64,000 nucleotides of DNA from assembly GCF_949628265.1 (NCBI RefSeq), contig NC_088788.1, forward strand, positions 36,708,959 through 36,772,958. Direction: 5' to 3'. This DNA is from Cloeon dipterum. Its lineage: Eukaryota; Arthropoda; Insecta; Ephemeroptera; Baetidae. Of the stretch, positions 1 through 64,000 are shown in pieces (the first letter of the stretch is position 1; every line of letters begins with the position of its first letter). Both the position numbers and the translations under genes were made by a program. The notes below the pieces were generated by a model. That model was not told where the DNA came from. It saw only the letters and a list, made by a program, of their open reading frames with translations, and made no database searches.

Positions 1-1836
1 TCTCTCCTCTCCAAGTTTTAAATTAAAAAGTCTAAATCTAATCTGCTCAGCGTCATCCCACTTGAAAAATCGATCCTCGTCGCACCGTTAGTCTATTGCA
101 AAACATGACAGCGAACATTACAAGCAAGCAATAAAATTAGCCTCAAAAGCCTTAGAAAATCTTTCACAATTTATGTAAAGAATTGGCTGACATTTTTCAG
201 AGAAAGTTTTCTTAGAAATCGTTATTCTTTCGATTGTAAAATTTGCCGAAGCAGAAAATGCGGACAATCGACCGCGGAGTGAGGACGCCATGCGACATTG
301 GCTCAAGCCTTCCTTTTTGCAGCGCAGCAGTGAGCTAGGTGGCTGAAGCAATTATTGTAATTGCTCTGCTCCACCGTCGTGTCGCAGAGAGAAAGTTAAG
401 TAGCGGGCTCGGCTAAAAGAAGTGCCATTGTCCAGATTGTGCCACACGCACTTAATGTCGCCAATTATGGCCGGCCGGCTTCTCCGATTTTCTTTTTTGC
501 CTGCTGCTGCGGCTAATTTTACGACGCTCTCGATGCTTTACTGCCCAAACGGCCGACACATAAAACTTTTTGCCGGCGTTTATCTGAAACAGATTTACTT
601 TCGGCGGCGGGCGGGTTGGCGTTGGCGGGCAAAAAGCAAATCCTGCCGGAACGAGGCCAGCGGCAGCGCGGTTTTTCTCATTAGTCGAGCCAACGAAAGC
701 GAGATCTGAGCTTTTATCTCCTTCATTATTATGGTTAGCCGCGTTGAGCCGAGCAGCGCGCCGAGAAAATCGAAGCCGCACGTGTGCCGCTCGGCTCGTC
801 GGCTGTTAAAGAATGCATGAAGAGAGTGTAAATATATCTGATATCGCGCGCGCACGCTGTAGAACGCACCTGTGACCACATCATATTGGATGTCTCCTTT
901 ATCAAGGGTGACACGGCACGCCATACGTGGACGCTACCCTTATAATATACGTCGAGCGCCGAGCCCAGAATTTATATTGGTCAATATCAGGGGGGCTAGC
1001 CTAAATTAAAAGTGCCGGCGCGCAGATAAATCACTCTGGTGTCAGAAGCCGTCGTAAATCTGCATTTTTTATGCACTGGAATTCCCACTAAAACTTTTCG
1101 GGCTCTAGCCTGATCGTTTTTAAACTTATCGAGCTCATTTCTTTTAAATTGCTTACTGCTGATAATAAAATAGCCCAGGACAAACAAATAACGGCTTTTC
1201 CTTCTGAGATAATTCAATTTTCCATCCTGTGCATTGACTGATGGACATAATTATAAATAAAATCAGTATCTTTAGGAGGGACGGACTATAAAGTTATCAT
1301 AAAAAACGGAGTGACGCATCCAAGCCTGATAAACAACGAAGCCAATTACTGTCAGCGGCTGCAAACAACATGACGGGGGTTGTGCAACCGGATCGTCAGC
1401 TGTGCGTGGCTCGTTGCATAACATCTCCCGTTGTAAATCGCTCCATACGTGCGGAAAAATCGGTGTCAAGTGCAGCAAAACTGCACTCCATCGATGCCGC
1501 CAATTCAATCAGTGAGTCGTCGGCGTTCTTGTTGCTGCAGACCAAAAAATCAATCAGACTGGAGCAGAGGATTTGATTTTCTTTCCTCTGGGTCTCTCAT
1601 GACGGTGAAAAAAATTAGAGCGATGATGTAGAATTGAAAAATCTTTCAAACGAAGAGGACGCGTAAATCAACCGCACCGCTGGAAAAAAATTCTGATAGC
1701 TTCAGCGGCATTTCATCCTCTTGGAGTTTACAAAAATGGGAATAAATCGATTTCTTATAAAGCTAGAAAATAAAAACATGTGCTAAAATATGCCGATTTA
1801 GACGGTCATTTTTATTCCTAAAATGTATTGGAAAAG

Positions 1837-1864
1837 TATATATATATATATATATATATATATA
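1837..1864. repeat. (TA)n microsatellite
   Basis: Uninterrupted alternating TA, seen directly. It lies about 20 bases before the half copy of the fold-back repeat at 1885-2045. Confidence 0.95.
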
Positions 1865-1884
1865 AGAAAATGAATACTGGCGTC

Positions 1885-2045
1885 AGGGTAGCCCTCGTGC
1901 CACTTTAACTACGCCTGACGGGCTCTGTATTGGTTCAATTTGCAAGATTTGCACACCGTTGGAAAGGCCAAGTCGAGAGCTTCCAGAATATATGTAATTT
2001 GACCTTTCAGAAGCCATCAGGGTGCTCAGGAACGAGATTCTAGGA
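1885..2045. repeat. Half copy of a dispersed fold-back repeat (family 3)
   Basis: The segment with CCACTTTAACTACGCCTGAC, then GGCTCTGTATTGGTTCAATT, then GGAAAGGCCAAGTCGA and CATCAGGGTGCTCAGGAA matches one arm of the inverted-repeat element at about 20715-20995. Only one arm is present here. Confidence 0.7.
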
Positions 2046-4504
2046 ACATTTTACAATGGAAAAGCATGATTTCATTACATTAAATTTTTGCCGAGTTCCT
2101 AATTGTGCTTGAGCGCAGGGAGAAAGATCTTGCTGGAGGGAAAATACGCACAGACACAAACACTCGAAGCTGGCAGGCCTCTCGAGAGTACGTGACCTTT
2201 GACCCGGGAGAATCGAGTAAATACTTTGCAGTGTCTCTCGCTGCTTTTTTATTGCGCCCTGGTGGAATTCGCTCGTTCGGCCTGGTTCCGCAGGGCCATC
2301 AGCGCCGAATAGTTTTGGCCGTCGCCGCCGTCACAGCTATTTGGCCTCGGGGAGTTCTCTCAAAAAAACAAAACTCGGCTAACGAGATTGCAAATCGCCG
2401 CAGACTCGGCGCAAAGTTTAATGCTCTTTGATGTGCGCGCGCTCATTGTTATGCTTAATTAGCTTTTTGCCGGTGACGAAAAACGATTCTAATGTTGATC
2501 CAGCAGAAATGTGCAACTACGCGAATCTGCTTTCTGAACGTGCAGACGAAAAAGCAGAGGATTTGCCGGCTGTGCTGGCAAACACGGTAGTAAATCAATT
2601 CTTTTCTGCTCGCTGAACGCACTTCTTGCCGCAAAAGTTTGGTTGCGGCGGCGGCATGGTGATAAATTCGTAATTCGGGGCCAGCCGGGGGAGAAAAATA
2701 ACACACAAACGCACACAACCACGCAAAAAATGTGCTTGGTAAGTTGAGAGGCCTGTTCGGAGTTTTTCCTTCTTCATATTGTCACATAAGTGGAATGGAT
2801 ATGCCTTGTGATTGATTATGTTACATACATAATGTATATTTCACTTCTTTTAGTGGAGTTTCCCTCAAAATTCGCACACCATTGGATAAATTGCGATAAG
2901 AGGGATCGAAATCAAGGGGAAAAATAATTTATTTCTCGAGAAATTTGACATAATGTGAAATTTACTTGTTCCTCAGTCCTGATTTGAGAGATAAAATGAT
3001 TTTTGTCCAAAAATCTCTACTTTCAATCTTGAAAAATAGAAATGTGTACAAATTTAAAAAAAAATCCATATTGAATGATTGTTGTTGGAAGGCAAAATTT
3101 ACTTTTTGTTGGCCCGTGCCTTTTAGGCCTTTTAGCAGTGCAGAAATACATTCAAAATAAAAACTCCAGCCTTTCTTATTTATTTCGAGCATGGTTTCAT
3201 TTCGTGTCGACTTTTACTTCGCAACAAAGTGACGTCGTTTGTTTATTGACCGGTGTTATAAAATGTATGCACCGAGTCGGCCGACTGGCAGTGCGATGCT
3301 ATCATACAAATAAATTCGTTTCCTCTCTGGTGCATTAAAAATGTAGATTCTATTTTCCGGCCGAACGTGCGAGCGAGCACCGAGCAAATAGCCGTTTCAT
3401 TCCCCCTCCGCTGCTTTCTTCGCCCTGCAAAGGAGCAAAATATGCAGCTCGCGTATTTGCATGCAAGGCGATAATCACAATGCATGCCGGCAGATATATC
3501 AATTTGATGCACTACAAACGAGGTCAGCTTTTTACCAGCTCGGCGTTTCGAATGAAATGTCGGTCGCTGGCTGCAGTTTTTGAGAGCTAAAATTTATCTG
3601 TTTAAATATACTCGAACGTGGAGTGCACAATGTTTGATTGTAAAAATAGACCGAGGTTGGCTGTTGAACTGAAATAGGGATTTTATTGCTGTTCGAATTG
3701 GTACATCGCTAAACCGATAACCGATTATTCGGGGAATTTTTTGTGCAGTTTCTAAACTTCAAAAATTATTTCAACTAAATAAATTTATCGGATTACAGCG
3801 GTTTGTATCGAATTTTACTGACACGATAAACTTGTTTAGAGCAATAATTATGCCTCGGTTACAATGCAGCCATGAATTCGGTGGCACTTGAGCGTAATGC
3901 CGATGCGAATTAATAACGGCTTTTAAGTCATGATGCACTCACGCTGCGGAGCGCGCGCGATCAAAGCGAGTGCTGCGTTAGAAAGAGCAATTACTGGGTG
4001 TCTCTCTAGCGCGCAATCTGTGCGTACACCTGCTGTTCTTCGCCGCCCAAGCAATAATGGATTTAGCCGCTGCCGCTGCCGCGGAGACGCGCGCAGAAAC
4101 TAGACGTTTCTTTTGTAATTGACTGGGTGCGACGACGAAGACGACGGAGGCGCATTGAGCGACTTCCATTTAAGTTTCAGACTTGAGACGGCGCGCGGCG
4201 CGGCACAAAGGAAGTAAAAAGTAGTCGCTAACTTGTTTATTACAATCAAGGTGGAGCGAGTAAGTAGCTGAGCGTTTTCACTCGGCAACACTCCGTCATA
4301 CTTGCTGCCCAACTTTCGAATAATGCAATTACATGCCGCGCCCGGCTATTGTACATTTAATTCGCCCGCCGTCGCTGCGTGTTGTTTGCACTGCAGATGA
4401 ACTGCAGGCCGAATTGGAGGAAAGACGGGCGAGAAACTTTTCGGAAAGCAAACTTTGACTCCCGTCAGTGGCGGATTCGGCGCAAATCGCAAAGTTTCGA
4501 GAGT

Positions 4505-4505
<1 letters not shown>

Positions 4506-4536
<31 letters not shown>
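4506..4536. repeat. (CT)n microsatellite
   Basis: Pure CT repeat of about 31 bases, seen directly. Confidence 0.95.
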
Positions 4537-4540
<4 letters not shown>

Positions 4541-7500
4541 GTCGCGACTTAGAGTTTGTGCAGACGCAACAGTTTGGAGCCCCTGGATAAGTGAAGTATA
4601 TGCAGTCTGCCGCACGCCGCTCATGTGCACGTTGCATACCCTGCGCCTTATCGGCAGCCACTTCAAAGTTTCCCCTTATTTCCTAGCAGCTACTGTTGAT
4701 AAATATATTGACAAAAACAAAAGAAAAGCTCTAAAATTAAACGTGGTAGACATTTTCCACTACCCCTCACTTTTGGTTTTATTGTGAGACGGCGTCAGAG
4801 AGCGTAATTTGCTCAAAGTGAGCGAAGACGGAGAGAAAGTGCAGGCAGCCTGCGTGACCGCCGCTGGTGCCTTTTATTTTTGTGTCTTCGGCAGCAGGCT
4901 CACAAAGAAAATGTACATATTGTGCATGCGGCAAACTTTGGCAATCTCTTGAATGCGCGCACTGCTCCGTGGACAGAATTCCTCAATATTTGACAAGTAC
5001 GAATAATAATGCCAGCCAGCCGTGCGTGCAGACAGACAGAAGAGTGCGTTCTCGCGAGTTTCGATCCGCAGCACAGATGCTGCTGGCGGGATGAGTTTTG
5101 CGTTTTTCGCTAAATATCCTCGCTTTTGTTTCTTTCGCTTAATGCAGCCTTTTCATCAAACCGCCGCCGGCTGCTTCGCAGAATGGAAGGGTTAATCAGG
5201 GTGTATGTGCTCTGCGAGTGGCATACGCGCGGTCGCATCGACCCCAAGCGCACGCAATATCGGTTGCAATTAGCAACGGGGTCGTGGGCACGCAGAAAAA
5301 TGGAGCCGTGTGCACCAGAGCTCGCCATATTACTTTTAGTTCCCAGCCGAGGCAAATAGAGCTGGCATTTATTTCTGGTTCAGGAATGCAGCTGAAGCGA
5401 AAAACGTGTTATCCTCTCATATATCAAGAGAACTTCATTTAAAGAAGCAATCGAATCTGGAACTTGATTTTTGACGGTGCCAATAGATTCTTGAGGCTCG
5501 AATCAATTGGCCGACAATTCGACTCCTCGTGCCGAAAATCAGTGAAAATGTAAAAACCGTTAATTTGGTGTGGCAACAAAAATACCGGCGAACGTTCTTA
5601 TTGGCTGTTTGACATGGCGCTGCTGACTCGGTCCAATCAGATAACTGGTCTCTTCTCTGATTGCATTCTTGTCGCAATTTTTTACTAGGTTCAGACCAAA
5701 GACCGCTTAACTAATGATTTTCACGTGACCACAAACTTTCGGTACGCCGTGTCGAATTTTCGGCAGAGTGCCCAACCTATTTGGACCCCCTCGAAAATCG
5801 ACTGGTATACAGACTAACAAAGAGCGAGCATCATCAAATCTCTGGATTCTCCTCCTTGTAGGATCTTTTCAACAAAACACGCTCTATAGAAGCGTTCGAA
5901 TAAATTGAATGCCAAAAAGCTATCCCTTTGTAGCCACTTTGCAAATCTTTGTCCAGAGACACGGTCTAGCGCCGGCATGCATTAAACACGCAGCAAGCCA
6001 GCCAGCCAGCCCGACGAACGGACGGACGAGCTCGGTACAAAAGTTTCCGTCGAGGGAGTTTATTGGATAGGGCGACGCCAGGCAGCCAGCAAGCTTTCTA
6101 GTTTTAACTTGAATAGCGGAGAAATTAATTAAGGCCCCATTGTTGCAAAATCCCGGCCGCCCTCTATCATTAATTAGCGTGCAAATCACCGAGTGCTGAT
6201 TAAATTAATCTCTTTCCTAGGGTATATTATTGAGCGACACAATGTCTGCGTCCGCACGGCAACAGACCAAGAGTCTCGAGCCAAAAGATGCGTTTCCAGT
6301 GTGTCAGCGCTTATGATAATGGAACAGCGAGGGACCGACTCGCTGCTTTTTCTCCGCGCTGTGTGTATTGTTGTGCTGCAACTCGCTCGGCTGGAAATCG
6401 ATTCCTTATACTCTCTCTCGTTCTTCTCGGGGGCCCTTTCGAGCCTCCCTAATGCAGCCTAATGCATTCAATAAAGACGGCCCGAATGTGCTGCTGCTCG
6501 TCGTCGTGTCACTCGCACACACACATACAATATGCGCCCGGTCAACGCACACACACAGCCATTTATTAATGTTTCGCCCTCCGGCCTGGGCCTGCCCGCC
6601 TGGCGCCGCACGCACTTCAATCTGCACAGCCGCTATCGTAATTCCGCGCCAAATGGCTTTCCTTTAAACGTGCACGACGCCCTCGTTGCTTCTAAAAACT
6701 TTGTTTGCCTGCCTGACGTGGATTACACCTCCCAATGGGCAGAAAAATTCTGGAGAGCTTTAACAGAAATTCGTGCTAGGGATGTGCTAAGAGACAAATC
6801 GTTTGAAATATGAGTCATGACTCGTTGATTTTTTTCTTGCTCTTCAAATCAGGTCAATATATACAGCGAGCCTTTTTGAAAAATTTAAAGCAGCTGTTAC
6901 GCCAGATCCGAGGCACACGTGTCGGGGAGTTTGAGCTCGGGCGGGTCTTGGGTCGGTGCACATTATTCCAGTCATGACTGGCGCGTCTACTTTTCTGCAT
7001 ATAACTAGATAACACAATGGACACTTGTAGCGACAGCAGTGAATAAGTTGGCCCTGGGTCTTGTTTTGTTACAGATTCCGATCACGCCAGCAGCAGGTAC
7101 CCAGCGCTGCAGACGCCACATCAGCGGCCATATTGAGGCGGCATCTGCCGCTCCGCAACCAACCCCACGGCCCCCGTCGCGCCCCTATGACCGACTCTTT
7201 TCTCTGAGGTGCGTAATTCACAATTTTAACCATCCCCTAAAATGTTGTTTGGCAAAAATGGCAAATATTCATGGCACTAATTCTATTGCGGGTCGAGTAT
7301 TTTGCATTTCACATTTTTTTTATTCCGGGAGCGAAATTCGCTGTCGGTATATTCTCGCTTTTATTTAGGCACGAAAAATGCGAAAGCGGATTGCGGAGGG
7401 GATTTGGGTCTCTGGATTTCCGCGCCGGGACTGCGTGTGTATTTTTCATTAAATTATTCATCTCCTGTCTTGCACCGAAATGAAAGCGGCCGGCTCGCCA

Positions 7501-7949
7501 GTCGCCAGGAGATTAGACTTTTGCCGAGTTTTATTGCATTTTCTTAACTAACTGCGTAAATCGCATAATGAAAAAAAAAGGAGAAACTGGTGAAAACATA
7601 ATTTCACGTCTGTGCGCGGTGTTGCGAAAGAAATATTCCTAACCACCGGCTAACAGAAGAGAATAAAGCTGCCCGCTCGTATAGATCCAATTACCTCAGG
7701 TTAATTTCGCTGGGCGTTGTTTTCATTCCCCAGTCGAGAGGAGAAAAATTCAAATTGGTATATAGCGACACGTTTCGGAAGCTAAAAGAGAGAAAATCCA
7801 GTGCGCACCGCGATTTGAGTGCGCACCACGTATGTTTGAATAATTGGTTCGGCGGGCGACTCGCGATTTCAATTCAGCGTGTGCTCGCCTCTAAATTGAG
7901 ACGGCCGGGGCATTCGTTTTATTCTTCTTCCCCGGCCTGGCAGGCACAG

Positions 7950-7951
<2 letters not shown>

Positions 7952-7991
<40 letters not shown>
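7952..7991. repeat. (GA)n microsatellite
   Basis: Pure GA repeat of about 40 bases. A (GT)n tract follows at 8070-8090. Confidence 0.95.
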
Positions 7992-7994
<3 letters not shown>

Positions 7995-8069
7995 AAACGG
8001 AACGGTCCAAATGTTCTGACTGCGCCGGATTTGTGACACGGAATGAAGATTTAAAGAGAACGAGAGCAA

Positions 8070-8090
8070 GTGTGTGTGTGTGTGTGTGTG
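8070..8090. repeat. (GT)n microsatellite
   Basis: Pure GT repeat of about 21 bases, seen directly. Confidence 0.9.
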
Positions 8091-8482
8091 CCATATGTGC
8101 ATGCTCACCGTGTCTGCTCGACTCTGCCTTAAAGTCTCACAGCTTCATACCGGATAAAAAGTACACAATTGTTTTTTTAACTCCAAACATTTGTATCTTT
8201 ATACGAGAACAATTTTGTATACTTTTTTTGTATACTACGCTTTTATCCCGAGGGTTTGCAAGCCCTTTCAGTTTCACCCTGAAAATGGAAATCAATAAAT
8301 TGGGAATTGAATTATTTAAATTCTCTTTCCTTACTTGTTCCAATGGCCTCATGGGGAATTTTTCGCAGATCAAAATCAACCAATAGTGCAATTTTAGTTT
8401 TCACCTGGACTCAAAAACCCCTTTTGAACCATTTGTCTTGAAAAATTAAAAAAATTGTTAAAAAAAGAAGGTTGTGTATAGT

Positions 8483-8875
8483 TTAAAGACCATCTTTGAC
8501 GAATTTTCTGAGCACACCAATCGATTCTTGAGAGTCGAATTAGGTAAAGCGGATATTTTTTCCGACCAAACGTCCAGCACGACGTGCGTAGCACATGTAG
8601 AACTTTTTTCCGCCAAAACAATATGAATGCGAGAAGTGCGCATGCGTCAGAGCTGGTTTTAGCAGTTGCAGAGAGACCACCTGTACGAATGACTTCTTTG
8701 TCAGATCCAGCCAGCTCTGACGCATGCGCACGCCTCGCATTCATATTGTTTTGGCGGAAAAAAACGTTCACACGTCGCGCTGGACAATTTGGACAGGAAA
8801 AATATCCAATTTACCTAATTCAACCCTCAAGAATCGATTGGTGTGCTCAGAAACTTCGACAAAGACGGTCTTTAA
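8483..8875. mobile_element. Fold-back MITE flanked by TTAA (family 1, copy A)
   Basis: A near-palindrome of about 390 bases. The left end TTAA-AGACCATCTTTGACGAA matches the reverse complement of the right end, which finishes ACAAAGACGGTCT-TTAA. The arms are about 170 bases and share internal blocks (GAGCACACCAATCGATTCTT, CCGCCAAAACAATATGAATG, GCATGCGTCAGAGCTGG) around a spacer of about 55 bases. No transposase frame is present, so it would be non-autonomous. TTAA target duplications are characteristic of piggyBac-type elements. A second copy lies at 34500-34852 with its spacer in the opposite orientation. Confidence 0.85.
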
Positions 8876-10681
8876 TGTTTTGGCATCATTTTATTAAATA
8901 GAATTCGAGAAATTCAATTTTGTTTAGCGACACCTCTAAACAAAACTCTGACGAGAACACCCTTGATGTTTATTGACCCCGAAGCAATGAATTGGTGGTT
9001 GCCTCGCTCTAATGAGCGCAATTTAAGTGCCGAGATTAATTTCCCTGCCTGTTTAAGATCGATTACCGAATCTGCTTGCACTGCACATATCAGTAATTTT
9101 CGGAAATTACGTCTCTGCCGGTGCGTGGCGTGGCGTTTTATCAAAGTGAGCCAATTTCCCGCACCCACGGCAAAGACAGGTCCTAAAGGGCGCGTGCAAT
9201 CTATTCCGTCGCGAATTCTCCGGCAGCGCGTGCCGAGCTATTTAGATTTGAATAATAAACCTGGCGTGCGCGTGCGATAGGCGCGCTAACTGCTGATCTT
9301 TAAAGTGCCATTGAGCTTGACATCAAAGCTGACGCGATAAGACACGAGTTTCGGGGCGGCAGCCAGGCATCGCCCCGACGCGCACATTACGCGAAAACAC
9401 ACACGCTCTATTTATTGCACCCTCGCCGCGTATATTATCGTCCAAATGAACGACTGCGGGCGGCCTGATTAATCCCTCATGAGGATTGCCGCTCCGTTTG
9501 CTATTCCTGTGACAGCTTCCACGCTATGACTGACGGCAGCAGCAAATAATGAAAGGCAAATTTTGCTGTTATAATAATTAAAATAGTCACAAATGTTTAA
9601 TTCTTTCGAAAACTCCCCGAGTCCCAATAAGATCCAATGGGCGAACGTGCCTCATTGGAGAAAAGGACCAGTTTATTTTGTTGCCACCCCTGCACCAGAG
9701 GGTCTTTTATTGAATATTCGTCCAGTGAAATCAATTCACTCATGCTGGAAAGGTGCAAAGCAGGAAAGGTGCTTTCGCAATCCTTCCAAAACCGATTGAA
9801 ATCGTCATTGCTATGCAAGAGAGTCAAATGTAGGTGCAAATCAGCCCACACATTCTTACCAACGGCTTGTTTGTGTACGTATCATGTATTTCAGACCCCT
9901 CAACATTAAAACTCAAGCGTGGTAAATGGAGATGAAGACGATACCGACTCTATTAATCAAAGACGCTGCCTGATTGTTGTTCCAGAGAGAATTTCAACGA
10001 GCTATACATGCTCGAAATCTCTGTGCTGGAGGGTTGAATGAGGCCGCACGTTTACAACTAATAGTGCGGCCCAGAACAGCATCCCGTGCGAGAGTGTTTG
10101 CAACTCTGATTGACTCTGTGTGTGTGCTGCTGGGGCTATAGAGAGCAGTGCTAATTAAGCATCTTCATTCGTCTTTGAAATCATCTCACATATATAAGCT
10201 TCAAGCAAGGCTGAAACCAAGTGTTTGTTCAGCTTTGACCTTCTCGTTAATAGGTTTAAACGTTGCTATAGAAATTGCTTGTCACCAAATGGAACCCATT
10301 CAAAGTTATAATCCGTCTCAGAGGATTCGGTTTTCCTAGAAATAAATGGAAGGATTATAAAATAAGTAGCTGGCATAATTTATTTGAAAGAGCATACGTA
10401 CAGCTTACAGGACAATTATAATTGTGATTTTTAGGCTCAACCAGGTTATTGCAGCTAAGTTTAATTTTTTGCGTTAATAAAGGATAAATTTATGCATCAA
10501 ACCACTAGTTGAAAAGTTCTTAAACTCCCTCTTTGCTTTAATCAGTTTAACCACGAAATCCTAGGAAAATTTGGTAATTTAGGAACCTGAGACTTAATAA
10601 TACTCCGCGGAAAGAGCTGATTAGTAAACATCTCTGATATACCACACTCGCAATATCCATTTTCGAGCGATCGATAGGCAG

Positions 10682-10685
<4 letters not shown>

Positions 10686-10716
<31 letters not shown>
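10686..10716. repeat. (GT)n microsatellite
   Basis: Pure GT repeat of about 31 bases, seen directly. Confidence 0.95.
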
Positions 10717-10720
<4 letters not shown>

Positions 10721-12627
10721 AGGAGACGTGTTTGTTCTCCACCAGACAAACAGGCTTAGCAGCGGATAATCCATCGACGAGCGTACACGTCTGAACCACT
10801 TGGCAATGCTGATGTGGCTCTGCTTGTGACTTGAACGCAAAATCCCTGTGCATTATTTTTAATCCAATTATCTACTCCACTAAAAGTGTTGTTGCATTGT
10901 TAAAGTTTGCCAGCGTCCGACAATAAAAACTGCACTTGATAGTTAGTGCAATTTGCAATTCATAGGCGATGCTCTCAACTTGCACAAACTTTAGAAGTTT
11001 TGAACAAGTTCAGAGTCGATTTTTTTCTATTAATGCATAGATAAAAGGCTTGTCTAGAAGTTCTAAATTTTATCAAAATGAAAAATAACAACTATCAATT
11101 CGAATGAAGAGAAGAAAAAAATGTAGACCATTTGGCAGTAATTCACATGACGAGGGCGTTTTTGTGTGTGCTCAGCCCTTGGTTCATCACGCATACACGG
11201 CGCAAAATTATGTTTGTCCAAGATTTTCCTTGCCTGCGGAGAAAAAGCAAGCACCTCTGGCGAGTACGTTACGCGCGTATATGCATGCGTGCGTCGAAGA
11301 GAGCAATCTTCCTGAAAAACTTTTTTAAATTGATTTCGTCAGCACGGGGAGCAATCACATTTCATCTTTCTCTCTTGGGTGAGGAGAACGAACGAAAACA
11401 GAGATTGCCAATTTCCAGCCGCGCGCACTCTCGCCCCGAATGAGAAAATAAAAAAAGGGGGGAAATGCTGAGCAAACTCGCCACAAGCAGTGCAAACGGT
11501 TCTTTCGGCTTCAGGTGGACCAACTAATAATAGGGCTTCAGGTGGTATATTTTGGAGCAAAATTCATTTCATCGTCATATTAATAATAATTCCTTTATTT
11601 AACTTATGGCACGTCAGCACCTGATCTATTTTGTTGTGATTCGATTATGTATTTTAAAATTGAGATTTGACATCAGGCCAACAAATAAAATACAATTTGC
11701 ATTGTTGACTAAAGCCAGTAGTTCATTGAGTTTATTGTTGGTCAACGGTTTATCTCTTAATGTAGTCAGGACCAAAGAACAATTGCCCAATTTCCCGAAA
11801 AACTGGTCGGTTCTCCTTATTTGTAGAATTTTTTACAAATTATCTCTCTGTAAATTTTTTTGCTTTAAATAAACAGTCGCGATCATGAGAGATTCATTTA
11901 TGACGCGGGCAATAATTCGTTGAAGCCCTTGTTTTCATTTAAATGAAATTCAAAATAATTTCGTGTTTGGCACAAATTGCCGCGGTCGCATTTGCACGCG
12001 TCACAATTAAAATCAACATGTGAAGCGGCCGGGCGCACTTTTGGCACCCGCGAGTCTCGCTGCGCATGTAAAACATGACAAAAAGCGCATTGCGCTGCAC
12101 GAGTGGCGGGCGAGCGATAAATTAGTCCAGCGGGGGCCCCTGGGGGCGGCGGGTTGCGCGCAATTAATAGTGCGTGCACCATTTGACATGCATGTTCTGT
12201 TTACTCATTCGCAGCGAGAGCGAGAGGAAAAGTTGGCCGCAGATGAGCAAACAAAACTGGAGCCGATTTGCTTTAGTGCGCGCGCTGTTTTCACCGAATA
12301 AAATGCAGCCGACTGTAAACACGGAGAGCACCCTCGACGCGGCCAATTAGTCATCAATCCATTTTATTCGCGGCTGCCGCTGCGAAAAAGTGATCAATCA
12401 ATTTAATTGCCGCTCGCGGAGACCAACAAATTTACTTTGTGCGCGCCAAAAAAAATATTGATGACTTTGTAAAGCGCTGTTTTTATTTTCGCGCTCGCGG
12501 CAAACATGATTCATTTTTATTTTGGTTCGCGCTCAGCTAAACACGGTTGAGAAATTTAGATGTTAATATTTGGCATTTTATCAGAGGAATTAATTTGGAA
12601 ACTCCCCAGGTGGTAAAAAAACGCCTT

Positions 12628-12990
12628 ATTTTTTTCTAAATATGTTTACACGCCCAAATCTCAGATTCTAATTGTTATATTTTCAAAAACTGCACACCAC
12701 TAGACTAGTCTCAACCTCACTTAGATAGCCGAAGTAACCTAAGGGTTTCAACCCTTCAACCCCCTTTTTGAACCTTAAAGAACTTGAATACTATAGATTA
12801 TTTCCACGTAAAGTAAATTATTTTTTCATCAAATCTTTATAGCTTCTAATTGTCAGATTTTCAAAGGGTTTTCAAAGATTGGCACCCTTAAACTACTTCG
12901 GCTGTTTAGGGTAGGTTGACACTAGTCTAGCGATGGTTGGTTATTGAAAATGTGACAGTTAACCTGAGATTTGGGCGTTTAAACATTTTT
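12628..12990. repeat. Inverted pair of dispersed repeat family 2
   Basis: The left half reads ACGCCCAAATCTCAGATTCT, then CACCACTAGACTAGTCTCAA, then TAGATAGCCGAAG. The right half is its diverged reverse complement (CTTCGGCTGTTTAGGGTAGG, GACACTAGTCTAGCGATGG, CTGAGATTTGGGCGTTTA). The two face each other across about 100 bases, so the whole can fold back. Related copies recur at many sites in the window. Confidence 0.75.
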
Positions 12991-14309
12991 AAATATCGAA
13001 AAAGCACAAAATCGTAGATTTTATTTTTTAATTAATAAATTAAAGAAAACACCATTCCGTGTATTAATATATCGAGCCTAATACGACTAACATCCGTCAG
13101 GGTTCTCTATGTACATGTCCTGGAAAAAAGTTAAATATCAGTTTTTAGGGTCTTTTTTACACTAACGAAATTTTTCTTCCTCTTTCCGAAGCTTCCATCT
13201 TGATTTTCGGTCACATTTCCTCGGCTGAAAGAGAACGTACATTCCCTATTGTCAGTCCAATTATGAAATGCGTACGATGTAGGAAAAGGAAGCACAGGTT
13301 CGCGGTTGAGTGGAACAGTTAATGCATCTCTCTCGCCGGTGAGAAACGTCTTTTCTCCAATAAAGCAAATCAGGCGCGGAGTGGCAATTCTATGTCGGCA
13401 CTGCGAGTCCATTGTTGGTTGGCAGGAAGTGCCGGTGGCTGCGTGGCTGCTGCCTGACGAATAAATAAATTCCGATCGGTTTATTTGAGCGAGCGGCAAG
13501 GGGTGTGATTTCGTATGCGGCGCGGCCTGACGGAAAGACATTTAATACTGGAATTGCCGCTCTCTTTTATTACCTCTCGCCGCGCATTTATTTCGCTCGG
13601 CCTCAGCCTCCCGTCGAGGGGCGCGCGCGAATAAATTTGTGTTATTACGCGCGGCGTGAGGCAGACAACATGACACATTATTAAACGCGTACTAAGACTT
13701 TCACTCCTACCCGCTGCTGCTTTTGCTGTCCCTCAAGACGACAAGAGTTTTTCTCATTTCTTTTCGCCGTAAAATTTGGAGGAAAAACAAAAAATCGTGA
13801 AACTTTTCAAACAAAATTAGATAAAGGCCAGGTTAAATAAAGTTATTCCTCTTTTCTTTCTTCCCCCTGCCGGACACGTCCCGATTTCCGGCTCATTGGC
13901 CTGCTTCTCATTTAAAATTCATGCCCCCTCGACGTATTTTTTATCTCATTTTTTCTGTGTCGATGCATTTTGAGTGTATGCGGATTACGTCCCGGCAGCG
14001 GGGCGATAAAACAGGGCCGAGATTTGCTTGCGTGCAGCGGCATGAATGTATCATCATTCTTATTATCAGACGACGCGCAGCGCATTTTGAACAAGACAAA
14101 CTTGCCCTCCCAGGCGAGTGTACCTTTCATTCTCATTGAACTATTCGAGAGGTGAAAATAAAACGAGAATGCGCTCGTGAAAGCTCGGCCAGGGGCCAGG
14201 TGCTCCGTGCTCTCGAAGCGAGCGAGGGGAGCCGACCAGAGTTAACGAGCAGCTGCACGACCTGTAGTTTTACGCGTTAAATTTAGATCACACTTTCTCA
14301 TGTATTCGA

Positions 14310-14382
14310 GGTCCTGTGGCGCAACGGATAACGCGTCTGACTACGGATCAGAAGATTGCAGGTTCGAATCCTGCCAGGATCG
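14310..14382 (+). tRNA. tRNA-Arg (anticodon ACG)
   Basis: A 73-base cloverleaf can be folded. The acceptor stem GGTCCTG pairs with CAGGATC (one G-T pair) and the discriminator base is G. The anticodon stem TCTGA/TCAGA encloses the loop CTACGGA with anticodon ACG. The T arm contains GGTTCGAATCC, the B box of the internal RNA polymerase III promoter, and the D arm has TGGCGCAACGGATAA, the A box. There is no intron and CCA is not encoded. Downstream runs of T (from 14387) can serve as the pol III terminator. ACG, with A34 read as inosine, decodes CGN arginine codons. It stands alone; no other tRNA was seen in the window. Confidence 0.95.
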
Positions 14383-14953
14383 ATAACTTTTGCCTCTTTT
14401 AAAATTTTATACAACATTTTGTTGCTTTTCATGACATTAAGAAACTATATTAATTAACCTTTTTCTGGGGGCCAACTCTAATTTCCCCTATTCATATAGT
14501 AGCCTTGATTATAATTTGACAATAATAATAATTGAATTCCAATTAATTCAAGTGCAAGCAAGGGAATAGGCAATTTTCCGCTGCCTGTAAGCTCTAACAA
14601 ACTGAGAATAAAGTAAATTATCATAGGCTTATTTCGCTTCAGGAGGTTTGGATCTCATTTTCAGATCCCTCTAGTTGCGTCTTTGTGCTGCTACGAGATG
14701 AATGATAATAAAAGTAACACGTGTGTGCTGCAGAATGGAGCTCTCGGATGCAGAAAATTAGCTTTTCCCCCGTTGCGAGCGTGTTGCTTTCCCTGCCAAA
14801 TGCAATACACGCGCGCGTTCACATTACGAGAAGCCGAGTTGGACTCGATTTCTTTCCGCATGCGTCGGCGTGCGGTTGGAACTCGCACAGGCCCAAACCA
14901 TAATCGTTTTATATTGCAGATTTTCAATGCGATCGTTCCGTTTTATGCGCCCT

Positions 14954-14957
<4 letters not shown>

Positions 14958-14997
<40 letters not shown>
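14958..14997. repeat. (CT)n microsatellite
   Basis: Pure CT repeat of about 40 bases, upstream of the PRRT-like gene. Confidence 0.95.
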
Positions 14998-15000
<3 letters not shown>

Positions 15001-15193
15001 GCCAACAATCAACTTTTCCTCAAGACGGCCGGATCCAATAAATGAGATCAGCTCTCGAGCCACTTTCGAGAGTCGACTGCATCCGTTTTCATCAACGGCC
15101 CGGGGGGGGCTAGATTTAGATAAAATTATATGTAGGCCTGATAGCGAGAGAACGCGCAATATTTCCCATGGCTTTTCCGATATTGTATTGGCC

Positions 15194-15229
15194 AACACAC
15201 ACACACACACACACATACACACACACACA
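15194..15229. repeat. (AC)n microsatellite
   Basis: AC repeat of about 36 bases with one AT interruption. Confidence 0.93.
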
Positions 15230-15593
15230 GCATCGATTTAAAGTTAAGAGAGCGCGCCAGAGTAGTTTTGCCGAGCTGGCGAACACCAAAGTTGAGATGA
15301 GAATTTAGCCCGGGGCCAAAACTTTTTGTCGCTATCATATCTTACCAGCGCGCGCCGCTGAATTATTGCCTTTCGCACTCGCCGCCGCCGTTATATTGAC
15401 GCAAACTTTTTCCTAAGTGCTAAAAAAGTGCGCTAAAACATTATTCATCCCGCGTGCCAGGGCCAATAAGTTTCTTTTGCTTGATCGTGCCGTACAATAG
15501 AAACTAATTTGTCATGCCATCCCGCCGATTATTGCAGAATAAACAACAACGCGTGTATTAAATTTGGCTTTCGTTTCCAGGCATGCGACCGAA

Positions 15594-17912
15594 ATGATGT
15601 GGTGGGTGTGGTTGTTCTGCACCGTGTCCGCGGGCTCGACCAGCCTGATCAACCCGAACGCCAACACCCGACCTGGCGGAGGCTTCGGACGCGGCAACTC
15701 GTTCGAGCAGGACCTGGCCGCCGTGTTCAACAGGGTGGCGCATGGCAGCACCGCGGCCCCGGTCAACACGACGGCCGCCCCGGTGGTCACCACCCCCTCA
15801 CCGCCCCCGACCCCGCAGGCCGCGAGCACCGCGATTCCGTCCCTACAGTCCCTAGTGCCGGACCCGCCGGACTTCGTGAACAGACCCCGCTTCAAGCCGC
15901 CGCTGCCCCCCGAATACAACAACCCTTTCGCCGACAAGGGCATCCTGCGGGGCAGCCAGTCGGAAGGGCCGGCGACCGGCAGCGGTCGGCGCCAGAACCT
16001 GCCCCCGAAGCCCCAGATCCCCCTGCCGGACATCCAGCAACGCATTCCGTACCGTCCACCGGACCTGCCGCCTCAGGTGGACCGGAAGAAACCTCTGAAC
16101 ACGCCCTCCAACCCCGACCCGACCGCCAACGACGTCACGAGAATAAACGACACGGACCCGTCCGAGTCGCCGTCGGTGCCGGTGCTGCAGGTTCCCATCA
16201 TCACGCGCATCATGTCCGAGCACCAGACGCCCCAGGAAGACCGTCCCGCGGACAACAAGAGCCAGCCGAAAGTGAGCAACAGCAGTTCGTCGCGCGTGTC
16301 GCTCGACGACGTCAACAAAGACTCGATGATCGACATCAAGTCGCAGCCGACCACCTCGCGGCCGGCGAACAAGGACGAGTCCCCCAAGGTGGTGACGGAG
16401 CAGCCGCCGCGAGAGGCCCCCGAGAGCTGGCCGCAGCAGATCGGCCTGCTGGCCTGGGACATCGTGGTGTACACGCTGGCCAGTCTGTTCGCCCTGCTGG
16501 CGCTGTACACGTTCCTCGTGAGTCCGTTCCGCGCCACCGACAGCCTGATCAGCCACGGCTCGTACTGCTTCCTGCACCTGTTCCTCTTCGTAATCGGCGT
16601 CTCGAGGAGCGCCTTCCTCTTCTACGACGCGTACAACCTGCGCGGCACGTTCATCCCCATCCTGGAGTCGATCGCGCTGGACATGGCGTTCCCGTGCCTC
16701 TTCGCCGCGTTCGCCATCCTCTTCTTCAGCATCGCCCGCATGACCAAGGTGCAGCTGTGCCACTCGACCTTCCAGAGCGCCACCTTCCTCTCGCTGATCG
16801 TCGTGCTGAACATGCTGCTGTTCGGCCTGCTCGAGTGGACCGCGCAGATCCTCGACCTGATCGAGTTCCTGGTGAGCGCGCTGCGCGCCCTGCCGCTGCT
16901 CAGCCTGCTGATCGCGGCGCTGAGCTTCGTGATCGCGTTCCGCTGCATCTACCGCGCCGCCCGCCGGCTGCAGGGTGACGTGCTGCGCGCCAACTTCGCC
17001 AAGATGGGCGCCATGCCGCGTCGGCCGCAACTCAAGCTCGCCGCCAGACTGATCCTCGCCGCCGCGCTGCTCATCCTGGTGCTGTGCCCCGTGCACGCGT
17101 ACGTGCTCTTCAGCGAGCGCGACCTGGTCTTCTGGTGCTGCCAGCTGGCGGCGCGCGTGCTCGAACTGTGCGTGGCCTGCCTGCTGGCCGCCGTGGCCTG
17201 GCTGCGGCGCTCCGAGGTGCCCAACAACCGCGGCCGGCTGTGCTGCTGCTGCTTCGGCAGCTCGGACAGCAAGTCGGTGGACGACCTGTTCCCGGCCATC
17301 TGCAGCAAGAACAACGCCATCCACAACTACAGCCTGCACACCGGCAAGGCGGTGTACGAGCACGCCAACACGCTCAAGCCCATCTACCCGCGGCCGACGC
17401 CGACCTCGACGACGGCGGCCAGCGCCAGCCTGAAGCGGCCGCCCAAGAGCGGCACCATGCCCAGTCAGCGGCAGCAGCACCGCTCGTCGCAGCACATCGC
17501 CAAGCCCTCCGACCCGATGCTGTTCCCCGACGAGCTGCACTATCGGCCCAAAGAGCACGACGCGGCGCCCCAGAGCCGCACCATGGCCAGGCACGAGGCG
17601 CTGACGGCGTTCAACCTCTCGGAGGACTGCTACCAGGTGAACAACCGGCGGTCGGACAGCCTCGGCGACGTGCGGGACGGCCGCGGCAGACGGCTGCCGC
17701 GAGGCAAGGCCCACCACCAGTCCGCCAGGCACTGCTACCAGAAGAGTCTGCTCGACCCGCCGGACTCGCCGTCCAACCTGAGCTCCTACTCGGGCGGCAG
17801 CAGCAGCGACCTCTCCGAGTCGGATCTCACCTCGGGAGGCTACGAGAGAGTCAGGGTGGCCAACCACAACAGGAAAAACGTCAGGGCCGCACGATACCAG
17901 ACGGCGAGTTGA
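15594..17912 (+). CDS. Proline-rich seven-transmembrane protein, PRRT3/PRRT4-like
   Basis: Single-exon coding sequence of 772 residues. The start is the first of two adjacent ATGs (MMWWVWLFCTVSAG, a signal peptide); the open frame continues upstream only through an intron acceptor ending at 15580. Residues about 15-280 are a Pro/Ser/Thr-rich, presumably extracellular region with NTT, NDT and NSS sequons. Residues about 283-536 contain seven hydrophobic segments, including the motifs RSAFLFYDAYN and LDMAFPCLFAAFAI that resemble vertebrate PRRT3/4. The cytosolic tail (about 540-772) begins with a Cys cluster (LCCCCFG) and is rich in Ser, Gln and basic residues. The molecular role of this family is not established. 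The codon third positions are strongly GC-rich, unlike the surrounding DNA. Family assignment rests on motif recall, not on a search. Confidence 0.8.
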   Translation: MMWWVWLFCTVSAGSTSLINPNANTRPGGGFGRGNSFEQDLAAVFNRVAHGSTAAPVNTTAAPVVTTPSPPPTPQAASTAIPSLQSLVPDPPDFVNRPRFKPPLPPEYNNPFADKGILRGSQSEGPATGSGRRQNLPPKPQIPLPDIQQRIPYRPPDLPPQVDRKKPLNTPSNPDPTANDVTRINDTDPSESPSVPVLQVPIITRIMSEHQTPQEDRPADNKSQPKVSNSSSSRVSLDDVNKDSMIDIKSQPTTSRPANKDESPKVVTEQPPREAPESWPQQIGLLAWDIVVYTLASLFALLALYTFLVSPFRATDSLISHGSYCFLHLFLFVIGVSRSAFLFYDAYNLRGTFIPILESIALDMAFPCLFAAFAILFFSIARMTKVQLCHSTFQSATFLSLIVVLNMLLFGLLEWTAQILDLIEFLVSALRALPLLSLLIAALSFVIAFRCIYRAARRLQGDVLRANFAKMGAMPRRPQLKLAARLILAAALLILVLCPVHAYVLFSERDLVFWCCQLAARVLELCVACLLAAVAWLRRSEVPNNRGRLCCCCFGSSDSKSVDDLFPAICSKNNAIHNYSLHTGKAVYEHANTLKPIYPRPTPTSTTAASASLKRPPKSGTMPSQRQQHRSSQHIAKPSDPMLFPDELHYRPKEHDAAPQSRTMARHEALTAFNLSEDCYQVNNRRSDSLGDVRDGRGRRLPRGKAHHQSARHCYQKSLLDPPDSPSNLSSYSGGSSSDLSESDLTSGGYERVRVANHNRKNVRAARYQTAS

Positions 17913-17989
17913 AAATGCAGCCGAGCTGGACGATTCCCAATAAGTGACTGTTGATATGTGGCTGGCCAATTTATACTCTTTACAAAAAA

Positions 17990-17995
17990 AATAAA
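17990..17995 (+). terminator. Poly(A) signal, PRRT-like gene
   Basis: AATAAA 78 bases after the stop codon; distal alternatives exist downstream. Confidence 0.6.
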
Positions 17996-20714
17996 TAATA
18001 TATAATGCGAATTAATACGGAAATCAGCGACGTTCAACCCGTGAGATGAAATTTAAAGGTCCAAGAGACACGTGTACGTTTTAATAAGCCGCGACGACTG
18101 ATGCATTTGTGCTTGCTGAGATGTGTAGAATATCGAATCATTAAATGCACTTAAAGGAAGAGGGGCGTCGGCGTAATTTATAACAATTAATGCGTGAAGT
18201 GAGTTGGCAAGGTTTTAATATCTCTTTTGTATGTGCATTGCAATCTGTGAGAGCGAGAGTACAGTACGGTACACACAAAACTGAAAGAATTGATATATAA
18301 ATATATTTGTTTATTTATCGACGTGAGAGTCGCGCGTCGGGCGGATGTGTTGCTAGCAAGAAGAAATACTGTACTGAAACTGTTGAAAGTATGCAAGAGT
18401 GAATGAGTTGATTTAATGAGTAATTAAACGAAAAACCAAAGACAGTTTTAGAGGAGGCAGTTTGGCTGAGTTATTGTCTCAAATTAAAATACACAAGATC
18501 TGATCTATTTCGGTAGAAGTATGTATATTATTACATTGCGGTCATTTCTCGCTGTTCCTTATCAACATGCTCGTTTACTTAATGAAAATAAAAAAGCTGT
18601 ATTTAAACAAATGTCATCTCACACACTGAACTTAACGAATGTCACTGCGAAAATACATGTAACACCATTCTGATTTCACGTAATTTTGCAATTGCTTAAA
18701 TTTGAAGCTTCTTTATTTATATAAGAAAATCGTTTTTAAGTTCGATTTTGGGTGAGCAATGATTATTTGTTCAATACACATCGTGAAATATCAATGATAA
18801 ACTTTTGTGATACTTGATTTTGGAGTCTCTAGAAAATGTAAAGACAAAAAGCAGCATCAATATGGTTCACGAGACCTTAAATAATGCGTTCTCTGTAAAA
18901 TATATAATTGTAAAAATCATTATCGATGTCAAAATGATTGAAACGTTGTATTGCATTTTGAAAAGATGAGAAAATGTATATCACACACAATGGAGAAAAT
19001 AAATAAATTAATCATATGTAATTTGTGGTTTAATGCACTTTGCGTTTTATTTCATTCAAGACCTAATAACGGGAATTTTTTGGAATGTGAAAGAGTTAGG
19101 CCTTGAGAACACCATTGAAATGAAATATGTCCGTCTGGACGTAAAGTTAAATATCAAGAGGTGAAATAATTGAATGCAAATTATTAAAATGCACTTTAAC
19201 TTTTAGCATTTTTACTTTCTATAACGGGGAAGAATTTTTTACTAGCGTTTCATAAAATCACAATTTTAAGGTAAATAGGTTTAAAAAATGGAAACAAAAA
19301 TATATTATACAAAGTCCGTTTTTTAGGAGGTCGCAAATTTCAGCAAACACCACTTTCGAGAACGGTACAAGCATTGCCATCTAGAGCTGACGAGGCACAG
19401 TTCGTGCTGCTGCTTTGGTTACCATGACTACCCTCTCGGGACGCAGTAATGGATCGAGAGGATCAACGGTTCATTCATTCATTCATTGCTTGCATAGACC
19501 AACTGAAGATGGAACCATCAGACACAGAACCAATATAATTTCCTTTTTAAATAAATGTGTACTCTGAGTCTCTGTAAACAGTTTATTCTTTTTACAGGAG
19601 GAGTTATTAAACAAAGTGGAAAGCTCATTATTTCAGTTGTTTTTGTTCATGTATTTTATAATGAATATTTATTATGGCACAATAAAATTTAGAAGCAAAA
19701 AAATAAAATTGTTAGAAACAAACTATGCTGCAATCTAATTGGTCCGATATCGCAGATTTCTCATTTGTATTGACGATACGTCAACGTAATGATATTTCTT
19801 AGGATATACAAGTTGCAGTTTGCTGATCTCACATTTTTTTGTTAATACCAATTTCCACGAGCGCGTGGGATTATTATCAGCAGCATTGTGCTTGGCGAAG
19901 CTCAATGAAACGATAATCAAGTGCCAGAGGGCGTTTCGACTGACAGCCGAGCGTGCAGCCTGCGATTTTCCGTCAGCGAAGCGCACAAAGCATCAACACC
20001 CGCGGCTGTGTTCCCAGCCGTCAAGTGCATATATTATAATGTTTCCACTTTTAATGCCACGCAAACAAGGCAAGAAACACAAACCAGAACTGAGTGAGAT
20101 CTTCACTCGAATCGCTCGTCCTGTGTGCGATATTGCTGCCTTTGCTTGCTCATGCATGCGCGCGTTTGCGGCCGATTCGCAAGATGCCCCTATCCTATTT
20201 GTACACGAATGCGGAGGAGAAAGAGCTCCCGCGGGAAATTATTTCCGAAATTATCAAATCCACAAACGGCGACTTTTTCTTTTGAGTGCGATTTGAGAAG
20301 AACTTGTTACTAACAACGATACGAGAAACAGTTTTATGATGTAAATGATTACATTTCATTTGTTCGAGAGTTGTAACCAATTTTTTGTTATTCTTTTTGT
20401 TATTTCTTCGATAATTTGTGTCAATTTGTAGTGTATATATTTGCAATTGTATGTACATGATTGGTGTATAACTTAATTGTTTGCATGCTGAAAGCTAAAT
20501 AAACTATTCTATTCTCTATCAGCACCTTGAAACCTTTGAAGTGAGAATGTTAATTTTCATTGGCAATCAAGATTCTTACTTATAATTAAAAGTAGGTCAC
20601 GTTATATAGGCTTTTTAATCATGAATAATGGTAGCCGTGAATAAATGTACCAGAGTTCGACATAGAACATTCTGAATCAATATTTCTGAAATCTAATCAT
20701 TCATTACCATTTTA

Positions 20715-20995
20715 ATTACACTTGGTAGGCTCTGTGTATTGGTTTGATCTATACGCCATTGGAAAGGCCAAGTCGAAATCTTTCAGAATATGTGCAATAT
20801 GAGCCTTTGGAAGCCATCGGGGTGCTCAGGAAACACCCTGATGTGCCCAAAATGTCATTCCAGAGCGCCATGATCGTTTCCGAAGGGTTAAATTACACAT
20901 TCTGAAAATTCTTGAATTGGCCGTTCAAATGGTGCTCAGATCTTGCAATTTGAACCAGTACAGAGCCCACCAGGCGTCGGTAAAGTGGCTAAACA
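20715..20995. repeat. Fold-back repeat (family 3, full copy)
   Basis: The left end TTGGTAGGCTCTGTGTATTG and the right end, whose reverse complement starts CCACTTTACCGACGCCTGGT then GGGCTCTGTACTGGTTCAAA, form inverted arms around a core containing GGAAAGGCCAAGTCGA and CATCGGGGTGCTCAGGAAA. One arm recurs alone at about 1885-2045. Confidence 0.7.
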
Positions 20996-21845
20996 TGGGA
21001 AATAATAATATCAATTGTTTTAAGAGCAATTTAATTCTCATTTTTTCCCTCTTTCAATCTTTTTTATCCTTTGTTTCTTGAAAACCGGGAGTTTCACCAT
21101 CATGAAAATTTCTAGGCAGGTGTTCAAACACTTAGGGCAACATTTTATCGTATACTTAAAATTAGATTGACCTTTTTCGAGATATTAAAATTTAAATAAA
21201 AACTTGCAAAATTACTCAAATTCGAAAAATCTAATTTTTTTGCAAATATCGAAGCTGTCAACGGTCTTTTAGCACAAATTTTTATGTTCTAGCTCAAGCA
21301 GAACTCTAGTTATTGAAATAATCTCAATTATGTAAGCTCATTTTCCTGTAAAATTGCAGACAAATTCAAATCGCTCGTGGAAACACCAAAAAATTGAATT
21401 TCCCAAATTTCAAACTTTATCCTGGAGCGTTTTATACGTTAAAAGATTAAGTAAACAGTTAAAAGACTATACTATTCTCAACTCACTGATGTCGAAACCT
21501 TGTTTCCAATTACAAAAATTTGCTAACCAAAAGTAAAACTTCAGCGAGAAAAAAATTTATTTAATAAATGTGTCGGAGGTTGCGGCGTTAACTGGCGTCG
21601 GACAAATTGCCCCGCAATAAAGCGAGACATTTATTTTGCTCCACCGCCAGAGATGTTTCGAGAGGAGCGATTGAAGCAACCAAACTTTTTGATGCGATGC
21701 TGTAAAACACGTCGTCGGATGGACGAGGCGCCCCATAAAAATTATAATCCCCGGTAAGCGATCGCACATGCGATCCGTGGATTGGCCGCCGCGCGATCCA
21801 ATGGCAGAGCACTCGCCCCCGCGGTTAACCCCGTGGCCCGATTTG

Positions 21846-21852
21846 TATTTAA
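21846..21852 (+). promoter_or_regulatory. TATA-like box of the small secreted peptide gene
   Basis: TATTTAA lies about 95 bases before the start codon, with initiator-like TCAT/TCACT sequences 20-35 bases downstream. Placement is inference. Confidence 0.5.
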
Positions 21853-21946
21853 GAAGGCCACTCATCGGACCTGATTCACTCCACGATCGGCTGCATTCAT
21901 TCACAAAACTCATACACCACGCTGTCTGCCACGCCGACACTGCAAC

Positions 21947-23522
21947 ATGGCACTCTCTTACAGGTAATTGATTTACTTTCAAATTTGTAGCCTTTTTGGC
22001 ATTTGGAAATTTAATGCTGCAACACTTATTGGTTTAGATTTACATTTTTCTCATTTTTTTTTAACTGCAGTTCAGTCTTTTTCCGTGAATTCCTTTGTGG
22101 TAAAAATTGAATTTAAGACCAAATTTAATATTTGGATCGAGTTCTTTAGTCTGGAAGCAATATTTTGGCCATTTGAACGATTTTTCAATGGGAAACCGGT
22201 TTGATTGCAGGTATAAAGTACCTTTGCTGATGCTGGTTGCTACAATCCTCCTCCTTCGACATTCTGCTGTTGCTCAGGTGAGTTGTCCCAAATCAGAACC
22301 CCTGTAGTAACGGGATGCAACCGGTGCTACTCTGGCATTGGGCATGTTGCATACCACCTCCTCCTTTCAAATTCTTTGCTTAAAAGGAGAGCGTTCCTTT
22401 TAATTAAAAAAACTCGATTTCTTTATTGCTACAATCCTATAAAATAAATTTACAGTTTCTTGCAATTTTCAGGTACAAATCTTGGAATTTTGGAAGGCTT
22501 TCTGCAGCTGTAAAAGCTTCTGGTTACATTGAAAATCTTGCAAATTTCAATTTGGACTAATTAAATTTGATTTAAAACAAAACAACACTTACAGAGGTGC
22601 ACGAAATTGGCTTTATAATTCAGCGGCTTAATAAGTGCTAGAAGAAATTATTGGATAATTATTTTCAGCTAATTAAATTTGCGATTTTTATCACAACTTT
22701 TTGACAGTGAATTGTTTATTTGTACGATTGGCAAGTTGACAAAACGTAATTGTGTAAAATATTGTGTTAGAGCCTCTTAGAGACGCGACAGCAAAAAGTG
22801 TACAATTACTCGTTACAACTTTGGCAAAAAAATTCCTATAGATCTTCCTTATTTCCATAAAAATTGACTAATATTTTAAAATAGCTAATATTACGCTTGA
22901 CTCTATTTAACCTATATCAGCAAGAAATCAAAACTCTGCTACAAGCCATTTCTGCACGTGATTTTCCCAAAGCAATTTACTGTTGGAAAGTTGTCGAACT
23001 TTTACAAATGGCTTTTCATTCAATTCCAAAAATAATAAATTTATTGAAATCCGACCACTTTTAAATAAATTATGACCGTTTGACATTTATTAATATTTGA
23101 CATTAAATTACGGTGGCGTCGATCTAGCGAACCCATAATAACGGGGAATATTCCTTTTGTAAATTGTCATCATGTGGTTTAAAAGGTGCACTCCCTTGTT
23201 GCCGCATTTTAAAACGAGAAACTCCTCAGGTCACGTTCTCCCGAGACTGGACTGCTGGGAAAAGGTCTTTGAATTCCGGTCTGGGCTCTGAATGCGCTCC
23301 AAACGTGAAATCTACCGTCGCCCTTTGCCAGATTTTAGTCGTAAGCGTAATTTTCCAAAATTAGCAAACTCGTGCTAAACAATTTTCAAATTGCAGAGCG
23401 AGCTGCGTCAGTTGGCGTCTTGCGAGATGAGGAGCCACCTGGGCCTGAGCGGCCAGACCAACCCAGACGACACCCTGGCAGAGGCAGCCCCCTTCCCTCC
23501 AAACCCCCGAGCCGGCAGATAA
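21947..23522 (+). CDS. Small secreted peptide precursor, unrecognised
   Basis: Three exons join in frame: 21947-21963, 22211-22277 and 23397-23522, giving 69 residues. Exons 1 and 2 form a clear signal peptide (MALSYRYKVPLLMLVATILL, then RHSAVAQ; cleavage probably after AVA). The mature part of about 42 residues has a single cysteine (LASCEMRSHLG), an acidic middle (NPDDTLAEAA) and the end PFPPNPRAGR before the stop. A terminal Gly-Arg is the usual context for C-terminal amidation after carboxypeptidase trimming, so a neuropeptide-like or hormone-like precursor is possible, but I match it to no known family. All splice sites are canonical and phases agree. ATTAAA at 23562-23567 is the likely poly(A) signal. 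The second intron (1.1 kb) could hide an alternative exon. Confidence 0.65.
22960..23065. repeat. Single unit of repeat family 4, reverse orientation
   Basis: Its reverse complement, beginning AAGTGGTCGGATTTCAATAA and containing CTTTCCAACAGTAAAT, resembles the units tandemly repeated at 24318-25130. It lies in intron 2 of the small peptide gene. Confidence 0.6.
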
Positions 23523-23561
23523 AAGTCTGACCGCGATGGATTGCGTAGTTTGTAGTGTCTA

Positions 23562-23567
23562 ATTAAA
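23562..23567 (+). terminator. Poly(A) signal of the small peptide gene
   Basis: ATTAAA 40 bases after the stop codon; only 25 bases separate it from the opposing poly(A) signal at 23592-23597. Confidence 0.6.
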
Positions 23568-23591
23568 GGAGCATTTCACTGACAACATGGT

Positions 23592-23597
23592 TTTATT
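23592..23597 (-). terminator. Poly(A) signal of the SLC17-like gene
   Basis: AATAAA on the minus strand about 200 bases after the stop codon of the transporter gene. Confidence 0.6.
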
Positions 23598-23793
23598 CGG
23601 ATGAAAAATACACTCGCAGAGCGAGTGCATGCGATAAATAATAGCAGTTGTGGTTCAGTTCACAAGATCAATAAAAATCAAATAATTTATCGCGCGCGCG
23701 AAACGAGAGTTTGATACACGCGCGCGGCCGTGTTTGTTTGTATATGAGAAAGAGAGGCGATAAATCGGCGAAATTGCGGCAGCGACGAATTTA

Positions 23794-26700
23794 TCAGGCA
23801 ATGTGGCTGACGTCATTCATGGGCACGATTTCGCCATTGCTGGAGGTGTCGTCTTTTTTGCTCTCGTCGTTCCACGGCTGCACTTGTCCGGTGGCCACCA
23901 GCAGGTACGGCACCGACGACAGCGCGTAGATGGTGGCCGAAATCAGAAAGATCGCCTGCCAACCACCCAGAGGACCCTGCAACAATTTTAATTTAGCTAA
24001 ATCTTGCTAGGGGGCAAGTTCAATCAATGAACGTACGTAGTTTTGCAGGGCGAATCCCGCCACAGGCGAAGCGATGATTCCAGTCATTGAACCCAGCATG
24101 TTCATCACGCCAGTCAAGCTGCCTAAAAATTTAAAAATCGTTATCTATTTTTCCTTAATTACTTGGTTAGAGGAAAGTTTCAAAGACAAAATCAAACAAA
24201 TAAGCAATACCGATTCGATATGCACAAGTATTGAGGTTTTTAATTCATAAATTTGATAGTAGTGTTTAATAATTGATGGCATTTAACTTATTTCAAACCA
24301 CTATATTTTCTTGAAAAGTGGTCAGATTTCCATTAACATTTTTGGAATGTGCACAGCGAGACAAATCGAATTATGGGTCACTTGTATACTTTTGTGAAAG
24401 CTCCTGATTTTTCCAAAATTTTCCAACAGAAAAGTGTTCTGGAAAAATCTCTAGCAGAAATGCAACAGCTTTTGTCATAGAGATTTAATTTGGCCTAGGA
24501 TTGTTTACATTGAATCAAGCTTTATATTTGATCATTTAAAAAATTTTCTTCCTGGCAAATATTCAAAACAATTTTTTTAACGGCTTTCCCGGAAAATCAG
24601 GGAGCGTCTGTGGTCGGATTTCAATAAATTTAACATATTCGTAATCTGCTTGGCAAGACGAATTGAATGATGTGCCACTTTCATACTTTTGGAAATGTTC
24701 GTGATTTTTCCAAAATTTACCAACAGAAAAGTTCTGGGAAAATCGCGTGCAGAAATGTGATAGCTTGAAGTAGAGATTTAATTTTTCCTATTGGTTTTCA
24801 TAAAATCAATCTTTCTTTTGGCTTTATGTCAAATTAAATAATCACGATCAATTTTAAAACGGCTTTTCCGGGAAATTGGGGAGGGCAAAAACCTTAAGTG
24901 GTTTCAATAAACTTTACATTTTTGGAATCTGCTCATCGAGACGAATCGAATGCTGCGCATTTTTTTATACTTTTGTAAATATTGGAGATGTTTCCTAAAA
25001 TTACCAACAGAAATCGTGTGGCTCTGGGAAAATTGCGCGCATAAGTGTTACGGCTTGTGGTAAAGCTTTAATTTTTTTAAGTTAGTTGTCATCAAATCAA
25101 GCTTCGTTTTAGTCATTTCAGATTTCCATTTTCAGTTTTCCGGAGAAAAATTTACCTGCGAAATTGGGGGCGATGTCGAGAGGATTCTGGAAAAATCCGC
25201 ACGAGAAAGCGCCGACCATTGCGACGGAGAAGGTGAGCACGCCGACCGAGAGCGAGACGTTGCAGCCGGAAAAAGACAAGCAGAGCAAGCCGACGGCGGG
25301 CAGCAGGTGGGCTGCAAATAAAAATCCAAAATCAGCATTGCTATTGTGTTCGCTGACTTGATTTGCATACAAAATCCGACTGAAATCTTGCGGACCACCA
25401 TCAACTGGTATCCTTTCTTTAGTAGGTGGTCCATGACGGTGCCGTAAATCATGGCGAAAATGTACTGACTCAAGAATGGCACGCTGGCCAGAAGCGTATT
25501 CTGCAAACAAGAGGCAGCAATTAGTGAGTGGGTCTGACGGACTGTTACAGAAAAATAACCTGCTGCAAATCAAAGCCGAGCGCGCTTTTCATGTATTTTG
25601 GCGCGTACGTGAGGAGCGTGTGGAAGCCGTAGTCGTTTCCAATGCACGCTATGCAGCCAACAATGAACTGGACTGACGTGAGAGCTTTCAACCAAGGCAC
25701 TTTCGCAGTCTGAAATTTCAAATTAGTGACCGCAAGTGGCACGGGGTACAAAAAGGATAAAATTGGCACCTCTTTTGGTTTCTGTGGAATGTTCTCTTTT
25801 AAGAAGTCGAGCTCTTCTTGAGTGATGGTGGGATGGGAGGCGGGCGTGTCGGCGGCGAGCACCCACCAGGCGACGCACCAGAACACCGAGATCAGGCTTG
25901 AGATGTAGAAAATCGCGTCCCAGCCAAGGTGAGTGCCGATGAAGCCGCACAGTGGCAGACTCACCACTGAGCCGATTATGGCCCCTGAAATAAACAAATA
26001 TGCCAAGACAGCCCAGCGTTATTATTTGGTATTTCACTAATTCATCTTTTGATGCCTAAATATTTGTTCATTGATAACAGTGTTATCACAGAGGTCGTGA
26101 GTTCTTTTTTTCGCAATTGTTTCCCCTGCAAATATATGAAAGGTGTTTGCTTTCTCTTGCGAGGACACAAAACATAATTTCACCTTGAACCGCGAACGAA
26201 ATGAAGCGGTCTCTCTCCTCCAAAGGACACCAGGTTGCCGCCGCGGCGCTGAGGCAAGGGACTAGAGCACCCTGAAAAGAGAAATCTTTTATGCAAAAGA
26301 AAAAATAAATCGCTAATAATATAATAAATAACTTTTGATTTTCTCTAAGAGAGTCATTAACGGAATGAATTAACTTATCGCATATTCAAGGTTGTCAAGA
26401 TTCAAAAGCTTCATGTTAAGAAAACGACTGGCGACAGTCCAAGTCGCATAGCATCGCCACAGGTAGATTGATATCTTTTGTTTACGCGCTCGTGTCTAAA
26501 TTATTCAAATCACGAGCACAAGTGCGGTCTAAATACCTGGAACAAGCCTTGTAGAGATCGAATTACGAGCAGGCAGCTCCAATGCAGTCTGGTGGCGAGC
26601 GGCAGGAAGAAGCACAGCACCCCGTTGGTCACGATGGACACGAAGAAGACCATTTTTGGGCCGTACACTTCGGCGATACGCCCGCCGGGCACTTGCGAAA

Positions 26701-28448
26701 TCAGGTAGCCCCAGAAAAAGGCTCCAAGGATGAGGCCCTGAGTCAGTTCGTCCCACTCGAACTCGCCCATTTCGTCAGACAGGAGAGGAGATGGGGACAC
26801 CGCCTAGATCAAATGTCATTTTTCATTTCGAAAATTGGCCCAGGATAAAACCACGAGAATTCTGTTTCACAACGAAATTTGATACGTTCAAAAACACTGT
26901 GGAATTGAAGGTGTGTTCTTTATTGATTAATGAGTTAATTGGTTCAGTTTAGATGTGTTTTTACAGTGTTTCCGGGCGAATGGGTGATTTTTTTTAAACT
27001 TTTTTATGAAATGTTTCAATTTTTTAAATAAATTATTGTTCAGAGGAAGAAATTTCTGTGAAAATCCGTTTAAAATTTATTGTTTTGCTCGGATATAAAT
27101 TAAATTAACACGAGAATCATTGTGACAAATGTTTTTCGACAAAATATTCATTTTTACGTATATTACGGGATGATTCTAAACTTTGAGACCACAGTATTTC
27201 GTCTCCCCGCGGAGCAAAAATTCAAAATTTAGGTGTGCTTTAGATTCCTCTCACCAAGCTCGATCGAACTAATACCAAATTTTGTGTCTTAGGTCAAGAT
27301 AAAAGGTAACTGCTGTTAATTTTAATCTCTAATTTAAATTTTTAAAATAAGATTGGGATTTTGGAATTTTGAAAATTTGCTTAAAATTTGTGCTATTACA
27401 TGTGTGAACTTTTGTAAAAATTTCAAAGTGGTTTTATTTTTCATTTTCGAGAAATTCCACATCAAAACTAAAAAAAATAGGAATTGTTGCACCTTAAAAT
27501 CTCAAATTTAACCATAAAAATTGTAAAAACCACACACCACTAGACTCGTCTAGACCTCCCCTGACCAGCTGAAGGGTTTAGGGGGTGCTTTTTTGCAACA
27601 AAATTGATTTGCAACTATTTAAATGTGAGGTAAAAATATTTTTTCGGTCTAACCATTAATACAATTTTAAAATTAGCATACGTCATCGTAGCTGGTGTTG
27701 TTATTTTCCTCGTCGTCCAGCAGCGGCACGGGTGTGGTGGACGGCCCGACAAACGGCGGGAAGGTTGGGATCGGTGGTGCTTGTGGGCCGCAAACCGCGG
27801 AGCTAGCGTGACTCTGATCCGCTGACGAACCGTTCGAGGGCTTCACCATAATCACGATGGCCACGTTCAGGTTGATCCTCAGCATGAAAGCCATGAAGTA
27901 GCCGAAAAACAGCAGCAAGCACAGCACATGGCGCGCTTTAGGGCCTTCAAACATGAATAAAATATTTAGAAAATCTCCCCGTTCCACTGGGAAAACATAA
28001 AGTTAATTCCTTTCAATTGATTGTTTGTATATCCTTAAGCAATTAATATTTGAAGCGCATTCTTGCATGTACCTCTGAGTGCACTTATATGTATTTTAAT
28101 GCAATAAATCTTTCAGATAATTAAAGGACTGACAAACTGACGGGACTTGATGAAGGGGAAACTGTAAACATTGATTATAAAATTATGGCTTATGACGCAA
28201 GACTTTTAAAAGCTGAATGGAAAATCAATTAGATAAAATTGACACTCAACGCGCACTCTTCCAAGAAAAAAACACCAATTCCGTTTTTCAATTAGACCCG
28301 ATAAAATCTACCGCAAACCACTGAAAGCGTAATTCTAAGAACTATATAATACAATAAAAAGTTGAATAAACTCACTTTGCATCTTTCCTGTGCAGCTGTT
28401 TGAGATCTCCTCGAGATTGACACCTGAAAAAACGTTGGTCTTTGGCAT
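23794..28448 (-). CDS. SLC17-type major facilitator transporter (inorganic phosphate cotransporter/sialin-like)
   Basis: Ten exons on the minus strand: 28448-28376, 27986-27682, 26803-26537, 26271-26184, 25984-25770, 25709-25560, 25500-25371, 25311-25156, 24122-24037 and 23976-23794. All junctions are GT-AG, phases agree, and the product is 550 residues. It is an MFS anion transporter. TM1 holds RINLNVAIVIMV (about 60-71), which contains the family's conserved Arg. Then come ILGAFFWGYLISQVPGGRIA (about 150-170), CPLEERDRF (about 235), the TM7 region GNDYGFHTLLTYAPKYM (about 345), and a C-terminal QPW motif. The TM1-TM2 loop (about 73-140) is long, Pro-rich and has NGS and NNTS sequons, as in insect SLC17 proteins. 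Substrate cannot be told from sequence; phosphate, organic anions or vesicular transmitters are all seen in the family. The gene converges with the small peptide gene. Confidence 0.9.
24318..25130. repeat. Three degenerate tandem units of about 290 bases (family 4)
   Basis: Units begin near 24318, 24611 and 24899. Each runs through GTGGT(C/T)(A/G)GATTTC-like, TTTGGAAT(C/G)TGC, ATACTTTTG, ACCAACAGAAA and TTCTGGGAAAAT-like blocks and ends with AACGGCTTTTCCGG-like sequence. They fill most of the intron between exons 8 and 9 of the SLC17-like gene. Single units recur at about 22960-23065 and 37335-37430. Confidence 0.75.
27120..27600. repeat. Long copy of dispersed repeat family 2
   Basis: Blocks in order: a GAGACCACAGTATTTCGTCT-like start, TTGGAATTTTGAAAATTTGC, TGTGAACTTTTGTAAAAAT, TTTTCGAGAAATT, then CACCACTAGACTCGTCTAGA and CCTGACCAGCTGAAGGGTTT. 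The same blocks in the same order appear at about 58020-58570. It lies in intron 2 of the SLC17-like gene. Confidence 0.7.
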
Positions 28449-30362
28449 TTTGTCTGCTGGATTGTTCACAGAGAGGGGACGACAATTTTTAATTCGCGAC
28501 TCGCCACCCGAATATTAAGAAGCGACAAAATCGTGATTGTAGCTACGCCAGCGAGAGATTAGAATTCATGGCACGGCAGAAGCTGCGAACCCAGTGCCGT
28601 GTCCGAGGGCCAGACGTAATATGTTCACGCATCGGAAACTCGAGATGTGCATGTTTAGGGCACTTGCCGGGTATCTGTGTCTGCGCTGCGCAGCGCGGAC
28701 GACGCCTCGCGCTTATGGTCAATTTTCCGCTTCCACCTAATCGCCGCGAGCAGAGCATCCAGCGAAAAGCAAAAGTCGCACGCGACCAACATGCAGCAGC
28801 GAGTTATTCCACGTGATTTCAAACTGAGACATTATTAAGATTTTGGCTTGTTGTGTTTATTTTTTATTTAAATTAAAATTTGAGCTTTTTTTAAATTGTT
28901 TACAATCAAGGAAAATCTGCCCAAAATTTCCATCTTTTCACAATAATTTAAAACACTAATTTTTCAGATGATTGTACGATAAATTTTAGTTTTTTTTGGC
29001 CACTTCAAAATCTAGCTGTAAAAACGTTCTATAATTTTGTCTATTAAAAAAATACTTGCTATTTTTTGGGTGCCAGCTATCACAGAAAATCTTCATTGAG
29101 TGACTTCATGCATATTTTTCTTATTCTCTCACGTGCTCGACCTTAAGGATAGACCTGCAAAGTGCTCTGCGTTGCTGAAGAGCAATTGAGAAATGTTCTC
29201 TGAGCGTTTGCTGCACGTCACAACAACTTTTGCATGTTAGTTAATCACCGCAATAATTCATTGCGGATTCAACATAATTAATCTAAAGATGCTGCAGGCC
29301 ATGTAATTAATTTCGATATAAGTATAAAAGTCATTTTTCACCAGCGTGAAACAAGAAATTATTTGAGAAAGAGAGCAGCACACTCGAATGCAGTTTCCAG
29401 CCAATTTCAATGAATTTGAATCGAATTAAAAGAATGTTATTTCAAAGGCTGCGAAAACCAGTTTCTGATAAAAATTTATTGCGCTACCTTATTGAACCAC
29501 TTTATTTACGCTGCCAATACTATAGCGGCCGCGTTGAAAGCAGAGCAATTTATTCCTGGTCACACTTAATCTCATGGTAATTAGTTTGTAAATCAGCTGG
29601 AGATTTTCATGAGCAGTAGGGCACTGAAATTCAGACGCCTCTTTGCGAAGACAACCAAATGAGCTCCAATCAACCTTTTTTTTAAATTTCCGACCCAAAA
29701 TATTGTTTTAGTTAGTATGTATTTTAAGCAAATAGATATTTAAGTTTTTGAGAAAAATTCAAGCAACCAAAATTTTAACTTAAAACCATCGTTTTGGGCG
29801 TTTTAATTTTTTTTAGATCAGTTTAGATTTATTAATTTCCATTTATACATCAGTACAGTAATTACAGTTAATCTAACACCATATGAGTATTTAAAAATTA
29901 GTAAATTCAAAACACATAAAGAAAAACGTTCCGGAAAAATGCCGAAAATTGGTTAAAACTGAACATTATTTCCACACAAATTTAGTCGATTTTATTTTAT
30001 GAAAGTAAAAATACGTCTAAAATTCACAGCCCTGTGTTATGAAAAGCGGAGAAAGATGCGCGCGGCGTGGAGACGTTCGAAGGTCCTTCGTTGAAGGCGA
30101 ATAAAAATAGTGGCCACGCGGTTCGGGTCAGCGAGGTCAGAGATAATCGAAATTCATGGTCTTTGGGAGCAACGCGGTTGCATCAACGGAAGTGCTTACC
30201 AGATCCAATTGGCGAGTTGCGTCGTCGGTTCAATTGGCCCGGCAGTGAAATTATTGAGGTATGGACAGTCTTGCGGTGTTTGGTCGAGCGGCGACTGCCG
30301 CGCGAGAAACGACGCGGCGTATCATTCTAATTCATCGCCGCGCCGAGGAGATTGGGAGAAGA

Positions 30363-30464
<102 letters not shown>

Positions 30465-30809
30465 GCATTCATTCCATTTCCCCCATTCCATCGATTCAAC
30501 GAGGCTCGTTTACTCCGCACTCTGAATGAGAGTGTGTACCTGAATAAATGTCACCGAGATTGAATGGATCATTACTAAAAAGGGGTTGATGATAATGATG
30601 TTCTTTTTTAAAATTTTATAAAATATTGGGTAGTAAAATTTTACGACCGCTGGAGAATTTATATTGGACAAATTTATGTTAATAAAATGAAGTGCGTGCA
30701 TGAGAAAAGAGTGGTTTGAATTCAGGGACATATGGAGGTAATTTGTTCATAATTACATATATTGAGCAACATATTATTGCGACGATTGGCACAAATTGTT
30801 GCATTTTTG

Positions 30810-31140
30810 CCAATATTTTCAGCACCAAATCTCGGGTTCTAAAAGTCAGAATTGCAAAAAATGAACACCATTCAACTCGTCTCAACTTTACCCAGACAGC
30901 CAATGGGTTTTGAGAGTGATCAACCCTCATCCCCCTTCCACCCCATGCGTTGCAGTAACGAGAAATATTGAATCGCTTTGCACTTTCAGAAACATTCACT
31001 GATCATACAACCCTATTAAATTATAAAAATCTTCCCCAAATGTCATCAGCTATCTAGGAGAGGTTGAGACGAGTCGAACAAAGAGTTACTTTTGTAATTC
31101 TGATGGCCCAAACCCGAGATTTTGCGATTACATTGTTGGC
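30810..31140. repeat. Fold-back copy of repeat family 2
   Basis: Forward arm: CACCAAATCTCGGGTTCTAA, AGTCAGAATTGCAAAAAATG, CATTCAACTCGTCTCAACTT and GATCAACCCTCATCCCC. The reverse arm follows at about 31040-31130 (GAGGTTGAGACGAGTCGAAC, then CCCGAGATTTTG). Confidence 0.75.
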
Positions 31141-31169
31141 AAAAAATCGTAAGTTTTAGTTTTGCAAAT

Positions 31170-31660
31170 ATTGTCACCACCAAATCTCGGATTCTAATTG
31201 TCAGAATTGCAAACACGGTTCGACGCGTCTCAACCTTCCCTAGATAGTCGGATGGTTTTGAGGGTGATCAACCCTCATCCCCTTTCCACCCCATGCATTG
31301 AAGTCATGATAAATATCGCGTCGCTTTGCACTTTCTGCAAACCTATTAACTGATCACAAGATCACAACCCTTTTAAAATTATTAAAAAACTATCTCAATC
31401 TACCCCCTTTTGCTCTTTGTAGAGGGTGAAAAGAATAAAAATAGATTAAACTAGATATTTACCGAATTTTAAATTAATCAATTTTTGCAACAGTGGTAGA
31501 AAATGGCATATTTGGGTCGGTGGGCGATCACCTATTACCCCCAAAACCAATCATCGATCTAGGGGAGGTCAAGACAAGTCGAACGGTGTTCAATTTTTGA
31601 AATTCTGATGGCTGAAACCCGATATTTGGTGATGACAATGTTGGAAGTAATTGAAAGTTT
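31170..31660. repeat. Second fold-back copy of repeat family 2
   Basis: Forward arm CACCAAATCTCGGATTCTAA then TTCGACGCGTCTCAACCTTC. The reverse arm near 31560-31650 has GAGGTCAAGACAAGTCGAAC then CTGAAACCCGATATTTG. It directly follows the copy at 30810-31140. Confidence 0.75.
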
Positions 31661-32572
31661 TGATTTTTGCAAAAATTGTCCAAGCCTATTCATTGCGCTT
31701 GTTTAGTCGGCTCAGTAATTTTTATTTGAAATTTAAATGAATCCTAATGTTTAATTTAATTAGTGAATCTTTTTTCTTTTCATCAGTAGCGTAGGAAATA
31801 TTTTCCCCCAAAAAATCACTAATTTTTAATTAAAAGATGTCTAAAACCAACACTACATTACTTTATGTAATATTATGGCAAAAAGCCCTGTCTACAAATA
31901 AGAGCCTTGTAATTATTAATAATACAGCTAATTTTTTTGACATTTCCATTGCTACATTCTCTGATCAAGGAATTCAACGCCTAAATATTCCAATGAAATC
32001 AAATTATTGCTGGAAAACGTATTTCTGACTGAGAAACGGAAGCGACAGATTTTTTTAACTCAATGTTGCAATTTTCACGTTGCATTTTAATGAAAATTGC
32101 AGGCCTCGCAGTAAAATTTATTGAGCCGACACGACTGCAGATACCAATAAAAATTCCTGTTCGAATATTTAAAGGAAAAAAAGAGGCAATGCGTGATATG
32201 AAGCACGCCCTCGAATTTTCAGCTCATGCGGATTTTGTAAGCTTTCATTCTGCAAAGCCCTTAAAGGCGGGTGCACCCTTTTTTTGCGAGCGCCAAAGCA
32301 ACTGCGATGCGGCGGTAGTTATCAACTCGCATTCCTCTCTCACTACGCTCAAGTGTCACTAACGAAGCCAGCACGGCGGTTTGAATCACATGATCGGAAA
32401 TTTGATATTTCATTCTGCTCTCATGCTTTGCCGAGCGGCGGACAAGAGTACAATACAAAAACTCAATTTCTGCAGGTCAATCGTGAATTAAATAAAACAT
32501 CCGGTTCAATTACACAACAGGTTCCATTGGTTCAATATACACAACATTCAAACATACATAATATTTGTGAAA

Positions 32573-32578
32573 TTTATT
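32573..32578 (-). terminator. Poly(A) signal of the Kunitz/VWC gene
   Basis: AATAAA on the minus strand only 4 bases after the stop codon, implying a very short 3' untranslated region. Confidence 0.65.
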
Positions 32579-32582
32579 GGAT

Positions 32583-35500
32583 TTAATTCTTTTTGCAGGT
32601 AGCGTAGTCTTTGACGCAGGTAGGAACGGGTGGCACCAAACACTTGCAGCTCACGCAGTCACCCGCGATTTCCTGAGGCAGCTCTGTGCCGCGGGCAAAC
32701 TTCAGTGGCCCGAATTCGCACTCTGCAGGTAAGAAGAAGCAGATTAATCATTCATGTGCGTTGTGGTTAGTAAAATTTTATCTCACGGTGATTGTCCTCT
32801 CCTTTGCTGCCATCGGTCGTTGATTTCTTCGTCGGGGACGTCGGAGTAGTTTCAGCACTCGGAGTCACCATCGTAAAGTCATCAGCTGAAACGGACATAA
32901 ATTCTTGAAATCGGGTTTAAATTTTAATCTGATCTGGGGCGTATGATTTCCTTACATAACGAAGGGGTCTTATTATTAAGATATGCATTTGTTTGAAATA
33001 GATTTGATTTATAGATAAAAAATTACCCTCATTCCCAGCTGTAATTTTAAGTTTCTATTTCTTTTCATAATCATTCCAACTTTGTTTGACAAACAATAGA
33101 TGCCGATTATTTATTTATAATTAATATATGCCAAATTGATTTACTCTCAAACCTTTGCATTAAAAATAAAATAAAGTACATAATTCTATCATAATTTTTG
33201 TGACAATGCTTTCATTTCTTCAAAATTAAATACTGTACTTAAAGTTTTAAAATATATAGCTTTAAAAAAATGACATGTACCTTTGAAACACAATGTACAA
33301 TTTTTAAAATGTTCAATAAATAGGAAAATTAATTTCCAGACAAAATTTTAATTATTATTATCATTCAGGACTGTATCAGCTAACAAATTTTAAAAAGCCA
33401 AAATAAAGCTTAATTTTACGAAAAATAATAATGAGAAATTGTAAACCTGTATTAAAAGCAGTTATATTTCAGCTTGTGATTTTTCCAGAGCACTTTTCTA
33501 ATGGAAAATTATTTAAGTGGCATACATAATTTGACTCATCTTGCTAACCTTGTGAATAACTAATTTTGAACCTTGATTGAATGGAATTTGAATATTCTCT
33601 TAAATTTTAGTGTGAAAAAGACAAACTTACGGCAACTCCAGTCGATAGGGCAAATCCTGTTCTTGTAGTAAATGGGCACGCACTGGCGCTTCAGGTAGTG
33701 GCCGTAGTGAAGCTCAAGGTTGCACTTAATCCTGTGGCAGTGGGGCTCACTCAAAGTGCCTGATGGAAATTTTCAACGTCAACAACTACATGAAATTATA
33801 ATTAATCTTACCGTTGAATCCTGGCTGGCAGATGCACGCGAGGGACGGCTCTTTATCAGGATAAAACTTTTGTCCTTCGACGTAATTGTGACCGTCGTAG
33901 CTGCAGTGCGCCACGTTTGTTGCCGTTTCTAAGGTCATGCCGGTGGGAGCTAAAAAATCAAGTAATTTATTTAATGCTATCCACTTTGTCTCTATTAAAT
34001 AAATTAACAAGAAATTAAAATCTCGAGAAAATGCTAAATGAATTTTATTAGAGCATACCGCAATAAGTGCTTTGAGAGCAGCATTTGTCCCTCTGGTACT
34101 GCCTGACGCAATTGTCGTCAGTCAAGGGTCCGTTGAAGAGCTCAGGGCACTCGATGCTGACGCAGTTCATGCGCGGTGCCCTGCGATTCAACAACAACTG
34201 ATGTCATTTTGATTTGCGCGAATCAGCACTACTTACTTATCAAAGGAGGTTTGACTGCATCTGCAGTGCACCAAGCAGTTGGGAGTCGCGTCAGCAGGGA
34301 TTTCTGATTCCACTTCGTACGCCTTGCCTTCGTGGTAGCACTTGTCATCGCTCTGCAGCGCACGGTTGCCTGTCAAATGATAATTATACAATTGTTTTTG
34401 ACAGGTATTTTGTTGGAGGAATGTAAAACTAAGATTGGGAAGGAATTGCAAGTCTTTTTTTAAAATGTTTATTAATATGCTTGGAATTAGTTATTTTATT
34501 TAAAAACCGTCTTTGATGAAGTTTCTGAGCACACCAATTTTTCCGACCAAAAAGTGCAGCGCGACGCGCGTAGCACAAGTGTAGTATAACTTTTTCCCAC
34601 CAAAACAATATGAACATGCGAGAACTGCGCATGCGTCAGAGCTGGCTGGATGTGACAAAGAAGTCATTCGTACAGCAAGTGCTCAAACCAGCTCTGACGC
34701 ATGTGCACTTCTCGCATTCATATTGTTTTGGCGGGAAAAAAAGTTCTTCGTAGCGCTTCACTTTTTGGTCTGGCAAAATATCCACTATATCTAATTCGAC
34801 CCTCGAGTGTGACCCTGGTGTGCTCACAAACTTCGTCAAAGACGGTCTTTAACAATTCTAGTCATACTTTCGATACTTTCTAATTAATTCAATATTTTTT
34901 ATCATTTGTTATTTAAAATTGATTAATATCAGGAACAGAATTAACGCACGAGATGATTTATGTGAATATAAAGGCAAAGTTTGCATGTGCTGCCAGACAA
35001 ATATCGCGAGGATAGAAGAGGCTGTGCTTTAAGTGCAATTCGCCCACGGAAAGAGGCGATGTGTTTGTTTGTAGGCGGAATCCCCAGAGACAAAAAGTGA
35101 CGAGGAGCTAAAGGAAAGCTTTTCCACAAATGCAACAACAGTGACAGAGAAATCCGCGATTTTGTGTGTTTCTTTGTAAACATCAGATCCAAAAGGAAAG
35201 AGGAGCTTGCTTGTTTGTTTGCTTCTCTTTGGAGGAGAGTGCAAAAAATGTGTGTTCATTACCACAATCGTATCTGGAGGCGCAGCATTGGTTGTCTCCA
35301 GAGAAAATCGGCTGGCATCCGAGCTCCTGGTAGTGCGTTAGGTAAACCTCGTTAGGGCAGGCGGCGCAGATTTTACCTGAAATCCGTCATAAATTCATTC
35401 TCTTCAACCTTTCCCAAGCATAAAAATCCGGCTTTTGCTCACTGGATTTCGGCTCGTCCGATTGGAGCTCTGGTGTTGCCGGTGCGGGGGCTGATCGGGG

Positions 35501-38500
35501 GATGCTGCGCTGACCCCTCTTCGGACACGCGGCCTGGCAGTCGGCGAGGGAGACAAAGTTGTTTTTGTTGCCGCCGCAGCCGCCGTATACGAAAGAAACG
35601 CAGTCGTTTTTGGCCTGTGAATTTTTTGCAATGTCATTACACCGTAGACGAAAGAAAATATTTATCAGTCGTAACGCAAACAAAAGATGTGTCATAGAAA
35701 CGGACGCTGCACATACAGCAAAAGGGTATTTTCAGAAAGGGACCAAGGATTTATTGCTTTTCGAATCGGATAAATTGTAGCATTTAATCGTTATTTCCTT
35801 GGTTGGCAAATCAGAGAGGAGGAGAAAGCAAACAAAATAATATTTGTCAACCTCCATATTTAGTCTGGGCCAGCAGCCAAACAAAACAGAGAATGCAGTG
35901 TTTACTCGGAGGAAAGATAAACATAAACTTGCGAAACGCCGGATTATTGTTTTGTTGGTGCGGCCGAGAGGAGTCTGGTTGTATATAGAGTTACCTCCCC
36001 GGAAAAATAAAACGCGAACGCACTGTTCTCATATTGATCGTATGCTAAATGGTAACTCAATTCCTTCAGCAGGAAAAATTCCCCGAGTGCAGGGGACGAA
36101 AATGACGTTACGTATCGACTTTCATTCCCTTTAGCTGTGCAAGGGAAACTCGAGAGAGAATACATATTTCCCTCATTTTTTCCAAGGAAAAGGGAGGTTG
36201 CAATTTTCCACGCAATAAAAAAAGCTCGGCTGCCGATGTCAGAGATCAGAGAGACATGCTATTGACAAAGAAGAAAAGAAACTTTTTTTGTTCCTTTCGC
36301 CTGTTTCAGCGCGATGCAATTGTGGAGGGTGGAGCAGTCAAAGTTTCTTTGCCCTGCGGAACAAGATAATCGGCGGCGCTAACTTGAAGAAGTGATAAAT
36401 AATATTACCGCATCAAAAGCGAATCTGTGCTTGATGGCATCGCAACGGCCGGCGTCTAAAGACAAAAGGCAAGCGTCATCCCCAGGTTTTGCTGTTGTTG
36501 GCACTCCTAAAACACAAGAAAATTGATCAAAATGACACCTCAAAACAAAATTAATCAACACTTTTAAAGTAACCCTGGCCCAAAAGGTTTGAAGGGGGAT
36601 TTCCGCTGCACGAATTCGGAGAAAATGTTAAGGAAATGGCATAGAGATCATGGATAACGAGCAGTTGTAGGTCCAAGGCTGATCCACATTAACGATTCTG
36701 CGCCAGCATGGGCGCAACAATACGCGCGCGGAACACAATGCGCGCCTACATGCACGCACAATGAAACGAAAACTCTCGGCTGCGGCGTTGGCGGTGGCGG
36801 TGGCGCCGGATCCATTGTGAGAGCAGAGCATTACATCATTTTTGCCAGCCGCAATTCTCTGGATCCTCCCTGCTGCTGTCTCGACTGACAAAGTACCTGT
36901 GCGCGTTTAAATCTTGCTGAGTGCGTGTTTGAACAACAAACAATATTTTAAGGCCCGCGCGTATGGCGCCCGCGCGTATTGTTTCACTCGCACACGAGGC
37001 ATTATGTTGATGAGTTTTGTCACCTTGGGATGCGGAGTCAAGAGCGAGGCAGGGTAATTGCACCGTGTTTGCGGAGGAAGCGCACAATTATGCCTTTGAT
37101 TTGATATCTTGGAGTGATTACCCTGCTCACTCCACCTGTGCAAAGCCTCTCGCGGCAATTATCTGTTTAAACTCAATAAAGTTGTGTTTACGACGACATA
37201 ATTGGACTCGTAATGTTCAGCTTGGGGACATTCAGGCTGAAAGATAGACGCACATTTCTACTTTTACGTGATTAACTTTTTCTCACAAGGAGAGCGCACC
37301 TTTCCATCTAAAATTTGCCAAAGGAATAGTTTGGATTTCAATAAACTTTACATTTTTGCAATCTGCTCAGCAATAATGGACCATTTTCATAATTTTGGAC
37401 AACACGCACCCATTAAAATTGTTCTGGGAAGTCGGCACGACCAAACTAGTATGAATTGGTTTCGTACCCTGGTGGGCGAGAGGTACTGGAGGGGGTTGAC
37501 GCCGTTGTGTTCCTCGAGACCACTGTAGCGGTACAACCTGCTTCCAGTGTTTTCTAATTATTAGCATGGGGCTTATAAATTTGTTTTAAAAATACCCCGC
37601 CCGTTTAAAATAAAACCAGGGACGTGCAAGGACACAGCACGCGCCGCCCCCTGATTCGGACATTGCGCCTCATAAATTGATTTCTATACCTAAAGAAATT
37701 TTATTATTCTGGTGAATTCCTTTGTTTTTGTCAAATAGTTTAGATTTTTGTCTGTGCATTACAATTGGGGGGCAAATTATTAGAATGTATATAATATATC
37801 TGATGTACATGACCTCGCCAAAAGTCAATAAAGATGTAATTATCTACATCCGTGGAATGAATCAGTACGAGCGCGGCCTCCAGAAAAAATGGCAGTTTCG
37901 CAACACTCATCTCATCTTCTCTGCAGTGCTAATGATCATAACTCACGTCGCGCGCGCGGCGCAATTGGGCTTGAAACACGTTTTCCTCGTCTGGAGTAGA
38001 TCAATAGTGCTAATTAGCAGCGCGGCGAATAAATTAGGCTGGCTGTTGACACCTGTCTAGCTCGCAATGAAATAATCCTACTGCTCCTCCACACAAATTC
38101 TAATTAGAACGTGCCAGCCGTAGAGACAAAGCCTTGTATTATTCCAGTGAGCTGGTACATTAAGAAAACATAATATTCCGCGGTTGCCGCGGCACCGAGA
38201 GCGGCGAGAGCAGCCACAATTGGCCATGTTATTTATTAATTAGCCTGAAAGACTGGCTTGACTCGTCCAAAGTGCGCACTTTTAGGGTTGCCACTTGCTG
38301 AGTAAACAACGAACCCTTTTGAGCCCGGCGCCAGTTGAGCAAACACAAACTTTGCTCAATTAAACCGACTGAAATTTGGGTTTCCCCGAGCTTAAATTCG
38401 ATCCCTCGGCAGCAAAGGTCGCGTTTCACTTTCGGCCTAAAAAGTGCGCAGAGTGAGCATCTTGGATTACCGGGATTACCGGGATTACCGGTTGCTTGTG

Positions 38501-39322
38501 AAATATCAACGAGCGCAGTGAGACAAGAGGCAAAGAAATACACTTCATTAGTCCCTCGGGCGGTGACGGTGGAAATTAGACGTGCAAATAACTCGTTTTC
38601 AGCTTCTTTGCACAAGTGAATCATCCAAGGTTTATCTTGAATTACGAGAGACTTGTGTGTTTGTTCATTAATTGCTTTCAAGTGTGTTCAAAAGTTTCAG
38701 AGTGCTTGGCTTCTTCGTATTTAACTGCCAGACAATCAAAAACTCTCTCAAAATATTGAGCGACAACTCCAGATGGAACTTTTAAATGACTTTTTTTCCT
38801 AACAAAAAATAATTTCTTAAGAAGACTCGGTGCGCATATTTTAATAATTGAAAAAGAACAAAATATCCCGAACGTTCTCGTACTAGACAGCAGAATAGTG
38901 TGGCATGGATTTTATCTTGTAGATAAAGTAATGATGATGAGGCCTTGGCATCTAAGTCAGCTGTTGTCCATTACGAGAATTGTTCGGTGGTAAAAATCGT
39001 CAAAAAGTAGAGCATGTTTTTAATGAACTCTGTGGATGAACTTCTACACCTATGAGGCGGGTTTTCCCGTAGTAATCGAAAATTTGGCTTTGATCTCGTT
39101 GTACAACAACCTGTATTTCAATTATAATCTTTTGAACAATTTTTTCAGATTTGGATGGTTCAAACTGTCTTGGGAAAGCATTGTAAAGCACTTTAAATTT
39201 AAATTTAACAGACGAAAAGAAAATTTAGTGGTTGAAAATGAAGAGTTTTGGGTTTTGTTCTCACCTGGAGCAGCGAGCGCGGACGCGAGGCAGAGTAAGA
39301 GAGCGGAGAGCACCGGTGCCAT
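32583..39322 (-). CDS. Secreted Kunitz plus VWC-like cysteine-rich protein
   Basis: Ten exons on the minus strand: 39322-39265, 36506-36409, 35614-35443, 35376-35263, 34369-34237, 34180-34059, 33949-33812, 33759-33631, 32885-32787 and 32722-32583. Phases agree and the product is 400 residues. Signal peptide: [19 protein letters not shown] complete Kunitz domain (about 32-82), split by an intron, has the exact BPTI cysteine spacing (C32, C41, C57, C65, C78, C82) and [13 protein letters not shown]. The P1 position after C41 is Asp rather than Lys/Arg, so trypsin-like inhibition is unlikely. After a Pro/Ser linker come VWC-like units at about 111-147, 148-232 and 233-321 with repeated patterns such as CxYxGxxY, PxxxCxCxxGF and GCxP...CC...C. 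A Thr/Ser/Lys-rich linker precedes a final unit (about 355-400, DCVSCKC). Probably an extracellular modulator or matrix protein; the exact family is unknown. Confidence 0.85.
34500..34852. mobile_element. Fold-back MITE flanked by TTAA (family 1, copy B)
   Basis: TTAA-AAACCGTCTTTGATGAAG at the left and TCGTCAAAGACGGTCT-TTAA at the right form inverted ends. The arms share CCAAAACAATATGAA, GCGCATGCGTCAGAGCTGG and GAGCACACCA with the copy at 8483-8875. The spacer is the reverse complement of the other copy's spacer. It sits in intron 4 of the Kunitz/VWC gene. Confidence 0.85.
37335..37430. repeat. Single unit of repeat family 4
   Basis: Begins GGATTTCAATAAACTTTACA then TTTTTGCAATCTGCTCAGCA and ends near GTTCTGGGAAGT, like the tandem units at 24318-25130. 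It lies in intron 1 of the Kunitz/VWC gene. Confidence 0.6.
38464..38490. repeat. Three exact GGATTACCG repeats
   Basis: A 9-base unit repeated three times without error inside intron 1 of the Kunitz/VWC gene. The reverse strand reads TAATCC three times at 9-base spacing, the core bound by K50 homeodomain proteins of the Otd/Otx type. Any regulatory role is inference. Confidence 0.6.
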
Positions 39323-39367
39323 GCTGGTTGCGACGGCAACTGTTGGCCTGCGCCCGACTGCAGGTCT

Positions 39368-39375
39368 CTTTAATA
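39368..39375 (-). promoter_or_regulatory. TATA-like box of the Kunitz/VWC gene
   Basis: TATTAAAG on the minus strand about 45 bases before the start codon at 39322. Confidence 0.45.
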
Positions 39376-40081
39376 GCCTCGCTCAGGCCAAGTGAGTTTG
39401 CGTGGCTGTGCGAGGACCTTCGGGCTCTCTAGCATCTGCCGCTGACTCGCTGTGTTTGTGTCGAGAGCATGCACTTTGAATTTCTATGCGCCGCGTTTTC
39501 CTCCTCGCAGCGAGAAGAAAAAAAATGATTTATCAATTATTAATATCTTGCGGCAAGATTGTTGGCTGTGCGGCTGAAAGCTGCAAGGGAGGAAAAGTTT
39601 GTTGTTTTGGCGGAAGAACATGTTCCTTCTTACGAGAACTCCATTAATTCCCAAAGTTTGCCTGTATCTCCTCTCCACATCCCAATTTGCAAATACGATG
39701 AGAAATTTTCCGCTGGCTGTGCGTATATTTTTTGTGGACTCGCCTTTCCTCGTCGGTAGTAGCCTTCAACCTCCAGCCTTTAGCCGGGCAGATTATCAAA
39801 TTTATCCCTCTTTTATGCGAGCAAGGGAAACGTATCGCAAATCTCGGCTGTCGAAGTCATGATGGCCGCCTTCCAGCACCGATCGGAAAATGCCAGCAGA
39901 TAACGACAAGATGTTCACAATGTGATTAAATTTCCTGCCCGACGCCACCGCGTCCATGAGGAGGAGACGAGATTTTCCCATCGATCTCGCCACGAAACTT
40001 TGTGTAAGGATGGAAAAGGAGCTCAAATTCCCACGCAGAATCAGAAAACCCCCTTATTTTTTTTATTTCGGGACAGATCAA

Positions 40082-40087
40082 TTTATT
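40082..40087 (-). terminator. Poly(A) signal of the minus-strand OBP gene
   Basis: AATAAA on the minus strand 12 bases after the stop codon. Confidence 0.6.
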
Positions 40088-40099
40088 TCCAAACAGTGT

Positions 40100-43000
40100 T
40101 CAACCAAATAAGTTAAATGCATCCTTTAGAAATTTTCTGGCTTTGTTATTTTTCCGAACTATTTTCCGTTTCTTCAGTCCTCCCGATTGCGAGGCCCGCT
40201 GTATAAGCCTGATGTCGTTCACTTCCTTCTGAGCTCGCAGCCTGCCTGTATTGTAATAGTCGTTCTTCACCCGCCGATCAGGGTTTCCTGCAAGAATTCA
40301 ATCGCTAAATTTCAAGACCATTTGTGTCTTCATGCTGACCACTAGGTCGTCGTCTTATTCCATTGTTGTTTGCTGTAGTCAATTCGCCTCCGCTCGGCTG
40401 GCCTTGATCAGGGCCACCCTGCGCATAGTCGTATCCGTCGTAGCCATTGTAGTTGTTGTACGTGTCTGGAGTTGTCGGTTCCTCGCCGTAGGAATAATCT
40501 GTATTATAATCATTCGACTCGTAATCGCTGCCAACTGTCGACGTTTTGGGAAGGGGATCGCATTCTTTGAATTTGTTCCTCAAATCGATGCACGCCTGAC
40601 CTGAATTTAATTTATAATTTTTTTCCTGCTCTCGAGAGGGACACTCACTTATAATCGGTTTATTTGGTGTTGGACAGAACTGAAAATATTTATTTTATTC
40701 CATATCAATGCCAGGTAAAAAAAGAAATGCTCTTTTGATTTATCCCTCTCCATATTTACCATGAGCAGAACCTTCCTTACGCACTGCGTGAACACGAATG
40801 GAAACGCCAAATAACTCTGCTTCTGGTTCAAGTCGTCTGTAAATTTACATCTCTTTCAATTTGGCAAAAAGCGGCAGCAAATGCGGTAAAATTGCCTTGC
40901 GACGGCAGCATCAAAGTGAGAGGCTGATTGGAAGCTGCAAAAGAGCGTAAGGTTTTTTTAATATTCGAGTCGGGCGGCTGATGAGGAGCACGCAATCAAA
41001 ATCGATGTTTAATCAGAGTGCGAGGCACAGCAATTTGCACCACAATATGTATAACACAGCTGCTGCTGGAGCGAGTGAGTAATTATTAGAGAAACACCTC
41101 GTATGACAAGGGAGCAATTGACGATGGAGTCTGTCATCACGTCGTCCCACGACGTTTCAATGTTGTCGATGAACTCTTCCACCAGCGTCTTTGTGTACAG
41201 CTCCGGCTTTGTTGCGTCAAACTGAAAGCCGAACGGTGCCATTGTTAGAGTCGAAATTGTTTCCTATTCGAACACCGAGTTTGGTTTGATAATTAACACA
41301 ACTCTTATCCACAAAAACGTCGAGTAGTTAATGCTAACCGAATTCCTCTTTCCAGGTTTGACGTGCGAGAGGCTTCGGTTTGATTGCGGATTGAATATAC
41401 AAGTTATGAATAGCTGTTCAGAATTGCCGCAAATTTAGCGCTTTTGCCCGGGCATGAATAAATACAAAATCAATGCGCCGAGCTAGCATGTTCAGAGGCG
41501 TGCGAAAAACCGTATTTATAGATGGGAAAAACGCGAATCCATCACAAATGCAAATCAGAGGGTGGTTTTGTTATTGCGAGAGAGCAGCAGGAATTTCATT
41601 TGCCACACGATCAAAGGGCTAGTTTCAGCATGGCTGGCAGCTAAACCGTCCTACGCGGTAATATTTAACATGAGTAAATCAAACGCGTCACTCAAACATA
41701 TACGTATTGACAAAATTTACATTTTATGTACATTGTTTGTGCCTTAAATTTCCTTCCTGTGGCAAGATCAAGTTTTCAAAATATCGGTTTGCTTGTAGTT
41801 GCTCAAGAATTAAAATAATTTGCAACCATTTTACTCAAGCCTTTTTTATTTACTAGCCTCTACCTGTGTTTAAATTAAGTTTCTAATTTCTAGATACAAA
41901 AGAACAAATATTAACCACGATTAAAATATTCACTCTTCGACTCATAGAATGAAATTGAGACCAATAGGAGTTGATGGGGTGAGGGGTGAGCACCCCAAAA
42001 ACTATTCAGCTCATCAGGAAAAGTCAAACCAAGTCGAACCGTATTCCGTTTCTACATTTCTTACGCTCAGAACTCGAGATTTGATGCTCACAACATTTAC
42101 AAAAATTAAAAAATTTATATTTTTCAAATTTAAAAATAGAGAAAACGAAGCTAAATGCTACCTTAAAATGTTCACAAAAGTACAGTCGTACCCTGAGATC
42201 ACTTTTAAGGGGGATTCAGATTTTTAAAGTATGACGCTGGTTTTCAAAATCCAAAAACATACCTGGAAATTTTCGAAAATGAGCCTTGGTGACCTTTGAA
42301 CTTGACCAATGGCCTCAAATTTGGTGTTAATTCGATTGGGCTTGACGAGAGGAGCTCAACTTACACATTAACTTTCAAATTGAGTTATTACAGTCTTAAA
42401 ATTCGGCAAAAATATCTCGCAAAACCCGAAAAAATGAAAATTTTGAGGATTGTTTCTCATAGTATGAATTTTGTCAGATTATCTTGAAACCACCGAAATC
42501 GTTCTGTATGACCCCAGATTTTCACTCATACGATTCACCTCTCTATTAAAACAAAAAATTTTGGAACTAAGTCTCCAGCATAGCAAGTTTCTTTCTTTTA
42601 TTTTCCTAGTGAGGACAAAACTGATTCGCGTTCGGAAAAAGAATTGTCTGGCTGGCGCAAGAGACGAATGAATCGAATGGAAGGGGCCTCTCGAAATCGC
42701 ATTTATGCAACGGGCAATGCTTCAACGTCGAGAGGACTGCTTGTCTCGCCGGATAAAAGGGGCCGAGGCAATCTCTGCTCAACAAACAGAGATTCAGCGC
42801 CACGCAAGTGTGGACGGACTGAGCGAGCAGAAATAGAAACACGCCAGCCGCGCGGGAATTGGATAGATGATACGCGCGCGTTTTGCCAAAGTGATTCTTG
42901 AGAGTGTAAATAGGGACTTTGATTAAGAGCGTTTTCTGCTTACCCAGCCTCTTTCCGAGAAGAAGCAATCCATGAATTTCTGTGGAATTCGAATTCACTT

Positions 43001-43927
43001 GTTTAGCTCGCTGATCGATTTCTCAGGCCTCGCGTCTGTGCAAATATTGTAAAGGCCAGTCATGGATGAAGAAGGAGCACGAAAAAACGCTGATTTTCGC
43101 TTTTCCACCCGGTTAAACGGATTTAATGAAATGTTTATCGTACGCGCGCTCAGCTTTTCATCCACGCCCGCATTTCCGCACTCACCACCGCCATTGGCAC
43201 TCGCCGCACTGCAAACATTTTTTTTAATTCACTCAATCGCTTGGCAAAAGCTCTTTTACAATCAATTCTGTTCTTTGGGCTCGCCGACAGGTGCAAAACG
43301 TACTCGAGCAACACGGTTCTGTAGTACGTGTAGTCGTTGGCGTTTGAAGTGCGGTTCGTGCACACACGCAGCTCCGTTTCCATGAAGTCGAAAATCTTCG
43401 GGTGGTTTTGGCAGCACAGGCTAAGCTTCTGCAAATTAATCAAATACATTAAAAAAACCGTCTCATCATGAGATATTTAAATTATCTTTTCGCCTTGATA
43501 TCGAATTAATCTCATGCTTTCTTCTTTTCCAGTTAACGTATATATGTATTCACCCCAAAAGGCTGCTGAGAGCATGACTCGGCCAAGGATGGCGTCGACT
43601 GTTCATCCGGTAGACCCTCGTATGGGTAGCTGCTGCTATTTTAACGATGAGACGCTGAGAATACACCTTTTTCATGTTCAAACCTGCTTGTTGGATTCCT
43701 CAACTTGACGGGCTTTCGGCAGCGGCCAGGGACGCGACACCTTTTGCCTTTGACCACGCGCTGTGCCCTTCTCGGGCCGATGTTACTTTCGGTTGGCGCC
43801 CCTTTATTCTGCAATGTTGCACTTTGCTTATGATAAAATTTTAATTTGTTGCAACACTCACTTCGAGTTCGGCACTGAGCGCAGACGCCAGCAGGAAGAT
43901 AGTCAGAATTGTCAAAATAAGATGCAT
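40100..43927 (-). CDS. Plus-C-like odorant-binding protein with long low-complexity tail
   Basis: Eight exons on the minus strand: 43927-43862, 43428-43186, 42979-42944, 41221-41098, 40836-40760, 40679-40649, 40600-40340 and 40287-40100. All phases agree; the product is 341 residues. A signal peptide (MHLILTILTIFLLASALSA) precedes a cysteine pattern typical of Plus-C OBPs: LCC (about 26-28), ELRVC, IDCKRAF, MDCFFSERGW (about 106-115), SIVNC, FTQCVRKVLLM-FCP (the Pro after Cys is diagnostic), ACIDLRNKFKEC ending near 206. OBPs carry hydrophobic ligands in sensillar lymph or other body fluids. Unusually, about 135 residues follow the last Cys: first Tyr/Asn/Asp/Gly-rich (NYNGYDGYDYAQGG), then strongly basic (LKKRKIVRKNNK). 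The 36-base exon 3 equals in size and position an exon of the three OBP genes on the other strand, supporting common ancestry. Confidence 0.75.
41930..42480. repeat. Long copy of dispersed repeat family 2, reverse orientation
   Basis: Contains GACCAATAGGAGTTGATGGG, GAGGGGTGAGCACCCCAAAA, AAACCAAGTCGAACCGTATT and CAGAACTCGAGATTTGATGC, then GCTCAACTTACACATTAAC. The same blocks appear reverse-complemented at about 50460-50900. It lies in intron 3 of the minus-strand OBP gene. Confidence 0.7.
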
Positions 43928-45387
43928 GTTTCATTCTAGCGTTGCATTGGCCTAATTCTTTTTTACTATTTGAGTGATGTGGGCACCATCTGATCTGTGC
44001 TGCCAACGGAAACGTGCTGCAGCGTGCCATGGAACTATCACAAAGAGATTTTTGCGCTTGATAAAATCCAACATCAATTCACAAAATAATACATTCGTTT
44101 GCAGAAGCATTTTCTCGTGCATTGAAAAGGTTAAAATACAACGTTCTAATATCTGGCTTTTTTTAAAGCCTCTTAAAATTAGACAAAACTTGTATTGTTT
44201 TAAATTATTTTACGCAGCGCCAAGACCCGACCGGCCGCACATGATGTCTGCCCCAAGAGTCTCCACTCGAATGTTTGAATGAGACTTGGAATAATAAAAA
44301 GAGACAAAACACAATACCAGAAGTGAATATTTATTTAAAATAAAATGTTGATAACGAGAGAATATTTATGTCCATCACGACCATGGCAAAATGTTTTCAT
44401 CTGATCTTCCTCCAAACAAAAACCCAAGCACTTTTATAGCACTCCTGAAATTGCGCAATGCTCAAAAACACTCAAACTTTCACTGTCGAATGATCGTTGC
44501 CATTTTCTTGCAACAAAAGGAAGAAATTCGAGTTTGTTTGTTTGTTTCTGATCGAACTGAAGACTCTGGGAAGCGGCCATGTTTGAAAAGGTTTAATGAA
44601 AGTTGCACAACGAGCACGAAACCAAGATTGAAGTTGCGGCGCAGTGTTATTTTAGTATTTTGGATGCACCTTTTACAACAAATGTTTATTTTGGAATAAA
44701 AATTAATTACACTTAAACAAATTGCTGATTGTGATTTTAATTAATTTCGCAAATAGAACAGCTAGGAATTACTGCAATAGAACTTAAATGAAAATTTTTG
44801 TAAGGTTTTTAATTTAAAACAGCATAAAAATGCGTTGATGTAGGACAAGCAAGAGGAAATAAAACCAGCATGGCGGGCGGTGCTTCCTGTGGGAATGTGA
44901 CAGATTTTAAGTTTCAATCTCGCCAACGGCTGATATCACAATTGATAAGTTCTCCTAGAGAAATTGGATATTTCGGTAGTGCCCTAGTGCCCAAACAAGA
45001 AGACATTTAATTAAAAAAAACTCTGACATAAATAAAATAAACATAAATTTAATTTGCCTTCAATTTTGATTCTTGAGAGTCTATTGAATTTCGAATATTT
45101 CATCCTTATTAATATATAATAATCAGTTGTATACAACTCTTCAACTATGATGAATATAGAGCAAGGAATTTTAACTAGATTGCTTCATCAAGTTATGAAT
45201 ATGACGTTTGACAGTTTGCAACGCAGATTTATCATTTAAAAACTAGAAATTGTGGCGCAGTGTGCGTCACAGCTATCGGAAAACGAGAGGAAGCAGCGCG
45301 CACGAAGACCAAGTTTGCCGGGTTCCAAGCGACGCATCCTGTAGGCCGACAGCGCTCGCTTATTCTCTCGAACACTCAACTAGCAAA
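43928..45387. other. Shared upstream region between head-to-head OBP genes
   Basis: The 1.46 kb between the start codons of the minus-strand OBP (43927) and the first plus-strand OBP (45388). It must hold the promoters of both. No convincing TATA box or further gene was recognised. Confidence 0.5.
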
Positions 45388-46817
45388 ATGACCGTCAAAC
45401 TGCAAACCAAATTGATTTCTGCCTTCTTTGGTTCCATCGTGGTAAGTTACGCAATTCGCTTATTTCGGCAACGCGTCGTTACAAATTAAGTAAAAATGGC
45501 AGTTGGCAATTATGCTGTGGGACCGTGGCACCGAACTCGGTTACGATGACAACCCTCTCAACTACAGGGAGGAAGGCAAGCCGCACCAACAGCACTTGTG
45601 CGAGTAATTAAATTCTTGTCGCAGGTGACGAGAGGGTCATTCCTCGCGGCAAACGAAACGTTCCTGTATCAAGACTCAATGAAGCCTACAATTTGCTTAT
45701 TGTAACTGTCAAAATTGCGTGTTGCCAAAATTTTAGCTCAATGAAAACTGCAGGCGGCTGATGCGTGCTGTCCGAACATGCCTAAAATCATTCCAGACGA
45801 CGCCCAAGTCCAATGCGATTCAGGTTTTTGTTTATCCCGCCTTGTTATCAATTCGAGTAGTTAAAATTATTTTGCACAGTGTTGGGGGGAGCCGCGATCG
45901 GCAAGAAGCAAAGAAAGAAAAACACCAGGAATAAGGCAGGAAACCTGAACTTCTTCCAAAGGCTGGGCAAAAGATTATTAGGCTCAAACACCAACGCCAA
46001 TACTAATAGCAACAACAATAAAAACAAAAATAACAAAAATAACAAGAACAACAAGATCAACAAGAATAATAAGAATAAAGTTGCTAGACAGGGCCGTCAA
46101 ACAGCAAAGCAACAGCGTAAAATTCAGTTTTTTTAACCTTGCTCAATAATTAATTTGGTTTGCAGAAAAAATTCTGCTCTCATCGGTGGTGAGGAAAAAT
46201 CAGATTTCGATAGCTTTCAACCGAAATAAAACTAAAAACCCGAATTTTTCAGTGCTATTCAGCATGCATATTCACTTACATGGGCTGGGTTAGTATAGAA
46301 ATCGAGTTAATTCGCTCATTTTCTTGTATTGAAACGTGTCAGTTGAACGATTCGGCCCTGGAGCTAGACGCCATTGAAAGGGACTTTTTGGACACCGCGA
46401 GCCAACCAACCTGGGACACCAAAATCCAAGACGGTCTGTACACTTGCGAAGAGCCCTCGGCTTGTGAGTTTTGTCGTACTCAATAGGGAAACCAAATGCA
46501 AAAACAAAAATCGAAGGTGCTACGCCAGAGGTGATCACCGTCACTCAAGGCTATTGTTCAATCAAGCCTACCATCCTTTTGAACTGCATCAGGAAGCAGC
46601 TCGTTTTGGTATAGTCTTTAGTTTAACATCTTTTTGTTTAAGTAACAAATTAATTACGTTTCATAGAGTTGCCCAGATCCCGTCAAATGTAATTTGCTCT
46701 AATTAAAAAATTGCAACGCTCAGTTAGCTAATTTTGTTTTTCCAAACAGCTACAACTTGCAACAAGAAATTGGCGCAGCTCAGGAGGCAAGACATGACAG
46801 GAACTTTTAAAAATTAA
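45388..46817 (+). CDS. Plus-C-like odorant-binding protein, array copy 1
   Basis: Eleven exons: 45388-45441, 45503-45575, 45625-45701, 45754-45823, 45880-46116, 46166-46188, 46253-46288, 46343-46463, 46517-46608, 46667-46688 and 46750-46817; 290 residues. Exons 1-2 give a hydrophobic signal (KLISAFFGSIVLAIMLW). The cysteine frame is DACCP (about 72), VQC (about 89), CYSACIFTYMGW (179-190), LYTCEEPSA-C (about 225-231), GYCSIKP, LLNCIRKQL, SCP (263-264) and TTCN. The CxxxC, CP and spacing fit Plus-C OBPs. Exon 5 (about 92-170) is a basic Asn/Lys-rich insert ending GRQ...R. Exon phases match copies 2 and 3 throughout. Intron 2 is only 49 bases and starts with GC (AAG|GCAAGC); the paralogs have GT at the same place. 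The poly(A) signal is at 46882. Confidence 0.75.
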
Positions 46818-46881
46818 TGAAGGACATGATACGATCACTTCACGTTTGATATTTGGTTCAACTGGAATTGGCAACCAGTAC

Positions 46882-46887
46882 AATAAA
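46882..46887 (+). terminator. Poly(A) signal, OBP array copy 1
   Basis: AATAAA 64 bases after the stop codon. Confidence 0.65.
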
Positions 46888-47201
46888 AATTCATTCTATT
46901 AGTAAACCTACAGTGTTATTTATTAATATCCCAGATGAAGACTATGAATTAAATCAGAGTCATGTATAGGGAATTCTTACAGTCAAGTTGCAAAAATTCG
47001 AGTTATATTTTTTTCAAGCTAAATCAGAAATTTATGATATTGAAATTATATAAAACGTACACGTGTGTGTCATGGAAACTAATGAAGCAATATACGAAAT
47101 GGGTTGCACAGCGATGGCCGTGTTTTACATCCTGTCTCTCTGCAGGTTGTGTTCGGGTTTTACTTTTCTATCAAAGCCATACGGGGAAATTCCGCGTTGA
47201 C

Positions 47202-48475
47202 ATGACTATTCCTCAGCTTCAGACAAAATTGCTCGTCGTTTTCGCTGGATCTTTATTGGTGAGTAAAAAATGTTTAATTTATTTTTTCCTTATTTCTTAC
47301 GCAATCTAAAACAAATCAGGTGGCCGTGTATCTGTGGGACCGCGATGGAAGTGGATTCCACGTACCGCCAAACCCACTCAATTACGTGGAAGAGGGTTTT
47401 TAATATTTAATTAACTTTCAAACTAAGTTGTGACATTGATTTCGATAAGGTGACGACAGGGTGATGCATCGCTCGAAGCGAAACGCCCTTGGAAACCGAC
47501 TTCAGGCTATCTACCAGCAATTTTCTGTAAGATATAAGATACCGAAGCACAATTCAAATAAACGCAATGAGGGGCATTTCGTAGAAAGCGGATTCGTGCT
47601 GCCCCATTCCGCAGTTCATCCCCAATGATGCGCATTCGGCGTGCAGACAATGTAATTTAATTGTTCCGAGTTTGTTGAGTAATTTTTAATAGGTTAGATT
47701 AAAGTCATGAAATTGACGATGCAAAAAGCGAAGAAAAACGCCTACTGGTTCAACCAAGTCAAACCAGTTTTGCTTTCAAGTACCTCTAAAAAAACCAGCA
47801 AAAAATCAGGCCGGCAAACCGGAGACTCTCGTATGATTGATTATACATTGAATTGAATTGAATTTTTACTCAACCAGACTAAAATACAGAAAAAGTGACG
47901 CTTGACTTTGTGGTATATGATCAGCTTAGTTTTAAAACGCGTAGAGTTGATTTAAGATTCTTCTGAATTTCAGTGCTACTTGGATTGCATGTTTACCTAC
48001 CTGCATCTGGTAGTCCTATAATAGAAATGGACCATTTCTCGAAAAATAACTTGTAAAACTGACACAGATAAATAATGCCGCGATGAATCTTTCGATGATA
48101 GAATATATGTTCGTGGAAACCAACACGATGGACGCTACGTGGGAACCGAAAATCAGGCAGGCCGTCTACACGTGCGAACAACCCTCGGCGTGTATGTATA
48201 TATTATTAAAATTAAATCTCAGGCCCATCTTAATTGGCTCAAATGGCAGGTATTTCACCTGAAACTGTCAGGGTGAACAAGAAATTCTGCTCTTTAAAGC
48301 CTACAATCATGTTCAACTGCGTGACCCAGCAACTGTACGCGGTACGTCTCGATCCAAAAGAAATAATTGATTGCTAATTTGTATTCCACCTCTGCAGAAC
48401 TGCAAGCAAAAGAACACGTACACGTGCAACACTGCCATGGCGCAGGTCAGAAAGATGAACGTGTTTAACAACTGA
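47202..48475 (+). CDS. Plus-C-like odorant-binding protein, array copy 2
   Basis: Ten exons: 47202-47258, 47320-47395, 47450-47526, 47585-47651, 47705-47830, 47890-47912, 47974-48009, 48068-48191, 48250-48341 and 48398-48475; 251 residues. The signal region is TKLLVVFAGSLLVAVYLW. Conserved parts are NPLNYVEEGDDRV, DSCCP (about 73-75), CYLDCMFTYLHL (143-154), VYTCEQPSA-C (about 190-196), KFCSLKPTIMFNC, NCKQKNTYTCNTAMAQVRK. The basic insert (exon 5, about 93-134) is the shortest of the three and ends GRQTGDSR. Its acceptor (GATTAAAG) is weak, so the 5' edge of this exon is the least certain point. The last intron of copies 1 and 3 is absent here: exon 10 reads straight through that junction. 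AATAAA at 48502 follows. It starts 385 bases after copy 1. Confidence 0.75.
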
Positions 48476-48501
48476 TTTTATTTGTACAGATGAAGTGTAA
48501 A

Positions 48502-48507
48502 AATAAA
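48502..48507 (+). terminator. Poly(A) signal, OBP array copy 2
   Basis: AATAAA 26 bases after the stop codon. Confidence 0.65.
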
Positions 48508-48855
48508 AATTATAAAACTGTTTTGGCTGTCTATATTTCTCAAGGTGTTCAAACTTTGTTGTACATTATCTGAATTAAAGTTGATACTTGAGATCACGAG
48601 CTCGTCTTACTTCTTTAGATTTTTCTATCCATTTTTTTTTTCACACGTCCACGAAATGATGTTTATGTGTTTGTTTCGAGCAGAAACTGTATTGCGGATG
48701 CAAAAGTGCGTCATAGATGGAAAAGTCGGCCATATTGCAGAGCATAATTCCCATCCTGCCGATACCACCGCGTCGAGAGAGGTTTCAGTGTGACCTAGTT
48801 TAATCAGAATCGCATCCAGAACAAACGATTCGTATTTCATCAATATTTTCCTGCA

Positions 48856-50271
48856 ATGTTTGCCGTGAGATTGCATAAGAAATACGCCGTCATTCCCCTA
48901 GTGACTTCGATAATTGTATATATATAGTGCTCGGTTATTCAACAATTTTTATTTCCACTGCGATTTCAATTCCCAGATTGCAATTGCACTGTGGGCACGA
49001 GACACCGGAGAAAACCTCAACCCTCGAAACTACAGAGAGTTTGGTATGAATTTTACTAATTTTGAATATAAAATAAGAACGGATCCGACCTCTTAGGGGA
49101 CATTCGCGTTCTTCCCCGCGATAAAAGGCAAAGCTACTCATACAAGTTGCACGATGTTTACACAAAATTCTACGTATTATTTGTCATAGTTTGTTCTGTG
49201 TCTTCAAACTGACAGTTAATTTCAGAGAGCGAGTCAGTGCTGCAGAAAACCCATGCCGTACCTTCTGCCGGAGGATGGTTTGACATCTTGTCCGCCGGCA
49301 GACGGTAAAATTAATTCGATTATGACTCGCCGAATTAGCACTGATTTGCCAACGAAAATTTACAGCCAACGGTGCGTACGTGACAAACGCCAAGAAGAAA
49401 GTGGGACAGCGGAAGAATGCGAATCAGAATAAAAGGCAGCGCAACACTAGTTGGTTCCAGCAAATTTCTAACACCCTGTCAAGAACGGTCCGCAGAGCTA
49501 CGAACAAGGGGAAAAAAGCGAAAAAAGCTAAAAATGCAAACCAAAATATTAGACTTGGACGTCAATCTGAGGCTGCTCGTAAACAGATTTCAACTGTTTT
49601 TAAATTTACCATTAAACATATAATTATTTTACAGAAAAGATTTCGTTGAAGTTTGTGGTACGCTGGAGAAAAAGGTTTTTTTCTATTAACTCAATTATTT
49701 AATACAATTTGTAGTGCTATAATGACTGTGTCTTCAACGAGATGGGATTGGTAAGGAAGAGCTAAACCGTATGAGTAATAATTTCTATAAAAGTTTGGCC
49801 ATCCCGAAGATGAACGGATCCTCGATTGATTTAGACGCGGTTGAGCAAACGTTTCTCAGTACGAACCAGGACTCTGGGTGGGCTCAGTACATCCAAGACG
49901 CTCTCTACACTTGCGAGGAACCTTCTGCCTGTATTCATTTTATATTTTCAAGCGATTTTCCAGTTAAAAGAGTATGAATTAGGTGCCACTCCGGAATCTC
50001 TTCTTGTGAGTGGATTTTACTACAGCATCCGACCGACGATTTTGATGAACTGCATGTACAAGCAACTCCTCAACGTAAGTTTGCTTTTTAATAAGCATTT
50101 TATTAGGCTACAAAATCTGCTCTTTAATTATAGAACTGCGATCGCAAACAAAGTGAGCAATTCTACAACGGGTCGATATCAATTTTATTTCAAATTTTTA
50201 CAGCCACAGAATGCAACACGGCCTTTTCGCAAGTTAGGAAGCTCGACGTGTTCAAACAACACCGCAGTTAA
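48856..50271 (+). CDS. Plus-C-like odorant-binding protein, array copy 3
   Basis: Eleven exons: 48856-48915, 48977-49043, 49097-49173, 49226-49304, 49366-49578, 49635-49657, 49715-49750, 49810-49930, 49983-50074, 50134-50152 and 50204-50271; 284 residues. The signal region is KYAVIPLVTSIIAIALW. Conserved parts are NPRNYREFGDIRV, SQCC (about 72), CYNDCVFNEMGL (174-185), the classic OBP CxxxC-FxxxG block, LYTCEEPSA-C (about 220-226), SIRPTILMNC, NCDRKQTTECNTAFSQVRK. The residue that is Cys in copies 1 and 2 (YCS/FCS) is Tyr here (GFYYSIRP), so one Cys is lost. The basic insert (exon 5, about 95-165) is Lys/Asn/Arg-rich and ends GRQSEAAR. It starts 381 bases after copy 2, and AATAAA at 50341 follows. 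Confidence 0.75.
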
Positions 50272-50340
50272 ACTTAAAGTGAAAATTTATCTGACTGCAT
50301 TTCAAAAAATTGTTCAACCGAATTCATTTGATCCACATTG

Positions 50341-50346
50341 AATAAA
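50341..50346 (+). terminator. Poly(A) signal, OBP array copy 3
   Basis: AATAAA 70 bases after the stop codon. Confidence 0.65.
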
Positions 50347-51912
50347 AAAAATATGGCAGAGAATCATCCCAATGCAATTTTATTAAAAGCTCTCAAAAGG
50401 TTCCAAATTTATTTCCCTCGCTGAGAAGAAGCCAATTTCTTTTTTATAGCATTTTATATGGAGCAAATTTTACCAGCCTTTTTAATATTTTTCTGGCTGT
50501 AGAACTCAGAGGTTTAAAAGTTAATGTGTGTGCTGATCTCCTCTCGTAAAGCCCGATCGAAAGAACACCAAATTTGAAGTCATCGGTCAAGGCTTTTTTG
50601 AAAACCAGCGTCATACTTTAAAAATCCAAAATGCCTCTCAAAAGTGGAGTCAGGGTGCATGTGAACATGCGTGAAAATTTCAAGGTGCAGTTATCGGCTT
50701 TGTTTTTGAGAAATTCAATTTTGAATAGAAAAAAATTCGAATTTTTTGCAAATTTGTGAGCGCTACAAAATGTCTGGTTCTAACTGTCAGAAATGCAAAA
50801 ACCGCACGCCGTTCGATTAGGCTTGACCTGGTGAGCATAATGGTTTTTGGGGCGCTCTCACCCCTCAACCCCTATTGGCCATTTTTTCATCGCCCATGTC
50901 GAAACAGGATTATTTTAAACCGTCTCGATTTTTTTTGCTCTTTTATATTATCTGAAATTTGAAATTTGTCACTATCCTGTTTTGAGCACAGGATGATTTA
51001 ACACACGCTCTAGAATTTTAAAGACGCGCAATAAACGCCTCTCTTTTCCGAAAAAAAATATTTACGATACATTAATGATGTTCCAGAACATATTTAATTT
51101 TTATATTATTATTTTTAATTACACTTGCTAACTGCTTAATATCGTTGTATTAAATTGATTCTAAATTCATAATAATTAATATGTTCATTATACAGGCTTT
51201 ACAGCCAGAGATGCTATTTGGCTTTAACCGTGATTGTAAAAAAAATAAAAATAAAAATTAAATTACGAAATGCTTCATATGTTAATATATATTCAAGTAA
51301 GGAATAAAATTATATAGAGTTGTTTAAAGATGGAAAGATATAACATAATACTTACAACACTCACATAAAATATAAAAATTCTAAAAATCAAGTGTTTAAA
51401 TTAAGGTTTTTAGTGTAACAAACTTTTAAATGAATAAATAAATATATCATCTCCAATAATTAGTTAGAATTCATTTTTAATATTCTTTCGCATTATAATA
51501 TCAATTAGCCTTGATCTGTGCTTGAAATGAATGACGGCTGCTGCCAGCCAGTGTTGAATGGACTTACTCAATGCTTCGGGGCCCTGCCACAACGTCGAGG
51601 GCGTCGAGTGCGCATGCCTACCGAGCAATGGAACACAAAAGGGCAGCCGCGTATTGACTGATTCGCAAGAAAAACACACGAGCACGACGGACAATTTTCC
51701 CTGATCTTATCTACCTCGAGAAACGTTCACGACTGCGTCTCAAGCCTCGAATTAAGGTGAGCGAAATTTGTGACAGCGCCTCAGACGGAGCGGAGGCGGC
51801 GCGGGCGCGGGACGCCTCCGCTTCGTCCGACTGCGCCGCCAAGGTGTGGCCCTAAAAAGACCTTTTGCTCGTCTGCAGTGCCCTTGGAGATGTCCGCGTG
51901 AGGCTGCCCATT
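50347..51912. other. Region between the OBP array and the M-Ras-like gene
   Basis: No gene recognised. It holds a long family-2 repeat (about 50460-50900), AT-rich sequence, and the likely 5' untranslated part of the M-Ras-like gene. A possible splice acceptor (GTCTGCAG) ends at 51878, so a noncoding first exon may lie upstream. Confidence 0.55.
50460..50900. repeat. Long copy of dispersed repeat family 2, forward orientation
   Basis: Blocks GTTAATGTGTGTGCTGATCT, GAACACCAAATTTGAAG, GGTTCTAACTGTCAGAAATG, CCGTTCGATTAGGCTTGACC and CACCCCTCAACCCCTATTGG; reverse complement of the copy at 41930-42480. Confidence 0.7.
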
Positions 51913-53993
51913 ATGTCCAAGCCGCCCAACGAGAATCTGCCGGCCTACAAGCTGGTGGTGGTCGGCGACGGAGGCGTCGGCAAGAGCGCCCTCACCATCC
52001 AGTTCTTCCAGAAGCTCTTCGTCACCGACTACGACCCCACCATCGAGGACAGCTACATCCAGCACACCGAGGTCGATGGAAAATGGTGCATCCTCGATGG
52101 TAAAATACCTTTTCGCTCTTTATTCTACAATAAAAGGTTAAATCAGTAATTTTTCTAAATTATTTTTAATTAAAATAAATCAATTAAAGTGGACACCCTG
52201 TGGGCATGGGTTCTTAGACTTGGACGAAATTTGCTGGAAGGGTTGACCTAGTAATGCTATGTCGCACCCTAAAATATTGGGCAAGAATTCTTAAAATTGC
52301 CTATTAAAAGAGGCTCAAAGTTGCGGGTTGTTTTAAAAGGAGATTTTAACAGAAATGAGGTAGATAAAAATTGGTTTCAAAAATGTTCTTGAATCTAACA
52401 AGTTGCCCTTCGTAAGTCAAAGGTCAGAATAACAAAAACAGAAGCGAATCATTAAAAAAATTTGACTATCAAATTTTTAAAATCCAAATTGCCAAAACAT
52501 TCAGCTCATAGTCGGGGAAAAACAGATAAAAAATTACTGATATTTGATCCTGTATTGCTTTATTGAGAAAATTTAGATAAAAGTTCAAAATCGTATTTTT
52601 TTCACCCTAAAAATCATGATTTTTTTGGAAAAGTACAATTTTTGTGCAGATTAAGAGCAGTTTATACCCAAATTCAATTGGAAATAATTAATTTCGACAT
52701 TTTGAGGTTGGGGGCTGAGACCAACCCCGAACCCTCCTGGGAGTGGAAATCTTTAGTTCAGTTTACTTTTGGCCAGAACTGAGCGTTCTTGGTGTCGTTT
52801 TTTATGTGTCATTTTGTCACGAGAATCTCAATTTCATCGTTTCTCACTCCCTTTTATCGTAATAGCACGAGTAAATAAATAAAACCGTCTTCGTGTTTGC
52901 GAGTATCGGGCGATCATTTAAATTAAAGGGTTTGGTGCGCTCTAGGAATGCTGGAAATTAAATTTATTTTGGGTGATCTGGATCTCTAATTTGAATATCC
53001 AATGCAAATGGTAATTCAAGTGACCCCATAAATAACATTCAAAGCAATTTCCCAGCGCACAGCCGTAAAATTTATTCTACAAAACGTGGTGTAAAAGAAT
53101 TAATGAATAAACCAAATCTTTACTGCTGGAGTATCGAATAAAATTTGAATTAGTTGCTTAATTTCAATTGCAGTTCTGGACACGGCCGGCCAAGAAGAGT
53201 TCAGTGCCATGCGGGAGCAATACATGCGCAAGGGCGACGGTTTTTTACTAGTCTACTCTGTCACCGACAAACAGAGCTACGAAAACATAGTCAACTTCCA
53301 CACTCAAATCCTCAGGGTGAAGGACAGGTGATGCCTTTAGTCTTTTCTTACAGAGGAATAAAACTGAATTTGATTTGCAGAGATGTGTATCCCATGCTTT
53401 TGGTAGCAAACAAAGTGGATTTGGTGCACCTGAGGAAGGTGACTGAGGAGCAAGGTCGGGAGCTGGCGCACCGACTCGGCATTCCCTACATTGAGACCAG
53501 TGCCAAGGACCCTCCGCTGAACGTCGATGCCGCTTTCCAGGAGGCAAGTCTTGACGAAATTTATTTAAATTTTGAAATAGGCGACCACTCAATATGAAAT
53601 TTATTTAATTTGTTTATTTGAAATCATTTCTGTATAATTAAGAATGCAAATTTTACTCGGTACATGAATATTTCTCATTATTTGTTATATTCTTTTGTAT
53701 CTTTTGTGTTCGTTGTTTGCAATCAGATGGGATACACCTGTGTGTACTATTATGCTGAAAGTCAAATTAATTGAATTGAATTGCCGAACATGTGCCGAAT
53801 TAAAAATGCTAATAATAATTTTACAAGAAGCCCATTTTGATAACACACATTTTTCGCATAATTGTATATTTTTTGTGCAATAAACACTAATAGTAAGATT
53901 TATTCCTCGCAGGTGGTTCGGATCATTCGGAACCAGCCAGCTTTCGACCTGGAAAAAGGCCGGAGGGGTCGTCGGAGGTGTTGCATTGTATAA
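51913..53993 (+). CDS. Mras: Ras-family small GTPase, M-Ras-like
   Basis: Four exons: 51913-52099, 53174-53327, 53381-53543 and 53913-53993; 194 residues. All nucleotide-binding motifs are intact: GDGGVGKS (18-25), effector loop YDPTIEDSY (40-48), DTAGQE (65-70), NKVD (124-127), ETSAK (152-156). [17 protein letters not shown] and the long YKL start resemble vertebrate M-Ras more than H-Ras, R-Ras or fly Ras64B. A polybasic stretch (GRRGRRR) precedes the prenylation box CCIV (191-194), so plasma-membrane anchoring is expected. M-Ras acts in the SHOC2/Raf branch of MAPK signalling. Intron 3 begins with GC (GAG|GCAAGT), a GC-AG intron; the joined frame is exactly colinear with the family. The start chosen gives an 11-residue N-terminal extension before YKLVV. 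The poly(A) signal is at 54788. Confidence 0.93.
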
Positions 53994-54787
53994 GGAGAGA
54001 CTCACTCTGTGTTCACGAAGGACTTTTCGCACAAATCTTCGACAAAACTTTTTACAAACAACCAACCGTGTGGACTGCATTTATTTTTTGCATAAAAATC
54101 CGCAGAATCGAGAGAGACTAACTAACTATTATACATCGTAATCTATAAATGTTGTTGTCAGACAAAGTGTCAGCAGAATCGCTCTATTTGATTTGCGAAC
54201 GGCAACTAATTCAGCTCAATTTGGACAATTTCGTTTCCTACACACTCAACACTAGCTGGTAAGGCCGCGATTTTTGTAGAACACAGTCGACAATCTATGC
54301 CATCGGCAGATATAGACAGAAAAAGAAATAACGTGCATTTTCCTATATACTTTGTGTAGCAGCGAACAATACACATGATCTGGTATCAATTTTAAGTCTT
54401 GTCGCGAGAATACAAAATGCAACACGCTGTGAGTGTCTATATGGGTGTTGCTAATTTTACTATAGGAGCCACGCCTTCTAAAAGGCCTGTGTGTTCTAAA
54501 CACTTAATTTGTTTAACCGAATCAGAGGTGGCTCAAGTCCATTTTAAATTATCTCTTTTGTGATTTTCTTGATGTACACGCGTATTTAATTATATTAACT
54601 GAAATCAGGTCGGTAGCGCTAACGCTATTTTAGAGTATTTCTATTATTGCATTTCTCTTGACAGCTACCGCGCAGCGTAACCACTAATATACTCATCTGC
54701 AAGAAGCCAAAGATGCTGACAAAGATTTATTTTTCACTGTTTGTAGTTACTTATGTGTGAAGCGCAAAGTTTATGTATAGTTACGAA

Positions 54788-54793
54788 AATAAA
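54788..54793 (+). terminator. Poly(A) signal of the M-Ras-like gene
   Basis: AATAAA about 795 bases after the stop codon. Confidence 0.6.
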
Positions 54794-55139
54794 GCAAATA
54801 TACACAACGGACGACAGTGTCTTTTTGCCGGACCACTAGAGCGATCAATCGCAATCATCTTGCGTCATTTCACGCCACGAGCTGCTGCTACTCACGATGA
54901 ACTCTTCAAACCTATGTTGAAACAGTTACATACGTGTTAATTGGTGTAGTTATTACCGGTTATTACCACCTCTCCTAAGAAACTTACGTCACAATAAAAA
55001 AAATGGAAATAATTTAAAGCTTGGTAGTTATAGCTCTATAATAATAATAACTATTCTTTGAAGATAAAAAATGAACATTTTTTTTAACTGAATTAAAATT
55101 TTTATATTCTTCAATGAGGTTGAATTCAAAGAGATTGTC

Positions 55140-55560
55140 AGCTTTAGGCTAATTTAACTATCTAGGGTAGGTTGTGACGAGTCGAACAGTGTTCATTTTT
55201 TGCAAATATGATGCTTAGAAGCCGAAATTTTGTAGAAAAACGTCTTTATTTTGAAGGTGGACGTGATAAAAAAAAAACTCAATATAAATTTTGGATTCTA
55301 ACTGTCAAAAATACAGAAATAGTGCATACCACTCGACTGATCTTCACGTCCCATGATGTACTGAAGTAGTTTCAGAGTGATATTCCGTGGTGCATTGAGA
55401 TGCAAACAAAAAATTGTAGGATTTTTAGGGTGCAAAAAGGGGATTGAAGGGGTGGAACCCTTAATTGCTTCGGCTATCTAGAGAAGGTTGGGACGAGTAA
55501 GGCGGTGTCTGGTTTTTAAAATTCCAACAATTAGAAGCTGAGATTTAGGCATGTAAATAT
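55140..55560. repeat. Cluster of family-2 repeat arms in alternating orientation
   Basis: A reverse arm near 55160 (TATCTAGGGTAGGTTGTGAC, then GAGTCGAACAGTGTTC), a forward arm near 55290 (GGATTCTAACTGTCAAAAA, then CCACTCGACTGATC) and another reverse arm near 55475 (TCGGCTATCTAGAGAAGGTT). Confidence 0.65.
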
Positions 55561-55995
55561 ATTTTGCAAACACGAATGAACACCAAAATTTTGTAGTTTT
55601 TATTTTCAATAAAAAAATATAACAAAAAGTAATTCCAGATTTTGGGGTTCTAACTCTACAAAACTTCTACTTTTTGGGGTTCACTCTACAAAATGGCAAA
55701 GTTAAAATAAATAAATTTTTGACAGATGATGATTTGCCTTTTTCAATTCGAAAAACCTACATTAGTGGTCTGCAATTTTTTCTACGAAATTTTTGTCATG
55801 AATGTATGGCGTGTGCTAAAAGGCTCTAATTTTTGTAAGCTGCAGACTCGCTTGATTTACGCGCCAGTGGTCTGATCATCGGAAGCATTGGGATGGCGAC
55901 AATTGCACAAATATCGTGCATGGCTGGGTCCAGGAAGCGAGATCAGAGTGTTTAGTGGGGGTGGGAATGAAAGAAAGACGCGGCGACAAAAAGCG

Positions 55996-56003
55996 TATAA
56001 ATA
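55996..56003 (+). promoter_or_regulatory. TATA box of the first cuticle protein gene
   Basis: TATAAATA lies 58 bases before the 5-codon first coding exon at 56061. Confidence 0.75.
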
Positions 56004-56060
56004 TGGCCCCTGGGAATTGCAAAGGCTCATAAGGATTTCAGCAGTGGACTCGTGTATATC

Positions 56061-57708
56061 ATGTTCTTACTACAGGTTGTGACACATTCTGCGAAAATAA
56101 TGAACAAATTTTTCAAATTTCAATTCCAAATTCAGAGCACTCTGGTGGCCATCCTGGCGATGGGCGTGAGTGGACAGCAGTACCATAGGACGCAGACAAA
56201 CCAGCGGTCGCAACAATTCGACAGCAACAACCACGGCGTGCCGCACGGAGTGTCCAGGCAGTACGCGCATTTCGCAGGACCAGTCTCGGGCGCCGAACAC
56301 CAAATCGTCGTTCCAAAGCACTACCCTGGCGCGGCCGCAGGAACTTCATTTGATTTTGTGGTGAGAGCAAAATTTCATTTATTTTCCGTAGTTTAGCCAT
56401 TTGATCCAAATAACTGACTCTGGTGAATTTCTCAATTCAGCTTTGAGAGTTAATAATTTTGTTCCCCAAATTCAGTAATAAATTGACTGTCATTTATGAA
56501 TTTGTCGTTACCATATTTTAGCCATTCAAGCAGTAAAACGCGTGAAAAGCTGGCAGTTTATTATTCATCAGCCATAAAAGTAGCTATTTTGGTCTCAAAC
56601 ACAAGCAACGGTTTCCAATTAAAGAAATGACATACAAGGGCATTCGAGTATCCATCGCATTATACGATTTAATATGTATGATCAAATCTAGACTTTCACA
56701 CGAAACGTCTGGATGAGATTTTACTTTATATTCTCCGAAAATGACGAATTCTTAAAACTAATAATAATACATCTTAAATTTTCCAAAATATTGTAACATT
56801 ATATATAATACTATGTATTTTCAAAACATGATTTTTTAGAAATTGTTGCAAAATTGTGTATGTCCCAATCTCAAAAGTGATTTGAGCGAAAATTACACGG
56901 ACCGAATGATAGTTTTGGCGGTGACCAAATGATCTGACAAAATTCACACCATCGATCAGTTCTAATCATATTTTATATCTACCCTTTACCTATGTTCAAA
57001 ACTGGAGTATCAATTTTCATAATTCCAGATATTAAAGCACCAAAAATTGCGACGATATAAAATATTCACTTTTCGGTTCAGGGGATAATATTATGGCCAA
57101 TAGGGGTTCAGGGGTGAGGGTTGAGCATCCCCAAAACCATTCAGCTCACCAGGGAAAGTCGAGCCAAAATTCGAACGGTGTGCAGTTTTAGTATTTCTGA
57201 CCCTTAGAACCCGAGATTTGGCGCTGACAATACATTATTTGAAAAAATTGAAAATATGTGTTTTTCGAAATTCATTATTGAATAACTCAAAAATCAAGCC
57301 GAGCACCACATTAAATTTTTGTCACGAGTTCTAAAGTACCTCCAAACACCGCAAAACCCGTCCTGCAACGCGTGACTTTTTTAATTCTGAAAAGAATCGT
57401 TCTCGGCGACTGTGTTTCAGGCGAAGCCCGACTACAAATTCGGCTACGGAGTGGAGGACTCGAAGACGGGCAACAAACAAACGCACCAGGAGTCGCGAGA
57501 CGGCGACGTGGTGCGCGGCGAGTACACGGTGCTCGAGCCGGACGGCTCGATGCGCATCGTGCAGTACACGGCCGACCCGCGCAACGGCTTCCAGGCAGTG
57601 GTGAAGCGGGCCGGCCAGCCGACCGAGGTGTACGGTGCCGCCGCCACCGCCACCGCACCAAAGCCGCAACACGCGAACAATTACGACTCCTATGATGAAT
57701 ATGACTAA
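56061..57708 (+). CDS. RR-2 cuticular protein (chitin-binding Rebers-Riddiford)
   Basis: Three exons: 56061-56075, 56136-56360 and 57421-57708; 175 residues. The first exon encodes only MFLLQ. Joined across a 60-base intron it gives the signal peptide MFLLQSTLVAILAMGVSG, the usual layout of insect cuticle genes. Residues about 19-80 are Gln/Asn/His-rich and of low complexity. The Rebers-Riddiford domain (about 84-142) has DYKFGYGVED, ESRDGDVVRGEYTVLEPDG and VQYTADPRNGF, the RR-2 form linked to hard cuticle and chitin binding. A short Ala/Thr and Asn/Tyr/Asp tail ends the protein. An ATG inside intron 1 (56101) could start a longer unspliced form, but its N terminus would be a poorer signal peptide. 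Intron 2 (1.06 kb) carries a family-2 repeat. Poly(A) signal at 57807. Confidence 0.88.
57060..57230. repeat. Family-2 repeat arm, reverse orientation
   Basis: GGCCAATAGGGGTTCAGGGG, CATCCCCAAAACCATTCAGC, TCGAACGGTGTGCAG and AGAACCCGAGATTTGGCGCT, in intron 2 of the first cuticle gene. Confidence 0.75.
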
Positions 57709-57806
57709 TAATAAATAATTGGTAAAAATGTCGAATAGCCTGAATGTAAAATGATCTTCAAGAAACGATCTCAAACCTTTAGTAGCTGTAAAGAATGAAT
57801 GCGGAC

Positions 57807-57812
57807 AATAAA
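57807..57812 (+). terminator. Poly(A) signal of the first cuticle gene
   Basis: AATAAA within a run of AATA repeats about 100 bases after the stop codon. Confidence 0.6.
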
Positions 57813-58019
57813 TAAATAAATAACGAATAATAATTAATCTTGCTTTTAATTAATCTCATCTTCAGCGTTGCGTGAATCAGGAAATTTGCTTTTACTTCCA
57901 ATTAAGCCGTTATCTTCAGATTGGATCTAAGCTTAAATTAATACAGGATATGGATTCCGAGTGAAACTTCTCCAAAGTGTATTCAATTTCAAGTTGCGAT
58001 TAATATCGAGATTTTTTAA

Positions 58020-58570
58020 CCAAAAGGGAAATTACGAAATTTCACAGATTGGGGTAAAAATTGGCATGAGGTAAAGTTCAATAAAATCAGTCTTTATTAG
58101 AGGTTTACGTCATAAAATGTTCGCCAAGGAATTAATTTTAACGGGTTTTAATGGGGCAATTTTGGATAATTTCGAGACCTCAGTATCTTCGCCGTGGTGC
58201 AATTTCAAAGTCGACACAAAATGTAATGTCCTGGATCAAGGTGAAAGGTAATTTCGGTTAATTTTGGAAAAGGGCCAGGAATTTGGAATTTTGATAATGT
58301 GCTTAAAATTTGTCCCAATTAAGACACGTGTGAACTTTTGTGGCAGTCTCAGAGTGGTGTTATTTTCAGTTTTCGAGAAATACCTTTTCAAACTTAAAAA
58401 ACACGAATCTTTCGACTTTTTCGTGTTTTTGTAAATATTTTCAACTCCAAATCTCGGGTTCTAACTTCTAACCATCAGAATTGCCAAAACTAACCACCGT
58501 TAGATTCGTCTTGACCTCCCCTGACCAGTTGAAGGGTTCAGAGGGTGCTTACCCCACGCCCAACACACTT
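58020..58570. repeat. Long copy of dispersed repeat family 2
   Basis: Matches 27120-27600 block by block: GAGACCTCAGTATCTTCGCC, GGAATTTTGATAATGTGCTT, TGTGAACTTTTGTGGCAGT, AATCTCGGGTTCTAAC, CACCGTTAGATTCGTCTTGA and CCTGACCAGTTGAAGGGTTC. Confidence 0.75.
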
Positions 58571-59060
58571 GAAAAAAGTAAAAAAAATAAAACGCTCGAA
58601 ATTTTTATTGCTATTTTCACATTTTTTAAAGGGAGAGATGTGTCCACAGAGAACATTTTAAACGCAGCTGATTTCAGTATTTTCATTTACAACCATCCAT
58701 TAATCAGACGGCTTAATTTGGTCAGGAAGTATAGAGTTAAAAATATCTTCTGAGAAAAGAATTTCTATTGGATGACCGGCCTAGAGGACTATTAGTTGTT
58801 TCTCGCGTTTAAATATCGGCCGGCGAGCAGGAAAGAGTGTGTCTCTTTTATTACATTACAGAAAGTAAAATGGTTTTATTGTATAATTTATTAATGTGAT
58901 TTAATTATTGTATATGCCTGTTGTTGTACACCCGTGGTGTCTAATAAATATTTCATTCATTGTATAATTTATGGTGGCTGTGTTGTCGCACGCGCGCTTT
59001 ATTTCTCGGGGACATCGGATTATGTATTATGCGCGCACACTTTTGCTTGCAGCACACTAC

Positions 59061-59257
<197 letters not shown>

Positions 59258-62200
59258 GTGATTTTCTTTCTATGAATGGGCTGGACTGTGTGTGATGCGA
59301 GCTAGTGAGTGCGACACAAAGAAACAAACTGCGCGCAAGTGTGCAGACGTCGAAACAGCAGCGCATGCACTCGTGTCATAATCGGAATTAAGTTCCGCTC
59401 AAGTGATCGCGCGCGCGTTGCATCATCGCAGCCGCGGCGTCGCAACGAACCGCCTGCCTCTTTTTAATTATTCTACTTGCTGCATCCACATACCGCACTA
59501 ATTTTTTCCTTCCTGACGGTCGACGAGGATAATTTAACAAGCGCGATTATTGGTTCACGATTCACGGCCGCTTCTGATCCAATTTCTCTTCGTAGGAAAT
59601 CCTTCGGATCAGCCACACCAGGAATGTTTCGTGCTTTTTTTTCTCTCTGCTTGAGTGAGGTTTTTTCACAATTGAGTGCAAGCTCACTAAGACAGGTGCT
59701 AAAGGAATTTTCGCTTGACCTCTGTTTGCCACTTGAAAGGAGAGAGAACCTCTTTAAATTAATAAAATTTTTCTTAGAAGTATCCAAGATTTTTAAATTT
59801 AGTTAAATATAAAAAATAAGCACAAGTAAGCTTTATTATTTAGCAACTAAGAGTGCTAAATAAAAATATTGGCAAGTTTGGAACAAAATTTTCCTTTCCC
59901 CAATTTTTTTGTTTTAAAAAATGACTCGTGTGTGCCTGCAAAAATATTTGAATATTCCAAAATAAACTTAGATATTATGAAAAAGCTCATAGAAAAAATT
60001 AAAACTCAACCAGACTAAACTGTTACATTTTTACGTAACACTTTTTTAATGGGAATTTTCGGAAAAATCACCAACGACTCAATGCAATTAATTATTTTAA
60101 TCACACTATATTCCATCTGTTTCACTGAGTAGATCCCAAAAATGAAAAACAAGAAAATATACGAGTTTCAAATATCTTAAAATTTAAACTTTCAATTTAT
60201 GAAGACGTGGATCTAGCGATGTCTCATTGCTTTTCAAAAACAATCTATTTAAATCCAGCATTAAAGTACAGTCTCATTAATTCATTTATGCTGGCAAAAC
60301 AAAATATTACTTCATCTGATTAATTGCGTATGAATCTGTGTCACAGGCATGAGCGGAGATAAAAATTAAGCAAAGCAAACGAGCAGTTCCTATTTGACGC
60401 AAGGCCTTTGCATTTGCAGCCCTTCCCTTTCAGGTCGTCGAGATGGATGTTATAAAAATTGAACTGTAAATAAACACGCGCGTCGCGCGTATCGAAACGA
60501 CAATCATTAAACGTACTAGTCTGCGCGCGTTGGATGCATGTGTGTGTTGGAAAACACACACATGCACACACACACACACAATCTTTTTCATGCTCCACAT
60601 GCTGCGCAGAGAGGTGCAATAATATGCAGCCTGCACTTCCATATGCAATAAGGAAAGCTGCCGCCTTTGACATATTGCATGAATTATTTAGTGCTCTTGA
60701 TTATTGTTGCCACTTTTCATTTTTATTTGAGAGAGTGTGCACTTGGAATCAAGAGCAATTGACAAACGTGCTTGCCATAAAAATTCTTCAGCAGGGAAAA
60801 CCCCAGTGCAATACACTTCTTTATTGTTTCCCGGCCATTTGATGCAATATATAAGCTTTATATAACAGTTAATATGTAAATTCAAATAAAATTTGCTCCG
60901 TTTCCCTTTTTTATGACGTCGCATATTGGCATCGATTGATTTCTTAAAGTAGAGCCTTACAGGCCAATAATTGGAGAAAATTTTGCTTTGGTGACTGTAG
61001 CAAGGCAGTTCATTGAGTTTATTGTTTGTTAAATTTGGCAACGGTTTACCTCTATAATGTGCAATAATGAAATCATGCCCAAGGACAGTTCAATTTTAAT
61101 CCAATGGTGTACGAATTTCGAGGAAATATTCCTTCAATTGTGAAATAAATCGTGGTTTTACAGTAGGGAGACAATTTATACCTTTTTAGCATGCAAATTT
61201 TTAACCGATTTTCTCAAAAATTTAAACGGCGCCATTTAGGACAATTTTAGTTTTTTTCCCAATATTTAGATAGTATTTCCAGTAAAGGTAAAAAGGATTT
61301 TCACAAATTGTCCAAGGAACCAGAAAATTTGAAAACAACCGTCTGAGATGTCACGCGAGAGTGAGAATAAACTTGTCCCAAGCGCGAAAACATCATCTAT
61401 ACACGACGCGATATTTCCAGTCAAGCGCGCAGCCAAGCCTTAAAGGGTTTTACAATCATTTTGCTTCTACACTTGCATCGCCACACGGAGTACACACAAA
61501 GCCGGCAGACAATTTTGTCCGCGGGGCATTTGTGTATTTAGAGAAGAAAGTGCCACCGTTTGAATCTCGTGAGCAGCAGAAAGCGACACGCAGATGAATG
61601 AAATGATTTTACAACGAGGAAGCTTCGAGTAAGCATCAGTATATATCAATATCTGACTCATTCCGTGAGTTGCCAATGAACACGCTTCCTCGCATGCGTA
61701 ATGCAAATTGCTCGGCGCCGCGCGTAAATTATTGCACCTCTTCAGAGAACGAGAGCACGCGTGCGTATTGTTGTGTAACACGCGGACAATTTCACCGACA
61801 CCGCCTGATGAATAAAACATTTGCTTGTCCTGTTCCGTTTGTTCGAGTGCTACACATTATAATAAAAGAAAATCAGCGAGTGCTCAATTTTGCAACGTTG
61901 TGTCCGAAGCTCACAGATATTTCAGATGCGACAGAAGAAAGTGATTAATTAAAGATGCGCTCGTTGAAATTAACAGCAAGTCGGAATATGTGCATTCGAG
62001 TGCGTAAATGCACCGAGCCTGCCCTACATGGTTTGCCTTCAAAAAGCTTTCTCCACGAATTCCGATGAATATATGTGTATAATCAACAGCCGCGCAACGC
62101 ACGCAGATTTCCTGTAAAAGCGACTTATATGCCGGCGACAATTGTAAACGAGATGTGCCACTCTGGACTGGTCATCTGAGTCCATTGTTCTCTGATTTTA

Positions 62201-62519
62201 GAAATTTTTAAGATGTATCTTCAGCACGAGTTTGGCACAAACTCCAGGAAATTTCAGACAAATTCGATTTGAGCCAGAAGCGTGTTGTTAATCTTAAGAG
62301 CTTATAGGATAATTGGATAATATGAAACATTCTGTTTAAAAATGGATCATACGCATGACTGCACGGCCTTCCAAGGATATACATTTTTACCGCATTGTAA
62401 TCAAGACACAGCTTCTCAGATTTACAGCGTAAAGTGTAAGTTGTGCGGTGTACCCTCTCTACCGGTCACCGAGTTTCCGAGTGGAAGTCAAATGGTCAGG
62501 AGCGTTATAGTGGTGCGGG

Positions 62520-62527
62520 TATAAAAG
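62520..62527 (+). promoter_or_regulatory. TATA box of the second cuticle protein gene
   Basis: TATAAAAG lies 65 bases before the start codon at 62585; a short CA repeat sits between them in the presumed 5' untranslated region. Confidence 0.8.
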
Positions 62528-62584
62528 CTAAGCGGGCCGACACGCCAGCATTCTGTCTCCAGATTCCTCACACACACACACAAC

Positions 62585-63248
62585 ATGGTCGCCCAGGTAA
62601 ATATCCAATTAACTGCATAGCTTTTCCAATTATAACAATTAAATTAAATTTTAGATCGCCCTCGCCGTTCTCGCCCTGGCCGCCGCCGTGTGCGCCGCGC
62701 CCGGTGTGCCCCTCGTGGCCGCCGCCCCCGCCTACGTGAAGGCCGTCGAGCTGCACGCTCGCCCTCACTACTCCTTCAACTACGGAGTGAACGACCCCCA
62801 CACCGGCGACCACAAGAGCCAGTCTGAGACCCGCGACGGCGACTTCGTCAAGGGCCAGTACTCTCTGCTCGAGGCCGACGGCACCACCCGCACCGTCGAC
62901 TACACCGCTGACCCCATCAACGGCTTCAACGCCCACGTCACCAGGTCCGGACACGCCGTGCACGCCACCCCCGTTAAGGCCTACGCCTACGCCGCTCCCG
63001 CCGTCGTCAAGACCGTGGCTCCCGTCGTCCACGCCGCCCCCGTGGCCTACGCCGCCCCCGCCGTCGTCAAGACCGTCGCCCCTGTTGTCCACGCCGCCCC
63101 CGTCGTCGCCTACAAGGCCCCCGTCTACGCTCACGCCGCCCCCTTGGCCTACGCCGCTCCCATCGCCTACAAGGCTGGTCATCTCGCCTACGCCGGTGCC
63201 TACGCCGCTCCTCTGGCCTACAAGGCTCCTCTCGCCTACCACTACTAA
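62585..63248 (+). CDS. RR-2 cuticular protein with Ala/Pro/Tyr/Val repeats
   Basis: Two exons: 62585-62596 (MVAQ) and 62655-63248; 201 residues. The signal peptide [18 protein letters not shown] spans the intron. The RR-2 chitin-binding domain (about 41-104) is very typical: [55 protein letters not shown]. The C-terminal part consists of AAPA/AYAAP repeats, including an exact internal duplication of [17 protein letters not shown]. Such repeats are common in insect cuticle proteins. Codon third positions are almost all G or C, as expected for a highly expressed gene. Poly(A) signal at 63446. Confidence 0.95.
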
Positions 63249-63445
63249 ATGTACCCTTCCTGTCCTATGCAACCTGATGCGACTGGTGTGAGCCACCTTT
63301 GCATCTGCCTCGTCTCTCAATGTTAGTCTGACAGCATGCTCGCTTTTTTCTCCTGCTGTGATCGTGGGATCCATAAATTATTCATTGTCGTCTCAATTAG
63401 TTTTGTTATGCAAAGACCTGTATTTTTTATTTAAGACTTTTTAAA

Positions 63446-63451
63446 AATAAA
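63446..63451 (+). terminator. Poly(A) signal of the second cuticle gene
   Basis: AATAAA about 200 bases after the stop codon. Confidence 0.6.
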
Positions 63452-64000
63452 AAAATATTAAATACGAATTACCAGAATTTATATTTATTACTCCTTGCAA
63501 GCAAACAACAAGTACTGTGCCCCACATTTAAGATACCTGTATATTTATATTACCTATACTTAAAATAAAAACCACTCGCTCATGCACCGCTCATAGTTAA
63601 GAATTGGATTCTTAAATCATGGAAATCTCTGAATTTCATGTATTTACTTTGCTACAGCTTTTACGATTCAATTTAATTTAATTGAAAATACGGTAAGTTT
63701 GTGAATCAAAACAAGATGCAACATAGAGTTAAATGGTTGCAAAGATGAAATCTTTATTCTTGGCGGTCGGCAGGTGTGCGCACGCATGTTCGGAATAATT
63801 ACTTGTCAAACCTAGTCTCAAGCCAATTAACTTTTACAACTTACAACGCTATAAGAATATAACCATATCATCGGCAAATAAAATTAATTTGACATTTGGG
63901 AAGGTTCGTTAGAGCACATTGATTTAAAATATAAAAATAAATGGAGAAATGCTGCAATCGGCTCCGCAACTGAAACTCCATCCTGCACGATTAGAAAATT
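63452..64000. other. Downstream flank
   Basis: AT-rich; no gene or clear repeat recognised. Confidence 0.5.

Follow-up and report, generated by a model that had tools for sequence, protein, structure and literature searches.

A 64,000-nt stretch of the genome of the mayfly Cloeon dipterum, hereafter the window, holds three adjacent genes on the same strand, which raises the questions of what these genes encode and whether their tandem arrangement is the mark of a chemosensory family that is still expanding. The reading we favor, with a probability of about 0.68, is that they are three anciently duplicated paralogues for secreted Plus-C-like odorant-binding proteins (OBPs), which would be made as furin-cut precursors with a basic loop. 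What was observed directly is how the genes are built, their homology, where conservation is concentrated, and their charge.

Shared exons, a conserved leader, and a basic insert

Exon models of the three genes were assembled by hand and then translated, and the reading frame is open from ATG to stop in every model:

45388..46817, + strand: gene 1, hand-built model with 11 exons for a predicted Plus-C-like OBP precursor of 290 aa
47202..48475, + strand: gene 2, predicted Plus-C-like OBP precursor, 10 exons (without intron 10), 251 aa
48856..50271, + strand: gene 3, 11 exons (the eighth from 49810 on) for a predicted Plus-C-like OBP precursor of 284 aa
46166..46188 (gene 1), 47890-47912 (gene 2), and 49635-49657 (gene 3), + strand: exon 6, 23 nt
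46253..46288 (gene 1), 47974-48009 (gene 2), and 49715-49750 (gene 3), + strand: exon 7, 36 nt, with C2-x3-C3
46517..46608 (gene 1), 48250-48341 (gene 2), and 49983-50074 (gene 3), + strand: exon 9, 92 nt

Nine introns occur in identical order and phase in all three genes, and a tenth is found in genes 1 and 3 only. Introns are 49–64 nt long (59 nt for intron 7 of gene 3) and splice sites are GT-AG throughout, except for the GC-AG intron 2 of gene 1; exons 3 (77 nt), 6, 7, and 9 have the same length in each gene. The rebuilt models thus agree with the original prediction of three same-strand genes with nine introns common in position and phase, the 23-, 36-, and 92-nt exons included, and the claim that the genes are related by duplication is supported. 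Pairwise protein identities are 40–45%. A six-frame profile scan of the window (frames ≥20 residues) placed 13 of 13 matches with E < 0.001 inside genes 1–3; since the scan profile was built partly from these genes, the result shows only that there is no other strong member in the window.

The alignment also delimits a leader in each protein, and exon 5 encodes a basic insert; neither appeared in the original prediction, nor did an OBP-like neighbor on the opposite strand (described below).

45509..45656, + strand, intron 45576-45624 inside: gene 1 leader, residues 21-53, ending in RGKR
47326..47481, + strand, intron 47396-47449 inside: gene 2 leader, ending in RSKR
48983..49128, + strand, intron 49044-49096 inside: gene 3 leader, ending in RDKR
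45880..46116, + strand: exon 5 of gene 1, Lys/Asn-rich basic insert of 79 aa with a net charge of +21
47705..47830, + strand: exon 5 of gene 2, basic insert of 42 aa with a net charge of +9
49366..49578, + strand: exon 5 of gene 3, basic insert of 71 aa with a net charge of +18

The leader, 31–34 residues between a signal-like N-terminus and the OBP domain, is the best-conserved part of the protein, with 62% identity vs 38% in the mature part across four genes (permutation p 0.0004, for boundaries picked after viewing the alignment and with columns taken as independent). This conservation acts at the protein level: pN is 0.293 and pS 0.734, and third bases are identical in only 21 of 61 same-residue codon pairs of four- or sixfold degeneracy. 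R-x-K-R closes the leader in 4/4 close paralogues (genes 1–3 and a dispersed copy, gene 4) and in 0/2 distant relatives, i.e., g5 (a partial model) and g6. Directly behind it conservation is poor (gene 1 residues 54-91, mean identity 29%), and a retained R-x-K-R followed by weakly conserved sequence is as expected for a cleavage boundary. We propose that genes 1–3 encode precursor OBPs that would be cut by a furin-type protease; judged by eye, their proteins probably begin with a signal peptide. A literature search showed, among the papers listed, no furin-processed OBPs by title or abstract start, which is weak evidence of absence.

A rather unlikely alternative is that the leader is no propeptide, and that the N-terminus would instead be the signal anchor of a membrane-bound protein or the leader would stay on as an extra N-terminal arm. 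It gains from the hydrophobic stretch leading into a conserved LWxR, where no strong signal-peptidase site was seen by eye beyond an invariant Ala, and loses from the presence of R-x-K-R in all four genes with poorly conserved sequence behind it.

The exon-5 insert is net positive in 6/6 modeled genes (g1-g6; +5 to +21). A relative at C1:32.2 Mb has, by eye, a mostly uncharged or acidic stretch at this position, which rules out the basic insert as a trait of all relatives. We also dropped an antimicrobial-like amphipathic helix as a general feature of exon 5: among 5,000 shuffles, the fraction reaching the observed hydrophobic moment was 0.02 for gene 3, 0.069 for gene 1, and 0.55 and 0.66 for genes 2 and 4.

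Age and dispersal of the array

The original prediction read the regular spacing of the genes as a sign of repeated duplication. The intergenic gaps are 384 and 380 nt rather than 385 and 381, and their near-equality stands. However, the two intergenic stretches resemble each other no more than by chance (best E 0.62–0.63), so that the spacing is no evidence of a preserved repeat unit, and we rejected equal spacing as the relic of a single one.

Recent local expansion with fast protein evolution had likewise been proposed, and we now consider a currently expanding chemosensory family very improbable. The tandem layout and the 40–45% identity would suit it, as would the large OBP expansion reported for Cloeon dipterum (PMC7250882). 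That study, like ours, deals with a compact genome with OBP genes (180 Mb there vs 190 Mb here); its catalogue may already include the window genes, and the term Plus-C is absent from its main text. Silent sites in genes 1–3 are, however, saturated (pairwise pS 0.70–0.77) and pN is lower (0.40–0.43), which marks them as old duplicates under net purifying constraint. Full-length genome queries, the counts of which are lower bounds, returned at least one close dispersed copy and, among the matches listed, no more array members nearby. The dispersed full copy lies on contig C5 and has the same 11-exon architecture as the array genes; the intron architecture was therefore not made by the array. 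In a six-sequence tree gene 4 groups with gene 3 at a support of 74, too weak to date its departure from the array.

Weak genome matches were located at C5:26.09 Mb, C2:0.29 Mb, and C3:9.34 Mb (E 0.27–1.75), at C2:23.13 Mb (E 0.07), and at C1:35.74 Mb (E 0.09), the last without an OBP-like exon recognizable by eye. At C3:3.6 Mb, PBP_GOBP passed at 28.8 bits, in what by eye is a classic-type gene.

Relationship to Plus-C odorant-binding proteins

For remote homology we used a core profile of five genes, g1-g5 (the three window genes and two relatives), from which the leader and exon 5 were left out. Of its 8 PDB matches, 3pm2 (E 1.4e-4) and 4ij7 (E 1.7e-4) ranked highest; both are mosquito Plus-C OBPs, and the alignment runs through the CC..P motif. 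The reversed-profile control gave 5 matches, none of them an OBP, with a best E of 0.0058, so that the E-value of the best decoy is within a factor of ~40 of that for 3pm2. With both top ranks of the core profile taken by mosquito Plus-C OBPs and no OBP in the control, the assignment of genes 1–3 to Plus-C-like OBPs, as in the original prediction, is supported, and the profile match suggests an OBP helix-bundle fold. With a full-length three-gene profile, 3pm2 and 4ij7 matched weakly (E 0.62 and 3).

Full-length Pfam scores of genes 1–3 are all under the curated cut-offs (27 bits for PF22651, OBP47_like; 22 bits for PF01395, PBP_GOBP): gene 3 reached 17.9 bits for PBP_GOBP and 15.9 for OBP47_like, gene 2 had no match, and gene 1 matched no OBP family. 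On the five cores, OBP47_like was matched by two (best E 8.8e-6) and PBP_GOBP by two (best E 8.8e-4), whereas the gene 1 core, taken on its own, failed to match any Pfam family up to E 10. A three-copy cluster on contig C5 likewise contains the 36-nt C2xxxC3 exon, and one gene of this cluster, g6, passes the OBP47_like cut-off (33.4 vs 27 bits) and has the same phases in the introns flanking this exon as the window genes. The idea that some other cysteine-rich secreted family converged on the CxxxC...Cx8C pattern would account for full-length Pfam scores that are under threshold or absent, but is highly implausible given that the top two PDB matches are both Plus-C OBPs, that the extra CC..P motif is part of their alignment, and that the exon structure is common with g6, an above-threshold OBP47_like gene.

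In all three window genes the cysteine layout includes C2-x3-C3 and C4, an adjacent CC before C1 followed by a Cys 13–15 residues on, and one more Cys (C6b) 7–8 residues past C6a. Genes 1 and 2 have the spacing C2-x3-C3-x41/42-C4...C5-x9-C6-x8-C6a; C5 is absent from genes 3 and 4 (Tyr in gene 3). The closest likeness is to 3pm2, which we take to be AgamOBP47, and to 4ij7 and 4kyn, presumably AgamOBP48, of Anopheles gambiae (PDB names AGAP007287-PA and Odorant binding protein-8). These OBP47_like proteins, the best profile matches of the window genes, share the adjacent CC and third Cys before C2, C2-x3-C3, a similar C4 spacing, and further C-terminal Cys, whereas the window genes add the R-x-K-R leader and, from the N-terminal Cys cluster to C2, a basic insert of 42–79 residues.

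With the Anastrepha and Drosophila Plus-C OBPs, as described in PMC5054612, the window genes share the cysteine framework with two adjacent Cys before C1 and, in genes 1 and 2, C5-x9-C6-x8-C6a. They differ in having 10–11 Cys rather than 12, in the Pro after C6a, present in gene 1 alone, in the added basic insert, and in the absence of C6c (from gene 4 as well), which some Plus-C OBP50a sequences in that paper also lack. Overall, the Plus-C-like label is upheld by the core profile match and cysteine layout, and qualified by the sub-cut-off full-length Pfam scores and the absent Plus-C cysteine details.

The neighbor on the opposite strand is a further, tentative candidate:

40308..43927, − strand: tentative divergent OBP-like gene, partial model, with a CC..P exon and an end with FCPTP and C-x9-C

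Its joined 3' pieces outscore 500/500 shuffles, which is weak evidence, and match no Pfam OBP family; it may be a divergent OBP gene.

A possible precursor pathway and its meaning

For the favored precursor reading, we envisage that the putative signal peptide routes the protein into the secretory pathway, where a furin-type convertase would cleave after R-x-K-R and remove the conserved leader. Going by the profile match, the mature protein would be a disulfide-held OBP helix bundle with extra N- and C-terminal Plus-C cysteines, and the long basic loop that separates C2 from the first cysteine cluster would probably lie outside the ligand pocket. By analogy with the family, the ligands of the mature protein may be small hydrophobic molecules, bound in an aqueous secretion.

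More speculatively, the precursor could be dual: the R-x-K-R cut would free, besides the OBP, the conserved leader as a bioactive peptide of its own, or the OBP would be kept silent by the leader until cleavage. We regard this as unlikely; if true, the leader peptide and not the OBP would be held tightest by selection, and the basic loop would serve as the anchor of the OBP on anionic surfaces.

The usual description of an OBP is a signal peptide plus a carrier domain. The shared microexons may mark Plus-C-like genes for tracing where sequence profiles are weak. A cleavable leader as the most conserved stretch would suggest proteolytic gating of OBP activity or secretion; alternatively, a subfamily with such a leader would suggest peptide-encoding OBP genes.

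Gene models and related copies

Exon models and their translation bore out three genes at the coordinates of the original prediction, and the intron phase is, as it had claimed, common to all three at every shared intron. The genes, with exon lengths in nucleotides, are:

45388-46817, plus strand: gene 1, 54-73-77-70-237-23-36-121-92-22-68
47202-48475, plus strand: gene 2, 57-76-77-67-126-23-36-124-92-78
48856-50271, plus strand: gene 3, 60-67-77-79-213-23-36-121-92-19-68

For gene 3, an exon 8 start at 49810 gives a consistent frame, phase and alignment. Intron 10 is absent from gene 2; since genes 1 and 3 and a dispersed gene 4 carry it, this absence would most simply be a loss. The gene 1 intron at 45576-45624 is GC-AG (GT-AG in genes 2 and 3). 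Immediately past the gene 2 stop, a 33-nt stretch (48476-48508) agrees at 79% with its own reverse complement (E 0.001) and may form a hairpin at the 3' end of that gene.

The genome (190.1 Mb, 10 contigs) was searched with the protein of each window gene and of gene 4, and match counts were taken as lower bounds. The queries recovered each other, at least one close copy (gene 4) and a few weak matches elsewhere; relatives include:

C5, 22.290-22.292 Mb: gene 4, 11 exons including 77-, 23-, 36- and 92-nt exons, phases as in the window genes
C3, 18.26 Mb: g5, distant, partial model of 7 exons, 92-nt exon retained
C5, 14504000-14516000, minus strand: cluster (L039, L040) of three OBP47_like-type copies ~5.4 kb apart, g6 being the sole modelled copy
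C1, 32.2 Mb: a further relative

The 36-nt unit of g5 was modelled as joined to the following exon, yet a donor-like gtaaat lies at its end. g6 exceeds the Pfam OBP47_like cut-off; its C-terminal tail is strongly basic. A strict scan for the 36-nt CxxxC unit with splice-site flanks, which misses genes 1 and 4 (GTT donors), found it in all three copies of the C5 cluster, along with a candidate match in locus L042. Given these relatives, the microexon architecture is a wider and older trait than the array: looking for further copies, a check proposed with the prediction, yielded dispersed gene 4 and distant relatives, and an architecture that is not array-specific.

Fast protein evolution, also predicted, was not demonstrated. 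Pairwise pS among genes 1-3 is 0.70-0.77 and pN 0.40-0.43, with dS saturated and a precise ratio not obtainable; saturated pS, together with the lower pN, speaks for old duplicates under net purifying constraint.

Plus-C-like identity and neighbouring loci

Full-length proteins matched Pfam weakly: among the three window genes, gene 3 alone had OBP-family matches, both sub-threshold. A full-length three-gene profile had five PDB matches, i.e., 6jpm (an OBP, E 0.0067), 3pm2 (E 0.62), 4ij7 (E 3), a histone and a myosin. Omitting exon 5 and the leader (the conserved segment between the signal-like N-terminus and the OBP domain) and adding gene 4 and g5 gave a core profile for which mosquito AgamOBP47 (3pm2, 1.4e-4) and AgamOBP48 (4ij7, 1.7e-4) ranked first and second of eight matches; the remaining six were three D7 proteins, 6jpm again and, weakly matched, two nucleoporins. 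None of the five PDB matches of a reversed-profile control was an OBP (best E 0.0058). The N-terminal CC..P..C block of both mosquito proteins can be aligned with the window genes, whose cysteine arrangement resembles the Plus-C layout in the portion of PMC5054612 consulted, but differs from it in C6c, in the Pro after C6a (two of three genes) and in C5 (gene 3). Given these deviations, the genes are best labelled Plus-C-like, rather than Plus-C members. The predicted Plus-C-like OBP identity is thus favored by the top two core-profile matches and the cysteine layout, against sub-threshold full-length Pfam matches and missing cysteine details.

A further locus lies upstream of the array, and other open frames were found in the window:

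40308-43927, minus strand: possible OBP-like neighbor; one exon is signal-like, another carries CC..P, FCPTP and C-x9-C lie toward its end, and its tail is acidic and Tyr/Asp-rich
35387-35731, minus strand: open frame, Kunitz, over Pfam cut-off
53154-53597, plus strand: open frame, Ras family, over Pfam cut-off
25545-26018, minus strand: open frame, MFS transporter, over Pfam cut-off
62655-63248, plus strand: open frame, insect cuticle protein, over Pfam cut-off
15543-17912, plus strand: single 789-aa open frame, several hydrophobic stretches, zero Pfam matches at E 0.1

The joined 3' pieces of the neighbor beat 500 of 500 shuffles (E 8e-4 vs 0.062 for the best shuffle with a six-gene profile, 0.0045 vs 0.19 with a five-gene profile). 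These pieces had no OBP family match in Pfam, single reading frames reached E 0.15 or worse in the profile scan, and the middle exons gave no in-frame join. Tentatively, this locus may be a divergent OBP gene.

A conserved leader and a basic insert

An OBP expansion to 191 genes is described for Cloeon dipterum in the part of PMC7250882 consulted, and 10 OBPs, all in Classic or Atypical clades, for another mayfly in that of PMC13205551; the main-text portions covered mention neither a cleavable leader nor a basic insert. The window genes may already be in the published OBP catalogue.

Across genes 1-4, the leader (gene 1 residues 21-53) is invariant in 15 of its 31 ungapped columns and averages 62% pairwise identity, compared to 31% for the signal region, 29% for the post-cut segment, 28% for the insert and 41.5% from exon 6 to the end. 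The difference between leader and mature part without insert (62% vs 38%) was reached in a fraction 0.0004 of 20,000 permutations, a test with leader boundaries set after inspection of the alignment and columns treated as independent. Leader conservation is restricted to protein letters, since pN (0.293) is below pS (0.734), and only 21 of 61 same-residue 4/6-fold codon pairs share their third base. In all four genes the leader ends in R-x-K-R (RGKR, RSKR, RDKR or RSKR), a furin-type site, and the gene 4 insert holds a second such motif, RLKR; the motif is absent from distant g5 (partial model) and g6. We infer that the window-gene precursors would be cleaved at R-x-K-R.

In the window genes, the insert encoded by exon 5 is 42-79 residues long, contains no more than one acidic residue and has a net charge of +9 to +21; the cores, at -4 to +4, are close to neutral. 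A consistent amphipathic helix in the insert was unsupported. The insert is probably a flexible surface loop, which, speculatively, might bind anionic surfaces.
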